Assembly (NCBI GenBank): GCA_021813505.1
Contig: JAKAKI010000041.1
Span: forward strand, 33,074 to 97,073
Source of the DNA: a bacterium
Lineage (GTDB): Bacteria > Zixibacteria > MSB-5A5 > WJJR01
Reading direction: 5' to 3'
DNA: 64,000 nucleotides
Positions within the stretch are counted from its first letter, which is position 1; the number at the start of each line of letters is the position of its first letter. Below the pieces are notes generated by a model that was not told the DNA's origin, searched no databases, and saw only the letters and a program-made list of their open reading frames with translations. Below, piece by piece: positions 1 to 64,000 of this stretch. The translations under genes were made by a program, and so were the position numbers.

Positions 1-3
1 CGC

Positions 4-26
4 GTGTGCTCACGAAGTCAGCACAC
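4..26. other. short hairpin at window edge
   Basis: GTGTGCT at 4-10 is the reverse complement of AGCACAC at 20-26, with a 9-nt loop. It lies 30 bp beyond the stop codon of the minus-strand cysteine synthase-like gene. No clear T-run follows on either strand, so a terminator role is only possible. Confidence 0.3.
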
Positions 27-55
27 CTTTGATCAATCGTGATGGCGTGACTGCT

Positions 56-1081
56 TCAAACGGGTCCTACCTCAAACCCAGTCCGCTTCATCCAATCATC
101 GCTGAGAAACTTGGACAGGTACCGCATGCCGGTATCGGTGAGGATTGTAACGATATTCAACGGTCTCTTCTGACTCTTGGCCCACTTTAATAGACCGGCA
201 ACAGCCGCTCCAGCCGACCCGCCCGCGATCATCCCCTCACGACGAACCAAGTCACGCGCCGCCGCAAACGACTCCGCGTCCTCCGTCTGAATGACCTCGT
301 CAATCACAGAGGCATCCAAAGCCCCGCACGGAACGTCCGAACCGATCCCCTCGACATGATATCGCCCCGGCTCGATTAACTTATTGAACCGCAACAGGTC
401 ATAGAAAACCGAACCAATCGGGTCAACGGCAACGATCTGAATCCGAGGATCCCTCATCTTTAGATACCGACCGATCCCGGACAATGTCCCGCCGGTGCCA
501 ATCCCTGCCACCACAGCATCGATCTGGCCGCCGGTCTGCTCCCAGATCTCCGGGCCGGTTGTCTTGAAATGGCACTCTATATTCTTGGGATTGTGGTACT
601 GATCGACCAGGAATCCCGGTTTCTCCTTGGCCAGCCTACGGGCGGTCATGTAATACGATCTCGGATCATCGTGAGGCACATCGGTGGGGCAAATCACCAC
701 CTCAGATCCCAAAGCCCGAATCAGATCGATCTTCTCCTGCGAGGTCTTGTCCGGTACGGCAAACAGTGTCCGGTATCCCTTGCAGGTGCCGACCAATCCG
801 ACCGAGACCGCCGTGTTGCCCGAGGAGTTGTCTACCAGCAAGTCACCGGGTTTGATGATTCCATTGCGCTCGGCATCCTCAATAACATAGAGCGCCATTC
901 GATCCTTGATCGAACCACTGGGATTCAAGTACTCCAGTTTGGCAAAGATATTGTGTCCCAATTCTTTACCGACATGCTGAAACGCCACCAAAGGAGTATT
1001 CCCGATGAGGCCCAGAATTCCCCCAGCGGTAATACCGGTCTTCTCCGGCGCCCTGTACGTCGCACTCAACTGCGTCTTCAT
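56..1081 (-). CDS. cysK: cysteine synthase-like PLP enzyme
   Basis: This 341-residue protein belongs to fold-type II PLP enzymes of the cysteine synthase/cystathionine beta-synthase family. These make cysteine from O-acetylserine or O-phosphoserine plus sulfide, or condense serine with homocysteine, in the cytosol. The PLP lysine is K59 in NPSGSIKDR. NSSGNT is the substrate loop and GIGTGGTLSG the phosphate-binding loop. It is about 30 residues longer than typical CysK, partly from an N-terminal extension of about 20 residues, and has no C-terminal CBS domains. The ATG at 1081 follows an AGAGGAAG ribosome-binding site. It is transcribed away from purD and stands alone. Choosing among CysK, CysM, O-phosphoserine sulfhydrylase and a CBS catalytic core is not possible from the sequence alone; the enzyme class is secure. 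Confidence 0.88.
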   Translation of the reverse strand: MKTQLSATYRAPEKTGITAGGILGLIGNTPLVAFQHVGKELGHNIFAKLEYLNPSGSIKDRMALYVIEDAERNGIIKPGDLLVDNSSGNTAVSVGLVGTCKGYRTLFAVPDKTSQEKIDLIRALGSEVVICPTDVPHDDPRSYYMTARRLAKEKPGFLVDQYHNPKNIECHFKTTGPEIWEQTGGQIDAVVAGIGTGGTLSGIGRYLKMRDPRIQIVAVDPIGSVFYDLLRFNKLIEPGRYHVEGIGSDVPCGALDASVIDEVIQTEDAESFAAARDLVRREGMIAGGSAGAAVAGLLKWAKSQKRPLNIVTILTDTGMRYLSKFLSDDWMKRTGFEVGPV

Positions 1082-1407
1082 GACTTCCTCTGATATCTGT
1101 CAGGCGGCGCGACCGCGCCCCTGCACTGTCTTAAACAGCCCCAGGTCTCTAAGGATTCCCTCAAAACAAACGTCACGCCTTCCGCACGACCCTCCGGGGC
1201 GCAAAGCGCGACGGTTGTGAGATCTTCTTAAGATGCTCTACCGTGACCGAACACTCCCAACGGTCAGCGTCCATTTAAGACCCCCCACCGAAGGCTGTCA
1301 ATGGAAAAAACCCTCCTCACTGCTCATTATTGTTTTCGACTGCGAACGCCAACTTTGGTAGCATGGACATCTTGCCCATGGCTCCTACGGCAGATTCACT
1401 CCTTGGT

Positions 1408-1576
1408 GTGGCCCCGATCTCTGGGGATTGTTGAAAAACAAGCATTGATCAAGTCGAAGACCTGTTTATTCCGGTGCCACGGACAAGCAGATTCTCCAAA
1501 GAGCCGGAGAATCTGCTTGTCCGTGGCACCTTGCTGGGAAATTGGTTTTTCAACAGACCCCAGAGATCGCGGCCAC
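1408..1576. mobile_element. MITE-like element with nested perfect hairpin
   Basis: The 31-bp ends at 1408-1438 and 1546-1576 are inverted repeats with three mismatches. Each runs from GTGGCC through GATCTCTGGGG to TGTTGAAAAA at the inner side. Inside lies a perfect 56-bp hairpin (1474-1529) with 24-bp arms starting GTGCCACGGACAAG and an 8-nt loop. The element fills part of the 580-bp gap between the divergent cysteine synthase-like gene and purD and encodes no credible protein. Related ends recur near 34.4, 36.2 and 51.8 kb, and the inner hairpin recurs at 51861. Nothing else recognisable lies in 1082-1662 beyond presumed promoters. Confidence 0.75.
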
Positions 1577-1662
1577 ACGGCGCGACTTGGGTCGAGATAC
1601 AACGTTTCCTTTGTCCCAACACCCAAGGCACGGTATATTGGCCGGTTCATGGACGGGTGCCT

Positions 1663-2976
1663 ATGCTGAAAATCCTGGTGATCGGCGGGGGAGGCCGCGA
1701 GCATGCGCTTTGCTGGGCACTGCGGTCGTCACCACAGGTGGAGAAGGTCTACTGCGCTCCCGGCAATGCCGGCATCGCCGAAATCGCCCGCCAGCTTGAG
1801 ATCAAGCCGACTGATACGAAAAAGCTCATCGAGTTCGCCCGCCACGAGGCAATTGATCTGACCGTCGTCGGCCCCGAAGACCCGATCGTCGGCGGTGTGG
1901 TCGACGCGTTCCGCCGGGAAAAACTGCGTGTTTTCGGTCCCACTGCCGCGGCCGCACAGCTCGAAGGTTCCAAGGCGTTCGCCAAGGATTTCATGCGGCG
2001 CCACAATATCCCAACAGCGCCATTCGCGGTCTTCGACAACGCCGAAGAGGCGACGCGTTTCTGCCGCGAGTCGGAAGGTCCGCTTGTGGTCAAGGCGGAT
2101 GGCCTGGCGGCAGGGAAGGGCGTCATCGTCTGCGACACCCCGGCCGAGGCCGAGGCGGCTGTCCAGCGCATCATGGTTGAACGCGCCTTTGGTGCGGTCG
2201 GCGAGAGGATCGTGATCGAACGGCGGCTGGTCGGCCAGGAGCTCAGCGTGATGGCGTTTGCCGATGGCCGCCATGTCGCCCTCATGCTCCCGGCCCGCGA
2301 TTACAAACGCGCGCTCGACGGCGACCGTGGCGCCAACACCGGCGGTATGGGCGCATACGCGCCTGCGATCCGGCTGGACGATGCGCTGCTTGAAGAGATC
2401 GAGCGCGGGATTATTCAAAAGACAATCGATGGTATGGCCGAGGATGGGATCCCGTACTCGGGTGTGCTCTACGCCGGTTTAATGATGACCGAGTCGGGAC
2501 CGAAGGTTCTGGAATTCAACTGCCGGTTCGGCGATCCCGAAACCCAGGTTGTGTTGCCGCTGCTCAAGACCGATCTGGTCGATGTCATCGGAGCGGCACT
2601 TGCCGGCAAGCTCGACATGGAACCACTGGAATGGCGTGATGAAGTGTGCGCCTGCGTCATCCTGACCTCGAAGGGTTATCCAGGGAAATACGAAACAGGC
2701 GCTACAATCTCCGGAACGCTTAAGACCGAAAGCGACGGCTTGCTGCGGTTTCACGCCGGGACCTCCGCCGGAACTGGCGGGGTCATCACCTCCGGCGGGC
2801 GTGTGCTCGGCATCTGCGCCAGGTCATCGACGCACGAGGGTGCCATTGCCTCCGCCTATGCGGGTGTTGAGCGAGTGCAATTCAAAGGCGCCCAATTCCG
2901 CACCGACATCGGACTGCGGCCCGCGGAAGTCCACCGCATGCGACGCGCTCCGGCGGAACGCCGCGGCCGCTTCTGA
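1663..2976 (+). CDS. purD: phosphoribosylamine-glycine ligase
   Basis: PurD (GAR synthetase) joins 5-phosphoribosylamine and glycine using ATP, the second step of de novo purine synthesis. The 437-residue length is normal. The protein opens with MLKILVIGGGGREHAL, the typical N-terminal dinucleotide-like loop. It has ATP-grasp motifs including KADGLAAGKGVIV and the metal/ATP site EFNCRFGDPETQ. The reading frame stays open upstream to 1474, but that stretch is the palindromic element and the family N-terminus begins at 1663, so the ATG at 1663 is the start. purE follows 50 bp downstream on the same strand, so the two probably form a purine operon. Confidence 0.96.
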   Translation: MLKILVIGGGGREHALCWALRSSPQVEKVYCAPGNAGIAEIARQLEIKPTDTKKLIEFARHEAIDLTVVGPEDPIVGGVVDAFRREKLRVFGPTAAAAQLEGSKAFAKDFMRRHNIPTAPFAVFDNAEEATRFCRESEGPLVVKADGLAAGKGVIVCDTPAEAEAAVQRIMVERAFGAVGERIVIERRLVGQELSVMAFADGRHVALMLPARDYKRALDGDRGANTGGMGAYAPAIRLDDALLEEIERGIIQKTIDGMAEDGIPYSGVLYAGLMMTESGPKVLEFNCRFGDPETQVVLPLLKTDLVDVIGAALAGKLDMEPLEWRDEVCACVILTSKGYPGKYETGATISGTLKTESDGLLRFHAGTSAGTGGVITSGGRVLGICARSSTHEGAIASAYAGVERVQFKGAQFRTDIGLRPAEVHRMRRAPAERRGRF

Positions 2977-3026
2977 GATTCGGAAAAGCAGAGCGAGCAC
3001 CATGATCTTTTGATTCATCTGATGCC

Positions 3027-3491
3027 ATGAGTGATGATAAGACCAAAGTTCTCATCCTGATCGGATCCGAATCGGATCGCGAGGTCATGACCCGTGCCGT
3101 AACCGTCCTCGGTGAACTCGGTGTCCCGGCAGCGCTCGAAGTTGCCTCCGCGCACCGTTCACCACGGCGCGTCCGAGAATTGGTCCAATCGGCCGAAAAC
3201 GCCGACGTTCAGATATTCATCTGCGGTGCCGGGATGGCGGCCCATCTTGCCGGCGCCGTGGCCGCCGCCACCAACCGCCCCGTGATCGGCGTCCCGCTCG
3301 CAGGTTCGGCCATGTCCGGGATGGATGCGCTGCTCTCAACGGTGCAAATGCCCAAGGGTGTTCCGGTCGCCACGGTGGCAGTCGGGGAACATGGCGCCAC
3401 CAACGCAGGTATTCTAGCAGCACAGATACTGGCCCTCAATGATGCCGCTTTGGCCAGGCGTCTGGCGGAGCGGTACCGTCGCGACCAGTGA
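3027..3491 (+). CDS. purE: N5-carboxyaminoimidazole ribonucleotide mutase
   Basis: PurE converts N5-CAIR to CAIR in purine biosynthesis (class I), or carboxylates AIR directly (class II). The 154-residue protein has the GSESD substrate loop near the N-terminus, the ASAHRSP motif carrying the catalytic histidine, the [15 protein letters not shown] signature, and [21 protein letters not shown], here in the form usual for class I bacterial enzymes. Class I enzymes work with PurK, which is not in this window. The gene lies just downstream of purD. No strong ribosome-binding site precedes the ATG at 3027, which would fit translational coupling or weak initiation. Confidence 0.95.
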
Positions 3492-3576
3492 ATGTGCTGA
3501 TAATGGCTGGGAACGCTGTCGACACGCGATTTGTTTAAGTGCTGAGTGGAATAGGCCAAAAAACAAGGAGGACGAA

Positions 3577-4377
3577 TTGTTTGTGGGACTCAAAAATCTG
3601 AGTGATCGGTTGGTCAGGACTCTGGTCCCGGCGGCGTTGGCTCTGGTGTTCCTGGCCGGGACCGTGTCCGCTGCGGTTCCCGACGATGCCAAGAAGGAAT
3701 ACAACCGTGGCATCGAGCTCACGAAGGCCAAGAAGGTTGACTCGGCCATCGTGGCGTACGAGGCGGCCCTCAAGATCGCGCCCGATTATGTAGACGCCCA
3801 AATCAACGTTGGGGCGCTCTACTACGAAAAGGGCGATATGGCCAAAGCCACCGAGCACTTGAAGAAAGCGATTGAATTGGACTCCAACAACGTGTCCGCG
3901 CTCAAACCCCTCGGGCAGGTCTATTTCAAAGCCAAGGACTACGATGGGACGATCAGCGCTCTCAAACGCTACACAGCGCTGAACGCGAATGACGCCGCGG
4001 CCTGGTCGCTTCTGGGGCAATCCTACAAGAAGAAAGCGGACGAGAAGAACGCCCTTGATGCGTTCACCAAGGCGGTGGCTGCCGATCCCAAGGATTACAG
4101 GACGTTCTACCACATCGGTAACGCGCATCGCGAAGCGAAGCGCCTGCCCGATGCCATTACTGCCTACCGCAAGGCAATCGCGATCAATCCCAATTACGTC
4201 GAGGCGTACTATAACTTGGCGATCACCTCGCAACTGGCCGATATGGAAAAGTGTGTGCCCGATTACAAGGCATTCATCAAAGCGGCGACAGGGAAGAAAG
4301 AGTGGAAAAGCCAGGTCGTCCAAGCCGACAGTATGGTCGACAAAATTACGAAGTACCTGGAAGCGAAAGGCAATTAG
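3577..4377 (+). CDS. secreted/periplasmic TPR-repeat protein
   Basis: A 266-residue protein built of about five to six tetratricopeptide repeats. Repeats such as [17 protein letters not shown] followed by [15 protein letters not shown] recur every 34 residues from about residue 35 to 230. The N-terminus has a positively charged start, a hydrophobic core ([17 protein letters not shown]) and a likely signal-peptidase site after VSAA, so export to the periplasm is expected. TPR solenoids bind protein partners; no catalytic domain is visible. The chosen TTG start at 3577 is preceded by AAGGAGG with 5-nt spacing; an in-frame GTG at 3583 is the alternative. The frame runs open further upstream but overlaps purE. 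Function is otherwise unknown. Confidence 0.82.
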
Positions 4378-4414
4378 CCCTCTTTGGCACCCAACAGCCG
4401 GAATTGTGAATCAC

Positions 4415-4436
4415 GGGCGCGGGTCATCCTGCGCCC
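4415..4436 (+). terminator. possible weak terminator hairpin
   Basis: GGGCGC at 4415-4420 pairs with GCGCCC at 4431-4436, and the stem can extend two pairs with a bulge. CACTTTGTT follows. It lies 37 bp after the TPR gene stop. The T-run is poor, so this is tentative. Confidence 0.3.
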
Positions 4437-4490
4437 CACTTTGTTATAGGATGTTGTGGCTGACCCAAGTTCATTCACGGTGACAACGCT

Positions 4491-5828
4491 ATGAAACGGT
4501 GGCTCATCTTCGCCGAGGGCGGAACCGCGGGTCTATTCGATCCGCTTGACGCGCTTCGTCCGCCGTATCTTCTCCGTAACGGCGCCTGGACAGTCGCGGA
4601 GCGCTGGATCAAGTTGCTTGAGCCGACGGAAGTCGCGGCGGGCACCGGTTCATCACTGGCCGGTTCGCTGGCCGACCAAACAGCTTGGAAGGTCAATCAG
4701 ATTCCTGATGGCAGGCCTGACGATGTTTGGATTGTAATCGGTGCGCCCAGCCCACGCCCCGACCTGCGCTGGGATGGACTCCGCTTTCCCGTAGCGTTCA
4801 CCTCCTCCAGGGGCCCGCACTGCGTGATGCGGCTGGATCAGTCTGCTTGGGAGCGAGTGAAGCACCAGGTGACGGCTTGGTTTGCCAATTCCGGAACCGG
4901 ACCGCTCACGGCGCCACCTGAATCGACCGTTCTGGACGAACCTCCCTTTTTGGCTCCCGACGGTTTGTGGGATCTGGTGAATAGTCTTGCCCTGCAAATC
5001 GGATTCGATACCGAGCTCTGGACAAGACTGAACGGGCGGGGGGGACCACCTGACCAGTGCCGGCATGACTCAACGGTGCTGATTTCGCCCGAGAAACTCT
5101 GGATCGGCCGCGATGTCCGGATCGGACCGCACACCGTCATCGATGCGAGTTACGGGCCGGTCATCCTCGATGCGGGAGTCGTCATCGAGCCGTTTACGCG
5201 TCTGGAGGGTCCCGCCTTTGTCGGTGCGCACACGCGTTTGGCCGGCGGCAAGATCTCCGGCGGATGTGCCTTTGGTCCCGGATGCCGGCTGGGGGGAGAG
5301 ATTGAAGCATCCATCATTCAGGGCTTCACCAACAAAGTGCATGAGGGATTCTTCGGGCACGGGTTCATGGGTGAGTGGGTCAATCTCGGCGCCATGACGA
5401 CCAACAGTGACCTGAAGAACAACTATGGAAGCGTCCGCATCACGCGTCTTGGCCAGACCGTCGATACCGGCTGTTTGAAGGCCGGTTCGTATCTGGCCGA
5501 CCATACCAAGACGGCAATCGGTACACTCTTGCCGACCGGCTCCACAACCGGGGTTGGAGTCAACTTGTTATCTGGGGGACTGGCCCCAAAATCGGTTCCT
5601 CCGTTCGTATGGGGAGGAAGCGGACGGTATACCGAGCACCGTTTGGAGCGCATGCTCGATACCGCCCGGGCGGCGATTGCGCGCCGCTCTGTGATGCTGA
5701 AGATGGCAAATCGCGCCGATCAACTAAGCGGGGGGGAGGAAAAAGCGCTTCGTGCCTTGTTTGCGGCCTCGGCCGAGCCACGTGCCGCGTTCCTCCAGAA
5801 CCAGAATTCCCCCAGTGATCGTGACTGA
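4491..5828 (+). CDS. GlmU-like sugar nucleotidyltransferase / left-handed beta-helix acyltransferase
   Basis: This 445-residue protein resembles the alternative GlmU-like family common in Bacteroidetes-type bacteria, thought to act as N-acetylglucosamine-1-phosphate uridyltransferase and/or glucosamine-1-phosphate acetyltransferase for cell-envelope precursors. The N-terminal half (about 1-190) is a diverged nucleotidyltransferase-like domain with LRPPYLLRNGAWTVAERW. The second half (about 195-390) is a hexapeptide-repeat left-handed beta helix with runs such as IGPHTVIDASYGPVILDAGV and the family-typical GEWVNLGAMTTNSDLKNNYG. It lacks the classical GlmU N-terminal signature. It sits 35 bp upstream of the GalT-like/GlgA fusion gene on the same strand, placing two sugar-nucleotide genes together. 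The family is fairly sure; substrate is inferred. Confidence 0.8.
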   Translation: MKRWLIFAEGGTAGLFDPLDALRPPYLLRNGAWTVAERWIKLLEPTEVAAGTGSSLAGSLADQTAWKVNQIPDGRPDDVWIVIGAPSPRPDLRWDGLRFPVAFTSSRGPHCVMRLDQSAWERVKHQVTAWFANSGTGPLTAPPESTVLDEPPFLAPDGLWDLVNSLALQIGFDTELWTRLNGRGGPPDQCRHDSTVLISPEKLWIGRDVRIGPHTVIDASYGPVILDAGVVIEPFTRLEGPAFVGAHTRLAGGKISGGCAFGPGCRLGGEIEASIIQGFTNKVHEGFFGHGFMGEWVNLGAMTTNSDLKNNYGSVRITRLGQTVDTGCLKAGSYLADHTKTAIGTLLPTGSTTGVGVNLLSGGLAPKSVPPFVWGGSGRYTEHRLERMLDTARAAIARRSVMLKMANRADQLSGGEEKALRALFAASAEPRAAFLQNQNSPSDRD

Positions 5829-5863
5829 GCTTCGCGGTTGGATGCCTGTGGAGGTTCTAGGTA

Positions 5864-8428
5864 ATGTCTGAACTTCGGAAAGACCCGGTCATCGGACGAT
5901 GGGTGATTATTTCCGGCGAGCGCGGGCGACGGCCCAGTGATTTTCCCGCGCCGGTTCGACGCGCCAGCGGACGCGTCTGTCCGTTCTGCCCGGGCAATGA
6001 AGCCTTGACACCTCCGGAGATCCTCGCCATCCGTGCCGAAGGAACCGCCTCGAATACCCCCGGCTGGCGGGTGCGGGCCATCTCCAACAAGTACCCGGCC
6101 CTGACCATCCATGGCGAACTCAATCGCGAAGGCGTTGGCATTTTTGACAAGATGAACGGTGTCGGCGCGCACGAAGTCGTCATCGAGACTGCCGAACACA
6201 ATGAAGACCTCGCCGACATGACGGTGGAGCGTGTCGCGGAAGTGCTCTCGGTCTGCCAGGAACGCGTCATCGATCTGGAGCGCGATCCCCGTTTCCGATT
6301 CATCATGTTGTTCAAGAACAACGGTGCCTCCGCGGGCGCGTCGCTGGAACACTCCCACATGCAATTGATCGCGACCCCCGTGGTGCCGAAGCGCGTCATC
6401 GAGGAACTGGATGGATCGCGCCGCTACTACGATTACAAAGAGCGCTGCATCTTCTGCGATATCGTCCGCCAGGAACTCAAAGCCCACGAGCGTGTGGTGG
6501 ATGAGACGCCTGGGTTTGTGACGATTTCTCCCTTTGCGGCCCGGTTCCCCTATGAGACCTGGGTTCTGCCCCGATCTCACCAGCCGTCGTTCCGCGACAT
6601 GAGCGCGGCGCAACGCGCCGAGTTGGCGCTGATTTTAAGCCGGATTCTCCGCCGTCTCAAGTATGGTTTGAACGATCCAGACTACAACTTGATGCTTCAC
6701 ACAACGCCGGTGGGCAACGAACACGACCGGGCCTATCACTGGCACATCGAGCTCATGCCGAAACTGACGCACGTCGCCGGTTTCGAATGGGGCACCGGAT
6801 TCTACATCAACCCGACCGCTCCCGAAGAAGCCGCCGAGTACCTGCGCAGTGTACCCATCGAACGGAGGCATCCTGTGCCCGAAGTTTTCGAAGCTCCGAC
6901 TGTTCTGCCCGCCGGTGTGCACAGCGGGCGGCGGCTCAATGTCTTCTTCCTGTCGTCTGAAGTCGTGCCGTTTTCCAAGACCGGCGGATTGGCCGATGTC
7001 GCCGGCGCGCTTCCCGAAGCGCTGGCGGAGCTCGATTGTGATGTGACGGTAGTGACGCCGCATCAGGGCAAACTTCTCAACGGCCAGTTCCCCAGTGTGC
7101 CAATGTCTGAGGCGCCGCGCTTCACGGTGCAACTGGGCGGACAAGACTACGATTTCTCCCTGCGCACGCTGGAAAAGCCGCTCGGCAAAGTCCGGCACTT
7201 GCTGGTGGAGAATCCCGGATTTTTCGGCCGCCCGGCGCTCTATGTCGATCCACTGACCGGCAGGGACTATGTCGATAACGACGAACGCTTTGCCTTTTTC
7301 TGCCGGGGCATTCTTGAGTGGATCCGGCAGGCTGGGATGCGCCCCGACATTATCCATCTCAACGACTGGCAGACGGCTCCGGCCGCCGCGTTCATGGGCC
7401 TGCTCTTCTCCGGGGACCCGTTCTTTACCGGCGTACGCTCAATCCTGACCATTCACAATCTGGCATATCAGGGCATGTTCCCGGCGGAACGCTTTGACAT
7501 CCTCGGACTGGATCCGAAATTGTTCCATCCGCTCTCACCCTTCGAGTTCTGGGGAAAGATCAACTACCTGAAGTCCGGGCTGATTTGCGCGCACAAGATC
7601 AACACCGTGTCGCCGACCTACGCGCGCGAGATTCAAACCGACGACGAGCTTGGTTGTGGCCTCAACGGAATCCTGTCGGAGCGCGCCAATGATCTGTCCG
7701 GAATTCTCAATGGTATCGATACCCAGGTCTGGAACCCGGCCACCGATCATCTGATTCCCCAGACCTACGACGCCGAGAATCTTGCCGCCAAGCATGCCAA
7801 CAAGGAGACTCTCTGCGCCCGCGCGGGCATTGCGCGCGAACGCTGGGAGCGTCCGCTCATCGGGATCATCTCCCGTCTGGCCGATCAAAAAGGATTTGAT
7901 CTGATCGCCGACGCGGCCGAGCAGATCTTCGCATTGGATGTCAACGTCGTACTCTTGGGCACGGGGGAGCGGCGGTTCCATGACTTGTTTACCGACCTGC
8001 AGGAACAGTACCCCGGCCGGATGAAGATCTTCCTCACGTTTGACGATGCGCTGGCGCACACGATCGAAGCCGGGGCCGACATTTTCCTGATGCCGTCCCG
8101 CTACGAACCATGCGGACTGAACCAGATGTACAGCCTTCGCTATGGCACAGTGCCGGTTGTCCGTTCAACGGGTGGCCTGGCTGACACGGTCATCGACGCC
8201 GATGCCAATACGGAACGTGGCAATGGCTTCTCCTTCCGGGAGTACACCGCCGACGCCATGTTGGGAGCTATTCGGCGTGCGGTGGCCGCGTACAATGATC
8301 CTTCGCGTTGGACGCCGATCCAGATTCGCGGTATGGCCGGCGATTTCTCATGGCGCCGTTCCGCGCAAAAGTATATTGCCCTCTACGAGTCCGCGCTCGG
8401 CGGCATACATCAAACGATGGCAGGATAA
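5864..8428 (+). CDS. glgA: fusion: GalT-like nucleotidylyltransferase + glycogen synthase
   Basis: One open frame of 854 residues joins two enzymes. Residues 1-335 form a GalT-family (HIT-superfamily) nucleotidylyltransferase. They show CxxC pairs at C39/C42 and C195/C198, the active-site run EHSHMQ at 162-167 (nucleophile histidine H165 expected) and HWH at 292-294. The run GASAGAS before the active site and GFEWGTGFYINP near the end are more like the plant ADP-glucose phosphorylase branch than classical GalT with HPHGQ. Residues 357-854 are a full GT5 glycogen synthase: KTGGLADVAG at 372 binds ADP-glucose and SRYEPCGLNQ is the retaining GT-B motif. A linker of about 20 residues separates them. 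I infer that one protein may both interconvert glucose-1-phosphate with a nucleotide sugar and polymerise glucose. The downstream neighbour is greA. Confidence 0.9.
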   Translation: MSELRKDPVIGRWVIISGERGRRPSDFPAPVRRASGRVCPFCPGNEALTPPEILAIRAEGTASNTPGWRVRAISNKYPALTIHGELNREGVGIFDKMNGVGAHEVVIETAEHNEDLADMTVERVAEVLSVCQERVIDLERDPRFRFIMLFKNNGASAGASLEHSHMQLIATPVVPKRVIEELDGSRRYYDYKERCIFCDIVRQELKAHERVVDETPGFVTISPFAARFPYETWVLPRSHQPSFRDMSAAQRAELALILSRILRRLKYGLNDPDYNLMLHTTPVGNEHDRAYHWHIELMPKLTHVAGFEWGTGFYINPTAPEEAAEYLRSVPIERRHPVPEVFEAPTVLPAGVHSGRRLNVFFLSSEVVPFSKTGGLADVAGALPEALAELDCDVTVVTPHQGKLLNGQFPSVPMSEAPRFTVQLGGQDYDFSLRTLEKPLGKVRHLLVENPGFFGRPALYVDPLTGRDYVDNDERFAFFCRGILEWIRQAGMRPDIIHLNDWQTAPAAAFMGLLFSGDPFFTGVRSILTIHNLAYQGMFPAERFDILGLDPKLFHPLSPFEFWGKINYLKSGLICAHKINTVSPTYAREIQTDDELGCGLNGILSERANDLSGILNGIDTQVWNPATDHLIPQTYDAENLAAKHANKETLCARAGIARERWERPLIGIISRLADQKGFDLIADAAEQIFALDVNVVLLGTGERRFHDLFTDLQEQYPGRMKIFLTFDDALAHTIEAGADIFLMPSRYEPCGLNQMYSLRYGTVPVVRSTGGLADTVIDADANTERGNGFSFREYTADAMLGAIRRAVAAYNDPSRWTPIQIRGMAGDFSWRRSAQKYIALYESALGGIHQTMAG

Positions 8429-8519
8429 AGGCACCGGATCGAATCCTCCTATGGCACGAATGGCGTCACCTGCCCAATCCGAAATCATCTAACGACACAA
8501 GGCAGCATGGAAAGCGCTT

Positions 8520-9008
8520 ATGGCCGGTACTGGGAATTGGATCTATTTAACTGAAGAGGGATATCGCAAGATGGTGGCGGAATTGCACCGCCTGAAGACG
8601 GTCGACCGTCCGCGTGTTGTCGGCGAGATCTCCCGCGCGCGTGACATGGGCGACATCTCCGAGAATGCGGAGTATCACGCCGCCAAAGAGCGGCAGGTCT
8701 TGCTCGAGCGCAAGATCTCGGAGCTTGAGGAAAAACTCACCCGTGTCAAGACCATCAAGGAAGACCAATTCGATGGCAGCCGCGCCTATTTGTTCTCTAT
8801 CATTCGCCTGCGCGACATCAAGTCCGGCGAACAGATCAAGTACCAGCTCGTCTCCCCCGAAGAAGCCGACTTCGATTTGGATCGTATCTCGGTTCACTCC
8901 CCGATAGGCCAGGGCCTGCTCGGCAAAGCCAAAGGCGAGCGCGTCACCATCAAAGTCCCCGCCGGCGAACTCATCTACGAAATCATCGATATCGAGCGGC
9001 CAGCGTAA
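8520..9008 (+). CDS. greA: transcription elongation factor GreA
   Basis: GreA rescues backtracked RNA polymerase by stimulating cleavage of the extruded RNA 3' end through the secondary channel. The 162-residue protein has the N-terminal antiparallel coiled coil with the conserved acidic tip (RDMGDISENAEYHAAK), a long second helix (RQVLLERKISELEEKL), and the C-terminal FKBP-like domain ending IGQGLLGKAKGERVTIKVPAG, all in standard order. The ATG at 8520 gives the common N-terminus with an early LTEEGYRKM. It is 91 bp downstream of the GalT-like/GlgA gene and ends 42 bp before a palindromic repeat that may end transcription. Confidence 0.95.
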   Translation: MAGTGNWIYLTEEGYRKMVAELHRLKTVDRPRVVGEISRARDMGDISENAEYHAAKERQVLLERKISELEEKLTRVKTIKEDQFDGSRAYLFSIIRLRDIKSGEQIKYQLVSPEEADFDLDRISVHSPIGQGLLGKAKGERVTIKVPAGELIYEIIDIERPA

Positions 9009-9049
9009 CCGGGCTTCCCATCGCTTGAATCCGCGAGAGTGCGGGAAGT

Positions 9050-9301
9050 GTGGCGCGGGCGCCCTCGCCCGCGTTCGGCGCGGAGCGCCGAACCTTCCTG
9101 TGCGACGGACAGAGTGTTGCACGTGCAAGCAAAGAGTCCGGGTTGCGCCCGGACCGCGGCCGAGGGCGGCCGCGCCACATAGAATTCAGCCTGAGTCAAG
9201 TGTGCTGCAGTCAGAGGTTTTTCAAGTGTTGATGTAGCGGACTGGGGATAAGCAAGAGTGTGGCGCGGGCGCCTCGCCCGCGTTCGGCGCGGAGCGCCGA
9301 A
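9050..9301. repeat. REP-like palindromic unit, left of RAYT
   Basis: A full palindrome (9050-9179) starts GTGGCGCGGGCGCCCTCG and ends with its reverse complement GGCGGCCGCGCCAC. The spacer from 9180 to 9259 is followed by a half copy (9260-9301) of the left arm. The same full-spacer-half order with the same 209-210 bp offset occurs at 9994-10244, on the other side of the transposase gene. The 9009-9325 gap holds only this repeat; antisense open frames across it are artefacts of GC-rich arms. Confidence 0.8.
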
Positions 9302-9325
9302 TTTCTTCGCGAGAGAGATTCCCCT

Positions 9326-9964
9326 TCAGCCGATTTGCTGATTCGCACTCCCCCCCGCCCGTCCATCAACCCACTCTCGCCACAAGAATGGATATTCTTC
9401 CCAGGATTTACACAGGCCTTTCCTTACGGGATTATTGCAGATGTAGTTGGCCACGTCTCCCACATCCTCGCTTTGCCTCAATACATGGTCATGAGACTCT
9501 GCCTGCCATACCGGGCCCTTGTGATCAAGGCTCTTGACGATCTCGTGAGCAGATACGCTCTTGATCGCTCCAACAATCTCGGGGATGCCGAAGAAGTTGC
9601 CTCTTGCGTCAGCGAGGGGACGATAAAGCAAATGAACGTGATCTGTCATCACAACCGCGCAGAGGAGCTCAAACTTCCGTCCGTTCTCGTGCAGGCAATG
9701 TCCAAGGATGATCTTGCGTGCCTCGACCGGCAGATACCAGCGTCGGTAGCTGGCAAATGTCACCAAGATTACGCGTCCCTCACCTTGAAAGTGTGGGAGT
9801 CGGCGGCGGTAGAAAGACTTCGCAAATCTCGCCAACGGCAATCGAGTTGGATCGTCGGGCTGCTCTTGCGTTTCAGATGTGTCCACGGGTTGCTCTTGAT
9901 GAACCAATTCCCGGTTGAGCCCGGCCAATACAAACTGCAAACCTGCAGAGCCTGAAGCAATCAC
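9326..9964 (-). CDS. REP-associated tyrosine transposase (RAYT, IS200-like Y1)
   Basis: A Y1-type HUH single-strand DNA transposase of up to 212 residues. The HUH pair is H109-V-H111 in MTDHVHLLYRP, and the probable nucleophile is Y174 in NYICNNPVRKGL. A conserved LPHFQGEGRVILVTFA segment opens the domain near residue 55. RAYT proteins cut and move REP palindromes, and this gene lies between two copies of a palindromic unit, which fits that role. The upstream start is uncertain: the first in-frame start is a GTG at 9964 with no clear ribosome-binding site, and the conserved domain begins only near residue 43. No frameshift is seen, so it may be active. Terminal sequences of IS200/IS605 elements were not identified. 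Confidence 0.85.
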   Translation of the reverse strand: MIASGSAGLQFVLAGLNRELVHQEQPVDTSETQEQPDDPTRLPLARFAKSFYRRRLPHFQGEGRVILVTFASYRRWYLPVEARKIILGHCLHENGRKFELLCAVVMTDHVHLLYRPLADARGNFFGIPEIVGAIKSVSAHEIVKSLDHKGPVWQAESHDHVLRQSEDVGDVANYICNNPVRKGLCKSWEEYPFLWREWVDGRAGGSANQQIG

Positions 9965-9993
9965 TTATTCAATCAATACAAACGAAGCCAAAT

Positions 9994-10244
9994 GTGGCGC
10001 GGGCGCCCTCGCCCGCGTTCGGCGCGGAGCGCCGAATCTCTTTGCGCGACGGACAGAGTGTTGCACGTGCAAGCAAAGAGTCCGGGCTGCGCCCGGACCG
10101 CGGCCGAGGGCGGCCGCGCCACATAGAATTCGGCCTAGGTTAAGTCTCCGGCGTTCAAAGTTCCTTCAGGTGTTATTGTAGTGAAGTCAGGGAATTTAGA
10201 ATGTGGCGCGGGCGCCCTCGCCCGCGTTCGGCGCAAAGCGCCGA
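9994..10244. repeat. REP-like palindromic unit, right of RAYT
   Basis: A full palindrome (9994-10123) and half copy (10203-10244) match the unit at 9050-9301. The 79-nt spacer (10124-10202) is a diverged version of the left spacer, sharing AGAATTC at its start and GTGTT/GTAG further in. Together the two units form imperfect direct repeats around the transposase gene. The rest of 9965-10335 holds the terminator at 10275-10313 and no gene. Confidence 0.8.
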
Positions 10245-10274
10245 ATTCCTTCGCAGTTTCCCTATTCCAGGTCC

Positions 10275-10313
10275 AAAACAAAAGCCCCGTCCCGGTTTCC
10301 CAGGACGGGGCTT
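10275..10313 (-). terminator. rho-independent terminator of the giant adhesin-like gene
   Basis: Read on the minus strand, AAGCCCCGTCC pairs with GGGACGGGGCTT around a short loop, followed by TTGTTTT. It lies 23 bp beyond the stop of the 10.5-kb gene, a textbook intrinsic terminator. Confidence 0.85.
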
Positions 10314-10335
10314 CGTACTTCTCCTTTGAACAGGC

Positions 10336-13300
10336 CTACTTCACCAGGATCATCTTCTTCGTCGCCGTGAATGCCTTCGCTTCCAAGCGATAGAAGTAGA
10401 CACCCGACGCAAGCGGTTGACCGGATTGGTCGGCGCCATCCCAGGCAACCTGTACCGAACCCTGGCCGTTGCCGGCGAACGTTCGGACTGTCTGGCCTGT
10501 AATGTTGTAGACCGAAAGCTTCCAATCCGTTTGCTCCTTCAAGCTGAACTGTATCACCGTGCCCGCGTTGAACGGGTTCGGATAGTTCTGCAGGAGCGTG
10601 TACTCGCCCGGGATGCCTCTGTCGACCGATGTGCTCAACAAAGCGCCCTGCGCATCGGACATCTGGATGTCGGTGAGCTCAATCGTCCCCTCGCCGGTGA
10701 CCGGAATCGAGAGGATTTCATTAACGCCCGCGGCGATCCTGGCCCCCTTGACGCTGGTGGCCGGCGCCAGCAGGACACGCAATTCACCATTGGTGGCTTT
10801 CGAAGTCAGGACCATCTGCGAGGCGGCCGCACTCAGTGCCGGTGTGCCCGGTGTAAGTCCGGAATACCGGAAGGTCAGCAACGCCGCGCCGACTTCGGCG
10901 AGCGAGTTGGTGCTCACCAGAGCGCGATGATCGCTGATCTGAACCGTCGCTTCGGCCTTCTGAGCAAACGGCGCCAGTTTCGGATTGCCGCCCGCCGGGA
11001 AGGGTTGCGCATCACCGGTGATGATTCGGATCAGGTAGACCAGATCGGCCACTGTCAGCACGATCCCGTCGTCGTTGATGTCCGTCGACAGAATCTGCAC
11101 CGCCTTCAGGGCCGGATCGCTCGACAGCACGCCGATCCCTTCGATAAAGTAGCGGCTGAAGAGAACCGCGTCGGCCACGGAATTCGCCACGCCGTCGAGG
11201 TTCAGGTCGCCACGGTCATCCGGCGGTGGAATGATGCCGATCGTGCCACCGCTGAAGCAGACGGCGGGACGAGGCCGGAATCCCGGCTTGGGATTCGACA
11301 AACACGCGGGTTCGATGCCGTCGATTTCCACAAATGCGGTGTCGCCCGTCTTGCTCGAGATGATGTTGTCGGTGCAGTCGAACGAACAGAAGTTGATGGC
11401 GATGCACTGATCGATGAAGTTGCGATCCGAAGTCACGACGAAGGTCAGATCGGCAATCGAACCAACCGGACGATACGACGCCGGTGATGGATGCAATGCC
11501 GGCCCGTTGTCCAGATCGGCCAGGGCCACCAGATGAATCATTCCGGTCGGGCATGGGCCGCCACAGTTGCCGGTGCTGCCAAATCGGTAGGTGAAGTACT
11601 CCCACTCCGCGATGGCGGCGCCTCTGTTCACTCCGGTCAGGCGCAGAGCCGTCGGGTCGTAGCACAACAGCAGATCGAATCCGCCGATATCAACGCTCAG
11701 CCCGTCGATCATGATCGGCATCGTCACGGTCTGCCCGGACAGTGCCGGAATCGTGCCCGCCGGCGTTGCGCGCTGGGTGGCAGACTTCTGTGATACTGGG
11801 GCCAGCGCATCCGGGCCGCCCACAGAAACCGTGACAAGGCAGGAAGAACACGCCCCTGTCACCAGACTCGTGACCGTGTCCGCCAACCCGCTGCACGCCG
11901 TCACGATAATCGTAACTGTGTCGTACGTGGTTTCATCGCAGGCCACACAAATCTGCGTCGGGCTGATCGATACCACTCCTGGGAAGCCCGTCGCGGTGAT
12001 CGTACAGATTTGATCGTTCGGGCCAACCATGATCGACAGCGGAACGCAGGTCGTGTCGAGTCCCGAACACAGATAGTTGAACCGCAGGACAGGCGGGGTG
12101 AGCTCCGGCTTCTGGATGCAGGTGATAATGACATTCACGGTATCGTAGTCGCTAATACCGCAGCCATCCGTGACCTTGCCGACCAGCGTGTAGGTGCCAG
12201 TGCCGATCGGAATGAAGCACATTTCATTCTGCGCCGTGTCAATCGTTGCCCCCGGAGGACCGGAGACGAATGATTCCACCAATCCGTTCATGCCGTCGGG
12301 ATCGGAGACACTGTATGGCACGCAAACCCGCGTCTGTGTGCATTGCATCAGATTGATGTCCGCGCCAAACGAGATCGTCGGCACTGAGTTCGGCGTCACC
12401 GTGACCACGGCGTCGTCAGTGGCGGTGCAACCATTCGCCGGATTCTTGACTGTCAGCGTATACGTGCCGCCGGCATTCACGACCGGTGTGGGAGTCGTCC
12501 CGCCCGAAACAATGTTCCCGCCGCCGCTGGCCGCCCAGCTGTACTGGGCACCCGGTGTCGAGGAGGAACCGTTCAAGGTCACCTGCGTGATCAGGCAGGT
12601 CAGGACTTTGTCCGGACCCGCGTTCGCATTCGCACCGTTGACGTTGTAGTTGATGACCGCGATGCACGAGTCAGTGCAGCCGGTGGCGGTGATCGTCACG
12701 AATACTGTCTTGTTCCCCGGGGTGTTGTAACGGGCGAACGCCGTCCCCTGTCCACTCGCCGGCGCCGGCGACCACAGATAAGTAACGCCGGTCGACGGAG
12801 TGGAGGCCACAGAGGCAGTCGCCATGAGACTGTCGCACGTGATTTCGTCGCCGCTGCAGCTCAGCGCCGGCTTAGCGATATTCTGTGTAACGATTGTGAC
12901 ATCACTGGCCACGCAGCCATTTACCGGATCGGTTACCGTAAGAGTGTAAGTTCCCGGCGCATCAGCCAGCGGCGTTGCCGTGGCCCCACCAGAGACGATG
13001 TGACCACCGCCTGATGCCACCCAATTGAATGTTGCGCCTGCGGTGCTCGATGATCCGTCCAGCGTAACTTGCGTGACAATACAGGTGAGAACCTTGTCCC
13101 CACCGGCAGAAGCGTTCGGCACAGTCACGTTCTGAGTCACCAGGGCCGTGTCGACGGCGATGCAACCGTTCGTCGGATCCGTGACCACGATCGAGTATGA
13201 ACCAGCCGCGTCAACCAGTGCCGTTGCGGTCATGCCGCCCGATACAATGTGGCCACCGTTGAACGCCACCCAACTGAATGTCGCGCCCGGTGTGGTCGAT

Positions 13301-16300
13301 GATCCCGCCAGTGTCACTTGCGCCGCTGCGCAAGTCAGAACCTTGTCCGGACCGGCGTTTGCGTTCGGGGCCGCAATATTCTGCGTCACCAGTGCAACAT
13401 CGGTCGCGGTGCAACCATTGGCCGGATCGGTGACAGTCAGCGTGTATGTCCCGGCCGCGTCAACCAGCGGGGTTGCCGTGGTGGCGCCGGAAACGATGTG
13501 CCCGCCTGCCGATGCCGCCCAACTGAACGTTGCGCCCGGCGTGGCGGAGGAGCCGCTGAGATTGATCTGCGTCACCGAGCAAGTCAGGACCTTGTCGATA
13601 CCCGCATCCGCGTTCGGCGGTGTGATATTCTGGGTCACGATCGCCACATCGGTCGCGGTGCAACCGTTGGCCGGATTCTTCACGGTCAGCGTGTATGTGC
13701 CAGCGGCGTTGACCAGCGGCGTGGCGGTGCCGGCTCCGGAGACGATGTTGCCGCCGCCCGAGGCCGCCCAGCTATAGATCGCGCCTGGCGTCGTGGACGA
13801 ACCGTCCAGAGCCAGCGACGTGATCGTGCAGGTCAGGACTTTATCAGGTCCCGCGTTGGCATTCGTGTTGTTGATGTTCTGGGTGATCACGGCCTCGCAC
13901 GAATCCTTGCAGCCGGTCGCCAGAATGGTGACCACGACCTTCTTGTTGCCCGGTGTGTCATAGCGCGCAAATGCCGTCCCCTGGCCGGAAAGCGGCGCCG
14001 GTGACCAGGCGTAGCTGATGCCAGTCGACGGAGCCGACGACACGCTGGCCGTGGCATTGAGGCTGTCGCAGGTCAATTCATCACCCGCGCAACTGAGCAG
14101 AGGCTTCGTGATATTCTGTGTGATAACGGCGTTGCACGAGTCTTTGCACCCGGTCGCCGTGATCGTCACAATCACCCATTTGGTCCCCGGCGTGTCATAA
14201 CGCGCGTGCGCGGTGCCCTGGCCGCTGATCGGCGCCGGACTCCACACATAACTGACGCCCGTCGACGGTGTCGAAGTGACGTCCGCAGAAGCGAGCAGAC
14301 TGTCGCAGGTAAGTTCGTCACCGCTGCAGTTCAGCACCGGCTTGGTCACGTCCTCGGTCACCAGCGCGACATCGGTCGCGGTGCAACCATTCACAGGATC
14401 AGTCACGGTCAGTGTGTAAGTTCCCGGAGCATCGACGAGCGGGGTTGCAGTCGCCGATCCCGACACGATGTTGCCGCCAAGCGAGGCCACCCAACTGAAC
14501 GTGGCGCCGACTGTGGTCGATGAACCCGACAGGTTGATCTGCGTCACGGAACAATTCAGAGCTTTGTCCGAACCAGCGTCGGCGTTCGGCGGCGTGATAT
14601 TCTGCGTCACCAATGCCACGTCCGCGGCGGTGCAGCCATTGGCTGGATCGGTTACGGTCAGCGTGTATGTCCCCGCCGCGTTAACCAGCGGTGCCGCGGT
14701 CGTGGCGCCGGACACGATATTCCCGCCGGCAGAAGCGGCCCAACTAAACGTTGCACCAGGAGTGCTCGAGGAACCCGACAGATTGATCTGCGTCACCGTG
14801 CAGGTCAGGACCTTATCCGTTCCCGCATCCGCATTCGGGGCCGCCAGATTCGCTGTGACCAGCGCTGTATCTTTCGCTGTGCAACCGTTAACCGGATCGG
14901 TAACGGTTAGCTCGTAGGTTCCCGCCGCGTCAACCACCGGCGTCGCCGTGCCGCCGCCCGAAACGATATTTCCGCCCGCGCTGGCTGCCCAGCTAAAGGT
15001 GGCGCCCGGCGTGGTGGACGAGCCGCCCAGTGTCGTCTGCGGCGCGGCGCAAGTAATGATTTGGTCTGCTCCGGCACTGACGTTCGGCGGCGCGATGTTC
15101 AATGTCACCAGTGCCACATCGCTTGCGGTGCAACCGTTCGAAGGATCGGTTACAGTCAATGTGTAGGTACCGGCCGCGTCCACCAACGGCGTCTCGGTGT
15201 TAGCACCGGAAACGATATTTCCGCCGGCTGACGCCACCCAACTGAATGTCGCGTACGGTGTGGTCGATGATCCGAGCAGATAGACCTGTGTAGTCGTGCA
15301 AGTGAGCACATCATCAGTTCCCGCGTCGGCGTTGGGAGCGGCAACGTTTTGCGAGACCAGCGCCGTGTCAGCCGCCGTGCAACCGTTGGCCGGATCAGTA
15401 ACGGTCAGAACGTAGGTTCCCGCCGCGTTGACCAGCGGTGTCGCCGTCGTCCCGCCCGAGACAACGTTGCCGCCACCGGAAGCCGCCCACGAGAACGTGG
15501 CGCCCGGTGTGCTGGAGGATCCGCTCAGATTGATCTGTGTCACGGTGCAAGTCAGGATCTTGTCGATCCCGGCGCTGACGTTCGGCTTGACAATGTTCTG
15601 CGTCACCAGCGCCACGTCACTGATCGTGCAACCGTTCGCGGGATTGGTCACCGTCAGTGTGTACGTGCCGGCGGCATCGACGGTCGGCGTCGCAGTGGAT
15701 GCGCCGGAGACAATGTTCCCGCCGCCGCTCGCCACCCAGCTAAACAGCGCTCCCGGTGTCGTCGAGGATCCGTCGAGCGTGACTTGCGTCACCGTGCAGG
15801 TCAGAATCTTGTCCGGACCGGCATCGGCGTGTGTGTTGTTGGTATTCGTGGTGATGACCGCGTCGCACGAATCAGAGCAACCCGTGGCGGTGATGGTCAC
15901 GACCACCCGCTTGGTCCCCGCGCTGTTGAAGCGCGCGTTCGCGGTGCCCTGGCCGCTCACCGGTGATCCGTACCAGAAGTACGTCACTCCCGTGGACGGA
16001 GTCGAGGTCACTGTTGCCGAAGCTAAGAGACTGTCACAGGTCAGTTCGTCACCGGTGCAGCTAAGAGACGGCTTGGTTGTGCTCAACGTAACCAGTGCCA
16101 CATCGGTCGCCGTGCAACCGTTGGCCGGATCGGTCACGGTCACGGTGTAAGTACCGGCGGCATCGACCAGCGGTGTTGCCGTGCTGGCGCCCGACACGAT
16201 GTTTCCGCCCAGTGACGCCACCCAACTGAAGGTCGCGCCCGGAGTCGTCGAGGACCCTGAGAGATTGATCTGGGTCACAGCACAAGTGAGAACCTTGTCC

Positions 16301-19300
16301 GGACCGGCATCGGCGTTCGGCGCCGTTGTATTCAGTGTGACCAACGCGACGTCTGTCGCGGTGCAGCCATTAGCTGGATCGGTAACAGTCAGCGTGTAAG
16401 TGCCCACGGCATCGACCAGCGGTGTCGCTGTGGTGGCTCCCGAGACGATATTCCCGCCGCCCGAAGCCGCCCAACTGAAGGTCGCGCCCGGTGTCGTCGA
16501 GGAACCTGCCAGATTCACCTGAGTCACGGTGCAGGTCAGCACCTTGTCTGGTCCGGCATTCGCATTCGGCGGTGTGACGTTGAGCGTAACCAGCGCGACG
16601 TCGGTTGCGGTGCATCCGTTCGCTGGATCAGTCACCGTCAGCGTGTATGTCCCCGCGGCGTCAATCAGCGGTGTGGCGGTCGTCGCACCGGAAACGATAT
16701 TCCCGCCGAGTGTCGCCGCCCAACTGAAGGTCGCGCCCGGCGTCGTCGAGGAACCCGCCAGATTGATTTGCGTAACCGAGCAGGTGAGCACTTTATCAGG
16801 ACCGGCGTTGGCGTTCGGTGCCGCAACATTGAGCGTCACCAGGGCGACATCGGTTGCGGTGCAACCATTCGCTGGATCGGTAACGGTCAGCGTGTATGTG
16901 CCCGCCGCGTTAACCAGCGGCGTTGCAGTTGCGGCGCCGGACACGATGTTCCCGCCGAAGGACGCGACCCAACTGAATGTCGCGCCTGGAGTGGTGGATG
17001 ATCCGGAAAGATTTACCTGGGTGACCGAACACGTCAGAACCTTGTCCGTTCCCGCATTAGCATTTGGAGGTGTGGCATTGAGTGTGACCAGCGCCACGTC
17101 GGTGGCGGTGCATCCGTTCGCCGGATCGGTCACCGTGAGTGTGTAGGTCCCGGCGGCATCAACCAGCGGTGTCGCCGTCGTTGCACCGGAAACAATATTC
17201 CCGCCAAGCGTTGCCACCCAACTGTAGGTTGCTCCCGGCGTGGTCGAAGAACCGGCGAGATTGATCGATGTCACCGTGCAGGTCAGGACCTTATCGGGTC
17301 CGGCGGCCGCGTTCGGGGTCGCAACATTCAGCGTCACCAGTGCAATGTCCGTTGCTGTGCAACCATTCGCCGGATCGGTTACTGTCAGAGTGTAAGTTCC
17401 CGCCGCATCCACGAGCGGTGCCGCGGTGGCCGCGCCCGAGACGATATTTCCGCCCGCCGAGGCAACCCAACTAAACGTCGCACCCGGCGTTGTTGAGGAA
17501 CCGGAGAGGTTGATCGACGTTACCGCGCACGTCAAAACTTTGTCGGCGCCCGCGTTGGCGTTTGGTGCCGTCGCATTCAGCGCTACCAGTGCGACATCCG
17601 TCGCCGTGCAACCGTTGGCAGGATCGGTCACGGTAACGGTGTATGTTCCGGCGGCATTAACCAAGGGTGTGGCCGTCGCCGCGCCAGACACGATGTTTCC
17701 GCCGAAGGAAGCCACCCAACTGAACGTGGCACCCGGGGTGGTGGAGGAACCTGCCAGATTGATCTGAGTCACCGCGCAAGTCAGGACTTTGTCCGCACCG
17801 GCGTCAGCGTTGGGAGCGGTGACATTCAGCGTCACCAGCGCGACGTCTGTCGCCGTGCATCCGTTCGCAGGATCGGTAACGGTGAGTGTGTATGTTCCGG
17901 CTGCATCAACCAGCGGTGTCGCAGTCGCAGCGCCGGAGACGATGTTCCCGCCGGCCGACGCGACCCATGCAAACGTGGCGCCGGGAGTCGTCGAAGACCC
18001 GCTGAGAGCCACTTGAGTCACCGCGCACGTCAGAACCTTGTCGACGCCCGCATTGGCGTTTGGCGCCGCGACGTTCGACGTCACAATTGCGGCATCCGTC
18101 GCCGTGCATCCGTTCGCTGGATCGGTCACGGTGAGCGTGTAGGTGCCGGCGGCGTTCACCAGCGGCGTCGCGGTGGTCGCGCCCGAAACAATGTTTCCAC
18201 CGGCCGAGGCGACCCAGCTAAACGTCGCGCCGGGTGTGGCCGATGAACCGCTCATGTTAATCTGTGTTACTGCGCAGGTCAGGACCTTATCAGGACCTGC
18301 ATTGGCATTCGGGACGGTCACATTCTGCGTGATCACTGCGTCACACGAGTCCTTGCAACCAGTGGCTATGAATGTCACCACGACCTTCTTGCTGCCGGGG
18401 GCATTGTATCGGGCAACTGCCGTTCCCTGGCCGCTCGCCGGGGCTGGAGACCAGAGATAGCTCACGCCAGTCGATGGAGTGGACGTCACTGTCGCCGACG
18501 CTTCCAAACTGTCGCAGGTCAACTCGTCGCCGCTGCAACTCAAAACGGGCTTCGTCATGTCGACCGTGACCGCTACAGTGTCGTAATCATCGGCGCTGCA
18601 TGGGTCGGTCGCCTTGACAATGATCGTGTAGCTGCCTGCCGCCGCCGGGGTAAAGCAGATCTTGTTGTTCAGAATATCGATCGTGGCTCCGGCCGGAGCA
18701 CTAACCAGTGCCTCAACCAAACCCGCCAGCCCATCGGGATCAGACAGCGCGTAGGTGACACAGATCTGGGCGGCAATGCACTGGGCTACTGTCGTGTCGT
18801 TGCCGAACGCGATGAGCGGTGCGCTGTTGGCCGTCTTGGTGACAATTACCGTGTCCTTATCAATCACCCCGCACGAGTCGGTCACCGTCACGATGATTGT
18901 GTCAGGATCGGAAGTCGTGGCCGAGTAGTAGACCGAATCACCCGACAGTGTTCCCTTGCTCGTCGTCTTTGACAGGATGTTGTTGTCGGGGTCGCTAAAT
19001 ACGAACGGCTTGACCGTTATCGTCGCCGGGAGCGAGCAGAGGAAAACACTCTTGTCGGCCGGGCCGGTCACGTCGGGAGGCGAACTAAGATGCACGGTTA
19101 CACAGACCGTGTCGACGTCATCATCGTCCTCTGCAACACCGTTCAAGTAATCGTCGTCGTCCAGCTCGAAGACAAAACAGTAGACCCCCGATGTGTCCGG
19201 CGTGAAGCACCGGACGGAGTCGAATGTGCTGTCGCATGTGAGCTTCGGCATGTATCCCGCTCCCGACAGCTTGGATAGGTACAGCCTGTCGCGGTCGTCA

Positions 19301-20856
19301 TCTTCGCCGTGGACGCGGATGCAGATCTCTTGTGGTGCACAGAGGTACACCGTGGTGTCGCCCGAGTGGTCACCCGAAAGAGTCAGCCGCGGAGGACGAT
19401 TCTGGCAGATCGGGAATGCATGATGCCCCGTGGGCGCGTTCGATGGGCTGGCCACCGTTTGCTCGCCGTCCGAAGCCGTGATATAATACTGAATACTGTC
19501 CCCGGTGATCAGAAGCTGGCTCGATGGCACCGAAGCGCAAAAGAGGCTGTCCGTGCGCGCCATCGTCACCGACGTGTAAGAAACGGAATTGGAATTTCGG
19601 TAAAAGAGGTTCACTGTCAGCCCGCTGCCGGGCGTGTCGCGGTCGGTTACATAAGCGCAAAGCGGGACCGTTGTTCCCCAGTTCACGCATGTGGAATCGA
19701 GCGCGATCGTTGCCGGAGTCCGCGTGATCACCGGCGGCGCTTTCTCGCAATAGCTCCCGGTATCGCACGGCGTGCAACTGCCGTCGCCGTTCCTGTGGCA
19801 CACGATCAAATCGTGGCAGCCGCCGTTTTGCAGCGTGTCGGAGCTGTTGTAGCAAATCAGATAGCGGCTGCACAGCCGGGTCTTGATCGCGTCGTAGATC
19901 GAATCCAGGGACGTGCCGGTCGGCGCGTGGTAGTGTGCTCCGCCGGTTGCGTTGGACAATCTGATCAGGTACGTGGGATCGAAGTTGTTGCCCAGGGAGA
20001 TGTTGTAAATCGGAATGCCCGCGCCGAGAGCAAGATTCACGATCAACGTCGAGTCGTCTGCGAATCCATCGTTGAGGCCGTCGGGAGTTCCACGGCCACC
20101 GCAGTTCTTGCTGTTATTTTCCATTCCGTCCGTCAGTGCAATGACCGCCTTGCTGCCGAACTCCGTCGTGGACAGGCTTGCGCCTCTCCAAACGCCATCG
20201 AAATAAGCGGTGCGTCCTCCCGACGTCAGGGCGTTGATGGAATTGATCAGCAGCGTTGTGTCACTGGTGAAGTTGCGAACCACCGTGTAGCAGTCCGAGA
20301 ACTTTACCACGGCGGTGCGATCGTACATGCTCATCTGCCGCACGAACCGAATGGCGGCGTTCTTGGCAGCCGTCAACTTGCCCCCATTGGCCATGCTGCC
20401 GGACACATCGATGACCAGGCAGGTCGCGGTGTGGCATGAGTCGCCTGACAATTGCTGCACGGTGAATGGCCCGACCGCCGCCCCGTCCTGCTTGACACAG
20501 AAACTGTCGGCCGTCAGTCCAGTCACCGGTATGCCGGAACTCGTGAGGACGTCCACGTACGTGCACATCTGTGGGAATCGGCTCGGATCAATCTGCCCCA
20601 GTGAGACCGAACTGACCAACCCGTCGGCGGACAGAATCGTGGCGCCGGACACGGGTGTGGCCATGCTCATCGCACTATTGATTGCCGCCGTGTCCAGTAT
20701 GTACTCATCGTCGCTTGGACCGGCAATCACGCCAGCACTGGCCAAAGTGACAAAGCTGAGCGTGAACAAAGCTACGGCAACTGCAGGAACCACTCGCCCC
20801 AGGCGCGTGTATTGCTGCAAACGCCGGCGGCTTGGTGTACTGGGCAGTCGTCTCAT
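10336..20856 (-). CDS. giant secreted protein: vWA, Ig/PKD-like repeats, cohesin, dockerin, YPNPFN tail
   Basis: About 3,506 residues. The signal peptide has a basic start and core VVPAVAVALFTLSFVTLASA. Next is a von Willebrand A domain (about 140-330) with the MIDAS motif DVSGSMA. Ig/cadherin-like Cys-containing domains lead into residues about 765-2825, with twenty 83-residue repeats (AGPDKVLTC ... GTYTLTVTDPANGC) and five 79-residue repeats (GDELTCDS). Each 83-residue unit carries two cysteines, probably a disulfide. A cohesin-like domain (about 3020-3190), dockerin-like calcium loops (DLNLDGVANSVADAVLF and DINDDGIVLTVADLVYL), and a C-terminal domain starting LLQNYPNPFNAGTVIQF and ending KKMILVK follow. 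This resembles a surface adhesin exported by a type IX-like route. The start at 20856 follows GAGGT and directly precedes the signal peptide; an open frame continues upstream to 21012 without support. Confidence 0.9.
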   Translation of the reverse strand: MRRLPSTPSRRRLQQYTRLGRVVPAVAVALFTLSFVTLASAGVIAGPSDDEYILDTAAINSAMSMATPVSGATILSADGLVSSVSLGQIDPSRFPQMCTYVDVLTSSGIPVTGLTADSFCVKQDGAAVGPFTVQQLSGDSCHTATCLVIDVSGSMANGGKLTAAKNAAIRFVRQMSMYDRTAVVKFSDCYTVVRNFTSDTTLLINSINALTSGGRTAYFDGVWRGASLSTTEFGSKAVIALTDGMENNSKNCGGRGTPDGLNDGFADDSTLIVNLALGAGIPIYNISLGNNFDPTYLIRLSNATGGAHYHAPTGTSLDSIYDAIKTRLCSRYLICYNSSDTLQNGGCHDLIVCHRNGDGSCTPCDTGSYCEKAPPVITRTPATIALDSTCVNWGTTVPLCAYVTDRDTPGSGLTVNLFYRNSNSVSYTSVTMARTDSLFCASVPSSQLLITGDSIQYYITASDGEQTVASPSNAPTGHHAFPICQNRPPRLTLSGDHSGDTTVYLCAPQEICIRVHGEDDDRDRLYLSKLSGAGYMPKLTCDSTFDSVRCFTPDTSGVYCFVFELDDDDYLNGVAEDDDDVDTVCVTVHLSSPPDVTGPADKSVFLCSLPATITVKPFVFSDPDNNILSKTTSKGTLSGDSVYYSATTSDPDTIIVTVTDSCGVIDKDTVIVTKTANSAPLIAFGNDTTVAQCIAAQICVTYALSDPDGLAGLVEALVSAPAGATIDILNNKICFTPAAAGSYTIIVKATDPCSADDYDTVAVTVDMTKPVLSCSGDELTCDSLEASATVTSTPSTGVSYLWSPAPASGQGTAVARYNAPGSKKVVVTFIATGCKDSCDAVITQNVTVPNANAGPDKVLTCAVTQINMSGSSATPGATFSWVASAGGNIVSGATTATPLVNAAGTYTLTVTDPANGCTATDAAIVTSNVAAPNANAGVDKVLTCAVTQVALSGSSTTPGATFAWVASAGGNIVSGAATATPLVDAAGTYTLTVTDPANGCTATDVALVTLNVTAPNADAGADKVLTCAVTQINLAGSSTTPGATFSWVASFGGNIVSGAATATPLVNAAGTYTVTVTDPANGCTATDVALVALNATAPNANAGADKVLTCAVTSINLSGSSTTPGATFSWVASAGGNIVSGAATAAPLVDAAGTYTLTVTDPANGCTATDIALVTLNVATPNAAAGPDKVLTCTVTSINLAGSSTTPGATYSWVATLGGNIVSGATTATPLVDAAGTYTLTVTDPANGCTATDVALVTLNATPPNANAGTDKVLTCSVTQVNLSGSSTTPGATFSWVASFGGNIVSGAATATPLVNAAGTYTLTVTDPANGCTATDVALVTLNVAAPNANAGPDKVLTCSVTQINLAGSSTTPGATFSWAATLGGNIVSGATTATPLIDAAGTYTLTVTDPANGCTATDVALVTLNVTPPNANAGPDKVLTCTVTQVNLAGSSTTPGATFSWAASGGGNIVSGATTATPLVDAVGTYTLTVTDPANGCTATDVALVTLNTTAPNADAGPDKVLTCAVTQINLSGSSTTPGATFSWVASLGGNIVSGASTATPLVDAAGTYTVTVTDPANGCTATDVALVTLSTTKPSLSCTGDELTCDSLLASATVTSTPSTGVTYFWYGSPVSGQGTANARFNSAGTKRVVVTITATGCSDSCDAVITTNTNNTHADAGPDKILTCTVTQVTLDGSSTTPGALFSWVASGGGNIVSGASTATPTVDAAGTYTLTVTNPANGCTISDVALVTQNIVKPNVSAGIDKILTCTVTQINLSGSSSTPGATFSWAASGGGNVVSGGTTATPLVNAAGTYVLTVTDPANGCTAADTALVSQNVAAPNADAGTDDVLTCTTTQVYLLGSSTTPYATFSWVASAGGNIVSGANTETPLVDAAGTYTLTVTDPSNGCTASDVALVTLNIAPPNVSAGADQIITCAAPQTTLGGSSTTPGATFSWAASAGGNIVSGGGTATPVVDAAGTYELTVTDPVNGCTAKDTALVTANLAAPNADAGTDKVLTCTVTQINLSGSSSTPGATFSWAASAGGNIVSGATTAAPLVNAAGTYTLTVTDPANGCTAADVALVTQNITPPNADAGSDKALNCSVTQINLSGSSTTVGATFSWVASLGGNIVSGSATATPLVDAPGTYTLTVTDPVNGCTATDVALVTEDVTKPVLNCSGDELTCDSLLASADVTSTPSTGVSYVWSPAPISGQGTAHARYDTPGTKWVIVTITATGCKDSCNAVITQNITKPLLSCAGDELTCDSLNATASVSSAPSTGISYAWSPAPLSGQGTAFARYDTPGNKKVVVTILATGCKDSCEAVITQNINNTNANAGPDKVLTCTITSLALDGSSTTPGAIYSWAASGGGNIVSGAGTATPLVNAAGTYTLTVKNPANGCTATDVAIVTQNITPPNADAGIDKVLTCSVTQINLSGSSATPGATFSWAASAGGHIVSGATTATPLVDAAGTYTLTVTDPANGCTATDVALVTQNIAAPNANAGPDKVLTCAAAQVTLAGSSTTPGATFSWVAFNGGHIVSGGMTATALVDAAGSYSIVVTDPTNGCIAVDTALVTQNVTVPNASAGGDKVLTCIVTQVTLDGSSSTAGATFNWVASGGGHIVSGGATATPLADAPGTYTLTVTDPVNGCVASDVTIVTQNIAKPALSCSGDEITCDSLMATASVASTPSTGVTYLWSPAPASGQGTAFARYNTPGNKTVFVTITATGCTDSCIAVINYNVNGANANAGPDKVLTCLITQVTLNGSSSTPGAQYSWAASGGGNIVSGGTTPTPVVNAGGTYTLTVKNPANGCTATDDAVVTVTPNSVPTISFGADINLMQCTQTRVCVPYSVSDPDGMNGLVESFVSGPPGATIDTAQNEMCFIPIGTGTYTLVGKVTDGCGISDYDTVNVIITCIQKPELTPPVLRFNYLCSGLDTTCVPLSIMVGPNDQICTITATGFPGVVSISPTQICVACDETTYDTVTIIVTACSGLADTVTSLVTGACSSCLVTVSVGGPDALAPVSQKSATQRATPAGTIPALSGQTVTMPIMIDGLSVDIGGFDLLLCYDPTALRLTGVNRGAAIAEWEYFTYRFGSTGNCGGPCPTGMIHLVALADLDNGPALHPSPASYRPVGSIADLTFVVTSDRNFIDQCIAINFCSFDCTDNIISSKTGDTAFVEIDGIEPACLSNPKPGFRPRPAVCFSGGTIGIIPPPDDRGDLNLDGVANSVADAVLFSRYFIEGIGVLSSDPALKAVQILSTDINDDGIVLTVADLVYLIRIITGDAQPFPAGGNPKLAPFAQKAEATVQISDHRALVSTNSLAEVGAALLTFRYSGLTPGTPALSAAASQMVLTSKATNGELRVLLAPATSVKGARIAAGVNEILSIPVTGEGTIELTDIQMSDAQGALLSTSVDRGIPGEYTLLQNYPNPFNAGTVIQFSLKEQTDWKLSVYNITGQTVRTFAGNGQGSVQVAWDGADQSGQPLASGVYFYRLEAKAFTATKKMILVK
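12386..18556 (-). repeat. intragenic 249-bp and ~238-bp repeat array
   Basis: Inside the giant gene, twenty copies of a 249-bp unit and five of a roughly 238-bp unit lie in tandem. Spacing of the GTGCAACC motif, for example 13409 to 13658, confirms 249 bp. The order is one B unit, nine A, B, six A, two B, four A, B, one A (read with the gene). Protein sequences are highly alike while third codon positions vary. Confidence 0.9.
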
Positions 20857-21037
20857 GGAACTTACCTCGGTGAGGTCTGAGTCCCCGGTCGCATCGATCG
20901 GGGTCATGGTGATGGGGCGAAAATTCGTGAAAAAGCCAATGAAAAACGATAGAGTACCACCGGTACTCCGCAGGGAGCGGGGGCGAGGTTCCATCATGTC
21001 AACGCGTCTCACAAGTTACAGGGTTGAAACTCCTGAT

Positions 21038-21052
21038 TGAAAATCATTTTCA
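21038..21052. promoter_or_regulatory. Fur-box-like perfect palindrome
   Basis: TGAAAATCATTTTCA is a perfect 7-1-7 palindrome. The classical Fur 7-1-7 motif is TGATAATNATTATCA, differing at one symmetric position per half. It lies 181 bp upstream of the chosen start of the giant vWA protein, in the 611-bp gap 20857-21467. That gap otherwise shows only the terminator at 21403. Binding by a Fur-family protein is inferred. Confidence 0.4.
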
Positions 21053-21402
21053 TTTTCCAGACACGGGATATTGCGTACGATGCCACCTCAATCAGTATCA
21101 ACGTTCCGTGCGACCGCGTCATCCTGACGCAATCATCCATCCCTGGTATGGATTGGCAGACTGCCGTCAGTCTGCTTGTCTGTTACTCAAGTCCGTGGTG
21201 CAAAATGCGAGTAAAGAAATCCTTCGCTGTTTCGACCGGCCACTCCTGCTCGGTCACCAATAATAAACCCAGCCCCAAAAATCTGTCAAGGGCTTTTCCT
21301 GCAAGAGTTTGACGTTTGTGTGACATTTCCTGCAGATCACTGGCGCGAAACTGTGCAAGCGGGCGACTCCCTCAGGGTCATTAGCCGACCTCTAATCACA
21401 AG

Positions 21403-21434
21403 AAAAAGGCGCCGGTCCCAGAAGGTCCGGCGCC
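21403..21434 (-). terminator. rho-independent terminator of second giant gene
   Basis: On the minus strand GGCGCCGGACC pairs with GGGACCGGCGCC (an 11-bp GC-rich stem with a short loop) and TTTTTCTT follows. It starts 33 bp after the stop codon of the 2,132-residue protein gene. Confidence 0.88.
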
Positions 21435-21467
21435 ATCGACTGATCGATTTGCTTGAATGACAAGGAG

Positions 21468-24400
21468 TTATTTCATGAGCACCATCTTCTTGGTTGCCGT
21501 GAAGTCACCGGCTCTCAAACGCGCGAAGTACATTCCCGACGCCAGGTCGTATCCCTCGTCGGTTTTGGCATTCCACTCGACCGTTACGATTCCGGCCTCG
21601 TTTTCGCCCGAGAAACTTCTGACCGGCTGGCCCAGTACATTATAGATTGTCAGGTCCCACTTCGATGCCGTGCCCAAACTGAACCGGAGCTGCGTCGTGG
21701 CGTTGAACGGATTCGGGTAGTTCTGCTCCAGACCGAAGTTGCGCGGAACACCGCTGCCGCTGGCGGCCATTTCCAAACCGACCAGATCACCGTGCGATGT
21801 TGCCGCCTGGGCGTCCTCAATTGTCCATTCGCCGCCGCCGTCCATCCGTACCGTGAACAACAGGTGCGGGCCACTCGCCAGTTTCATGCCTGGGTTTCTG
21901 GCGACGAGAAGGGCGCGCAACTCTCCGTTCTCGATACTCTGGAAAGGCGTCAGACCGCCCAGGTCGGAGGACCACTCGATCGCCCCGAGAGTTCCTGCGT
22001 TGGCTTTGATTCGTACAAAGACACCGCCCAGTTCGGCATCAGAGGTCACCCAGATTCCCAGCTTCCCAGCCTCGCGCTCGGCACGTATCGACGCTTGATG
22101 TTCCGGCGTAGCTACGGCCTTCGGGCCGCCCGGACATCCCTGCATGATGGCATCATTATTCATGACGCGGATCATGAAGACCAGGTCTGACAGCGACAAT
22201 ACCAGTCCGTCGCAATTGACGTCCGTGGCCAGGATCTGATTCTCTTTGTAGATCGGGTCGAAGACCTTGGTGCCGTAGATAAAGTAGTTGCTGAACAAGA
22301 CCACGTCGGCCACCGAGTTCGCGATTCCGTCCAGGTTGACGTCGCCACGATCATCGGGCGGCGGGACAATGCAAATACTGCCATCACAGAACTGAATTCG
22401 CTTCAGCGGGACATTCTTCGGACTGTTGAAGCATGAGTCCGCCACTCCGGTGAACGAGGTGTAGAGGGTGTCACCACTCCGGTTGGAGATGACGTTATCA
22501 CCGCAGGCATCCGAGCAGAATCGAATATAGCCGCACTGATTGATAAAGAGCCGGTCGGCGGTCACATAGAACGTGATCGCGATCATCGGCCCCTTGGGCA
22601 GGTAGGCGCTCTCCGAAGGATGCGGCGAACCGTTATTCATGTCGGCGATCCCAATGAGTCGCAGGCTTCCCGCGCCGCAGGGGTTGCAGCCGGTCGAGGC
22701 GCCCGTGCGGTAGGTGAAGTATTCCCACTGCGACAGCGCCGTGTCGGCGGCGGCCGCGGAGAATTTGAGGACGGTCGGGTCGTAACATATCAGGAAGTTG
22801 TATCCGCCCATTTCCATCACGCGATAGCCGCGGATCTTCACAGTCGCGTTTCGTCCGCTCAGCGAATAGATCGTGTCGATACAGACCTGGAAGAGCGAAT
22901 CCGGCGGCTCGATTCTCACGCAGATCGTCGCCGTGTCACGTGCCGAAAGTCCGCACGAGTCGCTCGTGGCGAAGATGAAACGGTAGCAGCCCGTCGTATC
23001 CGCCAGAAAACAATGCGTCGCGTTGATCGGGGAATGGCTGACCTGGCGCGCAAACTCTCCGGCTCCTTCGATCATCTGCAGGTCGAATAACTGGCCTGCG
23101 TTGGGATCACTGGCCGGGACCGCAAAGCAAATCTGCGTCGGCCTCAGGTAGAGCGCCGTGCTCGGCAACCCGTTGATCGAGACTGTCGGGGGCGCGTTCA
23201 TGCCGACCAGAACACACATCGTCTTTGAGGCCGTCGCCCCGCACGAGTCTTCGGCGGTGATCTGGAAACAGTAATTGCCTGCTGAATTCGCCGTGAAACA
23301 GATGATCCCGGTCAACGGATCGATCGTCCCGTCACCGGCACTGAGATACACGCGCTTCATGTTCCCATCAGGATCCGATGTCGACACGCCGCCCACACAA
23401 ACTGTGCCGGGGCTGCAGGCCGTGACCGACTTCGTGGGTGGGGCCGTAACGACGGGTGTGCGATTGAATCGCGCCGTGACATTGACTGTGTCACGTGCGG
23501 TCAGACCGCAGGAGTCCGTCGCCACGATGATGATGCGATACACACCACCTGTGTCGGCGTAGAAGCAGACACTTGTGTCCGCAATATTGAACGTGCCGCC
23601 CGACAGCACGGACGCGGTCCACTTCGGACGGTCGTCAGTGATGTTCACTTTGAAGCAGATCGAACCCAGGCCGCAAACATTCTGCGTGAAATCCGGAGGA
23701 GCTTTCACGACGGGCGGTGAGTTGATATCAAAGGTCACACAAATGCTGGCCGTGTCGGCGAAACAGCAGGGGTCGCGGACGATCAACCGCACACAATCCG
23801 TCCCGCTGGTGGCCCGGGATACGCAAAGCATCCCGTTGCGAATCACCCCGTGGTCCGTGGAGACGACCATGGAGTCGCCATCCGGATCACTGATCTGGAA
23901 CGGCACGCACACCGTCTCCGGCGCGCATTGCGTGAAATTCGCGGCGGGGGAGATCGTAATCGACGGCGCCCGGTTCATCCTGATTGTGACCCGGAATGTG
24001 TCGGTCACGGCGTCGCCGCAGGCATCCTGGGCGTGGAACACCCACTGATAGTTGCCGGCCACGATCGGCGTGAAGCACAACGTCGAGCCATCCCAATTCG
24101 CATCCCCCAGGCTGGCCGGACCGCACGATATCAGATTGTAATCGGGATCGAAGCAGCTCGCCGGGAAACAGAGCTCCCTGGGGAAACACAGGAACAGCGT
24201 CGTGTCGTTCGGCACACGGATCTGCGGCGGCGTGTTGCGAATGATCTGAATCGCCAGATTGCAGGTGTCGGCGGCACCGCACGAATCGCGCACGATGAGT
24301 TGCGAGCCATAAAGGCCGCTGGTATCCACCGGCAGGCAGACTTTGAACAATCCCTTGAACGCCGGCGCCACCGTACCGTACGACACCGCTGCACTCATGA

Positions 24401-27400
24401 AGTTGCTGTCCGGGTCGGCGTAGGCGACAATCACGCAGATCGTCGTGTCATGGCAGATCCGGTAAACATCGGTCTGCGGACAAACGATGACCGGCGCATT
24501 GTTCACACGCGACCAGACGACCACGAAGGTCGTCTCGGAGCCGCACAAGTCCTGGGCCACCACACCGGTTACGTACATTCCCGGCCCCGACACCTGGAGA
24601 CAAAGCGTGGTGTCGGCCATGTGCACCACGCCGCCATTCAGGCCGGAAAGCGTGAGCGGCGGACAACTGCTCTCCGCGATTGAGAACTTGACACACACGT
24701 TCCCGCTGCCGCAGAATCGCGTCTTGATCGTATCGGGCGCAGTCGGGCGCGGTGTGGGATTCGGCGCGGTCTGCACGCAGAGCATCGCCGTGTCGGCTTT
24801 GCCGCACGGATCGGTGGCGATGATCCGGCCGCACGTCACCTGCTGCGCCGACGCGACCACACAGAACTGATGAGTGGCTGTCTTCACGATGCCGCCGATA
24901 TTCGTGATCACCAGCGGTTTCCCTTCGGGATCCGTCGCCGTGTAACTGACGCAGACCGTTTCCCGGTCGACGGCATTGAACTTGGCGCTGTCGGACAGCG
25001 TGATCATTGGGGCGACATTGTAGGCAACTGTGATATTTGCGGTATTCTGGTTTGTCAGGCCGCAAGCATCCGTCGCCACCAACGTGACCTTGTAGATGCC
25101 GGCTGTGTCCGGAGTAAAGCAGAAGGTGCTTCCGTTCGCGGTTCCGGCTTTCGAGCCGGTCGCCACACAAGTCGATAAGTTGTTGTTGGGATCGGTGCAG
25201 TTATAAGGAATGCAGATCTGCTGAGGACTGCACAGCGTCAGCACCGAATCCCGAATATTGGCCACTGGCGCCGAGTTGAGTGTCATCGTGAACGATGACG
25301 TGCAACTGGCTGTAGCACCGCAGGAATCAGACACGGTGACCGTCACGGACTGAGGACCGGTCTGGCTGATCACCATGCAAACCGAATCGGTGGAGCCTGC
25401 AACGGCCTGCCGGACAATCTGTGTCCCCGCCGCGTTGATGTTCACATTGAGATTCCCGCCATCGGCATCATTGATCGTGTAGCGAACACATACCTCCGTA
25501 CCCGCGCACACGGCGGTTGAGGCCGGTGGCGTGCAGGTTACCGATGGCGTGCTGTTCATGCTGACCGAGACTGTGGCCTGCGCGGTGTCGGAATAGCCGC
25601 AGTTGTCGCTCACCGTCAGTTTGGCCGTGTAATTCCCGGTCGCGGAAACCGCCAGGCCGACAGTCGAATCGGACAGGCGCAATGCCCCGGTGCCCACAAC
25701 CGCGTACTGCAGTGGCCGCCCCTCGGGGTTCACGACAGAGAACTTCACGCGCACCGTGTCCGCATGGCACAGCTTGACCGACATGTTGTTCATCATCAGC
25801 GTCGGCCCGACCGTTGCCACCGACGAGGCGTTGATTGTCGCCATCGCCGTGTCGGCGTAGCCGCAGTTGTCCGTGGCCATCAGCGTCACCGTGTACACTC
25901 CCGCTGTGGTCACAACCCGTCCGAGAGTTGAGTCGGAAAGCCGCAGGATACCTGTCCCGAGGACGGTCAATGTCAAAGGCCGCCCCTCGGGATTGGAAAT
26001 CGAGAACGGCACGCGGACCGTGTCGGGCTTGCACAGCGCCTCGGTTCTATCGGCCATGGTGATGACGGGCGGAGTGCTCCCGACGGATATAATAGAAATT
26101 GTGGCCTGGGCGGTATCGGCGTTGCCGCAACTGTCGGCGGCCACCAGCTTCACGGTGTAATTGCCGGCCGCCGTAATTGCCCGGCATATCGTCGAATCGG
26201 AAATTCGAATGGAACCGGCCCCAATCACTGACAACTGCAGCGGATGTCCCGAAGGATTCGAAATCGAAAACGGCACACAGACCGTGTCAGGACGGCACAG
26301 GCTCGTGGTCACACCGGTCATCTTCACATTCGGCGGGCTGCTCTCGCCAAAGCTGACCACCATGGTGTCCGTTCCCACCGCGCCACACATGTCAGACGCG
26401 CGGAAGACAACGTTGATGACCTCCTTGCCCGCTGGAGTATAGCACCATGTCTGTCCGTCATAGGTTCCGGAACAATTCCAGATGACGCAACTGGCGAGGT
26501 TTCCATCGGGATCATAGCAAGTAACCGGACCAAAACAGAAGGGGCCGATCTGGCAGACCTTCAACGTTTCGGGGGGGACCCCTTGAATTGACGGCGGCGT
26601 GTTAAACCGTGCCCGAATCTCCGTTACCGTTGTTTCGGGTCCGCACGAGTTGGACGCAATCAGCTTTACCTGGTATGTGCCGGGGGAATTCACCTTGTAG
26701 CACACGGTCTTGGTGTTGGCGTTGTACACGGCGGGCGCCACGGCGGAAACCGTGATCGGCGTCGTGCCGGTCGTCGAGATCGGCATACACAACCAGCCTG
26801 CCGCACACAGGGCGGTATCAATTACCGATCGCGCGATGATGTGCGCCGGTTGATTCACCGTCACTTTGAAGAAGACCCGGACCGAATCATTTCCGCCGCA
26901 TTGGTCGGTCGCCACCATGCTCACGTAAGAGCTGCTCGAACTGCTCACGTACAAGCAAAGCGTGGAGTCTTGCAGGCGGATGAACCCCGGCGATGACGCC
27001 TTCAATTGCGCTATGGGGCAACTGGCAATTATGTGGAATGGCACCGCAATTGTATCCGGATGGCAGACCACTACAGTGTCGTAGAGCTTTATCGAGATGT
27101 CGATGGTATTTGGTGTGAGCGAACTGGCCAGAGTGGGATCCGGGGCTGGGCCGGCTGACTTACTCGCAATCGGCGTGGCCAGTTCAGAAGTCAGGCTCGA
27201 CTTCGTCGCGATGCCTTTGGCGGCCAGTCCGGTCCCGTCAGACGTGGACGGAACGTGGACAATCGCTACCAAATCATTGAAATCCGCATCGCCCGATGCC
27301 ATATCCTCCCAGCAGAGCATGTACTCACCGGGCTCCGGCGACGGGAAGACTTTCAAATGAGACTGGTGGTCGCTGTTGAGTGCCTTGTCGGAGTACCACA

Positions 27401-27866
27401 CTGTGCCATCATCGCGGCTGAGATACCATCCCAGCGCGTCCGCCTTCAGCAGGGTAAACGCCACAGAGTCGGCGGTCGTGGCGCCGCCAGGGATCAGCGC
27501 GAGGGTGTCATTTGGAGAGCTGATCGGATACCAGCCGAGGTTGTCGGCGCCACCCAGTCCCGACGACTTGTATAGCAGACGCACCACAACCATGCCAGGC
27601 GTAACCGGGAGACTGGAGACGGCGAGCTGGCCCTTGGATGCTGAGACGCCCCAGCCCAATTGATCGAGGATCTGCTGCACTGACGGCTCTGCCGGATAGT
27701 ACCCGGCCGCCAGACGCGTCAGGGAATCCGAAGCGGCTCGATTGGCGGCGGGCACCTGTGCGGCAAAAACCGGCGTAGCAAAGACACATGTTCCGGCCAG
27801 GATCAAAAGCGAGATCCCGACCAAGGCAATCGACTTCGACAAATGATTACACAAGTGCCCTCCCAT
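21468..27866 (-). CDS. giant secreted protein: DUF4114, Ig-like repeats, cohesin, dockerin, YPNPFN tail
   Basis: A 2,132-residue secreted protein. The signal peptide core is ALVGISLLILAGTCVFA, cleaved near VFAAQ. Residues about 90-206 resemble DUF4114, with YSDKALNSDHQSHLKVF and CWEDMASGDADFNDLV. About sixteen Cys-rich Ig/cadherin-like domains follow (about 270-1650), each with a motif like LCRPDTVCVPFSISNP and a closing SCG or NCGYADTA. A cohesin-like domain (about 1660-1810), two dockerin-like loops (DVNLDGIANSVADVVLF and DVNCDGLVLSLSDLVFM) and a tail starting LEQNYPNPFNATTQLRF and ending KKMVLMK close it. The last three modules parallel those of the 3,506-residue protein, so both probably share an export or anchoring route. 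The ATG at 27866 has only a weak ribosome-binding site but sits right before the signal peptide. Ligand unknown. Confidence 0.9.
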   Translation of the reverse strand: MGGHLCNHLSKSIALVGISLLILAGTCVFATPVFAAQVPAANRAASDSLTRLAAGYYPAEPSVQQILDQLGWGVSASKGQLAVSSLPVTPGMVVVRLLYKSSGLGGADNLGWYPISSPNDTLALIPGGATTADSVAFTLLKADALGWYLSRDDGTVWYSDKALNSDHQSHLKVFPSPEPGEYMLCWEDMASGDADFNDLVAIVHVPSTSDGTGLAAKGIATKSSLTSELATPIASKSAGPAPDPTLASSLTPNTIDISIKLYDTVVVCHPDTIAVPFHIIASCPIAQLKASSPGFIRLQDSTLCLYVSSSSSSYVSMVATDQCGGNDSVRVFFKVTVNQPAHIIARSVIDTALCAAGWLCMPISTTGTTPITVSAVAPAVYNANTKTVCYKVNSPGTYQVKLIASNSCGPETTVTEIRARFNTPPSIQGVPPETLKVCQIGPFCFGPVTCYDPDGNLASCVIWNCSGTYDGQTWCYTPAGKEVINVVFRASDMCGAVGTDTMVVSFGESSPPNVKMTGVTTSLCRPDTVCVPFSISNPSGHPLQLSVIGAGSIRISDSTICRAITAAGNYTVKLVAADSCGNADTAQATISIISVGSTPPVITMADRTEALCKPDTVRVPFSISNPEGRPLTLTVLGTGILRLSDSTLGRVVTTAGVYTVTLMATDNCGYADTAMATINASSVATVGPTLMMNNMSVKLCHADTVRVKFSVVNPEGRPLQYAVVGTGALRLSDSTVGLAVSATGNYTAKLTVSDNCGYSDTAQATVSVSMNSTPSVTCTPPASTAVCAGTEVCVRYTINDADGGNLNVNINAAGTQIVRQAVAGSTDSVCMVISQTGPQSVTVTVSDSCGATASCTSSFTMTLNSAPVANIRDSVLTLCSPQQICIPYNCTDPNNNLSTCVATGSKAGTANGSTFCFTPDTAGIYKVTLVATDACGLTNQNTANITVAYNVAPMITLSDSAKFNAVDRETVCVSYTATDPEGKPLVITNIGGIVKTATHQFCVVASAQQVTCGRIIATDPCGKADTAMLCVQTAPNPTPRPTAPDTIKTRFCGSGNVCVKFSIAESSCPPLTLSGLNGGVVHMADTTLCLQVSGPGMYVTGVVAQDLCGSETTFVVVWSRVNNAPVIVCPQTDVYRICHDTTICVIVAYADPDSNFMSAAVSYGTVAPAFKGLFKVCLPVDTSGLYGSQLIVRDSCGAADTCNLAIQIIRNTPPQIRVPNDTTLFLCFPRELCFPASCFDPDYNLISCGPASLGDANWDGSTLCFTPIVAGNYQWVFHAQDACGDAVTDTFRVTIRMNRAPSITISPAANFTQCAPETVCVPFQISDPDGDSMVVSTDHGVIRNGMLCVSRATSGTDCVRLIVRDPCCFADTASICVTFDINSPPVVKAPPDFTQNVCGLGSICFKVNITDDRPKWTASVLSGGTFNIADTSVCFYADTGGVYRIIIVATDSCGLTARDTVNVTARFNRTPVVTAPPTKSVTACSPGTVCVGGVSTSDPDGNMKRVYLSAGDGTIDPLTGIICFTANSAGNYCFQITAEDSCGATASKTMCVLVGMNAPPTVSINGLPSTALYLRPTQICFAVPASDPNAGQLFDLQMIEGAGEFARQVSHSPINATHCFLADTTGCYRFIFATSDSCGLSARDTATICVRIEPPDSLFQVCIDTIYSLSGRNATVKIRGYRVMEMGGYNFLICYDPTVLKFSAAAADTALSQWEYFTYRTGASTGCNPCGAGSLRLIGIADMNNGSPHPSESAYLPKGPMIAITFYVTADRLFINQCGYIRFCSDACGDNVISNRSGDTLYTSFTGVADSCFNSPKNVPLKRIQFCDGSICIVPPPDDRGDVNLDGIANSVADVVLFSNYFIYGTKVFDPIYKENQILATDVNCDGLVLSLSDLVFMIRVMNNDAIMQGCPGGPKAVATPEHQASIRAEREAGKLGIWVTSDAELGGVFVRIKANAGTLGAIEWSSDLGGLTPFQSIENGELRALLVARNPGMKLASGPHLLFTVRMDGGGEWTIEDAQAATSHGDLVGLEMAASGSGVPRNFGLEQNYPNPFNATTQLRFSLGTASKWDLTIYNVLGQPVRSFSGENEAGIVTVEWNAKTDEGYDLASGMYFARLRAGDFTATKKMVLMK

Positions 27867-28721
27867 TCAGGCGCTGAGATCTCATTTCACACGGCATAGA
27901 ACTCCCCCGATGGCCATGCGGATACCGGCCTCCAAAACGCTGGAAGGCGGCCCCCCGGCTCGCACAAGACTTCTGTGTCATCTTGCCGTATGTGACGCGA
28001 CAGGCGCAATCACACCGCGTTGTCCTACATCCCCAGTTCGAGAACCTTGTCAGGTCTTCAGAACTTCCTGATCCAGAACGATGTGGCTGTCCATACGGGG
28101 GTGGACTCGTCCACATGAGCTGGGGCGACAATCGATTGCAGTAAAATGAGGTAGGTCCAGTCCTCCTTCGTTGACCTTGAACACTCCCCAAAGTAACACT
28201 TGAATCGGCTTCTGTCAAGCGGTCGAACGGGAGATAATTACGCTTCACAGAACTCGCAATCTGAGGGAGTGTGTGTGTCACAGGCGTTCACCTACCACGT
28301 TACATGCTCACTGTTAATGCGCTGGGATTTAATGTTTTATGTCTTCCAGCGCATTCGTCGGCTCACTTGAGAGAATCCGACTGCAGGGTTAGAACGCAAA
28401 CTGGGTACCAACCGGCCCCTGATCAGTTTGGATTCCCTGGTCACTATCTGGTCCCAAAGTCGGGCAGAGCTGCCGCACAGAGCACCTCGCGGGATCGGGG
28501 TTCGGCGAGATGCCTGGACCGTGACATCTGTCCAACAATTGACAAGAAATCAGTGCAATCTGTCTAAAAATGAGCGGTCGGCTCACACAGATCTTGCGCC
28601 GCAGGACCTGTAATCACGAGAGGCAATGTCCACCAATGAGTTGAACGGAGTCTTTCGTGGGCTTGTTCGGGCGGCACGTTTGTTGCTTCACGGAATGTCG
28701 GCACCAGGCAGGGAGGCCGAT
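27867..28721. other. 855-bp intergenic region
   Basis: This gap separates the divergent giant gene and the small zinc-ribbon gene. The only structure I see is a short palindrome GTGGACTCGTCCAC near 28103. Short open frames here have no recognisable motif or good ribosome-binding site. It presumably contains promoters for both sides, but no consensus promoter stands out. Confidence 0.4.
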
Positions 28722-28919
28722 ATGCAATGTCCACGCTGCTTAAGAAAACTCACCGAAAGCGACTGGCTTTTGTGCTCAGTCCCCAATGCGCACTACTGTC
28801 CGCATTGCTGGGTGGAACTGACGAGCAATGGTGGTCTTCTGCATACGGTCGGCAACATCAGTGGGGAAGAGGGGCAGCAACCGAGTTTAACCAATCCGGC
28901 GGAGAAGACGCCACGATAG
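28722..28919 (+). CDS. small zinc-ribbon protein
   Basis: A 65-residue protein with MQCPRC at the start, a further cysteine at residue 18 and YCPHC, giving a probable treble-clef or ribbon zinc site (CxxC ... CxxC). The remainder is polar and low in structure. The ATG at 28722 is preceded by GGAGG with 5-nt spacing, stronger than the upstream in-frame ATG at 28626. It lies 80 bp upstream of another small gene encoding an HTH protein, same strand. The pair could be a small regulatory unit, but I recognise no family and assign no function. Confidence 0.6.
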   Translation: MQCPRCLRKLTESDWLLCSVPNAHYCPHCWVELTSNGGLLHTVGNISGEEGQQPSLTNPAEKTPR

Positions 28920-28999
28920 AGTGACCGTCCTCCGTGGACATGATGAACACCATGAGCGAGCAACAAGAATCATCACGATATCAACCCCTGGGAGGAACT

Positions 29000-29173
29000 A
29001 TGAATCGGAAACAGAGAATCGCACTGGTGCGTGAAATGCTCTGGGCCAACCGCCAGATGAGCCTTGAAGAAATCGCCAAGGCGTGCGGTGTGTCGCTCCG
29101 GACCACCTACCGCGACCTCCACGTGGCTTATTCCCGCTCCGTTGGGCAGGATCAGCCAGCCGTCGCGAAGTAG
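29000..29173 (+). CDS. small helix-turn-helix protein
   Basis: A 57-residue protein consisting almost only of a DNA-binding helix-turn-helix: RIALVREMLWANRQMSLEEIAKACGVSLRTTYRDL resembles the winged HTH N-termini of DeoR/HTH_11 families. GGAGGA sits just upstream of the ATG at 29000; an in-frame ATG at 28934 would add 22 residues without a better site. No ligand domain is present, so it may work as a dimer or with a partner such as the neighbouring zinc-ribbon protein. A terminator at 29217 ends the transcript. The fold call is fairly good; its role is unknown. Confidence 0.6.
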   Translation: MNRKQRIALVREMLWANRQMSLEEIAKACGVSLRTTYRDLHVAYSRSVGQDQPAVAK

Positions 29174-29216
29174 GCTCCCAGAAACAACCAGCTTAAGACT
29201 CCATTCCCTCAGTTGA

Positions 29217-29258
29217 GGCCGTGCGAACCCGCCAACGGGTCGCGCGGCCTTGTTTTGT
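29217..29258 (+). terminator. rho-independent terminator after HTH gene
   Basis: GGCCGTGCGAACCCG pairs with CGGGTCGCGCGGCC with one bulge around CCAA, followed by TTGTTTTGT. It starts 43 bp beyond the HTH gene stop. Confidence 0.75.
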
Positions 29259-29307
29259 CAGCTCGAAAGTGCACCGGCAGCGCGACCTCCATGGGTGGAC
29301 CGACGGA

Positions 29308-29332
29308 TAAAAAAGGGGCGCCCACGGCGCCC
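29308..29332 (-). terminator. rho-independent terminator of FG-GAP gene
   Basis: On the minus strand GGGGCGCC-GTG-GGCGCCCC is a perfect 8-bp stem followed by TTTTTT. It begins 29 bp after the stop of the minus-strand FG-GAP/dockerin gene. Confidence 0.9.
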
Positions 29333-29361
29333 CTCTCATTCCCGGTTTCATTGATAGTAGA

Positions 29362-30741
29362 CTACGGACAATTGCCCGGATAGGGTACGCACAGACAAGG
29401 ATTGCAGTATGCCGGGCCGTTCTGGAAGGTAGTCTCGATCATCCTCAGGACATCGAACACGTTGTCGATACCATTGCAGTCAACATCGCCCCGATCCACA
29501 TGCGGGCAAGTCGCGTCAATCGGCGGCTGGGGACCATTCTGGAAGATGTATTCGATTTCGTACAGGATGTCCTGCACGTCAAGCACGGCATCCGCGGCGG
29601 TGTTGCCCTGTTCGCTGCAATCGCACGGGGGCGAACAGTTGAGGAGCACGGAAGCGCTGCCGGCGCCGTTATTCGCGGTCGCCAGATCCAAATCGCCGTC
29701 GCCGTCAACATCGGCCGCGGCGAGGGACATCGCGTCGGTGCTCGCGGGGAAGGTAACCGCCGTGGCGAAATTCCCGTGCAACAAATTCTGGATGGCCGAT
29801 ATACTGCCGCTCACCCTGTTGGCGCAGACAATATCCGGGTGGCTGTCCCAATCGAAATCGCGCGCGACCACGGAATACGGGGCCGTACCTACGGGCTTGT
29901 GAGTCGCCGGCGTGAACATTCCGGGATTCACGTTCAGGAGAATAGAAATCGAATTCGCGGCTGCGTTGGCCGACACCATATCCAACGCCCCGTCTTCGTT
30001 CAAATCCGCCGCACAGACCGCGACGGGCCCACTCTCAACATGAAAGACAGCATGAAAGAGCGCGAACGACCCATTTCCCTGGTTGGTGAGGAGTACAATG
30101 TCGCCACCGGACGAATCCGCCACAATGATATCAATCGCGCCGTCGCCATCCATGTCTGCCGCGAATGCGCCCCGTGGATTATTGCCCACGGGGGTCTGGA
30201 CCGGTGATGCGAATGTGCCTGCCCCGCTATTTTTGAGCACGGATATGCGGGCAAGATTGCCATTCGTCACGGCCAGATCAATGTCGGCATCGGCATCGAG
30301 ATCGGCCGCCACCACCGCGCGTGGATCAGCATTGGCTAAGTAATTGAAGGCCGGCGCGAATGTCCCAGCACCGTTGTTTTTGAGGACCGAGACGGTGCCA
30401 CCGAGTTGGTTCGCGACCGCCAGGTCCATATCGCCGTCATTGTCGAGATCCGCGATTGCGACCCAGGCGGGCCCGTCGCCAACACGGTACTGGACCTGTG
30501 CCCCGTACGTGCCATCGCCGTTGTTCAGGAATACTGAGATGCTGTCGCTTCCAAAGTTGGCCACGACGAGATCTGGTTTGCCGTCCCCGTTAATATTGCC
30601 GGTTGCAACGGAACTTGGATTCAGCCGCGCCGCATAATCGACCGGCGCTTCGAAACAAAGACCCCCTGCGATCGCCTGGCTCAAAGCCACAAGCGACGCC
30701 AAGGCGACGCACGCTGACGTGACACTCCACCTTGCCTTCAT
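29362..30741 (-). CDS. secreted FG-GAP/VCBS beta-propeller protein with dockerin-like C-terminus
   Basis: A 459-residue exported protein. After a signal peptide (core CVALASLVALSQAIAG) come seven FG-GAP/VCBS repeats spaced about 45-50 residues, each with a calcium loop such as DLDNDGDMDLAVAN and a strand pair like ISVFLNNGDGTY, giving a likely seven-bladed propeller. Residues about 380-459 hold dockerin-like segments, AVLDVQDILYEIEYIFQNGP and DVDCNGIDNVFDVLRMI, and several cysteines. Unlike the three other dockerin-bearing proteins in this window it has no cohesin domain and no YPNPFN tail, so it may dock to, or be exported differently from, them. The ATG at 30741 starts the signal peptide. 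Probably extracellular binding or structural; ligand unknown. Confidence 0.85.
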   Translation of the reverse strand: MKARWSVTSACVALASLVALSQAIAGGLCFEAPVDYAARLNPSSVATGNINGDGKPDLVVANFGSDSISVFLNNGDGTYGAQVQYRVGDGPAWVAIADLDNDGDMDLAVANQLGGTVSVLKNNGAGTFAPAFNYLANADPRAVVAADLDADADIDLAVTNGNLARISVLKNSGAGTFASPVQTPVGNNPRGAFAADMDGDGAIDIIVADSSGGDIVLLTNQGNGSFALFHAVFHVESGPVAVCAADLNEDGALDMVSANAAANSISILLNVNPGMFTPATHKPVGTAPYSVVARDFDWDSHPDIVCANRVSGSISAIQNLLHGNFATAVTFPASTDAMSLAAADVDGDGDLDLATANNGAGSASVLLNCSPPCDCSEQGNTAADAVLDVQDILYEIEYIFQNGPQPPIDATCPHVDRGDVDCNGIDNVFDVLRMIETTFQNGPAYCNPCLCVPYPGNCP

Positions 30742-31160
30742 CCCTCGCCTCCCGTAAGTAGGATTAGATGCACTTCATCGCCATTAGTCTATGCATGATC
30801 CTGAGTTCCGTCAACCGAATTTGGTCCATAATTTTCACTGTCTCCTAAACTTCTGGATTAGTTCGCCGGTGATAACCGTCATGTGATGGCAGGCTTACGG
30901 ACTTTCCCCTAATCCGCAGGAGCCGAATTAAATTGATCGTCAATGTCAAGATCAGCGCTGCCTCACGATGATCACCATGAGAACGATCTCGTTTCCGCGG
31001 AGAACGCGGGTGCTGAGGACCATGCCAACCCTCCAGCGGCTCGCTCGTTCCGGTGCTGCGGAACTCTTAAGCCGCCCGATAGCTCTCCTTGTCTGCAGGG
31101 CAACAATTCATCACATTGACGTCTCCGGCCCCGTTTCAGGGTTGGTCACACTGAGTCGCT
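30742..31160. other. 419-bp intergenic region
   Basis: Divergent spacer between the FG-GAP protein gene and the sensor kinase gene. Overlapping short open frames have no motif. I see no palindrome, RNA gene or consensus promoter here; it presumably holds both promoters. Confidence 0.35.
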
Positions 31161-32864
31161 ATGCCTTTGTATCACCCGAAAATGTCGTACCGGAAGCTGC
31201 GGCTGACGGTCATTGTCCTTCTGGTCGTCCTGATCTGCGTCCCGGTCGCGATCGCCGGCCTGTCGCTGTTCTGGATTGCCGAGGGGTCAATCAAGCATGA
31301 AGTCGAGGACCGCCTGACCTCAATGGCATCCGACCAAGCGGCGCGGCTCACCGACTGGATTCAGGAACGGGAATTCGACCTGGGAGCGATCGGGCACCTG
31401 TCCGCCCTCAGCTATTGGGCGCGACAAGCGAGCCAGGGCAATCCGCGTGCGGGTGATTCGCTGGTCACAATCCTCAATCGTGTCCGCCTCGTCTTCGGCG
31501 ACCGCTATCTTGATTTGGGGATTTTCGGGAACGATGGCCGCTGGCGGTATCCAGATACCTTGACATATCCGAGCGACCCGGAACTGCTGTCTGCAATCCG
31601 GTCCGGGATGACTTTCATTGCGGCCGACCTCTTACGGTCCGACAGTGCCCGGTCATCAATGCTGGTCTATGCCCCTGTCATTGATCTGGACTTAAGCCGG
31701 CAGGCCTTTCTGGTCGCGTCTGTCTCGCCCGTACCGCTCTATGATTTGCTCCAGCATTCCCACACAGGGCTGAGCCTGAACATGTATCTGCTCGATTCGA
31801 CTGGAGCAGTGCTCAATCGTCCGGATGCGTCCTCGAACCTGCTGCCGAGAAACTGCCCCTTGCTTCATCGCGCCGGGACGATCAACCGGAACATCAGCGG
31901 CGTGATTCGCTGCAACGCAGAGGAGGGACGGTCGGTCATTGGCGCCTATCAGCATCTGCCGCGTCTCGGGTGGACGATTCTTCTGGAACGCGATTACGGC
32001 GAGGTTTTCACCGGTTTGAATCGCCTGCGCTTGGTTCTTTGGCTGACCATGGGCATCATATTTCTGCTGGCCATCGGCACCGCGACGACCGTCGCCAATT
32101 TCACGGTCCGGACCCTGGAAAGGCGGGAAGTCGAGCTGAGAACGACCAATGAGCAGTTGATCACGGCCGACCGGCTGGCGTCGGTGGGCATGATGGCGGC
32201 CTCCGTGGCCCACGAAATCAACAATCCGCTGACAACCATCAAAGTTCTGATCCACTCGTTACGGGAGCAGACACCGCTGAAAGACCAGAAGCATGGAGAT
32301 CTGGGGATTGTGGCGGCGGAAATCGACAAGATCAAAGCCCTCGTCCTGCGCTTTCTGCAATTCGCCCGGCCGCGCGAACCGGAATTCTCACCAGTTCGTC
32401 TCGACGAAATTCTCTCCCGCATCGCCAGTCTCATGCGCCCGCAGGCGCAAATCGAAGGCATCGATCTGACCGAGCAATACGATTCCCAGGCGGGGCCGGT
32501 CTGGGTCGATGGCGCCCAGATCGGACAGGTCTTCGTCAATATTCTGCTTAACGCTCTCGAGGCCACACCGCGCAACGGCGAGATCCGTATCTCGACGGTG
32601 AGGGCCGGGGAAGATGCGGTCACGGCAACCATCTGGAATTCGGGACCTGGCCTGCCCGACGAATTGCGGGAACGGATTTTCGAGCCCTTCTTCAGCACCA
32701 AGCCGACGGGGACGGGCCTGGGACTGTCGATCGCCCGTATCATCGTCGACAAACATCAGGGGAGCCTGAGCGCCCGGGGGCAGGGCGAGAACGGTACCAG
32801 CTTTATGGTCACGCTTCATTCACGTGGCAGGGAGACCGCCAATGCACCGCGTTCTGGTCGTTGA
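31161..32864 (+). CDS. membrane sensor histidine kinase
   Basis: A 567-residue two-component sensor. Transmembrane helix 1 (about 15-37, TVIVLLVVLICVPVAIAGL) and helix 2 (about 290-312, VLWLTMGIIFLLAIGTA) bracket a roughly 250-residue extracytoplasmic domain of dCache type, implying sensing of a periplasmic ligand. The cytoplasmic part has a HisKA domain with the phospho-acceptor H351 in SVAHEINNPLTTIK, then a HATPase_c domain with N box NILLNALEATP, the IWNSGPGLP box and GTGLGLSIARIIVDKH. No HAMP domain is obvious. The gene overlaps the response regulator start by 23 nt, so the two are surely cognate and co-translated. Confidence 0.93.
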   Translation: MPLYHPKMSYRKLRLTVIVLLVVLICVPVAIAGLSLFWIAEGSIKHEVEDRLTSMASDQAARLTDWIQEREFDLGAIGHLSALSYWARQASQGNPRAGDSLVTILNRVRLVFGDRYLDLGIFGNDGRWRYPDTLTYPSDPELLSAIRSGMTFIAADLLRSDSARSSMLVYAPVIDLDLSRQAFLVASVSPVPLYDLLQHSHTGLSLNMYLLDSTGAVLNRPDASSNLLPRNCPLLHRAGTINRNISGVIRCNAEEGRSVIGAYQHLPRLGWTILLERDYGEVFTGLNRLRLVLWLTMGIIFLLAIGTATTVANFTVRTLERREVELRTTNEQLITADRLASVGMMAASVAHEINNPLTTIKVLIHSLREQTPLKDQKHGDLGIVAAEIDKIKALVLRFLQFARPREPEFSPVRLDEILSRIASLMRPQAQIEGIDLTEQYDSQAGPVWVDGAQIGQVFVNILLNALEATPRNGEIRISTVRAGEDAVTATIWNSGPGLPDELRERIFEPFFSTKPTGTGLGLSIARIIVDKHQGSLSARGQGENGTSFMVTLHSRGRETANAPRSGR

Positions 32865-34269
32865 CGACGATAAAAATATCCGATTTGCGTTCCACCGGAT
32901 CCTCGACACCGGGACTTATGCCATCGAGGAGGCAGGCTCCGGAGAAGAGGCACTCGCGAGGATCACGCCGGGGGTCTTCTCGGTCATTTATCTTGATCTG
33001 CGCATGCCCGGCATGTCGGGTATGGACGTCCTCTCACGCATCCAGCAAATCGACAACAAGGTGCGCGTTGTGATCATGACGGCATTCGGGACCACCGAGG
33101 TGGCCATCGAAGCGGTCAAGCGAGGGGCGTATGATTTTGTGCTCAAGCCCTTCGAAGTGGATGAAATCAAAAGGCTGACGGAAAACGGTGTCAACGCCTA
33201 CCGGCTGATGACGCGCAAAGTCGATCTGTTGTCGGGGGATGATATCGCCATCGAGGACACCGATACCCTGGTTGGCCAATCGCGGGCCATGCAGGAAGTC
33301 TACAAGCAGATTGGCCGTGTCGCGGAGTCTGATGCCAACGTTCTGATTCGCGGCGCCTCGGGGACCGGCAAGGAACTCGCCGCCCGCGCGATCTATCACC
33401 ACTCGCGCCGCGCGGACAAGCCCTTTCTCGCGGTCAATTGTGCCGCGATTCCCGAAGGACTGCTTGAAAGCGAGCTTTTTGGCCACGAACGCGGTGCGTT
33501 CACCTCAGCAGAGCATCGCAGGCTGGGGAAGTTCGAACGGGCCACGACCGGCACACTCTTTCTGGATGAAATTGGCGACATGAGTCCCGGCACCCAGGCC
33601 AAAATCCTGCGCGTCCTGCAGGATGGCGTGATTGAGCGCGTCGGCGGCAGTGAGTCGATTCATGTCGACGTGCGCATCATTGCCGCCACACACCGTGACT
33701 TGACACTTCTCATTCGCCAGGGATTGTTCCGCGAGGATCTGTATTTCCGACTGAATGTATTCACGCTCGAGTTGCCATCCCTCGATGAACGCCGCGAGGA
33801 TATCCCGCTTCTGGTGCGCTACTTCGTTTCACGTGGCAATCGGCGCATGGGTCGCCATATCAGCCAGATTCCCAGGGAAACGATGGATAAGCTTCTGGCG
33901 CACTCCTGGCGCGGCAACGTTCGCGAACTGGAAAATGTGATTGATCGCGCCCTGATTGTCACCAATGGACCGACGCTCTTGCCCGAGTCCGTTTCGTTTG
34001 CCGACACAGCGCCCGCCGAGCGGGCGGGTGTCGGAACACTCAGCGACGCCGAACTTCTCGATGCCGTATTTGCCCGGCTGGCCGACCAATTCGATCTCGA
34101 TCCCCATAGCCCGATTCTCCCGGCACTCGAACGGGAGATGCTAGCGCGCGCGATCGCGCGCACCGAAGGCAACCAGGTTCAAACCGCCCGGCTCCTGGGA
34201 ATCTCCCGCCAGACACTGCGCAACCGCCTCGCCGAAGACACCGATCCCAGCGAGAAGAGCAATGACTGA
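32842..34269 (+). CDS. NtrC-family sigma-54-dependent response regulator
   Basis: A 475-residue activator. The receiver domain (1-120) has the phospho-acceptor D52 in YLDLRMPG. The central AAA+ domain has Walker A GASGTGKE, the sigma-54 contact loop GAFTSA (a variant of GAFTGA also seen in some family members) and Walker B TLFLDEIGD. The C-terminal Fis-type HTH is NQVQTARLLGISRQTLRNRL. When phosphorylated by the overlapping kinase it should remodel sigma-54 RNA polymerase at its targets. The ATG at 32842 follows AGGGAG and lies inside the 3' end of the kinase gene. I did not find a convincing sigma-54 promoter in this window, so the target genes are unknown. Confidence 0.93.
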   Translation: MHRVLVVDDDKNIRFAFHRILDTGTYAIEEAGSGEEALARITPGVFSVIYLDLRMPGMSGMDVLSRIQQIDNKVRVVIMTAFGTTEVAIEAVKRGAYDFVLKPFEVDEIKRLTENGVNAYRLMTRKVDLLSGDDIAIEDTDTLVGQSRAMQEVYKQIGRVAESDANVLIRGASGTGKELAARAIYHHSRRADKPFLAVNCAAIPEGLLESELFGHERGAFTSAEHRRLGKFERATTGTLFLDEIGDMSPGTQAKILRVLQDGVIERVGGSESIHVDVRIIAATHRDLTLLIRQGLFREDLYFRLNVFTLELPSLDERREDIPLLVRYFVSRGNRRMGRHISQIPRETMDKLLAHSWRGNVRELENVIDRALIVTNGPTLLPESVSFADTAPAERAGVGTLSDAELLDAVFARLADQFDLDPHSPILPALEREMLARAIARTEGNQVQTARLLGISRQTLRNRLAEDTDPSEKSND

Positions 34270-34319
34270 GAATCCATGCCGTAATGCTGGACGGCGATCC
34301 GCCACCGCACGTCACATAA

Positions 34320-34339
34320 CACCGCGCTTTAGCGCGGTG
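34320..34339. other. perfect 8-bp hairpin after the two-component operon
   Basis: CACCGCGC and GCGCGGTG form a perfect stem around TTTA, 51 bp after the response regulator stop. No T-run follows, so it may be a terminator-like or palindromic repeat. It is also the first feature of the 439-bp gap 34270-34708. Confidence 0.4.
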
Positions 34340-34393
34340 ATGCAATGGGTCCCCAGACACTCGTCGGGATTCCCGCGGTACAGCCCCCGCGCC

Positions 34394-34635
34394 GGGTGCC
34401 CCGCGGCTTGAGGCGTGTTGAAAAAGCCTGCTAATGGAATTCTGGAACAGGGAACGCACGAGATTGCTTCGTCGCTCCCTCCGCCTTCGGCGGAGTCGCT
34501 CCTCGCAAGGACATGGGGCACAAATCGCTCAGGGATACTCGAGAGGTCATTGCGAGCGGAGCGAAGCAATCTCCGCCTCACTGCTGCGACAGCGCCTCGA
34601 TCGCGCGGGGTTTTTCAATAGGCCCGTTGCCGTGG
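34394..34635. mobile_element. MITE-like palindromic element upstream of lipoprotein gene
   Basis: The left end reads GGGTGCCCCGCGGCTTGAGG and continues with CGTGTTGAAAAAG; the right end carries TTTTTCAATAGGCC and is more decayed. The interior holds inverted copies of the common ATTGCTTCG/CGAAGCAAT palindrome (around 34459-34473 and 34550-34573). Open frames across it translate to the artefactual HCERSEAIS-type peptides typical of this repeat. A second hairpin, CCCACCGC-AA-GCGGTGGG at 34682-34699, lies just before the next gene. Confidence 0.65.
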
Positions 34636-34708
34636 AAAGGATGAAGTCGCAGAAGTGGTCGTCCGCACAAATCGCAACTCACCCACCGCAAGCGGTGGGG
34701 CCAGGCTC

Positions 34709-36220
34709 ATGCCGTTGCGATGGGTTGTTTGCCTGGCCTTTGTTGTTGCCATGGCCGGCTGCAGCGCGGGTGACTCCGCTCGCGAAGTCGGCAGGGCCGT
34801 CGTCGATGGTGAGTCGGCCGACATCAGCCGCAAACTGATCGACGAACTAGCCACTCACAAAGTGGTGATACTTGCGGACAATGCGCATGGTCAATGGCAG
34901 CCACGCCAGACCGTCATTGACTTCCTTGAGACTTGGCTCGATTTCACCATGCATGATTCAATGCAGGTGCCTCGTGAACTTGGGCTGGTTCTTGAAATGG
35001 ACTCAATCTATTTGGCGAAGGCGCAGCGGTACATGTCGGCCGGGGATCCCGCGCAGATACTGGATGCTGCGCTCCTGTGCTCTGGCGTATTCACAACCGC
35101 TGATCTGGAGTTCTACTGGCGGCTCGGGGACATCCTGCACAGAATCGACTTGTTCAATGTCAGACATCAGGGGCAGACTCCGGTGCGCCTCGCTCTCATT
35201 TCGGGGGAGCCCGCAATTGACCCGGAACACTGGTCGTTCGAGCAGCGATCCAGATACTTCGTCGATGAGCGTGATTCACTGGTGTCGATGCGCATCGCGC
35301 ATTTTATCGAGACACATCCGCAATACAAGATGATCGTCTTCTACGGTGCAGCCCACATGCAGCGAGGTCTTGTCACCAAGCAGGCCGGCGAAATGTCTGC
35401 CAAGGGCCGATTTTTGGCGGACTATTTGTCCGAGGCATTTGACGGCGGTGTGGTTGTGATCGGCCAGGCGACTCCGGACTACTGGGGTTGGTACAGGGAC
35501 AATTTCGTCCTCAACTGCGACTACTTTCTCCCTACAGCGCACAGAAACACCGAGATTCACAACATCCTGGGCGGGCCAATCGGATATGACGCCGTTATTG
35601 TCCATGTACGCGCGTATCAGTCAGGGACCCCTATCTTACAAATCCCATCCATGAATACGGCACAAATAGCCGCAACTTCGCTGTCTGGGCTGCATAGTAC
35701 TACGAATGACTTTGATCGAAGATATTGGCCGATCTTGCTCAAGTACCTCAACGGCGTTTCCGGCACTGCGCCTCACCAGTTGGATCTGTCGAACCCAGAA
35801 GCATTGAAGACCGAGAGTGAGTTCTGGGAGCGGTGGGCAGAATTGCACCGAGACGCGGCGCCCGCCAATGTCACGAAGATGGAAGTGTGGCGGACCCTCA
35901 TTGACAGTCTGGCGTCATCGCACGGTCCGATAGGGACGCGATATGATGAAGAGATCACTAAGTTGCTGCCGAGAGCACCGCCCCTGGTGAAACGGTCTGG
36001 AAAGGGGCCATCACAAAGTGAACGGGCAGCGGAATTGATCGCGTACCTGACGGCGGATAGCGCTGCAATCGTGATGGACAATCTGATCGGGCTGCTGTGG
36101 GTGGGGAGTGCCGTGGAAAAGAGCCGCGCCGAGACCACCCTTCATGAATTGACAGACACTTCGTTTTCCGACCCGGCACAGTGGTCAGATTGGTATCGAA
36201 GGCAGAATCGTCGCATGTAG
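34709..36220 (+). CDS. putative lipoprotein of the EreA/ChaN-like superfamily
   Basis: A 503-residue putative lipoprotein. The N-terminus MPLRWVVCLAFVVAMAGCSAG has a lipobox ending in C17, so outer- or inner-membrane anchoring is likely. The first 260 residues resemble the erythromycin-esterase/ChaN/TraB-type fold: HKVVILADNAHGQ, a downstream LGLVLEMDS, then RDSLVSMRIAHFIETH and KMIVFYGAAHMQRG, with histidines and acidic residues placed as in that fold. The C-terminal 240 residues match nothing I recognise. A GTG at 34655 could add 18 residues, but the lipobox favours 34709. A hairpin at 34682-34699 lies directly upstream and may hinder ribosome access. MITE-like elements flank the gene on both sides. 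Substrate and function are unknown. Confidence 0.65.
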   Translation: MPLRWVVCLAFVVAMAGCSAGDSAREVGRAVVDGESADISRKLIDELATHKVVILADNAHGQWQPRQTVIDFLETWLDFTMHDSMQVPRELGLVLEMDSIYLAKAQRYMSAGDPAQILDAALLCSGVFTTADLEFYWRLGDILHRIDLFNVRHQGQTPVRLALISGEPAIDPEHWSFEQRSRYFVDERDSLVSMRIAHFIETHPQYKMIVFYGAAHMQRGLVTKQAGEMSAKGRFLADYLSEAFDGGVVVIGQATPDYWGWYRDNFVLNCDYFLPTAHRNTEIHNILGGPIGYDAVIVHVRAYQSGTPILQIPSMNTAQIAATSLSGLHSTTNDFDRRYWPILLKYLNGVSGTAPHQLDLSNPEALKTESEFWERWAELHRDAAPANVTKMEVWRTLIDSLASSHGPIGTRYDEEITKLLPRAPPLVKRSGKGPSQSERAAELIAYLTADSAAIVMDNLIGLLWVGSAVEKSRAETTLHELTDTSFSDPAQWSDWYRRQNRRM

Positions 36221-36236
36221 TCGGTGTTCACCCCTG

Positions 36237-36500
36237 CCGGCTGCTCCACGGCTTGGGGCGTGTTGAAGACGCCCTCCGAAAGGTGGCAGCAGTTGTGCAA
36301 GGGGGAGGTTGCTTCGGCGCAAAGAGCCGCGCCTCGCAACGACATCACATTGGTCGCTGGCAATGCAAAGGAACAGTTGTCGTTGCGAGGAGCGTCTCCG
36401 CCGAAGACGGAGGGAGCGACGAAGCAACCTCCCCCTTGCACAACGGCCACGATTTTGGGGACAAGCTTCTCAACGCGCCCCAAGCGGCGGGGCACCCGGC
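36237..36500. mobile_element. MITE-like element downstream of lipoprotein gene
   Basis: Both ends match: the left has GGCTTGGGGCGTGTTGAA, the right the reverse complement of CGCTTGGGGCGCGTTGAG. A perfect 23-bp inner inverted repeat (36293-36315 and 36421-36443) begins TTGTGCAAGGGGGAGG. It occupies nearly all of the 348-bp gap between the convergent lipoprotein and carbamate kinase genes and may end transcription from both sides. Confidence 0.72.
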
Positions 36501-36568
36501 GAGGAGGCTCAGCAGTCCGCCTCGGCGGGTCGCCCTCCCACGCATGACTACCGATTATTGTTTAGATT

Positions 36569-37519
36569 CTAATCAGGAACGATGATCGTTCCCGCATTCC
36601 CATCGACCGCTTCACCGGCGCGGTCAATCGACGTGATCAAGACCTTCTCGCCACCCGATTCGAGGAAGGTGATCGCCGCTTCGATCTTGGGGCCCATGCT
36701 GCCCGGCGGGAAGTGCTTCTCAGCGTAGTACTGCTTTGCTTCGGAAATTTTGACGCGTGACAGAAAACGTTGTCCCGGTTTGCCGTAGTTGAGAGCCACT
36801 TGATCGACTTCGGTCAGGATGATGAGGGTCTGGGCGCCGATCTCCCGGCCCAGTACCGCCGATGCCCGGTCTTTGTCGACCACGACATCGAGGCCTTCCA
36901 GCGTCCCATCCTTTTCAATGTAGACAGGGATTCCGCCGCCGCCGGCGGCGATGACAATCGCGCCTCCGGCAACCATCGCCCGAATGACCGGACCCTCGAC
37001 AATCCCCTTCGGCGTCGGCGAGCCCACCACGCGGCGCCAGCCACGGTCGCCATCGGGCTTGACCACCCAGCCGCGTTCCGCCGCGAACCGCTGCGCATCT
37101 TCCCGCGAGTAGAACTGCCCGATGAACTTGGACGGGTTGGCCAGATCGGGGTCGTTGCGGTCGACAATTACCTGTGTCAGAATGGCCGACACCGCCCGGT
37201 CGATACCTTCACGCAGCAATCGGTTTTGCAGCGACTGCGCGATCATATACCCCATGCCGCCCTCGGTGTCGGCGACACAGACGCCGAGCGGCAGGATCGG
37301 TGCTTTCTCCCTGGCCAGTTCGACGCGCAGAATCGCATTGCCGACTTGCGGGCCGTTGCCGTGCGAAATCGCCAGATTGTATCCGCGCTTGACCAGGGGG
37401 ATAATCGCCGCCAGCGACTCGCGCGTGTGCCGGAACTGATTCGCAATCGTGTCCGCCTCGCCCTTGCGGGAGATGGCGTTGCCGCCTAAAGCGACAACAG
37501 CGGTGGGGTGGGAGTTCAT
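36569..37519 (-). CDS. arcC: carbamate kinase
   Basis: Carbamate kinase interconverts carbamoyl phosphate plus ADP with carbamate plus ATP, usually making ATP in arginine, agmatine or purine fermentation. The 316-residue protein has the amino-acid-kinase fold motifs VVALGGNAI at the N-terminus, ISHGNGPQVGN, IAAGGGGIPV, VVDKDRASAVLG and FPPGSMGPKIEAA, all intact. The ATG at 37519 has a TGAGG ribosome-binding site; an ATG five codons upstream does not. It follows the cPGS-like GTPase gene by about 127 bp on the same strand. No arginine deiminase or carbamoyltransferase gene is in the window, so the carbamoyl phosphate source is unknown. Confidence 0.94.
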   Translation of the reverse strand: MNSHPTAVVALGGNAISRKGEADTIANQFRHTRESLAAIIPLVKRGYNLAISHGNGPQVGNAILRVELAREKAPILPLGVCVADTEGGMGYMIAQSLQNRLLREGIDRAVSAILTQVIVDRNDPDLANPSKFIGQFYSREDAQRFAAERGWVVKPDGDRGWRRVVGSPTPKGIVEGPVIRAMVAGGAIVIAAGGGGIPVYIEKDGTLEGLDVVVDKDRASAVLGREIGAQTLIILTEVDQVALNYGKPGQRFLSRVKISEAKQYYAEKHFPPGSMGPKIEAAITFLESGGEKVLITSIDRAGEAVDGNAGTIIVPD

Positions 37520-37646
37520 CACGTCTGGCCTCACATTACGTTCGACTGGATACTGCCACTCGCTCTGTCGCCGTACTTCTCCAAAACACTGGGGAGCGGC
37601 TGTGAGGCCGCTCCCTAATCAGATACAGAATTCGCGCCGCGTCTGT

Positions 37647-38984
37647 TTAACGCCGTCTTGGCTTTTTGACACCCTGCCAGAACTCCCCCAGGACTTCGGT
37701 GAGGTTCGGGCTGCCGATCTCCTGCAATTCATAGCGGATGCGCACGGTCGGCTTCTTGATCTTGATCAAGCGGCGCAAATCGATCGGGGTCGCGATCACG
37801 ACCGTATCCACGTCGGCGGCATTGATCGTCGCGCCGAGGTCCGCAATCTGCTGCTCGCCATACCCCATGGCCGGCAGCACCGAGCCGATCCCCGGATATG
37901 TTTTGAACGTATCCTTGATCTTGCCCTGGATCCACGGGCGCGGGTCGACAATCGCCGCCGCGCCGAACTGTTCGGCGGCGACGACGCCGGCGCCGTAACG
38001 CATCTCGCCGTGCGTGAGTGTCGGACCGTCCTCTACCACCAGCACCCGTTTGCCGCGGATCAGCGAGGGATTGTCAGCGTAGACCGGCGAGGCTGCCTCG
38101 ATCACGATCGCATCGGGATTGCGCGACGCGATGCTTTGGCGCACCGTGTTCACGCCATGACGGTCAGCCGTCCCGACCTTGTTGATCACGACCACGTCGG
38201 CCATCATCAGATTGATCTCACCGGGATAGTAGGTCAGTTCGTGGCCGGGCCGGTGTGGATCGGCCACGGTGATGTGCAGATCGGGCTTGTAGAAGGGAAG
38301 ATCATTGTTGCCGCCATCCCAGACGATCACATCCGCTTCTTTTTCGGCTTCCTTCAGGATGACGCCGTAGTCGACACCGGCATAGATAATCGTGCCGCTG
38401 ACGATATGCGGCTCATACTCCTCGCGCTCTTCGATCGTGCAGTCGTGCTTGTCGAGATCCTCGATCCTGGCGAAGCGCTGGCAAATCTGCTTCGAGATAT
38501 CGCCGTAGGGCATCGGGTGCCGGATCGCGACGACACGAAGCCCATTGGCTTTGAGGAGTTCGCAGACTTTTCGCGTCGTCTGCGATTTCCCAGAGCCGGT
38601 CCGTACGGCGCAAACCGCCACCACCGGGACTTTGGATTTGAGCATCGTGCGCACCGGCCCGAGCAAGCCGAAGTCGGCTCCCGCGGCGATGGCGCGTGAC
38701 GCCTGGTGCATCACGAAACCATGTGGCACATCGGAGTAGGAGAAGACGACTTCATCGACCTTGAGCTTCTCGATGAGCTTCTCAATCTCAGATTCTGCGA
38801 AGATCGGAATCCCCTTGGGGTAGCCTTTCCCGGCAAGCTTCGCCGGATAGCGCCGCCCCGCGATATCGGGAATCTGCGCCGCGGTGAAACCGACGACCTC
38901 GTAGGCGCGGTTGCCCCGGTACATCGTATTGAAATTATGGAAGTCACGCCCTGCGGCGCCCTGGATCAATATTCTGCGTGCCAT
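37647..38984 (-). CDS. cyclic 2,3-diphosphoglycerate synthetase-like GTPase
   Basis: A 445-residue P-loop protein of the predicted-GTPase group that includes archaeal cyclic 2,3-diphosphoglycerate synthetase (COG2403-like). The N-terminal part (1-120) starts ILIQGAAGRDFHNFN, a Rossmann-like region. The P-loop RTGSGKSQTTRKV sits near 128-140, WDGGNNDLP follows, and NKVGTADRH resembles an NKxD base-binding motif. A strong GGAGG precedes the ATG at 38984. It lies directly upstream of carbamate kinase, same strand, an arrangement suggesting a shared pathway. In bacteria the true substrate of this group is not established to my knowledge, so synthesis of cyclic diphosphoglycerate here is only one option. 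Confidence 0.8.
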   Translation of the reverse strand: MARRILIQGAAGRDFHNFNTMYRGNRAYEVVGFTAAQIPDIAGRRYPAKLAGKGYPKGIPIFAESEIEKLIEKLKVDEVVFSYSDVPHGFVMHQASRAIAAGADFGLLGPVRTMLKSKVPVVAVCAVRTGSGKSQTTRKVCELLKANGLRVVAIRHPMPYGDISKQICQRFARIEDLDKHDCTIEEREEYEPHIVSGTIIYAGVDYGVILKEAEKEADVIVWDGGNNDLPFYKPDLHITVADPHRPGHELTYYPGEINLMMADVVVINKVGTADRHGVNTVRQSIASRNPDAIVIEAASPVYADNPSLIRGKRVLVVEDGPTLTHGEMRYGAGVVAAEQFGAAAIVDPRPWIQGKIKDTFKTYPGIGSVLPAMGYGEQQIADLGATINAADVDTVVIATPIDLRRLIKIKKPTVRIRYELQEIGSPNLTEVLGEFWQGVKKPRRR

Positions 38985-39061
38985 CTTGCCTCCACTGAAA
39001 ACACGGCCACCGGCCGTGGTTGACGACCAATAGTTCGGTTACCAACGAATCAGGGAAGTCG

Positions 39062-39139
39062 TTAGACGGCAGAGGAGAGCCAGATGTGCTCAATCAGGTA
39101 GTACACGAAGGCGATAGCTTTGGGTTTTTGCGCACTCAT
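39062..39139 (-). CDS. possible 25-residue small protein
   Basis: A short open frame encodes MSAQKPKAIAFVYYLIEHIW plus five residues, with a basic N-terminus and a hydrophobic stretch. AGGTGG lies eight bases upstream of the ATG. It sits 31 bp downstream of the aldehyde dehydrogenase gene and upstream of the GTPase gene, same strand. It could be chance; there is no homology evidence. Confidence 0.2.
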   Translation of the reverse strand: MSAQKPKAIAFVYYLIEHIWLSSAV

Positions 39140-39170
39140 AAACCACCTATCGACACCTTATACGCACCGA

Positions 39171-40706
39171 TCAGGCATCAATTTGCGCCTTCTGGAGCAC
39201 CCCGGAATAGTCGACATAGACGGCCTTCCATTCGGAGAATACATCCAGTGCGGCCTGCCCGGCCTCACGGTGCCCGTTGCCGGTGGCCTTGGTGCCGCCG
39301 AAGGGCAGATGGACCTCCGCACCGATCGTGGGGGCATTGATGTAGAAGATGCCGGTATAGACATCGCGCATCGCGGCGAAGGCCCGGTTGATATCGCGGG
39401 TGTAGATCGACGCCGAAAGCCCGTAAATCACGCTGTTGCAGACCTCGATGGCCTGCTCAAACGAATCCACCGGGATCAGTGACACGACCGGTCCAAAGAT
39501 CTCTTCTGTCGCCAGCCGCATTTCGGGGGCGACATCGCCGAAGACGGTTGGTTCGTGGAAGAATCCATACTTCAGATCGCCCGCGGTGAGGCGGTGTCCG
39601 CCGCACAACAGTTTGGCGCCATCCTCTTTGGTCCCGATCTGCACGTATTGCTCCACTGTGCGCAACTGGGATTCGGAAACCGCCGGTCCCATGTCGACCG
39701 ACGCGTCCAAACCATTGCCCACCTTGAGACGGCGCGCGCGTTCGATGTAGGCATCGACGAATTTCTTGTAAACTTTCTTGTGAATGATCACCCGCGACGT
39801 GGCGGTGCAACGCTGCCCTGTGGTCCCGAATCCGCCCCAGAGCGCTCCATCCACGGCCAGATCGATGTCCGCGTCATCCATCACCATCTGCGCATTCTTG
39901 CCGCCCATCTCCAAACACGAATGCTTGAACGACGGTCCGCACAAAGCCGAAACCGAGCGGCCCACTTCGGTCGAACCGGTGAACGAGACCAGTTTCACAT
40001 CCGGGTGGTTGATCAAAGGCTCGCCGACTTCCCTTCCCGATCCGGTGACCATGTTGACCACCCCGTCCGGAATGCCGCACTCATGCAGCACCGAAACGAA
40101 GTTCACAACCGACAGCGGCGTATCGGTGGCCGGCTTGATCACGACCGTATTGCCCAGCACCAGGGCCGGCATGATCTTCCACGACGGAATCGCCATGGGG
40201 AAATTCCAGGGTGTGATCATCGCGCAGACGCCGAGTGGCTGGCGCACGGACATTTGGAATTTGTTGCGGAGCTCCGACGGTGTCGTATGGCCGAACTGGC
40301 GGCGTCCCTCGCCCGCCATGTAGTACGACATATCGATGGCTTCCTGGACGTCTCCCTGGGTTTCCTTGAGGACTTTGCCCATCTCACGCGTCATGTCGCG
40401 CGCAAACTGGTCCTTGTAATGGATCAGCCGCTCGCCGACTTTGAATATGATTTCGGCGCGTTTGGGTGCCGGCACCAACCGCCATGACTTGAACGCCTCG
40501 GCTGCCGCCGCGACCGCCTTGTTGACGTCGCGTTTGTCGGACTTCTGGAATGTGCCCACCAATTCCCGTGTGTCGGCAGGGTTGAGGTTTTCGAATGTCT
40601 TGCCGGTCGCGGATGCGACCCACTTGCCGCCGATGAAATTCTTATGCTCAACCGCCGCTGGTTTGGCAGACTTTGCTGAGGCCGTCTTGGCTTTTGCCGT
40701 GGGCAT
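39171..40706 (-). CDS. NAD(P)-dependent aldehyde dehydrogenase
   Basis: A 511-residue member of the aldehyde dehydrogenase superfamily, oxidising an aldehyde to a carboxylate with NAD(P). The catalytic residues are present: N168 in TPWNFP, E266 in LEMGGKN and the nucleophile C300 in GQRCTATSR, with the NAD-binding SFTGSTEVG between. The C-terminal [13 protein letters not shown] motif is intact. Closest in feel to the semialdehyde-oxidising groups (ALDH7 or 2,5-dioxovalerate type), but the substrate cannot be set. An unusual Lys/Ala-rich N-terminal stretch of about 20 residues precedes the domain. It is upstream of the GTPase and carbamate kinase genes on the same strand with a 186-bp gap, and may or may not share their transcript. 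Confidence 0.9.
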
Positions 40707-40900
40707 TTTATTGGCTCCTTTCGGCGGTGATCAATGTCCCGCCAGAACAATCAGGATACTGCCAGGGATCATGCTCAGCAAGGCGGAAACAGACGGCGAG
40801 TGTCAAATCCATGCACGTCACGACATTAAGGGCCGTCTCCCGCCACCATCAGGATTATTGCTCCAGAGGTTGTGAACGGGGCATATTCCCGGCGTTTTTC

Positions 40901-40949
40901 TCTCGAAAGTGGGAATCCAGCGTGTGGGGTCAAGTGTGGATTCCCGCTT
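40901..40949. repeat. imperfect palindrome with GGGAATCCA core
   Basis: AAGTGGGAATCCA and TGGATTCCCGCTT form an imperfect inverted repeat between the divergent aldehyde dehydrogenase and cohesin/dockerin genes. The same GGGAATCCAG core occurs in the palindrome at 52062-52132. The rest of the 386-bp gap 40707-41092 holds the promoter at 41021. Confidence 0.6.
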
Positions 40950-41020
40950 GAGAAGGAATGGCGGAGGCCGGATTGCGCGTGCACGGAGATCATTCTTCGG
41001 CGAAACGCGTCCCCCCGGTA

Positions 41021-41049
41021 TTGACAGAATGCAAACGATCAGCTATAGT
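41021..41049 (+). promoter_or_regulatory. near-consensus sigma-70 promoter
   Basis: TTGACA at 41021-41026 and TATAGT at 41044-41049 are separated by exactly 17 bp, the ideal housekeeping-sigma layout. Transcription should start near 41056, about 37 nt before the ATG at 41093. Confidence 0.8.
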
Positions 41050-41092
41050 AATCATAGGGCAGTACGTCTTCTCAGTCTCTCGGAGGTGGGAA

Positions 41093-42667
41093 ATGGACGA
41101 AGCCAAACGCTCGAATTCACGGCGGCAATCACCGTGGTTCCGCATATCGATTCTCTGCTTGTGTTCGCTTTTGGCTGGTGCAACTCTCGCGAGCGCCCAG
41201 GCTCCCTATCGAATCTGCGTGGTCGGGATCGACACAACCGGCCAGCCGGTGTTGCCTCCTGCGGTTATCCATGCCCCGTCCGGCGGGTTTGTCCGCGTCG
41301 GCGTTTGGATCGATCCGGCCGGTGGTTCACCGGCAGGGATCAAGAGTTTTGATCTGCTGTTGTGTTACGATGCCAACGTCCTGTCCCGCCTGGCTGTGTT
41401 GCGGGGGAGCGGACTGGCGAGCGATTGGGAATTCTTTTCGTACCGGTTTGATTCGACCGGGCAGATTCGGCTGATCGGAAGCGCCGACTTGCCGGGCGGC
41501 CCGACACCGGGCGATGCCGCGTTTGACCCTCAGGGAATCATCGCAACAATCGGCTTCTATGTGACCGCCGAGGCGGCACAAGTTGGCACGTGTACCGATC
41601 TGTCCTTCTGCTCGTTTGCGTGTGGCGACAACGATTTGATGTCGCGCTACGGCGACACTTCGTACACCCCCACCGGTGTGGGCGTGACCCTTGGCCCGGG
41701 TTATGATCCCGGCCATTGCAAGGTCGGAACTCGCGGCGGCCGCGTCGCGCGGACCGATTTCTGCCCCGCCCAACTCTGCATCGATTCGTCGTTCATTGGA
41801 TGTGGCGACGTTAATCTGAATGGAATCCGTGGTGAGATCGCGGACATAATTCTGTTTGCCCGGTACTTCGTTTATGGCCCGTCGGCCTTCGAGCCCTTCG
41901 TACCGATACCATTCCCCTGGGAGCAGCTCGACTGTGACGGAGATGGCCACGTTGGCGTGTCCGATCTGGTCATGATGATCCGCATGTATCTCGTTGGGCT
42001 GCCCATCAGCCCCGGCGGCAGTTTCAAACACTCGGCGCAACCCGCCTCCGCCGGCCTGTCATGGCAGATTACCGATGGTGCGCTGAGGATCCGGACGACA
42101 TCCGAAGTGCCGATTGGCGGCATTCTCGTGACTTACCGTAACGATGGGTATGATCTCGGAGCGGCGACCACCATAGTTGATTCCCGGATGCAGGTCCGAT
42201 CCGCCTCCGCGCAGGGATTCTACCGAATTCTCATTCACCCCGATCCGAATAAGGCAGGGGGAGTGATACCGGCTGGATCAAACGTGATCGCTACCGTGCC
42301 GATCAACGGCAATGGCACCCTCGAACTCGTTGGCCAGGAGGCGTGCGATTCCTACGGCTGCCCGATAACTCTCAGCGCGAGTGCTCAACTTCCGCAGGGA
42401 TTTGGCTTGTTGCCGAATTATCCCAATCCATTCAACGCCGGAACTATTATCCCCTTCCAGTTGAATGGCGAGTCGGACTGGACGCTAACGATCTACAATG
42501 TCGCCGGCCAGACCGTGCGCACGTTCGAGGGGCACAGCGCCGGGCTCGCGCAGATTGAATGGGACGGCACAACATCGGCAGGAACTCCGCTTGCCAGCGG
42601 AATCTACTTCTGCCGCCTGATGGCGGATCAGAACCATTCCACACGCCGAATTGTGTTGATGAAGTAA
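41093..42667 (+). CDS. secreted cohesin/dockerin protein with YPNPFN tail
   Basis: A 524-residue secreted protein that is a stand-alone version of the C-terminal module of the two giant proteins. Signal peptide core: ISILCLCSLLAGATLASA. A cohesin-like domain (about 40-220) contains IKSFDLLLCYDANVLSRLAV and EFFSYRF, as in the giants. Dockerin-like loops follow (DVNLNGIRGEIADIILFARY and DCDGDGHVGVSDLVMMI). The tail starts LLPNYPNPFNAGTIIPFQL and ends RRIVLMK. A GGAGG site precedes the ATG at 41093, and a strong promoter lies at 41021. It is a monocistronic gene, convergent with the benzoyl-CoA cluster. Presumably secreted by the same pathway as the giants and able to make cohesin-dockerin contacts; that is inference. 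Confidence 0.87.
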   Translation: MDEAKRSNSRRQSPWFRISILCLCSLLAGATLASAQAPYRICVVGIDTTGQPVLPPAVIHAPSGGFVRVGVWIDPAGGSPAGIKSFDLLLCYDANVLSRLAVLRGSGLASDWEFFSYRFDSTGQIRLIGSADLPGGPTPGDAAFDPQGIIATIGFYVTAEAAQVGTCTDLSFCSFACGDNDLMSRYGDTSYTPTGVGVTLGPGYDPGHCKVGTRGGRVARTDFCPAQLCIDSSFIGCGDVNLNGIRGEIADIILFARYFVYGPSAFEPFVPIPFPWEQLDCDGDGHVGVSDLVMMIRMYLVGLPISPGGSFKHSAQPASAGLSWQITDGALRIRTTSEVPIGGILVTYRNDGYDLGAATTIVDSRMQVRSASAQGFYRILIHPDPNKAGGVIPAGSNVIATVPINGNGTLELVGQEACDSYGCPITLSASAQLPQGFGLLPNYPNPFNAGTIIPFQLNGESDWTLTIYNVAGQTVRTFEGHSAGLAQIEWDGTTSAGTPLASGIYFCRLMADQNHSTRRIVLMK

Positions 42668-42678
42668 GTTGGGCGTTT

Positions 42679-42749
42679 GGGAGGGCGAGGCTCCCGCCGA
42701 GCCTTGATTCCGCGCGCGAAGAGAGGCCCGGCGGGAGCCTCGCCCTCCC
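42679..42749. repeat. GAGGCTCC-family palindrome (copy 1)
   Basis: GGGAGGGCGAGGCTCCCGCC is matched by the reverse complement GGCGGGAGCCTCGCCCTCCC about 30 nt on, giving a long stem. It lies between the convergent cohesin/dockerin gene and the last gene of the benzoyl-CoA cluster and could stop transcription in both directions. Other copies: 44420, 47278 and 57409. Confidence 0.8.
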
Positions 42750-42770
42750 TCACCAAATCGAGTTTGTGAC

Positions 42771-43571
42771 TTATGCTGCTGCCGCGCTGACGCGTTGCAG
42801 TCTGCGCAATCCCAATAGTGCCGCGCCGATCGCGCCCATGAACTCGGCATCCGGTCCGACGTTGACCTTCTTGGCGAGACGGTCTTCGAGCGTCTTGACC
42901 ATTCCCATGTTCTTGGTCACGCCGCCAGTGAGAGTGATCTCCTCTTCACCGCCGACTTGGCGAAGCAGCGCGATAATACGATCGGTGATCGAGTAGTGCG
43001 CGCCGCAGATGATGTCTTCGACCTTCTTACCCTCGGTCACCTGATTGATCACTTCCGATTCGGCGAGAACAGCGCAGATTGAGGAAATCGGAGTCGGGTC
43101 AGTGGCTTTGAGTGAGAGCGCGCCGATCTGATCCAATTCCACTTCGAGCGCCTTGGCCACCCGTTCCATAAACCGCCCGGCGCCGGCGGCGCACTTGTCG
43201 TTCATGCGGAATTTGCGCACCCGTCCGTTGGCCTCCACACCCATGGCGCGCGAGTTCTGTGCGCCGATGTCCAACACCGATCGCGTCTTCGGAAACACGG
43301 AATGAGCACCGTAGGCGTGGCACGTCATCTCGGTGATCTGCAAATCGCGAAATTCGACCTGGAACCGTCCATAGCCGGTCGCCGCCACATAGGCGAGCGC
43401 AGAACGCTCGATACCGGCATTGCGGCAGGCCTCGGCGACCGCTTTCTCGGCGGCGCCGCCCAAGTCGATCTTGGTTGCGACTTGTGCGCGGCCGATGATC
43501 TTGCCGGTCTCGTCACTGATCACGGCTTTGGTTGTCTGCGATCCGACGTCGACTCCTGCGATGACCTTCAT
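42771..43571 (-). CDS. bcrD: class I benzoyl-CoA reductase ATPase subunit (BcrD/BzdP-like)
   Basis: A 266-residue ASKHA-fold ATPase of the BcrAD/BadFG/HgdC activator family, which hydrolyses ATP to drive low-potential electrons into its partner. It has GVDVGSQTTKAV (phosphate-1 loop), DIGAQNSRAM where most activators have DIGGQDTKA (a change typical of the D-type subunit), and TGGVTKNMGM (adenosine loop). Cysteines C127 (NDKCAAG) and C166 (SICAVLAESE) match the two cysteines per subunit that hold the bridging 4Fe-4S cluster in HgdC. Its start overlaps the end of the A-subunit gene by 4 nt (ATGA). Having two different activator subunits favours a Bcr/Bzd-type reductase over a 2-hydroxyacyl-CoA dehydratase activator. 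Confidence 0.85.
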   Translation of the reverse strand: MKVIAGVDVGSQTTKAVISDETGKIIGRAQVATKIDLGGAAEKAVAEACRNAGIERSALAYVAATGYGRFQVEFRDLQITEMTCHAYGAHSVFPKTRSVLDIGAQNSRAMGVEANGRVRKFRMNDKCAAGAGRFMERVAKALEVELDQIGALSLKATDPTPISSICAVLAESEVINQVTEGKKVEDIICGAHYSITDRIIALLRQVGGEEEITLTGGVTKNMGMVKTLEDRLAKKVNVGPDAEFMGAIGAALLGLRRLQRVSAAAA

Positions 43572-44362
43572 GATGCACCCACCTTCTTCTGTGTCCGTTC
43601 CCAGGCGAAGAGCGCCGCGCCAATCGCACCGATGAATTGCGAGTCGGGGGAGACATTGACTTTGCGTTCGAGCCGTTCTTCGATGGCCGTGACCATTCCC
43701 TTGTTGCGCGACACGCCGCCGGTGAATGTGATCTCATCGTCCAGCCCGACCCGGCGCATGAGTGCCACCGAACGTCCGGCGATGGCGTTGTTGACGCCGC
43801 GCAGCACATCCTCGACTTTCTTGCCCCGTGCCAGATGCGAGAGAATCTCGGATTCGACAAACACCGTGCACATGTTGGTGATGCGCAAGGGATGCACCGA
43901 GCGCATCGACACCTCGCCGATGTCATCCAGTGTCAGCCCGATTACCGATGCCGACGCCTCGAGAAACCGCCCGGTTCCGGCGGCGCATTTGTCGTTCATG
44001 CAAAAATCGCTGACTTCGCCCTGGGCACTGATCTTGATTGCTTTGGTATCCTGTCCGCCGATGTCGAGAATTGTGCGCGTCTCCGGGAAGAGATAATGCG
44101 CCCCCTTCCCATGGCAGCCGATCTCGGTGATCTGCGTGTTGCCGAACGGCACTTTGTAACGCCCGTAACCGGTGCCCACGACAAATCCGATTTCATAGTC
44201 GTCGCTTTTGGCGTCCGCGCGCGCCTGCGCAAAGGCGCGCTCGGCGGCCTTGATCACGTTGGCGCCGGTGTGTGTGAGCCCGCGCCCCACAATCCGCTGA
44301 TTCTCATCCAGGATGATCGCCTTGGTGGCGGTCGAACCAACATCAACTCCGGCTACGTACAT
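43568..44362 (-). CDS. bcrA: class I benzoyl-CoA reductase ATPase subunit (BcrA/BzdQ-like)
   Basis: A 264-residue ASKHA ATPase, the partner of the following D-type subunit. Motifs: GVDVGSTATKAII, VGTGYGRYKVPF, DIGGQDTKAI, NDKCAAGTGRFLE with C126, MCTVFVESEI with C165, and TGGVSRNKGM. The length is nearer the short Bzd-type ATPase subunits than the longer Thauera BcrA. With BcrD it would bind one 4Fe-4S cluster and couple ATP hydrolysis to electron transfer to BcrBC in the cytoplasm. The gene is separated from bcrB by 338 bp that hold two palindromic repeats, unusual for genes whose products form one complex. Confidence 0.85.
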   Translation of the reverse strand: MYVAGVDVGSTATKAIILDENQRIVGRGLTHTGANVIKAAERAFAQARADAKSDDYEIGFVVGTGYGRYKVPFGNTQITEIGCHGKGAHYLFPETRTILDIGGQDTKAIKISAQGEVSDFCMNDKCAAGTGRFLEASASVIGLTLDDIGEVSMRSVHPLRITNMCTVFVESEILSHLARGKKVEDVLRGVNNAIAGRSVALMRRVGLDDEITFTGGVSRNKGMVTAIEERLERKVNVSPDSQFIGAIGAALFAWERTQKKVGAS

Positions 44363-44419
44363 TTTGCGCTATCCTTTCATCTCAAACCTGTAAATACCAC
44401 TCTGGGTGGAACAATCGAA

Positions 44420-44487
44420 GGGAGGGCGAGGCTCCTGCCGAGCCATGCGTCCGCGCGAAAGAGGCTCGGCAGGAGCCTCGCCCTCCC
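44420..44487. repeat. GAGGCTCC-family palindrome (copy 2), inside bcr cluster
   Basis: GGGAGGGCGAGGCTCCTGCC pairs with GGCAGGAGCCTCGCCCTCCC. Compared with copy 1, CCC-GGG in the stem is replaced by CCT-AGG, a paired change that keeps the stem. It lies between bcrB and bcrA. Confidence 0.8.
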
Positions 44488-44547
44488 AAATCACGCACAC
44501 GCGTGTCAAGCGTGGTGCCCCACCCTTCGGGAGCGGCACCAGGCGCA

Positions 44548-44677
44548 GGGGCGTATTGCATACGCCCATGCCCCTACGGGAGGAATTCTTCATTTGGGGA
44601 CAACGACTCGCTATCCTAGAATCCTCGCAAAGGGCAGATGCGTCGTAGGTGTGACGAGGGCGTATGCAATACGCCCC
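44548..44677. mobile_element. MITE-like element with 20-bp perfect inverted ends
   Basis: GGGGCGTATTGCATACGCCC at 44548-44567 is the exact reverse complement of GGGCGTATGCAATACGCCCC at 44658-44677. Each end is itself nearly palindromic. The 130-bp segment sits between bcrB and bcrA and encodes nothing credible. Together with the palindrome at 44420 it fills the 338-bp gap 44363-44700. Confidence 0.7.
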
Positions 44678-44700
44678 TTGGAGTTTAACCTCAGTTCCCA

Positions 44701-45960
44701 TCACGCCGTTTGTCCCGCCACGATGCGATGATGCTCGAGTGATTCAAAGAACGCGTCGATACGGTTCTTGAGTTGCGCCTTGGAGAAATAGCGTGGATCG
44801 GCCAGATCAGATTCGATAAACAACGTTGGCACCTGCAAATCGTGAATGAAGACTTCGCGCATATCGGCTTGCCCCATGGAAAATGCGCGGCACGATTTCA
44901 CCGAGTGAATCACCAGCGCGTCGGCGTTGTATTCCTTCATGTACCGGTTCAGCATTTCCACCCGCCGACCGAGATTGTAGTTGGTGTAGCACTCCAGCGA
45001 GTACTCGGCGAGCGATTCCAACGGACGCTCGGGGTCGTGGCGGAATCCAAAATCCCAGATACCGCCGACCTTCGAATACGAGGACCCGACACACACAACT
45101 CCCCAGGTCTTGAACAATTCCCAGAAGGTGCGGAAGTGCGGCCATGGCGGCGGACCCTCCATCACCACCCGGAATTTCTCCTCCGGAATCGGGCAGGTTC
45201 CCGACACGACGCGCGCGTCGATCTCAGCTTTGGCCGCGCGGTAGTAATCGACGCAATCCTGCGAGCCCCGCAAAACATAGATCGGGGCCATGAAGAAAAC
45301 CGCCTCGAAGAATGCATCGAATGGCGAAGGTGTCCGTTTGGCGGAATGAAGAATGTCTACCCAGAGGTCCTCCGCCTCACGGGAACGCCGCAGGATGTCT
45401 TTCAGCTTGTCTTCGTCATATTTCTTGCCGGTGATCTTCTCACAGAGCGCAATCAGCTCTTTCAGTTCGCTCAGCATGTACCGGATATCCGCCGCATGCG
45501 TTTCCGGCCCACGCGAGAACGGCACGTCGAACATGTACAACGGGCAGTTGAAGTGCGCTGCGAGCGCCTCGAACCATTTGATGTAAGTGTTGCACCCCGA
45601 GTAGGTGCAGACCAGCAAGTCCGGTTTCGCCATCTTGCCGAACGGTCCGGTCATATCGTTTGCAACCAGCCCGATGTCGTTCTTCACATAGCCGCAGACG
45701 TCGGAGGAATACCCCAGATCCTCGGCCTTCAGGATCATATCCCCCGCGGTGCGCTTGATGCCGCACTGCAGGGCGTTTACCTCGGGGAAGACAACATGGA
45801 AATCGAATACCTTGAGCAGTTCCATGATATTGCCGGAGATGAACAGGTAGGCGACCTTCTCGCCCTTCTCATTGGCTTGCGAGAGCTGGCCGTACCAGTT
45901 CTGCAGCATCTCCTTTTGCAGATCACGGCCGGTGTTCATGGGTACTTGTGCTTGTGGCAT
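44701..45960 (-). CDS. bcrB: class I benzoyl-CoA reductase subunit B (HgdB-like)
   Basis: A 419-residue protein of the 2-hydroxyglutaryl-CoA dehydratase D-component/benzoyl-CoA reductase BC family. It would form, with BcrC, the 4Fe-4S-bearing module that takes two electrons from the BcrAD ATPase and reduces the aromatic ring of benzoyl-CoA to the cyclic diene. Typical features are the early GEKVAYLFISGNIMELL, DVCGYVKNDIG with a cysteine, VCTYSGCNTYIKWF, DVPFSRGP, and SVKSCRAFSMGQADM near the C-terminus, where conserved cysteines bind iron-sulfur clusters. bcrC lies immediately upstream with only a 20-bp gap. Discrimination from 2-hydroxyacyl-CoA dehydratase rests on the cluster context. Confidence 0.85.
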   Translation of the reverse strand: MPQAQVPMNTGRDLQKEMLQNWYGQLSQANEKGEKVAYLFISGNIMELLKVFDFHVVFPEVNALQCGIKRTAGDMILKAEDLGYSSDVCGYVKNDIGLVANDMTGPFGKMAKPDLLVCTYSGCNTYIKWFEALAAHFNCPLYMFDVPFSRGPETHAADIRYMLSELKELIALCEKITGKKYDEDKLKDILRRSREAEDLWVDILHSAKRTPSPFDAFFEAVFFMAPIYVLRGSQDCVDYYRAAKAEIDARVVSGTCPIPEEKFRVVMEGPPPWPHFRTFWELFKTWGVVCVGSSYSKVGGIWDFGFRHDPERPLESLAEYSLECYTNYNLGRRVEMLNRYMKEYNADALVIHSVKSCRAFSMGQADMREVFIHDLQVPTLFIESDLADPRYFSKAQLKNRIDAFFESLEHHRIVAGQTA

Positions 45961-45980
45961 GGTCGTATGGCTCCAATCGC

Positions 45981-47162
45981 TCAGTCGGCGAACAGAAGAA
46001 TCGATTCGACAAAAGTCTCCACCTGGGTGCGCAATGTTTCGAACACGCCCATCTTCTCCTCGAATTCAAACGAGAGATGGGGAATTCCAGCCTGGTCGGC
46101 AATGTCTTTCAAGAGAACATAATCGTAGAGTGCGGGCTCGCAGAATTTGGCGGCGCAGAAGATCACGCCGTCCACCTGATTCGCCTTGAGCTTGTGTGCG
46201 AAGTGATCGGCGCGGGGCCGGTCGCCGTAATGACGGATCGACGATGTCACCGAGTAACGGACGTACGCCTCCGCCATCGAACGAATCGGATCCTCGCCCA
46301 GTTTGACCGGCGTGTCGTACCAGCGTGGTCCCAGCAGGAAATCGTCGTCGACTATGTAGCACCCTGCGTCTTCCATCGACTCGATCAATTCCCATGGCGG
46401 CTGCTCGCAAAACGATCCCTCGATCAGCACCCGGATTTTGTCGCGGCGGCGGGTCGGGCGCGCCTCAAGTTCGGCGAAGGTCGAACGGAGAATCGCCGTA
46501 TGCTCCTCACGCGGCATTAACTGGCTGGCGCGCAGAAGGAGGTAACTCTCCGTTGCGGAGATCTTCTCCGGATGCTCACGCCGCAGTGTATAGAGGTCAG
46601 CCAGTGCGCTGCGGTGCTCATTGAACACGCCCACCGACCGGGCGATGGCGGCATCGGTGATTCCATCGCCGATGAAATCTTCCATCGCACGGCGGAAACG
46701 GCGCAGCTCGGTTGCGAAGTAGTCCACCGCGGCGGGGGAGGCGACGTTCTGCGGGCAGTGCAAGTAGAACGTCTGAATTTTCGGGAAATTGCGCTTGAAC
46801 ACGCCGCCGAGATTGCGCGCCACATCACAGATCGACGTGAACACCATGGCATCGATCGGATCGAGATAGCCACGCAGCCCGAGTTCCAGCGTGGAACGCG
46901 AAATCGAACAGACGAACGATTGCACGCGCGAGTCGGCATGATCGATCTCCACCGAACTGCCGCCACCGGCAATCGTCACCGGCAGCGCCCCTGCCGCGTG
47001 CGCGATCTCCTGCGGCGCCCACACCGGAAAATTCCCAACGATGGGTGCGCGCGTGCCGTTCCGTCCTTTGAATTCGCGCAGCGTCGGAAGAGTCGGGTCC
47101 TCGAGCTGCTCTTTGCACCACGCAATGCGTTCTTCGAACTTCATGTCTGGTTGCGTTTTCAT
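45981..47162 (-). CDS. bcrC: class I benzoyl-CoA reductase subunit C
   Basis: A 393-residue partner of BcrB in the same HgdA/B-BcrB/C superfamily. FEERIAWCKEQLEDP near the N-terminus and GNFPVWAPQEIAHAAGALPV are typical of the C subunit. Further cysteines that may bind iron-sulfur clusters appear in VCSISRSTLELGL, SICDVARNLGG, LHCPQNV, and FCAAKFCEP toward the end. The ATG at 47162 is preferred; a TTG at 47177 would add five residues. It heads the reductase genes (bcrC, bcrB, bcrA, bcrD) and follows the alcohol dehydrogenase gene after a 224-bp gap with a palindromic repeat. Together the four subunits make a complete class I enzyme. Confidence 0.85.
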   Translation of the reverse strand: MKTQPDMKFEERIAWCKEQLEDPTLPTLREFKGRNGTRAPIVGNFPVWAPQEIAHAAGALPVTIAGGGSSVEIDHADSRVQSFVCSISRSTLELGLRGYLDPIDAMVFTSICDVARNLGGVFKRNFPKIQTFYLHCPQNVASPAAVDYFATELRRFRRAMEDFIGDGITDAAIARSVGVFNEHRSALADLYTLRREHPEKISATESYLLLRASQLMPREEHTAILRSTFAELEARPTRRRDKIRVLIEGSFCEQPPWELIESMEDAGCYIVDDDFLLGPRWYDTPVKLGEDPIRSMAEAYVRYSVTSSIRHYGDRPRADHFAHKLKANQVDGVIFCAAKFCEPALYDYVLLKDIADQAGIPHLSFEFEEKMGVFETLRTQVETFVESILLFAD

Positions 47163-47277
47163 TCGCTCAATCCCCAAAGCGTTCAGTCTTTGACTCGATG
47201 ATTCATGTTAGCGATGCAGGTCCGTGACAGAGTGTGAGCCGTAATGACTGTCAAATGCTGACGTGCCAAGGCACAGA

Positions 47278-47347
47278 GAGGGCGAGGCTCCTGCCGAGCC
47301 TCTTTCCGCGCGCACAAGACAGGCTCGGCGGGAGCCTCGCCCTCCCT
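47278..47347. repeat. GAGGCTCC-family palindrome (copy 3), inside cluster
   Basis: GGCGAGGCTCCTGCCGAGCC and GGCTCGGCGGGAGCCTCGCC pair with one G-U position. It lies between the alcohol dehydrogenase gene and bcrC, so a transcript through the cluster would contain this hairpin. Confidence 0.78.
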
Positions 47348-47386
47348 CCCCGAGATGCTGATGAATCTTGCACACTTCTCGTGTCT

Positions 47387-48409
47387 TCATGGCACAATCA
47401 CCGACCGCAGCCCAACGCCCTGGCGCAACTGGTCAAAGGCATCATTGATCTTGTCCAATCCAAAACGGTGGCTCACCAGTTCCTTCACCTTGATGCGTCC
47501 GGCCGAGGCCATTTCGATCAGCGGGGGGTAATCCACGGGGCGGCATCCCAGCGAGCCGACGATCTCCATTTCGCGGTACATGATGCGCCCCGCGTTGATC
47601 GTTACGTCGTGATTCGTGTATCCCACGACCACCAGCCGCCCGCCGTTGCGCACACATCCAAATGCCGCCGCAATCGTCTTCGGATTGCCGATTGCTTCGA
47701 ATGCGACATCGGCCCCGCCGCCGGTGAGCTTGCGAACCTCTTTGTCGATTCGCTCGACCTTTTCGGGATTGATCGCCGCCACGGCACCGAGAGTCTTCGC
47801 CGCGGCAAGTTTGTCGTCACGCAGATCGACCGCGATCACACTGGCGCCAAACGCCGTGGCCACCTGCACGATGTTCAGCCCGATGCCGCCGCAGCCAAAC
47901 ACGATGACCTTGTCGCCGCCGCGCACTTGGCCGCGATTCTTCACAGCGTGGTACGGGGTCGAGACCGCATCGGCGATAATCGAGCCTTCAATCAGCGGAA
48001 TCGATTCGGGGAGGATGAAAGTGTCCTTGGCCGGTGCGATCACGTACTCTGCATAGGCGCCATCGACATCGTTACCGAACATCTTCATGTTCACGCAAAT
48101 GTTCTCGCGCCCGGTGCGGCAATTGAAACAGTGCCCGCACGTGAGCACCGCCGGCAGGAGAACCCGGTCACCCTCTTTCCGTTCGGTGACACCTGCTCCG
48201 ACAGCCGCCACAATCCCCGCCGCCTCGTGGCCCAGGATGAGCGGGGGCTTCTTAAACGTCGGCACGCCGTGATCGATGTAATGCAAATCGGTGTGACAGA
48301 CGCCGCACGCCGCAACCTTGACCAAAATCTCACCGGCCTTGGGTTGCGGTGTCGGCCATTCGCCGACCGTGAGTGGCGCCTCGGGTTTCTCGAATATTGC
48401 TGCCTTCAT
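47387..48409 (-). CDS. had: zinc alcohol dehydrogenase, likely 6-hydroxycyclohexenecarbonyl-CoA dehydrogenase
   Basis: A 340-residue medium-chain zinc alcohol dehydrogenase. The catalytic zinc site is CGVCHTD and GHEAAG. The structural zinc site is [15 protein letters not shown] with four cysteines. The cofactor loop is [11 protein letters not shown], followed by VDLRDDK, suggesting NAD. In benzoyl-CoA degradation of the Thauera/Azoarcus type this family supplies Had, which oxidises 6-hydroxycyclohex-1-ene-1-carbonyl-CoA; position next to the hydratase and reductase genes supports that. By sequence alone other substrates remain possible. The ATG at 48409 begins one base after the hydratase stop and follows TTAGG; an upstream in-frame extension would overlap that gene and lacks family sequence. 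Confidence 0.8.
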
Positions 48410-48410
48410 C

Positions 48411-49181
48411 CTAATTGTCCTTCCAAACTGGTTTGCGCTTCTCCATAAACGCCGCCAACCCCTCATTCGAATCGTGCCCGTCCATCAGATCTTTCAGATA
48501 AATCGCTTCCGCTTCATCAAGGGCGCGTTCAAAGTCCTTCATCACCACCCGCTGGAAAGCGCGTTTGGCCTGGCCGAGCGAGAACGCCGACAACGATTTG
48601 AATTGTCCGACGAACTGATCGACGGCGGGAGCAAACTCCGCAGCAGGGTAGACGTGATTAACCAGTCCGATCCGTTGCGCCTCCACGGCATTTACCACTG
48701 AGCCGGTGTAGATCAGTTCGGCAGCCTTCTTGGAGCCGACGAATTGCATCAAGTGCGCGACAGCCAGAGGAGGGAAGACCCCCAGCTTGATCTCCGGCAC
48801 GCCGATCTTCAGATCGTCGCACGCCAGCAGGATGTCGCAGAAGATCGCCAACTCCATCGCGCCGCCATAGGCGCCACCATGCGCCGCACAGAGTGTCGGC
48901 ATTGGCAGCCGGTCCATCAGCCGAAATGTCTGATGGAATGTGCGGATCATTTTCTCCGCCATGTCCTTTTTGTGTTCCGGCACATCGACACCGGAGGAGA
49001 ACATCTTCCCCTCGCCGGTGATGAGCAGGGCGCACAGGTCGTGGCGGCCGATGAGTGATTCGAGATAGGCATTGATCTCGGTCAGCATTGCGATGTTGAG
49101 CACATTGAGTGGCGGCCGCGCCAGAGTCAGCCGGGCAATCCGATCCGCCTCGCTTGTTTTGATCAGTTCGAACTTCGTCAC
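48411..49181 (-). CDS. dch: crotonase, likely cyclohexa-1,5-dienecarbonyl-CoA hydratase
   Basis: A 256-residue enoyl-CoA hydratase-superfamily protein. [19 protein letters not shown] followed by [13 protein letters not shown] and [14 protein letters not shown] closely resembles the Dch/BamR hydratases, which add water to the cyclic diene product of benzoyl-CoA reductase. [18 protein letters not shown] forms the second oxyanion-hole region. The start ATG at 49181 lies 52 bp after the SDR gene stop, and the gap contains repeated AAGGAC-type units. The gene abuts the Had-like dehydrogenase gene, matching the order of reactions. Confidence in the crotonase family is very high; the exact substrate is inferred from sequence and context. 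Confidence 0.85.
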
Positions 49182-49188
49182 AGTTTGA

Positions 49189-49233
49189 TCCTTCGTCCTA
49201 ATTCCCTAGTCCTTTGTCCTTGGTCCTTCGTCC
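49189..49233 (-). repeat. tandem AAGGAC-type units between dch and SDR genes
   Basis: On the minus strand the gap reads as repeated AAGGACC/AAGGACA/AAGGACT units (for example GGACGAAGGACCAAGGACAA), broken once in the middle. Each unit resembles a ribosome-binding site, and the copies end eight bases before the dch ATG. It may be a simple-sequence expansion or a translation-tuning element. Confidence 0.6.
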
Positions 49234-49989
49234 TCAAATGTACTGCCCGCCATCCACCTTGATCACCTCTCCGGTGATATGCCGGGCGCCATTCGAACAG
49301 AGGAACAAGACCACGGCCGCGACATCATCCGGGGAGCCCAGCCGGCCGAGCACCGTCTCGGCCATCGACTTGGCTTTCGCCTCTTCGGGCATCGTGGCCA
49401 CCATATCGGTCTCGATCAATCCGGGCGCAACGGCGTTGACATTGACGTTGGATGCGCCGAGTTCACGCGCGAGCGATTTGGTCAGGCCGATGATACCCGC
49501 CTTGGAGGCGGAGTAGTTGATCTGGCCGAATTTTCCGCGCATGCCGTTAATCGAGGTCATGTTCACGATCCGGCCCGACTTCTTCTCGCGAAAATGCGGC
49601 GCCGCCGCACGTACAAAGTTGAAACATCCCTTGAGATTGGTCGCGATCACCGTGTCCCACTGCTCGTCGGTCATTTTCCAACTGACACCATCGCGATTGA
49701 TCCCGGCATTGTTCACGAGAATATCGAGCCCGCCAAAATGCATCTTGACGTGGTCCACCATCGCCTTCACCTGTCCGGAATCTGCCACATTACAGGCGAA
49801 CGCTTTGGCCTGCCCACCGGCTGCAACGATTGCCGACTTGAGCGTCTCGGCTTCCGAGGAGTGACTCCGATAATTCACGGCGACTTTGCATCCCTGGGCG
49901 CCCAACGCGCGCGCAACCGCCGCGCCAATGCCCATCGATGCACCGGTCACGATTGCCACCCGATCTTTCAATTCCGGATAGACGGTCAT
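49234..49989 (-). CDS. short-chain dehydrogenase/reductase (FabG/BzdZ-like)
   Basis: A 251-residue classical SDR. It has the cofactor loop TGASMGIG, NNAG, catalytic S and YSASKAG tyrosine/lysine, and the FabG-like ending GHITGEVIKVDGG in slightly changed form. NYRSH after the first strand suggests NADP preference. It could be a 3-oxoacyl-ACP or acetoacetyl-CoA reductase, but its place in the ring-degradation cluster suggests oxidation or reduction of a hydroxyacyl-CoA intermediate; the Azoarcus bzd cluster likewise contains an SDR gene (bzdZ). It begins 3 bp after the stop of the upstream hydrolase gene. Confidence 0.85.
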   Translation of the reverse strand: MTVYPELKDRVAIVTGASMGIGAAVARALGAQGCKVAVNYRSHSSEAETLKSAIVAAGGQAKAFACNVADSGQVKAMVDHVKMHFGGLDILVNNAGINRDGVSWKMTDEQWDTVIATNLKGCFNFVRAAAPHFREKKSGRIVNMTSINGMRGKFGQINYSASKAGIIGLTKSLARELGASNVNVNAVAPGLIETDMVATMPEEAKAKSMAETVLGRLGSPDDVAAVVLFLCSNGARHITGEVIKVDGGQYI

Positions 49990-49992
49990 CAG

Positions 49993-50970
49993 CTACCTCA
50001 CCGGTGCCGGTTGGGGTGTCAGCTCGTGGCCGCACTTGCCACAGAACTTGAATTCGGCTGGAAGGCCATCGGCGCCGCATGAGGGACAGACAGAGGAGTA
50101 CGAGCCCCATAGGAACTCGATATCCCCGCCGTCGGCCATCTTCTGGCGCAGGCCACGGTAGTCGACCTTGCGCTTCTGGACGAATGCGCGCATCCCCTCA
50201 TTAGGCTCACCGCAGGCGAAGTGCGTTGTTAGCCAATCACGCGCGTGGCCGATCGTCTGATGCCACGCGAGTTCCTTCCAGAAATTCACCTGCGCGCGCG
50301 TGTAGCGCGTGCATTCATAGAACTTGTCGAGCAGTTGCTGAGCCATCTCGTCGACCGCGGCATCGAGCTGAGCACGCGGCACGACGCGGTTGACCAGCCC
50401 CCAGTCGAGTGCTTGTGCCGCCGGGATCCGATTATTCAAGAGCAGCATCTCGCGCGCGCGCCGGTCGCCCACGATAATCGGCAGCCACTGCGTGGCGCCG
50501 CCGCAGGCCACCGAACCGACATTGGTGCCAACCTGGCCGAGATAAGTGTCATCGGCCATGATTGCCAGATCGCACGCCATCTGCGATTCATTGCCGCCGC
50601 CGACTGCCATCCCGTTGATGCGCGCAATCGATGGTTTGCCCAGATTGAGAAGCGATTCCAGATAGCCCCGAAACAGCCCCATGTACTTGTAATAATCGCG
50701 CGGGCGCTTGGTGTAGTACCCCTGGTACTCTTTGACATCGCCGCCGGTGGAAAACGCTTTGTCGCCCGCCCCCGTGTAGACCACGACCGCGATCTTGTCA
50801 TCCCAAGCCGCGTCGGTGAATGCCGCGATGAGTTCCTTCAATGCCTGCGTGTTGTAGGCGTTGTAATTGGCTGGGCGGTTGATCGTGACTGTCGCCACGG
50901 CTCCCTTCTTGTCGTACAGGATCTCTGAGAATTTCAAATCCGCCGGATTGCGCCCATCAAACATTCCCAT
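49993..50970 (-). CDS. oah: Oah/BamA-like ring-opening hydrolase with C-terminal zinc ribbon
   Basis: A 325-residue crotonase-superfamily protein that resembles 6-oxocyclohex-1-ene-1-carbonyl-CoA hydrolase (Oah/BamA), the enzyme that opens the ring after benzoyl-CoA reduction. Diagnostic stretches are GDKAFSTGGDVKEYQGYY, INGMAVGGGNESQMACD, FGQ-like LGQVGTNVGSVACGGATQWL, and DWLTTHFACGEPNEGMRAF. It is about 50 residues shorter than BamA because an internal insert is missing, and it ends with an added zinc ribbon, CPSC at 295-298 and CGKC at 310-313, which I do not know in this family. GGAGG precedes the ATG at 50970; a GTG one codon upstream is the alternative. First enzyme gene after the TetR gene, 62 bp downstream. 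Confidence 0.8.
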   Translation of the reverse strand: MGMFDGRNPADLKFSEILYDKKGAVATVTINRPANYNAYNTQALKELIAAFTDAAWDDKIAVVVYTGAGDKAFSTGGDVKEYQGYYTKRPRDYYKYMGLFRGYLESLLNLGKPSIARINGMAVGGGNESQMACDLAIMADDTYLGQVGTNVGSVACGGATQWLPIIVGDRRAREMLLLNNRIPAAQALDWGLVNRVVPRAQLDAAVDEMAQQLLDKFYECTRYTRAQVNFWKELAWHQTIGHARDWLTTHFACGEPNEGMRAFVQKRKVDYRGLRQKMADGGDIEFLWGSYSSVCPSCGADGLPAEFKFCGKCGHELTPQPAPVR

Positions 50971-51032
50971 CACACACCCTCCGCTTTCTGAATCTTAAGG
51001 CGGCCGCAGGTCTGCACACCGCGGCGCCAGCA

Positions 51033-51647
51033 TCATGCTTCCCGATCGACTCCGCGCAGGAAGATATCCGTCATCTGTTTGGCCAGTTGCGCCGCGGGGC
51101 CATCGGTCCCCGGTTTGTACCAGGTGTAAATCCAATTGATCATGCCGAACAACGACATGGTCGTGATCCGTGGATCAAGATCCCGCCGCCGCCGGCTCTT
51201 CAGCAAATCGGTGACAATCTCGAGGCACAAGTCGTAATAGTTCCGGCGCAGCCGCCGCATCTTCTTGGCGAGTTCATCACTCAACGCGCCCGACTCATGC
51301 GACAGGACTTTCATCTCGGTGATATGGCCGGCGAAAAACTCGAGATGATTGAGAATGAGTTGTTCGATCTTCTGCGCAGGGGAGAGGTCCGCCGGAAGCG
51401 CGGACAACGGCCCGGTCAATTGCTCGAATGCGTCACGCTGCATTTCGTAGAGCAGCTCATCCTTGCTGGGGAAATAGTGATAGAGTCCGGACAGGCTCAT
51501 TCCCGCCGCTTCCGCCAGATCGCGCATCGAGGCGCGGGCAAAGCCGCGTTCCGCGAACAGGCGCGCCGCCGCCGCCCGGACTTTGTGCCCCTGCGATTCG
51601 CCGCTGTTGCTGGAGTTTTTTCCGGATCGTCGCGTGGTCGGATTCAT
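51033..51647 (-). CDS. TetR-family transcriptional regulator
   Basis: A 204-residue regulator. The N-terminal TetR HTH (about 20-68) is AAARLFAERGFARASMRDL followed by AEAAGMSLSGLYHYFPSKDELLYEM. The C-terminal ligand domain is helical and diverse, with RRLRRNYYDLC in the middle; the N-terminal 18 residues are polar and basic. It heads the benzoyl-CoA-type cluster and lies 62 bp upstream of the hydrolase gene on the same strand, so it probably represses its own operon and is released by an aromatic acyl-CoA. A perfect palindromic operator at 51660-51673 lies 12 bp before its start codon. Confidence 0.88.
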   Translation of the reverse strand: MNPTTRRSGKNSSNSGESQGHKVRAAAARLFAERGFARASMRDLAEAAGMSLSGLYHYFPSKDELLYEMQRDAFEQLTGPLSALPADLSPAQKIEQLILNHLEFFAGHITEMKVLSHESGALSDELAKKMRRLRRNYYDLCLEIVTDLLKSRRRRDLDPRITTMSLFGMINWIYTWYKPGTDGPAAQLAKQMTDIFLRGVDREA

Positions 51648-51659
51648 ATTCTCTCCGTG

Positions 51660-51673
51660 CGAACGTTCGTTCG
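51660..51673. promoter_or_regulatory. probable TetR operator
   Basis: CGAACGTTCGTTCG is a perfect 6-2-6 palindrome (CGAACG and CGTTCG around TT), of the form bound by TetR regulators of phenylacetate and fatty-acyl-CoA genes. It lies between the candidate promoter and the tetR start codon, so bound protein would block transcription initiation. Confidence 0.7.
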
Positions 51674-51702
51674 AGAGACAACCTGCGCAGATTCTTATAC
51701 AC

Positions 51703-51708
51703 TGTCAA
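51703..51708 (-). promoter_or_regulatory. candidate -35 element of the tetR-bcr operon
   Basis: TTGACA on the minus strand is an exact -35 consensus. Seventeen bases downstream the -10 position reads CAGGTT, which is poor, so promoter function is uncertain. The operator at 51660-51673 would overlap the expected start of transcription. Confidence 0.4.
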
Positions 51709-51813
51709 GCGAGAAGTTTCACAATCTTCAATTTGTCCGAATGCGAACGTCACTGTTTTGGTTACAATTGCAGTCGTCGCGTTTCAAGGAGAAGTGCTAG
51801 TGCTTCGATTGAA

Positions 51814-52057
51814 GCGGCCCCCTGCTGCGTGGCGTGTTGAAAGGCCAGTTCCGGTGCAGGGTGCCACGGACAAGGAGATTCTCCGGCTCTTTGGAGAATC
51901 TCCTTGTCCGTGTCTTCTTCTCACAAGCAGAAGAAAGACACAGACAAGGAAGACCGAGCAGAAAAGCCGCTCGGTCTTCCTTGTCCGTGGCACCCGAATT
52001 GACAGGCTCCTGGTTTTGTCGAGAGCGGTGTTTCAACAAACCTCTGCGGTCGCCGCC
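51814..52057. mobile_element. MITE-like element with two nested hairpins
   Basis: Ends carry GCGTGTTGAAAGG on the left and TTTCAACAAACC on the right, flanked by GCGGCC and GCCGC. Inside are two hairpins: one (51861-51912) starting GTGCCACGGACAAGGAGATT, related to that at 1474, and a second (51936-51993) whose arms are ACAAGGAAGACCGAGC and its complement. It fills much of the 605-bp gap 51648-52252 between the TetR gene and the TonB receptor gene. Confidence 0.7.
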
Positions 52058-52061
52058 GGGA

Positions 52062-52132
52062 TGTCATTCCCGCGAAAGCGGGAATCCAGTCTCGCCCCGG
52101 CGCGCTGGCTCCCCGCTTTCGCGGGGATGACG
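52062..52132. repeat. CGCGAAAGCGGGAATCC palindrome
   Basis: TCATTCCCGCGAAAGCGGGA at the left is matched by CCCCGCTTTCGCGGGGATGA at the right. This is a widespread type of intergenic palindrome; a relative lies at 40901-40949. No gene is present. Confidence 0.7.
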
Positions 52133-52252
52133 AAGCGGGAGAGTCGTCGCTGACTACTTTCCGCGGCCCGCGCTGCACCAATTATCCGGCATGCTATCAC
52201 CCTTGATTAAAGGCGTCGGCAGCGGTATCTTTCATCGGGTCGGAGGCAAGTC

Positions 52253-54571
52253 TTGGCGAGAATATCCCGGTTGGCCCGGATCGTTGCTGCGGTCATGTGC
52301 CTTGTTGGTTTGGCCAGTATCCCCTCGGGGGCGGTGAAGCCGGATCAGCGCTCTTTTGGTGTGATCGCTGGCCGGGTGACGGATTCGATTGGGACACCGC
52401 TCGTCGGTGCGAGTGTCCTTCTCGCCGGCCCCGATCATCGAACAAAGACGGACGACTCCGGGCAGTTCGCGCTACGAGACCTCAACCCGGGCCGATATAC
52501 CGTACGCTTCAGCCACGTCGGCTACGAAACGAAGTCGGTGGATAACGTCATTGTCGCCGGGGACTCAACGACGCACTTGCGGTTGGTCATGACGGCTGTG
52601 GCAGTGCGTGGGCGCGACATCATCGTCGAAGGCGACACGCGAGTGCCTGCCCCAACTCCGGTGGTGGGGGCCGTCAATCTTACTCGTGAGGAACTTCGCC
52701 GGACGGCGGGCTTCTCCGAGGATGTGATCCGCTCGGTCAATTCACTGCCCGGCATCAGCCGCACCGGCGACTTCCTCAGCGCCATGAGCGTTCGCGGTGG
52801 CAGCCCGAGTGAGAATGGTTTCTATGTCGACGGGATGCCGATTCCCGATATCAATCATCTGCCCATGCACGGCTCCGCCGGCGGGGCCGTGGGGCTGATC
52901 AACAACGAACTGATTGAGGAAGTCGGTCTCAGCTTGGGCGGATTCGATGCCCCCTATGGAGGCCGGCTTTCCTCAGTGATGGAAATCACCACGCGCGACG
53001 GGAGCCACACTGGATTTCACGCCAGATTCGACGCGAGCCAGGCCGGGCTCGGTGCTATCGTCGAAGGTCCGGTCGGCAGGCAAGGCAGCATCATTCTTTC
53101 CGCGCGACATGGGATGCTCGATGAATTGCTGCGGCACACGGATGCCGGAATCGGCCCGCAATGCAATGACTACCAGGGCAAACTGGCAATCAATCTTTCA
53201 GCCCGTCACCGCCTGTTTGCTGTCGGGATCGCCGGCGCAGATCGCTTCGCTATTTCGCGAGAAGAGGCTCGGGAGTACGGCAGCAGTCTTTATGGCCGGT
53301 GGCGTGCCTATCCATACATGATCGGCGCCGGGTGGACCGCCACTTGGAATTCCAGACTGGCGACGCAAACCACCCTCTCGAGCAGCGCGACTGAATTTCA
53401 TTACGACACCCACCCGTACTCGTGGAGGGTGGCGAACTATAACGACAACACACGTGAGCGTTCATGGACTCTTCGCAGTATCGGGGATTGGCACGCGACG
53501 GCGTCCAGCCATCTGAAATTCGGACTTGAGGCCACCCATCAAGTGGATGACGAGAGCTACGAACTGCCGTGGTATATCGATCCGTTGCAGCATTACATCC
53601 CGGCATTCGACCAGGACGTGCGGATCGAGGGGTCCTCGCTTTCGGTTTTTGCGACGCATAGCCGTGAATTCTGGGGTATGGTCAGCACCAGTGCCGGAGT
53701 ACGCGCGGAATACTCTTCGATCACCAAGCACTTTCACCTCGCGCCGCGGTTATCTGCCACCTGGTGTCCGACGACGGCAACATCCGTTCAGTTCGCAAGC
53801 GGGGTTGTTTATCAAACGTTGCCTTCCGCGATTCTTTCTCAGAAGGCGGCGCACCGATCTCTGGCGGATCCCACCGCCTACCATCTCGTGCTCACAGTAA
53901 GCCGGGCCCTTGACAGACGCAGCATGGTTGGACTCAGCATCTACTCCAAGTGGTATGAGCATATGCCCATCGATCGTGCCGAACCGCAGTTGTACGTTTT
54001 CGATGAGGTGCTCAATTCAGACGCCTTCTGGTTTCAACAGCACACCCATCTTGCCGCCACTGGCCAGGCAATCTCACAGGGACTGGAACTCGTCGTTCGC
54101 GGCCGGACCCAGCGTCATTTGGATGGCATGCTTGGCGGATCGCTTTCCAGCAATCGTTATCGCGACGGCCGGGGAGATTGGCACGCACGCGCTCTCGACA
54201 CCAGGTATTCCACAATCGTGGAGGGTGGATGGAATATTGTCGGCGGTCTGCGCGTTAGTGTGCGCTGGTTCAACTCAGGAGGCGCAGTGTATTCTCCCAT
54301 CGATGTCAGACGTTCATCCCAGCTCAGAGTTGGGATCATTGACTCCACCAAGATCAATACTTCGCGGCTCCCGTCGTACCACTCGATCAACTTGCGTGTG
54401 GACCAGCAGATCTCCATCGCCGGGACCCGGCTGGGTGCCTATCTGACTGTCTGGAATCTTCTCGACCGAAAGACCGTCAACTCGCTCGGATGGTATGAAG
54501 CGGGCAATGCACCGGGGCAGAGCCGCTGGCTCGGCCGCGTCATCTTCGGCGGCCTCGAGTACCGCTTGTAG
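52253..54571 (+). CDS. TonB-dependent outer-membrane receptor
   Basis: A 772-residue outer-membrane protein. After a signal peptide (IVAAVMCLVGLASIPSG) comes a carboxypeptidase-regulatory-like beta domain (about 35-110; GRVTDSIGTPLVGASVLL, YTVRFSHVGYE). Then the plug domain (about 125-245; GISRTGDFLSAMSVRGGSPSENGFYVDGMPI) and a beta barrel to the end, closing with GRVIFGGLEYRL. Such receptors import nutrients using TonB energy. The substrate is not visible from the sequence; no typical SusD partner is adjacent. The TTG start at 52253 follows GGAGG with good spacing. Alternating aromatic strands characterise the barrel. Confidence 0.88.
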   Translation: MARISRLARIVAAVMCLVGLASIPSGAVKPDQRSFGVIAGRVTDSIGTPLVGASVLLAGPDHRTKTDDSGQFALRDLNPGRYTVRFSHVGYETKSVDNVIVAGDSTTHLRLVMTAVAVRGRDIIVEGDTRVPAPTPVVGAVNLTREELRRTAGFSEDVIRSVNSLPGISRTGDFLSAMSVRGGSPSENGFYVDGMPIPDINHLPMHGSAGGAVGLINNELIEEVGLSLGGFDAPYGGRLSSVMEITTRDGSHTGFHARFDASQAGLGAIVEGPVGRQGSIILSARHGMLDELLRHTDAGIGPQCNDYQGKLAINLSARHRLFAVGIAGADRFAISREEAREYGSSLYGRWRAYPYMIGAGWTATWNSRLATQTTLSSSATEFHYDTHPYSWRVANYNDNTRERSWTLRSIGDWHATASSHLKFGLEATHQVDDESYELPWYIDPLQHYIPAFDQDVRIEGSSLSVFATHSREFWGMVSTSAGVRAEYSSITKHFHLAPRLSATWCPTTATSVQFASGVVYQTLPSAILSQKAAHRSLADPTAYHLVLTVSRALDRRSMVGLSIYSKWYEHMPIDRAEPQLYVFDEVLNSDAFWFQQHTHLAATGQAISQGLELVVRGRTQRHLDGMLGGSLSSNRYRDGRGDWHARALDTRYSTIVEGGWNIVGGLRVSVRWFNSGGAVYSPIDVRRSSQLRVGIIDSTKINTSRLPSYHSINLRVDQQISIAGTRLGAYLTVWNLLDRKTVNSLGWYEAGNAPGQSRWLGRVIFGGLEYRL

Positions 54572-54678
54572 CCAGCCTTCAGTTCCTCGATTGCTCACAC
54601 TCCACCAATTCACGTAATTGGGTACCGCCTGACAAGGCATCTTCGTTGTAGGGTGCATCGTCTGGCAGGACGAGTCCG

Positions 54679-56040
54679 ATGAGCAACGCCCCCCATCCAT
54701 CATGGCTGGCCACCCTTCTCAATGAAGGCGAGGTTTACAAAGTCGGTGGCCCCGTGCGGGATCGGCTCTTAGGCGAGAAGACCGGAAAGGACACCGACTA
54801 CCTTGTGCGGTTAATCCCGATCGAGCGGCTGCAGCAGCTTCTCCGCCCCCACGGCCATGTCAACCTGGTCGGCAAATCATTCGGCGTGATCAAATTTACG
54901 CCCAAAGCAGGCGAGGGAGAAGAACCGGTCACGTTCGACATCGCCTTGCCACGCACCGAGCAATCGACGGGTGTCGCGCATACCGACTTCCACGTCGACT
55001 TCGATCCCCAAGTGCCCGTCGAGCGCGATCTCTTGCGGCGTGACTTCACGATCAATGCCATGGCGGAGAATTGTGCCACGGGAGAGATCATCGATCCCGC
55101 GGGAGGGCAGGCCGATCTTAAAGCGAAATGCCTGCGGATGGTCTTCCCCGGCGCGTTTCGCGATGACCCGTTGCGCATTCTGCGTGGCGCGCAATTCCTT
55201 GCCCGGTTCGAGCTGACGCTTGACCCTGTGACGCGCGCGGCGATGCAGGAGGCGGTGCCGCTGGTCGCGACCGTGAGCATGGAGCGTGTTGCCGAGGAAC
55301 TCACCAAACTGATCACGCTCTCGAAGAAGCCTTCGCTGGGATTCAAACTCTTGCAAGAGATCGGAGCGCTCAAGCTCATTCTCCCCGAACTCGAGGAGAC
55401 TGTCGGCGTCGATCAGCCGGGCGGCTACCACGCGTTTCCTGTCTTCGAGCACTCGCTTTTCACCGCCGATGCGGCCCCGGCGCAACTGCGCCTGCGTTGG
55501 GCGGCGCTGCTTCACGACATCAACAAGCCGCAGTGCAAACAGGTCGACGGCAGCAAGGCGACATTCTATGCCCACGAGAAGCTGGGCTCGCGCACCGCAC
55601 GGAAAGTGCTGCGCCGGTTGCGATATCCCAATGAACTGGCCGAAGAGGTTTCACTGTTGGTCGACCGGCACATGTTCACGACCGGCGTGACCGACAAAGG
55701 ACTGCGCCGTCTGATCCGCTGGCTTGGTCCCGAGATGATTTACGAACTGCTCGATCTCCGCCGCGCCGATGTCAAAGCGCAGGGGATGGGCGGCAAAACC
55801 GACGATGTCGACGAGTTGCAGCAACGGATCACCGACGAGATCAATAAGAAGTCCCCGTTCGGGCTGAAAGACCTGGCGATCAACGGCCGTGACCTAATGA
55901 CCGAACTGCAACTTCCGCCTGGTCCCGAGATCGGCAGAGTGTTGGCGTACCTTCTGGAGCAGGTTCTTGACGACCCCGGCCAGAACACCCGTGACAATTT
56001 ACTGGACCTCTCACGCAACCTCCTGAACGACAATAAATAA
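54679..56040 (+). CDS. cca: CCA tRNA nucleotidyltransferase / poly(A) polymerase family with HD domain
   Basis: A 453-residue class II nucleotidyltransferase. Residues 15-150 are the catalytic head: KVGGPVRDRLLG, the metal-binding DTDYLV, and RRDFTINAMA. The neck/body helices follow (GAFRDDPLRILRGAQFLARF), and a C-terminal HD-type domain is at about 250-360 (HSLFTADAA ... WAALLHDINKPQ). The enzyme repairs or adds the CCA end of tRNAs; the HD domain may give phosphatase or phosphodiesterase activity. Whether it is a CCA-adding, A-adding or poly(A) polymerase cannot be decided by eye. The ATG at 54679 is preceded by only a weak site. Confidence 0.92.
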   Translation: MSNAPHPSWLATLLNEGEVYKVGGPVRDRLLGEKTGKDTDYLVRLIPIERLQQLLRPHGHVNLVGKSFGVIKFTPKAGEGEEPVTFDIALPRTEQSTGVAHTDFHVDFDPQVPVERDLLRRDFTINAMAENCATGEIIDPAGGQADLKAKCLRMVFPGAFRDDPLRILRGAQFLARFELTLDPVTRAAMQEAVPLVATVSMERVAEELTKLITLSKKPSLGFKLLQEIGALKLILPELEETVGVDQPGGYHAFPVFEHSLFTADAAPAQLRLRWAALLHDINKPQCKQVDGSKATFYAHEKLGSRTARKVLRRLRYPNELAEEVSLLVDRHMFTTGVTDKGLRRLIRWLGPEMIYELLDLRRADVKAQGMGGKTDDVDELQQRITDEINKKSPFGLKDLAINGRDLMTELQLPPGPEIGRVLAYLLEQVLDDPGQNTRDNLLDLSRNLLNDNK

Positions 56041-56189
56041 GCGAAACGGCTGCGCGCTGGGATGATACGGATTCCTGTTGTAGAGGACTTCGAACCTTCC
56101 TAAATTCCGGATTCGCAGTCATTGGCCCCGGCGTGCGCCGCCGCCTGACTGCCATGGCCAGTCAGACGGACTAACATCGGAGACGGAAC

Positions 56190-57320
56190 ATGAAAATCCA
56201 CGAATACCAGGCCAAAGAAATCTTCGCCGCCGGCGGCATTCCAGTGCCCAGAGGACAAGTTGCCACCACCCCTGCCGAAGCCCGCGCCATCGCCGAGTCG
56301 ATTGGCCAGACCGTGGTCGTCAAAGCGCAGGTCCTTGTCGGCGGACGCGGCAAGGCCGGCGGAGTCAAGCTGGCGCGCACTCCTCAAGAAGCTGAAAAGC
56401 TGGCTGGCGAGATCCTCGGTATGGATATCAAGGGCCTCAAGGTTCGCAAAGTGCTCATCACGCAGGCGGTGGAGATTGCATCGGAGGCTTATGTCGGTGT
56501 CGTCATCGACCGCGCCATCAAGCGCCCGGTGCTGATCGTTTCCGCTGCCGGCGGCATGGATATCGAAGAGGTGGCCAAACGTTTTCCCGAAAAGATCATC
56601 AAGCTGCCGCTCGATCCGCTCCTGGAAGTCTACCCGTTCCAGGCGCGCCGGCTGGCATTCGCTGTCTATGATGACCCCAAGGTTTCCAAGCAGGCGGCCG
56701 AGATTATCGCCAAGCTCGTCAGAGTTTTCTGGCGGAACGATTGCTCATTGGTCGAGATCAATCCGCTTGTCGTGACTCCCTCGGGCGAGGTGACGGCGGT
56801 CGATGCCAAGGTGAATTTCGATGACAACGCCGCGTTCCGTCATGCGGAGTGGGAGGCCCTGCGCGATCCCGATGCCGATGACCCGGCGGAATTGGAAGCC
56901 AAGTCGCACGACTTGTCGTTTGTGAAGCTCGACGGCAAAATCGGTTGCGTGGTCAATGGCGCCGGACTGGCAATGGCGACCATGGATCTGGTGAAGCGCT
57001 GCGGCTCGGAACCGGCGAACTTCCTCGACATCGGCGGTTCGTCCAACCCGGAGAAAGTGATCGCGGCCATGCGCATTATCCTGCGTGATACCAGCGTGCG
57101 CTCGGTCCTGTTCAATATCTTCGGCGGGATCACCCGCTGCGATGATGTCGCGCGCGGAATCGTGGCGGCGGTCAAGCAACTAAAACCCAAAGTCCCGATT
57201 GTTGTGCGCCTGACCGGCACCAACGAGGCCGAAGCGCATGTGATCTTGAAAGAGGTCGGTTTGCCAGTCGAGCCCGGCATGGAAGAGGTCGTCAAACGGG
57301 CCATCGAACTGGCGGCCTGA
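56190..57320 (+). CDS. sucC: succinate-CoA ligase beta subunit
   Basis: SucC binds nucleotide and CoA-side substrates in the TCA-cycle enzyme that interconverts succinyl-CoA and succinate with ATP or GTP formation. The 376-residue protein begins MKIHEYQAKEIF, with ATP-grasp motifs KAQVLVGGRGKAGGVKLA, the metal-binding VEINPLVVTPSGEVTAVDAK, and NFLDIGGSSNPEKV and NIFGGITRCDDVA at the C-terminus. An AGACGGAA site precedes the ATG at 56190. The sucD gene follows, unusually separated by 267 bp holding a palindromic repeat. Confidence 0.96.
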   Translation: MKIHEYQAKEIFAAGGIPVPRGQVATTPAEARAIAESIGQTVVVKAQVLVGGRGKAGGVKLARTPQEAEKLAGEILGMDIKGLKVRKVLITQAVEIASEAYVGVVIDRAIKRPVLIVSAAGGMDIEEVAKRFPEKIIKLPLDPLLEVYPFQARRLAFAVYDDPKVSKQAAEIIAKLVRVFWRNDCSLVEINPLVVTPSGEVTAVDAKVNFDDNAAFRHAEWEALRDPDADDPAELEAKSHDLSFVKLDGKIGCVVNGAGLAMATMDLVKRCGSEPANFLDIGGSSNPEKVIAAMRIILRDTSVRSVLFNIFGGITRCDDVARGIVAAVKQLKPKVPIVVRLTGTNEAEAHVILKEVGLPVEPGMEEVVKRAIELAA

Positions 57321-57408
57321 GCAGTTGGAAGGGCATTGAACAGAGATCGATTTGTGATGAGGCAAATGGCTTTGGCGGCGAACCGATTGGCTGAGTGCGG
57401 AACCGCGA

Positions 57409-57478
57409 GGGAGGGCGAGGCTCCTGCCGAACCTTTTTCCTGCGCGGGGAAGAGGCTCGGCAGGAGCCTCGCCCTCCC
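57409..57478. repeat. GAGGCTCC-family palindrome (copy 4), between sucC and sucD
   Basis: GGGAGGGCGAGGCTCCTGCC and GGCAGGAGCCTCGCCCTCCC flank a loop of about 30 nt. The hairpin lies between genes for the two subunits of one enzyme; as RNA it may protect or process the sucC part. No gene is in the 267-bp gap. Confidence 0.8.
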
Positions 57479-57587
57479 ATTCCTTGAATCGGTCTGACCC
57501 TTGGTCGAATGGATGGGCTTGGTTGATCGGTAATGTGACGAATTGCAATGCGGAATTCCCCGGCATCAGAGTAGACGGAGACACACG

Positions 57588-58694
57588 ATGAGCATCCTGA
57601 TTGACAAGAATACACGCCTCGTGGTGCAGGGCATCACCGGCCGTGATGGATCGTTTCACACCAAGCAAATGCTGGATTACGGCACTCGCGTCGTCGCAGG
57701 CATGACCCCGGGCAAGGGAGGGACGTCCGTGGCCGGAGTGCCTGTGTTCGATACCATGGCCGAGGCGGTCCAGCAGACCGGTGCGAACACGTCGGTAATT
57801 TATGTGCCGCCGGTCGCCGCGGTCGACGCGTTGTTGGAGGCGGCCGACGCCGGTGTGAAGCTGGTCGTGTGCATCACCGAGGGTGTCCCCGCCAACGACA
57901 TGCTCAAGGTCGTACGCTACTTCGAGGTTGCCGGTGTGCGGCTGGTCGGTCCCAATTGTCCTGGCGTGATCTCGCCGGGTGTCTGCAAGGTGGGGATCAT
58001 GCCTGGGCAGATTCACAAGAAGGGATCGGTTGGGGTTGTTTCGCGCTCTGGCACGCTCACGTACGAAGTTGTCTACCACCTCACCAACGCCGGCATCGGG
58101 CAGTCGACCTGCATCGGCATCGGGGGCGACCCGATCATCGGGACGCGTTTCCTGGATGTGCTGGAGATGTTTGAACGCGACCGACAGACCGAAGCGGTAG
58201 TGTTGATCGGCGAGATCGGCGGTTCGGATGAGGAAGTCGCCGCCGAGTATATCCAGAAGCAAATGACCAAACCGGTGGTGTCGTTCATTGCCGGACGCAC
58301 CGCGCCTCCGGGGAAACGCATGGGCCACGCCGGCGCGATCATCGCCGGTGGTTCCGGCACCGCCGCCGAGAAGATCGCGGCGTTCCGTGCCGCAGGAGTG
58401 GAAGTTGCCGACACGCCGCATGAAGTCGCGGCGCTGATCGCATCGGAACTGGTCGACCGTTCCCGCCGCCGTAAAGCGCGCATTGTCGACGTCCGTCCGC
58501 ATGCCAGCATGGCCGCGGCCGCGAAAACCGAGAAAGCGCCGGCGCGCAAAGAGCCGCCGTCGCCCAAAGGCAAGAAGAGTTCGAGCACATCCTCGAAACC
58601 GAAGCCCAAGGCGAAATCACCGCGCAGCACACCGGCCAAATCCAAACCACGGCCCAAGCCCCGCCCCAAAAAGAAACCGGGCCGGAGCCGGTAG
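57588..58694 (+). CDS. sucD: succinate-CoA ligase alpha subunit with basic C-terminal tail
   Basis: A 368-residue alpha subunit, normally near 290-300 residues. The core has [19 protein letters not shown] (CoA-binding loop), [12 protein letters not shown], and the phosphohistidine loop [18 protein letters not shown]. After about residue 305 comes a tail of roughly 60 residues made almost wholly of K, P, S, R and A (for example [20 protein letters not shown]), like histone H1 or other disordered nucleic-acid-binding tails. I do not know this addition in SucD. Start ATG at 57588; an earlier in-frame ATG at 57543 lies outside the family sequence. Partner of sucC. Confidence 0.93.
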
Positions 58695-58750
58695 TGAACT
58701 CTCGCGCATGCCGAAGTCTCCCAGTCGAATGATTACCGAAATCGAATCGT

Positions 58751-58776
58751 GTGCCACTGACTTAAGTCAGTGGCAC
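58751..58776. repeat. 26-bp perfect palindrome
   Basis: The 13-bp arms start GTGCCACTGACTT at 58751 and AAGTCAGTGGCAC at 58764, so the sequence is fully self-complementary. It sits between sucD and ndk and could act as a terminator or binding site. Confidence 0.65.
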
Positions 58777-58799
58777 ATCTTTAAGCACCCGCTCCAGGG

Positions 58800-58832
58800 C
58801 AGTCATTGCGAGCGAAGCGAAGCAATCTCACT
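58800..58832. repeat. ATTGCGAGCGAAGCGAAGCAAT palindrome
   Basis: AGTCATTGCGAGCG and GCGAAGCAATCT form the common intergenic palindrome also found inside the MITE at 34394. The ndk ribosome-binding site follows directly. Confidence 0.6.
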
Positions 58833-58849
58833 CTAGGAAGGACGAAATC

Positions 58850-59248
58850 TTGGAACGCACATTAATGATCATCAAACCCGACGCCACCGATCGCAACCTC
58901 ATCGGCGAGATCCTCCGCCGCGTCGAAAAATCCGGCTTCACGATCCGCGCGCTGCAGATGCTGCGCCTGACCCCCGAACGCGCCCGCGTCTTCTACGCCG
59001 TCCACGAGGGCAAGCCCTTCCTCGATTCCCTCTGCCGTTTCATGTCCTCTGGCCCCATCGTTCCGATGATCCTGGAGAAGGACAACGCCGTCGCCGACCT
59101 CCGCGCCCTGATCGGCGCAACCGACCCAAAGAAGGCCGCCTGCGGCACACTCCGCTACGACCTCGCACTCGACGTGGAGAAGAACTCGGTGCACGCGTCG
59201 GACTCAGGGGAGAATGCGGCGAAGGAGATTGGGTTCTTCTTCAAGTGA
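58850..59248 (+). CDS. ndk: nucleoside diphosphate kinase
   Basis: Ndk transfers the gamma phosphate from ATP to NDPs through a phosphohistidine, balancing nucleoside triphosphate pools. The 132-residue protein has MERTLMIIKPDA, the Kpn-like FLDSLCRFMSSGPIVPMIL, and the active-site NSVHASDSGENA with its histidine, then a short C-terminus. It is slightly shorter than the usual 140-150 residues. The TTG start at 58850 follows a strong AGGAAGGA site. It lies after sucCD but is separated from it by two palindromes. Confidence 0.96.
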   Translation: MERTLMIIKPDATDRNLIGEILRRVEKSGFTIRALQMLRLTPERARVFYAVHEGKPFLDSLCRFMSSGPIVPMILEKDNAVADLRALIGATDPKKAACGTLRYDLALDVEKNSVHASDSGENAAKEIGFFFK

Positions 59249-59256
59249 GATGTAGA

Positions 59257-59330
59257 TGGACGCAGTGGACAAAGTGGACTAAGTGGACACTTTAAATCGT
59301 CCACTTAGTCCACTTTGTCCACTGCGTCCA
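59257..59330. repeat. 32-bp perfect inverted repeat of GTGGAC units
   Basis: The left arm (59257-59288) consists of 9-nt units such as GCAGTGGAC, AAAGTGGAC and TAAGTGGAC; the right arm (59299-59330) is its exact reverse complement around a 10-nt loop. It lies between the convergent ndk and DUF4252 genes and should form a strong hairpin in both transcripts. Confidence 0.8.
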
Positions 59331-59355
59331 CTCAGTCCACTTCGTCCCCTGCCGA

Positions 59356-59925
59356 TTACAGCGCCTTCCCCAACTTCGAGTGCACGAGGTTCGCCATCGA
59401 ACCTTCCTCTTTCATCGCCTTTTCGAACAGCTCGTCCAGGCGTCCGGAGATTCGGACCATGACGAGTTCTTCTCGGTCCAGCGCGGTGATGTGCATGTCA
59501 CGAATCTTGCCGTCATCCTCCCGGTAGAGGATCCACGCCGTCTCGTCCTTCTCGGAGGATTTGACCACCATCTCCCAGCCGTCTTCCTCGATCAGATCAC
59601 GCAATTGCTGTGGGAGTCGCAGGCGTTTCTCCAGTTGGGGAGAGGAGACCTTGTAGATTGCCAATTGAATCCGATTCACACCGTCCAGATACTCTCGGGC
59701 TTCCCGGGTGTCCTCGCTGAATCCGGTGGCGAATCGTGCCAGCCCCAGTGAGATCGGTCCGAGCGAAATCGAAATCTCCCTCTCGAAGTGTGTCCCCGGA
59801 CACTCATCGGCGATCTCCTCGCACAGGCTGTTCAACTGGTGTGCCTGCATGCACCCACCCAGGAAGAAGGCGGCTACCGCCAGCACGATATAGGTCCAAT
59901 AGGTTCTATTTGTCCTGTTTTTCAT
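59356..59925 (-). CDS. DUF4252-like lipoprotein
   Basis: A 189-residue lipoprotein: MKNRTNRTYWTYIVLAVAAF runs into a lipobox ending GGCMQAH, with C25 lipidated. The mature part (about 60-185) resembles DUF4252 proteins, with the paired segments WEMVVKSSEKDETAWILYRE and IRDMHITALDREELVMVRISG. These proteins usually sit beside ECF sigma factor genes in FCB bacteria, as here, and their function is unsettled. It starts with AGGAGG ahead of the ATG at 59925, 9 bp after the paralogous gene; both are in the sigma operon. Confidence 0.75.
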   Translation of the reverse strand: MKNRTNRTYWTYIVLAVAAFFLGGCMQAHQLNSLCEEIADECPGTHFEREISISLGPISLGLARFATGFSEDTREAREYLDGVNRIQLAIYKVSSPQLEKRLRLPQQLRDLIEEDGWEMVVKSSEKDETAWILYREDDGKIRDMHITALDREELVMVRISGRLDELFEKAMKEEGSMANLVHSKLGKAL

Positions 59926-59934
59926 GGCCGCCTC

Positions 59935-60516
59935 CTAGTGAGACTTGGTCTTCTTGGGGGACTTCTTCGCCGGCAGATCCATGCTGTCCAGTGGGGAGAT
60001 GTCCAGATCCCGGCCCAGTTTGCCGATTTCATCGGGATCAATATTCCCGACAATGTTGACGAATGCCGCCTCGTCGCGCTCGACTGACATCACGAAGAGT
60101 CCCACGATGGCGTCCCCCTCGGTCTTGATGCAGATTTTGGCGCGCTCGCCCCGTTCGCGTGCCGAGACGATGGTCTCCCAGCCACGACCCTCGAGATACT
60201 TTGCGACATTCTCGGCGGTCTTTTGGTATCCGCCGGCCGTCAACGAGTCGAGTTCGTACGTTTCGACGCGGATTGCCAGCAGCCGTTTGAGCACGGATTT
60301 GAGCTGCGGGTCATCCTCCGCTGCTGAACCGGCCAGCAGGCGCAGCAGCGAACCCTTGATATTGACCTCGGCGGTTGGCTCCAGGTCTCTGGAAATCCCC
60401 AGTGTCTTGAAATCGACGTACCCCGGATGCTTCTCGAGATTGTCCTGTGCCCACCCTGCTGTCGCCCCCAACAGCAGCGCCAGCATTGCCCCCAGTATGA
60501 TGATTCTACCCTTCAT
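59935..60516 (-). CDS. DUF4252-like exported protein
   Basis: A 193-residue exported protein with signal peptide core IIILGAMLALLLGATAGWA. The mature part is like the following DUF4252 lipoprotein: GYQKTAENVAKYLEGRGWET and GLFVMSVERDEAAFVNIVGN are shared features. Unlike its neighbour it lacks a lipobox, and it ends in the basic PAKKSPKKTKSH. An AGGAGGT site precedes the ATG at 60516. It overlaps the anti-sigma gene by 11 nt, so translation is likely coupled. Confidence 0.72.
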   Translation of the reverse strand: MKGRIIILGAMLALLLGATAGWAQDNLEKHPGYVDFKTLGISRDLEPTAEVNIKGSLLRLLAGSAAEDDPQLKSVLKRLLAIRVETYELDSLTAGGYQKTAENVAKYLEGRGWETIVSARERGERAKICIKTEGDAIVGLFVMSVERDEAAFVNIVGNIDPDEIGKLGRDLDISPLDSMDLPAKKSPKKTKSH

Positions 60517-61096
60517 TGCGGACCTCCTGTGCATCCCGCTTGCTTCCCCGTTTGGCTGCCTCGGTCTCGACCGCACGAATGACCGGCCGGATCACCCGTG
60601 GATTGAGAAGTTCGTTTCGCATCTGTGCGCCGGCACGTTCGCCGACCTGATTGACCAATCGCAGTGCCCATTTGGCTTCCACGCGGGCCCGCGCCAGATC
60701 GCGCGCCGTGTAGGCGGGGACCACATCCCGCCGCCCTCCGATCACGGCGATCAACGCCACCAATCCCACGCTGACCACCCCGATCAGGGCCGGGCGCCAT
60801 ACCGGTGGTGTGAAGAGTCTGCCCCAATCGAATCCCTGCATGCTTCGCTTGAGTGCGGACACAGCGACTTTTTCGTAGACCGCCTCCGTGACGCTGTCCG
60901 GACAATCGACAATCGGCAATGTCCGCAGTGTCGACGAAATCTGCCCGGCAAACTCCACCTGCTGCGCACATAGGGTGCACGTCGCCAGGTGCTCCTCGGC
61001 AATGGACGTTTCCGATGGATTCAGTTCACCATCGAGAAAGCGTTCGACATTCTCATTCAACCACGGGCAGAGGTTGTCACGCTCCAACTGTGTCAT
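60506..61096 (-). CDS. anti-sigma factor with zinc-finger (zf-HC2)
   Basis: A 196-residue membrane anti-sigma factor. The N-terminal cytoplasmic part has LNPSETSIAEEHLATCTLCAQ, with the HxxxCxxC zinc-binding pattern of ZAS/zf-HC2 domains, which hold the sigma factor inactive. One transmembrane helix follows at about 105-123 (PALIGVVSVGLVALIAVIG), then a basic extracytoplasmic segment of 70 residues. It overlaps the sigma-factor gene by 20 nt and is surely its partner; the two downstream DUF4252 proteins may act in the same signal route. Confidence 0.85.
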   Translation of the reverse strand: MTQLERDNLCPWLNENVERFLDGELNPSETSIAEEHLATCTLCAQQVEFAGQISSTLRTLPIVDCPDSVTEAVYEKVAVSALKRSMQGFDWGRLFTPPVWRPALIGVVSVGLVALIAVIGGRRDVVPAYTARDLARARVEAKWALRLVNQVGERAGAQMRNELLNPRVIRPVIRAVETEAAKRGSKRDAQEVRNEG

Positions 61097-61607
61097 GACT
61101 CGCCTTCTCCTGAATCAACTCGCGCAACATGCGGCGGCCGCGATGCAGATACACCTTGATCGTATTCAGCGGCATCGCCATGGCCGCGCTCACTTCTTCG
61201 TAACTCATGTCTTGAATCTCCCGAAGGATTACGATTGTCCGGTACGGCTCGTCAATCCGCTGCAATCCGGATTCAATCTGTCGGCGCAGGTCGCTGCGTT
61301 CGAGCTCCGCTTCCGGACTGGCATTGGGTGCCGGAATCGTCTCGGGGCAGTTTCCACCCTTGCAGTGCCCGTCAGGCGTGCCGTTGCGCACCTGGCGTTT
61401 GCGGTGGACATCGAGGCATGCATTGTGCGTCACCCGGAGCGTCCACGGCAGCACGCGATTCTGATCCATCGAACTCCGATGGTCCCACAATTTGATCAGC
61501 ACGTCCTGCGTGATGTCCTCGGCTTCCTCACGGCTCCCCAGGCTGTAGTAGGCAAGGCTATAAACCCGATTGCGGCATTGCTCTACCATCGCCTCGAACC
61601 CCTCCAT
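61077..61607 (-). CDS. ECF RNA polymerase sigma factor
   Basis: A 176-residue sigma-70 family protein. Region 2 holds VYSLAYYSLGSREEAEDITQDVLIKLW, and region 4 QIESGLQRIDEPYRTIVILREIQDMSYEEVSAAM plus NTIKVYLHRGRRML. The linker contains a Cys/His run HCKGGNCPE, which is unusual and may sense redox or metals. The start is one of GTG 61610, ATG 61607 or ATG 61589; ATG 61607 is chosen. It heads a tight minus-strand operon with the anti-sigma and two DUF4252 genes and should direct transcription of an unknown regulon. Confidence 0.9.
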   Translation of the reverse strand: MEGFEAMVEQCRNRVYSLAYYSLGSREEAEDITQDVLIKLWDHRSSMDQNRVLPWTLRVTHNACLDVHRKRQVRNGTPDGHCKGGNCPETIPAPNASPEAELERSDLRRQIESGLQRIDEPYRTIVILREIQDMSYEEVSAAMAMPLNTIKVYLHRGRRMLRELIQEKASHDTVGA

Positions 61608-61724
61608 CACCTTCCAAACGGCCAGGACAGGGGAAAGGTTACAGGGGGAATTGGCGTTTGCGCCTGATGCCCCAGCCCTCCTCGCAAGGCAATAGCGTCA
61701 GTGGTCCTCTAAAGAGAAGCTGTG

Positions 61725-61836
61725 TGGTGCGGGCGCCCTCGCCCGCGTGTGCGCGGAACGCGCATTCTGAGTCCCAAGCTGCTCCAACGAGGGTTCACGC
61801 TTCGCGGTGAACGCGGCCGAGGGCGGCCGCGCCACA
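61725..61836. repeat. REP-like palindrome of the RAYT family (distant copy)
   Basis: TGGTGCGGGCGCCCTCGCCC opens it and GAGGGCGGCCGCGCCACAT closes it, as in the units at 9050 and 9994, but the interior differs. It lies upstream of the LarA-like gene and is 52 kb from the RAYT gene. The 61608-62060 gap also contains the palindrome at 61841. Confidence 0.72.
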
Positions 61837-61840
61837 TTTG

Positions 61841-61958
61841 CCCTCACCCCCGGCCCCTCTCCCAAAAACGGGGGGGAGCAGGCTGCCGCGCGCGCAACCG
61901 CTTGAGTGCGCGGCAGGTGAACTCCCTCTCCCTCTGGGAGAGGGCCGGGGTGAGGGCG
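61841..61958. repeat. CCCTCACCCCCGGCCCCTC palindrome
   Basis: CCCTCACCCCCGGCCCCTCT pairs imperfectly with GAGAGGGCCGGGGTGAGGGC. A GC-rich inner part of about 75 nt holds a further stem (GCTGCCGCGCGCG and GTGCGCGGCAGG). This type of palindrome is common in GC-rich environmental genomes. Confidence 0.65.
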
Positions 61959-62060
61959 GTTCGGCGCGCGGTACTCTCCGCCTACCGTCAAAATCTTCCC
62001 CACTCCCTTTGGGAAGCCCATGGTGCCAGACTATATTCCCGCCTGCCCCAGGGACCGCTG

Positions 62061-63317
62061 ATGCCTATGACTCACGATATCGATATCCGCTACGGCGACC
62101 GCGTCGTCACCGCCCATTTTCCGAATTCGTGCAATGTCGAGGTTGTGGGACGGCGTCCGTCGGAGAATCCTGACGAATCCGCCGTGCTCGCAGAGGCGGT
62201 CGCGCAGCCATTGGCGGCGCCAAGTCTCACAGAATTTCTGAAGGGCGCCGAGTCACCGCTCGTGGTTGTCAACGATGGCACCCGTTCGACCCCAACTGGA
62301 AGGATCCTGCGGCAACTTCTGCCAGCGCTGTCCGCGACACCCAACTGGAAGATCATTGTGGCAACCGGTTTGCACCGCGCCCCGAACGAGCCGGAAATGC
62401 GCCATATCTTCGGCGACTGTTTGGAACTTGTCCGCGACCGGGTCCTGATTCACAATGGTTATGACAGCGCTTCATTGGTCGCGATGGGCGCCGGCTCTGA
62501 CTCGGTTTTGATCAATCGAGCCGTTGACGCTGCCGACCGCCTCATCCTGATCAATTCGGTGGAACCCCATTTCTTTGCCGGATTTACCGGCGGGCGCAAG
62601 TCGATTCTGCCCGGTTTGGCCGGGCGGGATTCGATCGAACGTTCGCACGCGGGAGCGGTGACGGTCAACGCCGCGCCGACGCGGGTGGCCGGTAACCCCG
62701 TGCGGGAGTTCATCCACCAGCACACCGCCTTCCTCGATCTCACTCGAGTGTGGAGCATCCAAGTGGTGTTGGATCGTGCCGACAGAATGGCGGCGGTTTT
62801 CGCAGGCAATCTTGACAAAACGTTCGAATCCGCCTGTGTGGCTGCCCGAAAGTATTATGCCGTCCGTTTGAACCGGCATTATGATCTGGTTCTGTCGGTC
62901 GTGCACCCTCCCTTGGATATTAATCTGTATCAAGCATTCAAGGGTTGGGAGCTGAGTCAGATCGGGGTCAGAGACGGTGGCGCGCTCATCTTCACCGCGC
63001 CATGCCGCGAGGGTGTCGGATCATCGTTCTATCAGAAATTGTGCGATATGTACCCCAACGAATCCGAGTGGCCATCCCTGGAGCAGCGCCCCTACACGTT
63101 GGGCCTGCACAAGTTTGTCCGCACAGCGCGCGCCACGTCGCGGTATCGCCTCCTGGCCGTCACTGACATGCCGGTCGCTGAAGTGAAACGCTATGGATTC
63201 GAAGCTTTCTCGTCCGTTGACATGTCAATTCAGGCGGCCATCGCTCATGTCGGCGCCGATTCCCATGTGCTGGTTGTCGAGGATTCGGCGGTGACCGCTC
63301 TCACATACGAAGACTAA
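62061..63317 (+). CDS. LarA-family nickel-pincer-dependent racemase/epimerase
   Basis: A 418-residue member of the lactate racemase (LarA) family, which uses a covalently bound nickel-pincer nucleotide to racemise or epimerise 2-hydroxyacids. Key residues of Lactiplantibacillus LarA are recognisable in order: D72 and R75 in NDGTRSTP, H105 in GLHRAP, H170 in VEPHFFAG, K180 (cofactor lysine) in GGRKSILPG, and H196 sixteen residues later in ERSHAG, equal to the K184/H200 spacing. Thus the pincer and nickel ligands are intact. The substrate is unknown; the family is broad. Cofactor genes larB, larC and larE are not in this window. The ATG at 62061 follows AGGGA; upstream open frame is repeat sequence. 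Malate dehydrogenase follows 42 bp on. Confidence 0.85.
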   Translation: MPMTHDIDIRYGDRVVTAHFPNSCNVEVVGRRPSENPDESAVLAEAVAQPLAAPSLTEFLKGAESPLVVVNDGTRSTPTGRILRQLLPALSATPNWKIIVATGLHRAPNEPEMRHIFGDCLELVRDRVLIHNGYDSASLVAMGAGSDSVLINRAVDAADRLILINSVEPHFFAGFTGGRKSILPGLAGRDSIERSHAGAVTVNAAPTRVAGNPVREFIHQHTAFLDLTRVWSIQVVLDRADRMAAVFAGNLDKTFESACVAARKYYAVRLNRHYDLVLSVVHPPLDINLYQAFKGWELSQIGVRDGGALIFTAPCREGVGSSFYQKLCDMYPNESEWPSLEQRPYTLGLHKFVRTARATSRYRLLAVTDMPVAEVKRYGFEAFSSVDMSIQAAIAHVGADSHVLVVEDSAVTALTYED

Positions 63318-63359
63318 ATACCGGACCCAAATTCGAAACGGTGTGGAAAGGGGACTCAG

Positions 63360-64000
63360 ATGCGAAAGAAAGTCACAGTCGTCGGAGCAGGTAATGTCGG
63401 CGCGGCCTGCGCCCAATACCTGGCCGAAAGCAACCTGTGTGACGTGGCATTGGTCGACATCGTCGAAGGCATGCCGCAGGGAAAGGCGCTGGACCTCCTC
63501 CAGGCCGGACCGGTGCGCGGTTACAACGTTAAGATCGAAGGCTCGAATGATTTCGCTGCCGCGGCCGGATCAGCGCTGATCGTCATCACCGCCGGTATCG
63601 CGCGCAAACCCGGCATGAGCCGTGAGGACCTGCTCAATACCAACATCCAGATCATGGACTCGGTCATGGCCGGCATCAACGCGAATTGTCCCAACACCAT
63701 GATCCTCGTCGTGTCCAATCCGCTCGACGTCATGACCTATCGTGCTTGGCAGAAATCGAAGATGCCGAAGAACATGGTGTTTGGCCAGGCGGGTGTTCTC
63801 GATTCCACCCGCTTCCGCACCTTCGTCGCGATGGAGATGGGCTGCGCGGTGTCCGAAACACAGGCGATGGTCCTCGGTGGTCACGGCGATTCGATGGTCC
63901 CGCTGCCGAGGTACACTACAGTCGGCGGAATTCCGATCACCGAACTCATTTCGAAAGAGCGGATCGATGCGATCGCGCAACGTACCCGTGACGGCGGCGC
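63360..64000 (+). CDS. mdh: malate dehydrogenase (5' part, runs off window)
   Basis: The first 213 residues of an LDH-like malate dehydrogenase, oxidising malate to oxaloacetate with NAD. Seen are the cofactor loop VTVVGAGNVGAACA, the D of VALVDI (NAD preference), ITAGIARKPGMSREDLL with the substrate arginines, VVSNPLDVMTY, and the catalytic histidine of LGGHGDSMVPL. AAGGGG precedes the ATG at 63360. It is probably cotranscribed with the LarA-like gene, and both act on 2-hydroxyacids. The 3' end lies beyond the window. Confidence 0.95.
   Translation, partial: MRKKVTVVGAGNVGAACAQYLAESNLCDVALVDIVEGMPQGKALDLLQAGPVRGYNVKIEGSNDFAAAAGSALIVITAGIARKPGMSREDLLNTNIQIMDSVMAGINANCPNTMILVVSNPLDVMTYRAWQKSKMPKNMVFGQAGVLDSTRFRTFVAMEMGCAVSETQAMVLGGHGDSMVPLPRYTTVGGIPITELISKERIDAIAQRTRDGG

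Follow-up and report, generated by a model that had tools for sequence, protein, structure and literature searches.

A cohesin-dockerin module with a T9SS sorting tail in Zixibacteria as a possible cell-surface docking receptor

Module genes in the window and anatomy of the module

The window analyzed here is a stretch of 64,000 nucleotides (contig C89:33074-97073) from a genome assembly of 3.89 Mb in 95 contigs, with an estimated completeness of 97%. It contains three genes whose products end in the same module (Table 1). The smallest encodes a protein of 524 amino acids from the annotated start, or 569 if an ATG further upstream is used; it begins with a Sec-type signal and ends with a YPNPFN tail. 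On its own, this protein reproduces the last ~440-490 residues of two giant proteins of 3558 and 2132 amino acids. In a search of its own genome, it matched the C-terminus of the former (38% identity, query 33-524, E 2.6e-81) and of the latter (38% identity, query 85-524, E 6e-72) far above chance, in agreement with the initial annotation, which had described it as nearly identical to the end of both giants. Stand-alone copies of 507-533 amino acids recur in related genomes. The repeats that follow the N-terminal VWA domain of the 3558-aa protein are Ig_7/PKD-like, ~80 amino acids long and near-identical, and look recently amplified. Upstream of both giants, on the same strand, lies a gene overlooked by the initial annotation, which encodes an FG-GAP protein that ends in a dockerin and is a candidate ligand of the module.

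Table 1. Coordinates of module genes, their domains and a dockerin-tailed neighbor in the window
Feature	Position	Strand	Description or evidence
524-aa stand-alone module protein (P0003)	41093..42667	+	signal peptide (residues 1-36), cohesin, dockerin, second cohesin-like domain, T9SS tail
Cohesin-fold domain 1, 524-aa protein	41207..41782	+	residues ~39-230; AlphaFold2 and Foldseek; own cohesin HMM 116 bits
Divergent dockerin, 524-aa protein	41804..41998	+	residues 238-302; profile-profile with C-terminal dockerins
Domain 3, second smaller cohesin-like beta-sandwich, 524-aa protein	42044..42382	+	residues ~318-430; AlphaFold2 and Foldseek
T9SS type A sorting tail (YPNPFN...), 524-aa protein	42413..42664	+	residues 441-524; TIGR04183
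3558-aa protein	10336..21012	-	VWA domain, ~20-25 Ig/PKD repeats, C-terminal module
Cohesin domain 1, 3558-aa protein	11233..11745	-	own HMM 195 bits
Module dockerin, 3558-aa protein	10996..11214	-	109 bits
Second cohesin-like domain, 3558-aa protein	10618..10980	-	99 bits
T9SS tail, 3558-aa protein	10339..10596	-	TIGR04183 42.1 bits
2132-aa protein	21468..27866	-	Ig/PKD-like repeats, C-terminal module
Cohesin domain 1, 2132-aa protein	22365..22862	-	177 bits
Module dockerin, 2132-aa protein	22143..22349	-	108 bits
Second cohesin-like domain, 2132-aa protein	21759..22103	-	56 bits
T9SS tail, 2132-aa protein	21471..21731	-	TIGR04183 56.2 bits
459-aa FG-GAP beta-propeller protein	29362..30741	-	C-terminal "free" dockerin, without T9SS tail; FG-GAP_3 E 2e-57
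C-terminal symmetric dockerin of FG-GAP protein	29398..29610	-	free-dockerin HMM 54.6 bits

The module consists, in this order, of a cohesin-fold domain (cohesin 1), a divergent dockerin, a second and smaller cohesin-like sandwich, and a T9SS sorting tail. The initial annotation had named cohesin, dockerin and tail, and these parts stand, but the second sandwich had escaped notice. An AlphaFold2 model built on 91 aligned modules showed four folded parts over the full length (pLDDT 87, pTM 0.68), and its comparison with solved structures in Foldseek returned cohesins as the main matches, as the annotation of a cohesin-like part implied. Cohesin 1 has the predicted jelly-roll beta-sandwich fold of cohesins and was aligned to 1g1k with a TM-score of 0.86 on the target, 2.5 A and a probability of 1.00, while the best overall match of the full model was the type II cohesin dyad 3l8q. 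Matches of the module included the cellulosome scaffoldin structures 3l8q, 3kcp and 4fl4, and 2xdh of Archaeoglobus fulgidus. The Pfam Cohesin model (PF00963) remained below threshold on the 524-aa protein (14.2 bits, E 0.053, cut-off 24.1), exceeded it on the 3558-aa protein (24.7 bits with neighbors in frame), and was found at E<=1e-3 in 19 of the 91 module members. A phmmer search of the 524-aa protein against the PDB returned spurious WD40 matches, FlgD for the tail and nothing else. The tail itself was recognized by TIGR04183 in 87 of the 91 members (E<=1e-3) and above the cut-off of 23 bits in all three window proteins (38.4 bits in the 524-aa protein), which classifies them as type A cargo of the T9SS and confirms the YPNPFN tail reported for each.

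The dockerin of the module is homologous to type I dockerins (PF00404): its profile matched that of the C-terminal dockerins found elsewhere in these genomes, which Pfam does detect, with 91% probability (E 9e-7), and the dockerin-like part that had been proposed was thereby supported. The best dockerin match in the PDB was 3ul4_B (E 0.049). It is nevertheless not a typical type I dockerin, defined by two 12-residue loops of the form D1-x-N3-x-D5...D12 and recognition by Pfam, since it keeps the ligand pattern but has loops of 13 residues in most copies (13 in loop 1 and 12 in loop 2 of the 524-aa protein). Its two halves are 25% identical, versus 55% between the halves of the C-terminal dockerins, whose loops have 12 residues. 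The Pfam dockerin model made no call on the 524-aa protein, and Dockerin_1 was called in only two of the 91 modules, both of which carry an extra C-terminal dockerin. A short conserved linker (PPPDDRGD/DSIDxRGD) precedes the module dockerin.

When the dockerin and the second sandwich were folded alone, the model reached a pLDDT of 90.8 and a pTM of 0.88, which predicts a rigid pair, as two domains not fixed to each other would by arithmetic give only ~0.6 from the larger one. The 18 best PDB matches of this model were all cohesins (TM-score on the target 0.44-0.60), and the second sandwich is therefore cohesin-like in fold. Profile-profile comparison detected no sequence homology between cohesin 1 and this domain, so that the label of a second cohesin refers to fold only.

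Copies in the genome and spread across Zixibacteria

The genome-wide count of the module, which the initial annotation had suggested, gave five closely related copies that have a tail, a sixth that has diverged, and a tandem pair that is lipoprotein-like and tailless. Near-full-length matches of the 524-aa protein were the protein itself, both giants, a 960-aa protein encoded just beyond the window (C89:29611-30963) and a 1005-aa protein on contig C56; some 50 further proteins of the genome share only the T9SS tail with it. The lipoprotein-like pair is encoded by two neighboring genes at C89:104.3-106.4 kb (open frames of 460 and 466 amino acids) with the same cohesin and dockerin, and a canonical lipobox (VSSC) was found at one start and a weaker one (EFGC) at the other. 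The diverged copy, encoded on C56, is a 906-aa protein in which Pfam detects two cohesins (56 bits) and one dockerin (24.0, cut-off 22.9) and which ends in a T9SS-type tail; standard models thus confirm the combination of cohesin, dockerin and T9SS in this genome. Pfam-type cohesins occur at seven sites. The genome also encodes the T9SS core (SprA/Sov; SprA 641 bits, cut-off 200) and the PorU sortase (610 bits, cut-off 420). The initial annotation presupposed other such proteins and type IX genes in the genome, and both were found.

Beyond this genome, a model of the module cohesin alone matched 101 of 111 Zixibacteria genomes. In a closer set of 38 genomes, those bearing the module had medians of 8 modules, 60 C-terminal dockerins and 37 tails. 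A scan of named genomes, for which a model from a four-row alignment was used, matched almost exclusively metagenome-assembled genomes of Candidatus Zixiibacteriota (also named GN15); the other labels (Calditrichaeota, Ignavibacterium, FCB group and an unnamed bacterium) may be misnamed bins. All 113 full modules (91 after clustering at 85%) had the same order, and their dockerin was followed by a median of 213 residues. The order cohesin-dockerin-sandwich-tail was kept in 116 of 143 architectures, many of the remainder being cut by contig ends. The cluster of two giant genes and a gene for a ~1000-aa module protein is kept in order in two related genomes (G007:C6 and G003:C15) and partly in three others (G001, G004 and G008).

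Variants of the module were also observed, such as tandem modules and a C-terminal dockerin in place of the tail; among the loci L115, L142, L194, L195 and L197 are modules with an ordinary C-terminal dockerin instead of the T9SS tail, and tandem modules on one chain. In addition, four closed open reading frames encode dockerin, sandwich and tail without a cohesin, which weakens the idea that cohesin and module dockerin are inseparable. Zixibacterial proteins with a cohesin and a dockerin on one chain number more than 100. In the literature searched, no publication joining Zixibacteria and dockerin was found, and nothing there seems to describe a T9SS-anchored unit of four fixed parts that spans a phylum.

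C-terminal dockerins and their co-occurrence with the module

Dockerins in this genome extend far beyond the modules. Pfam-type sites numbered 62 at E<=1, of which 16 were above the cut-off alone, and a phylum-specific model detected 105. Among ~30 dockerin open reading frames inspected, most ended 1-12 residues past the dockerin without a T9SS tail, and a module-type sandwich and tail were present in only one, itself a diverged module. The carriers in a sample of 20 comprised five subtilases, one M1 peptidase, one weak M28 peptidase and a lipase-like protein, in addition to beta-helix, Ig/cadherin-like repeat and propeller-like proteins; no glycoside hydrolase was found among these 20. Dockerin-tailed genes lie also between two module genes on C56 and near the lipoprotein pair. 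Over 80 named loci, the flanks of the module contained 19 dockerin-tailed open reading frames against 6.5-8.8 expected, a two- to threefold enrichment that is weak evidence, as genes for surface proteins cluster anyway.

Two side observations concern these genes. A secreted family of ~265-325 amino acids recurs (L058, L060, L062 and L067 in this genome, and L202:5463-6257), in which an N-terminal sandwich with the motif 'EIDT.C...NH..F' precedes a C-terminal dockerin; it received no Pfam or NCBIfam name where scanned. On contig C90 of this genome (L201:1117-8155), the gene of a T9SS-tailed protein of 1810 amino acids is followed by two small dockerin-tailed genes, which makes the group a candidate receptor-ligand operon; ahead of its tail, the protein has a cohesin-like stretch (47 bits in one scan, absent from the full-protein scan).

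C-terminal dockerins were detected in 106 of the 111 Zixibacteria genomes. Both they and the module were present in 101 genomes, neither in five, dockerins only in five and the module only in none (Fisher p 2e-6, kinship ignored). In the 38-genome set, both were present in the same 32 genomes and absent from the same six, while SprA was found in 37 and T9SS tails in all 38. The six genomes without both fall into two families and have at least 113 tails each, except one half-complete bin; because presence and absence are clustered phylogenetically in this way, they may reflect very few events. In G009, G010, G019, G025 and G032 (families f3 and f4), no dockerins or module cohesins were detected next to at least 113 T9SS tails. 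The genomes lacking both features are thus among the richest in tails, and ~100 or more tails per genome were found in lineages without the module and in those with few dockerins. An inverse relation between dockerin and tail numbers did not hold as a general trend, since a few families account for it (rho -0.43 overall, -0.16 in module genomes and +0.24 without the tail-rich families). The five genomes with dockerins only (G045, G047, G048, G105 and G106; 18-52 sites) weaken the idea of the module as sole receptor of C-terminal dockerins, since in those genomes it cannot be the only one.

A docking receptor, rival readings and known systems

The reading that we favor, at a probability of about one half, is that the module is a T9SS-anchored docking receptor at the cell surface for dockerin-tailed proteins. 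The Sec signal and the T9SS tail would carry the module protein through the outer membrane, where a PorU-type sortase, for which the gene is present, would fix it to the surface. Ahead of the tail, cohesin 1, the divergent dockerin and the second sandwich are predicted to form a compact unit in which the dockerin packs against the second sandwich, and this predicted packing suggests that the internal dockerin is mainly structural, as a calcium-stabilised joint. The exposed cohesin 1 would capture proteins ending in symmetric dockerins, of which the genome has ~105 sites; subtilases, peptidases of the M1 and M28 types, and lipase-like, beta-helix and FG-GAP proteins are among them. In the giants with their Ig/PKD repeats, the socket would sit at the foot of a long rod or adhesin; the 524-aa protein would be the socket by itself, and the lipoprotein-like pair would be anchored by a lipid. 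The match of cohesin 1 to solved cohesins and the Pfam hits in a fifth of the modules (19/91) support this reading, as do the phylum-wide co-occurrence of module cohesin and C-terminal dockerins, their receptor- and ligand-like numbers, and the proximity of dockerin-tailed genes to module genes. Further support comes from the typical appearance of the C-terminal dockerins, which the module dockerin lacks, from the dockerin open reading frames that mostly end without sandwich and tail, and from the exchange of the anchor, with a C-terminal dockerin standing in for the tail in several proteins and a lipobox-like start in two. Against it, the passage of dockerin-tailed proteins across the outer membrane without a T9SS tail is left unexplained. 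A more tentative extension is a two-tier surface delivery, in which a few T9SS-sorted, pre-assembled cohesin-dockerin-cohesin sockets, each with its own dockerin permanently docked on the second cohesin, might hold ~100 dockerin-tailed proteins and so replace individual T9SS tails.

The main rival is a structural stalk, in which cohesin 1, dockerin and second sandwich are Ig-like and EF-hand spacers that form a rigid base beside the tail and have no binding partner beyond their own chain. The nearly invariant order of the parts, the conserved linker, the rigidity predicted for dockerin and sandwich, and the full-length pTM, which may mean that cohesin 1, too, is held partly in place, are all compatible with it; it leaves unexplained, however, the joint gain and loss of modules and C-terminal dockerins while the T9SS persists, and the retention of dockerins at ~100 sites, and we consider it rather doubtful. 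The initial annotation had instead proposed a head-to-tail assembly, in which each module dockerin would be bound by cohesin 1 of a different protein, so that a fibre or lattice arises and the 524-aa protein acts as its linker or cap. Module cohesins and dockerins do occur at nearly 1:1 (seven and seven in this genome), and genes for several of the module proteins form a single cluster of conserved order. No positive evidence for such a fibre emerged, and it is unlikely given the predicted packing of the module dockerin on the second sandwich, which it keeps even where the cohesin is missing, and the far greater number of typical C-terminal dockerins elsewhere. The low internal symmetry and 13-residue loops of the module dockerin, its near absence from Pfam calls, and the fixation of every partner to the cell by its own tail also speak against it. 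With ~8 modules per genome alongside dozens of plug-ended exported proteins, a system of surface sockets is probably the better description than a self-building fibre. Quite improbable, too, is that the C-terminal dockerins have another receptor, either the second cohesin-like domain or a Pfam-type cohesin, and that cohesin 1 serves a different ligand. The dockerin-only genomes and the two above-threshold Pfam cohesins of the T9SS-tailed 906-aa protein would fit such a case, but the small second sandwich shows poor conservation and is predicted to hold the dockerin already, and Pfam-type cohesins are few.

Cohesin-dockerin assembly is best known from the cellulosomes of Gram-positive anaerobes. 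Scaffoldins with cohesins and a dockerin, such as CipA of C. thermocellum and ScaA/ScaB of A. cellulolyticus, make the presence of both on one chain unsurprising. The module resembles them in this respect, in the fold of its cohesin and in the C-terminal dockerins of its presumed ligands. It differs in having a T9SS tail rather than an SLH or sortase anchor, in bearing only one or two cohesins per protein, and in the divergent dockerin set between two cohesin-like domains; the sampled dockerin proteins, among which peptidases were prominent and glycoside hydrolases absent, also differ from cellulosomal cargo. The statement of the initial annotation that cohesin and dockerin on one chain are unusual does not hold, given the Zixibacterial proteins counted above and proteins of ANME archaea with a dockerin plus several cohesins (PMC9012536). 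As in these archaea and in Archaeoglobus fulgidus, cohesin and dockerin proteins occur here outside cellulose degradation, and as in ANME, some proteins bear both. The archaeal systems have archaeal envelope and S-layer anchoring and no T9SS, and a fixed four-part C-terminal unit is not described for archaeal proteins in the consulted part of that source (PMC9012536).

The nearest published proposal is a putative cellulosome-like complex in Ca. Stygibacter (Cloacimonadota), with one 3755-aa scaffoldin bearing tandem cohesins and CBMs, a conserved C-terminal domain proposed for surface attachment, and dockerin-tailed peptidases and glycosidases (PMC8542988). The module shares with it a cohesin protein with a presumed C-terminal surface-attachment domain and dockerin-tailed enzymes, and the receptor logic is therefore not new. 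In contrast to that single scaffoldin, Zixibacteria have ~8 separate proteins with a fixed unit; what appears new is this unit of four parts, its occurrence across the phylum and the internal docking that the model suggests. If the docking receptor were confirmed, plug-and-socket assembly would be a general way to organise the cell surface, here T9SS-anchored, phylum-wide and more proteolytic than cellulolytic in look, and dozens of unnamed exported proteins per genome would gain a function. A dockerin pre-packed on a cohesin-like neighbor in the same chain, as modeled, would be an unusual structural use of the pair, and the binding of cohesin 1 to C-terminal dockerins is a directly testable question.

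Two other features of the window were recorded. At 31161-34269 (+), between the cluster of the giants and the gene of the 524-aa protein, overlapping frames encode a dCache histidine kinase and a sigma-54 response regulator of the NtrC type. At 5864-8428 (+), an 854-aa fusion joins a galactose-1-phosphate uridylyltransferase/HIT-like N-terminal half to a starch/glycogen synthase catalytic half (GT5).
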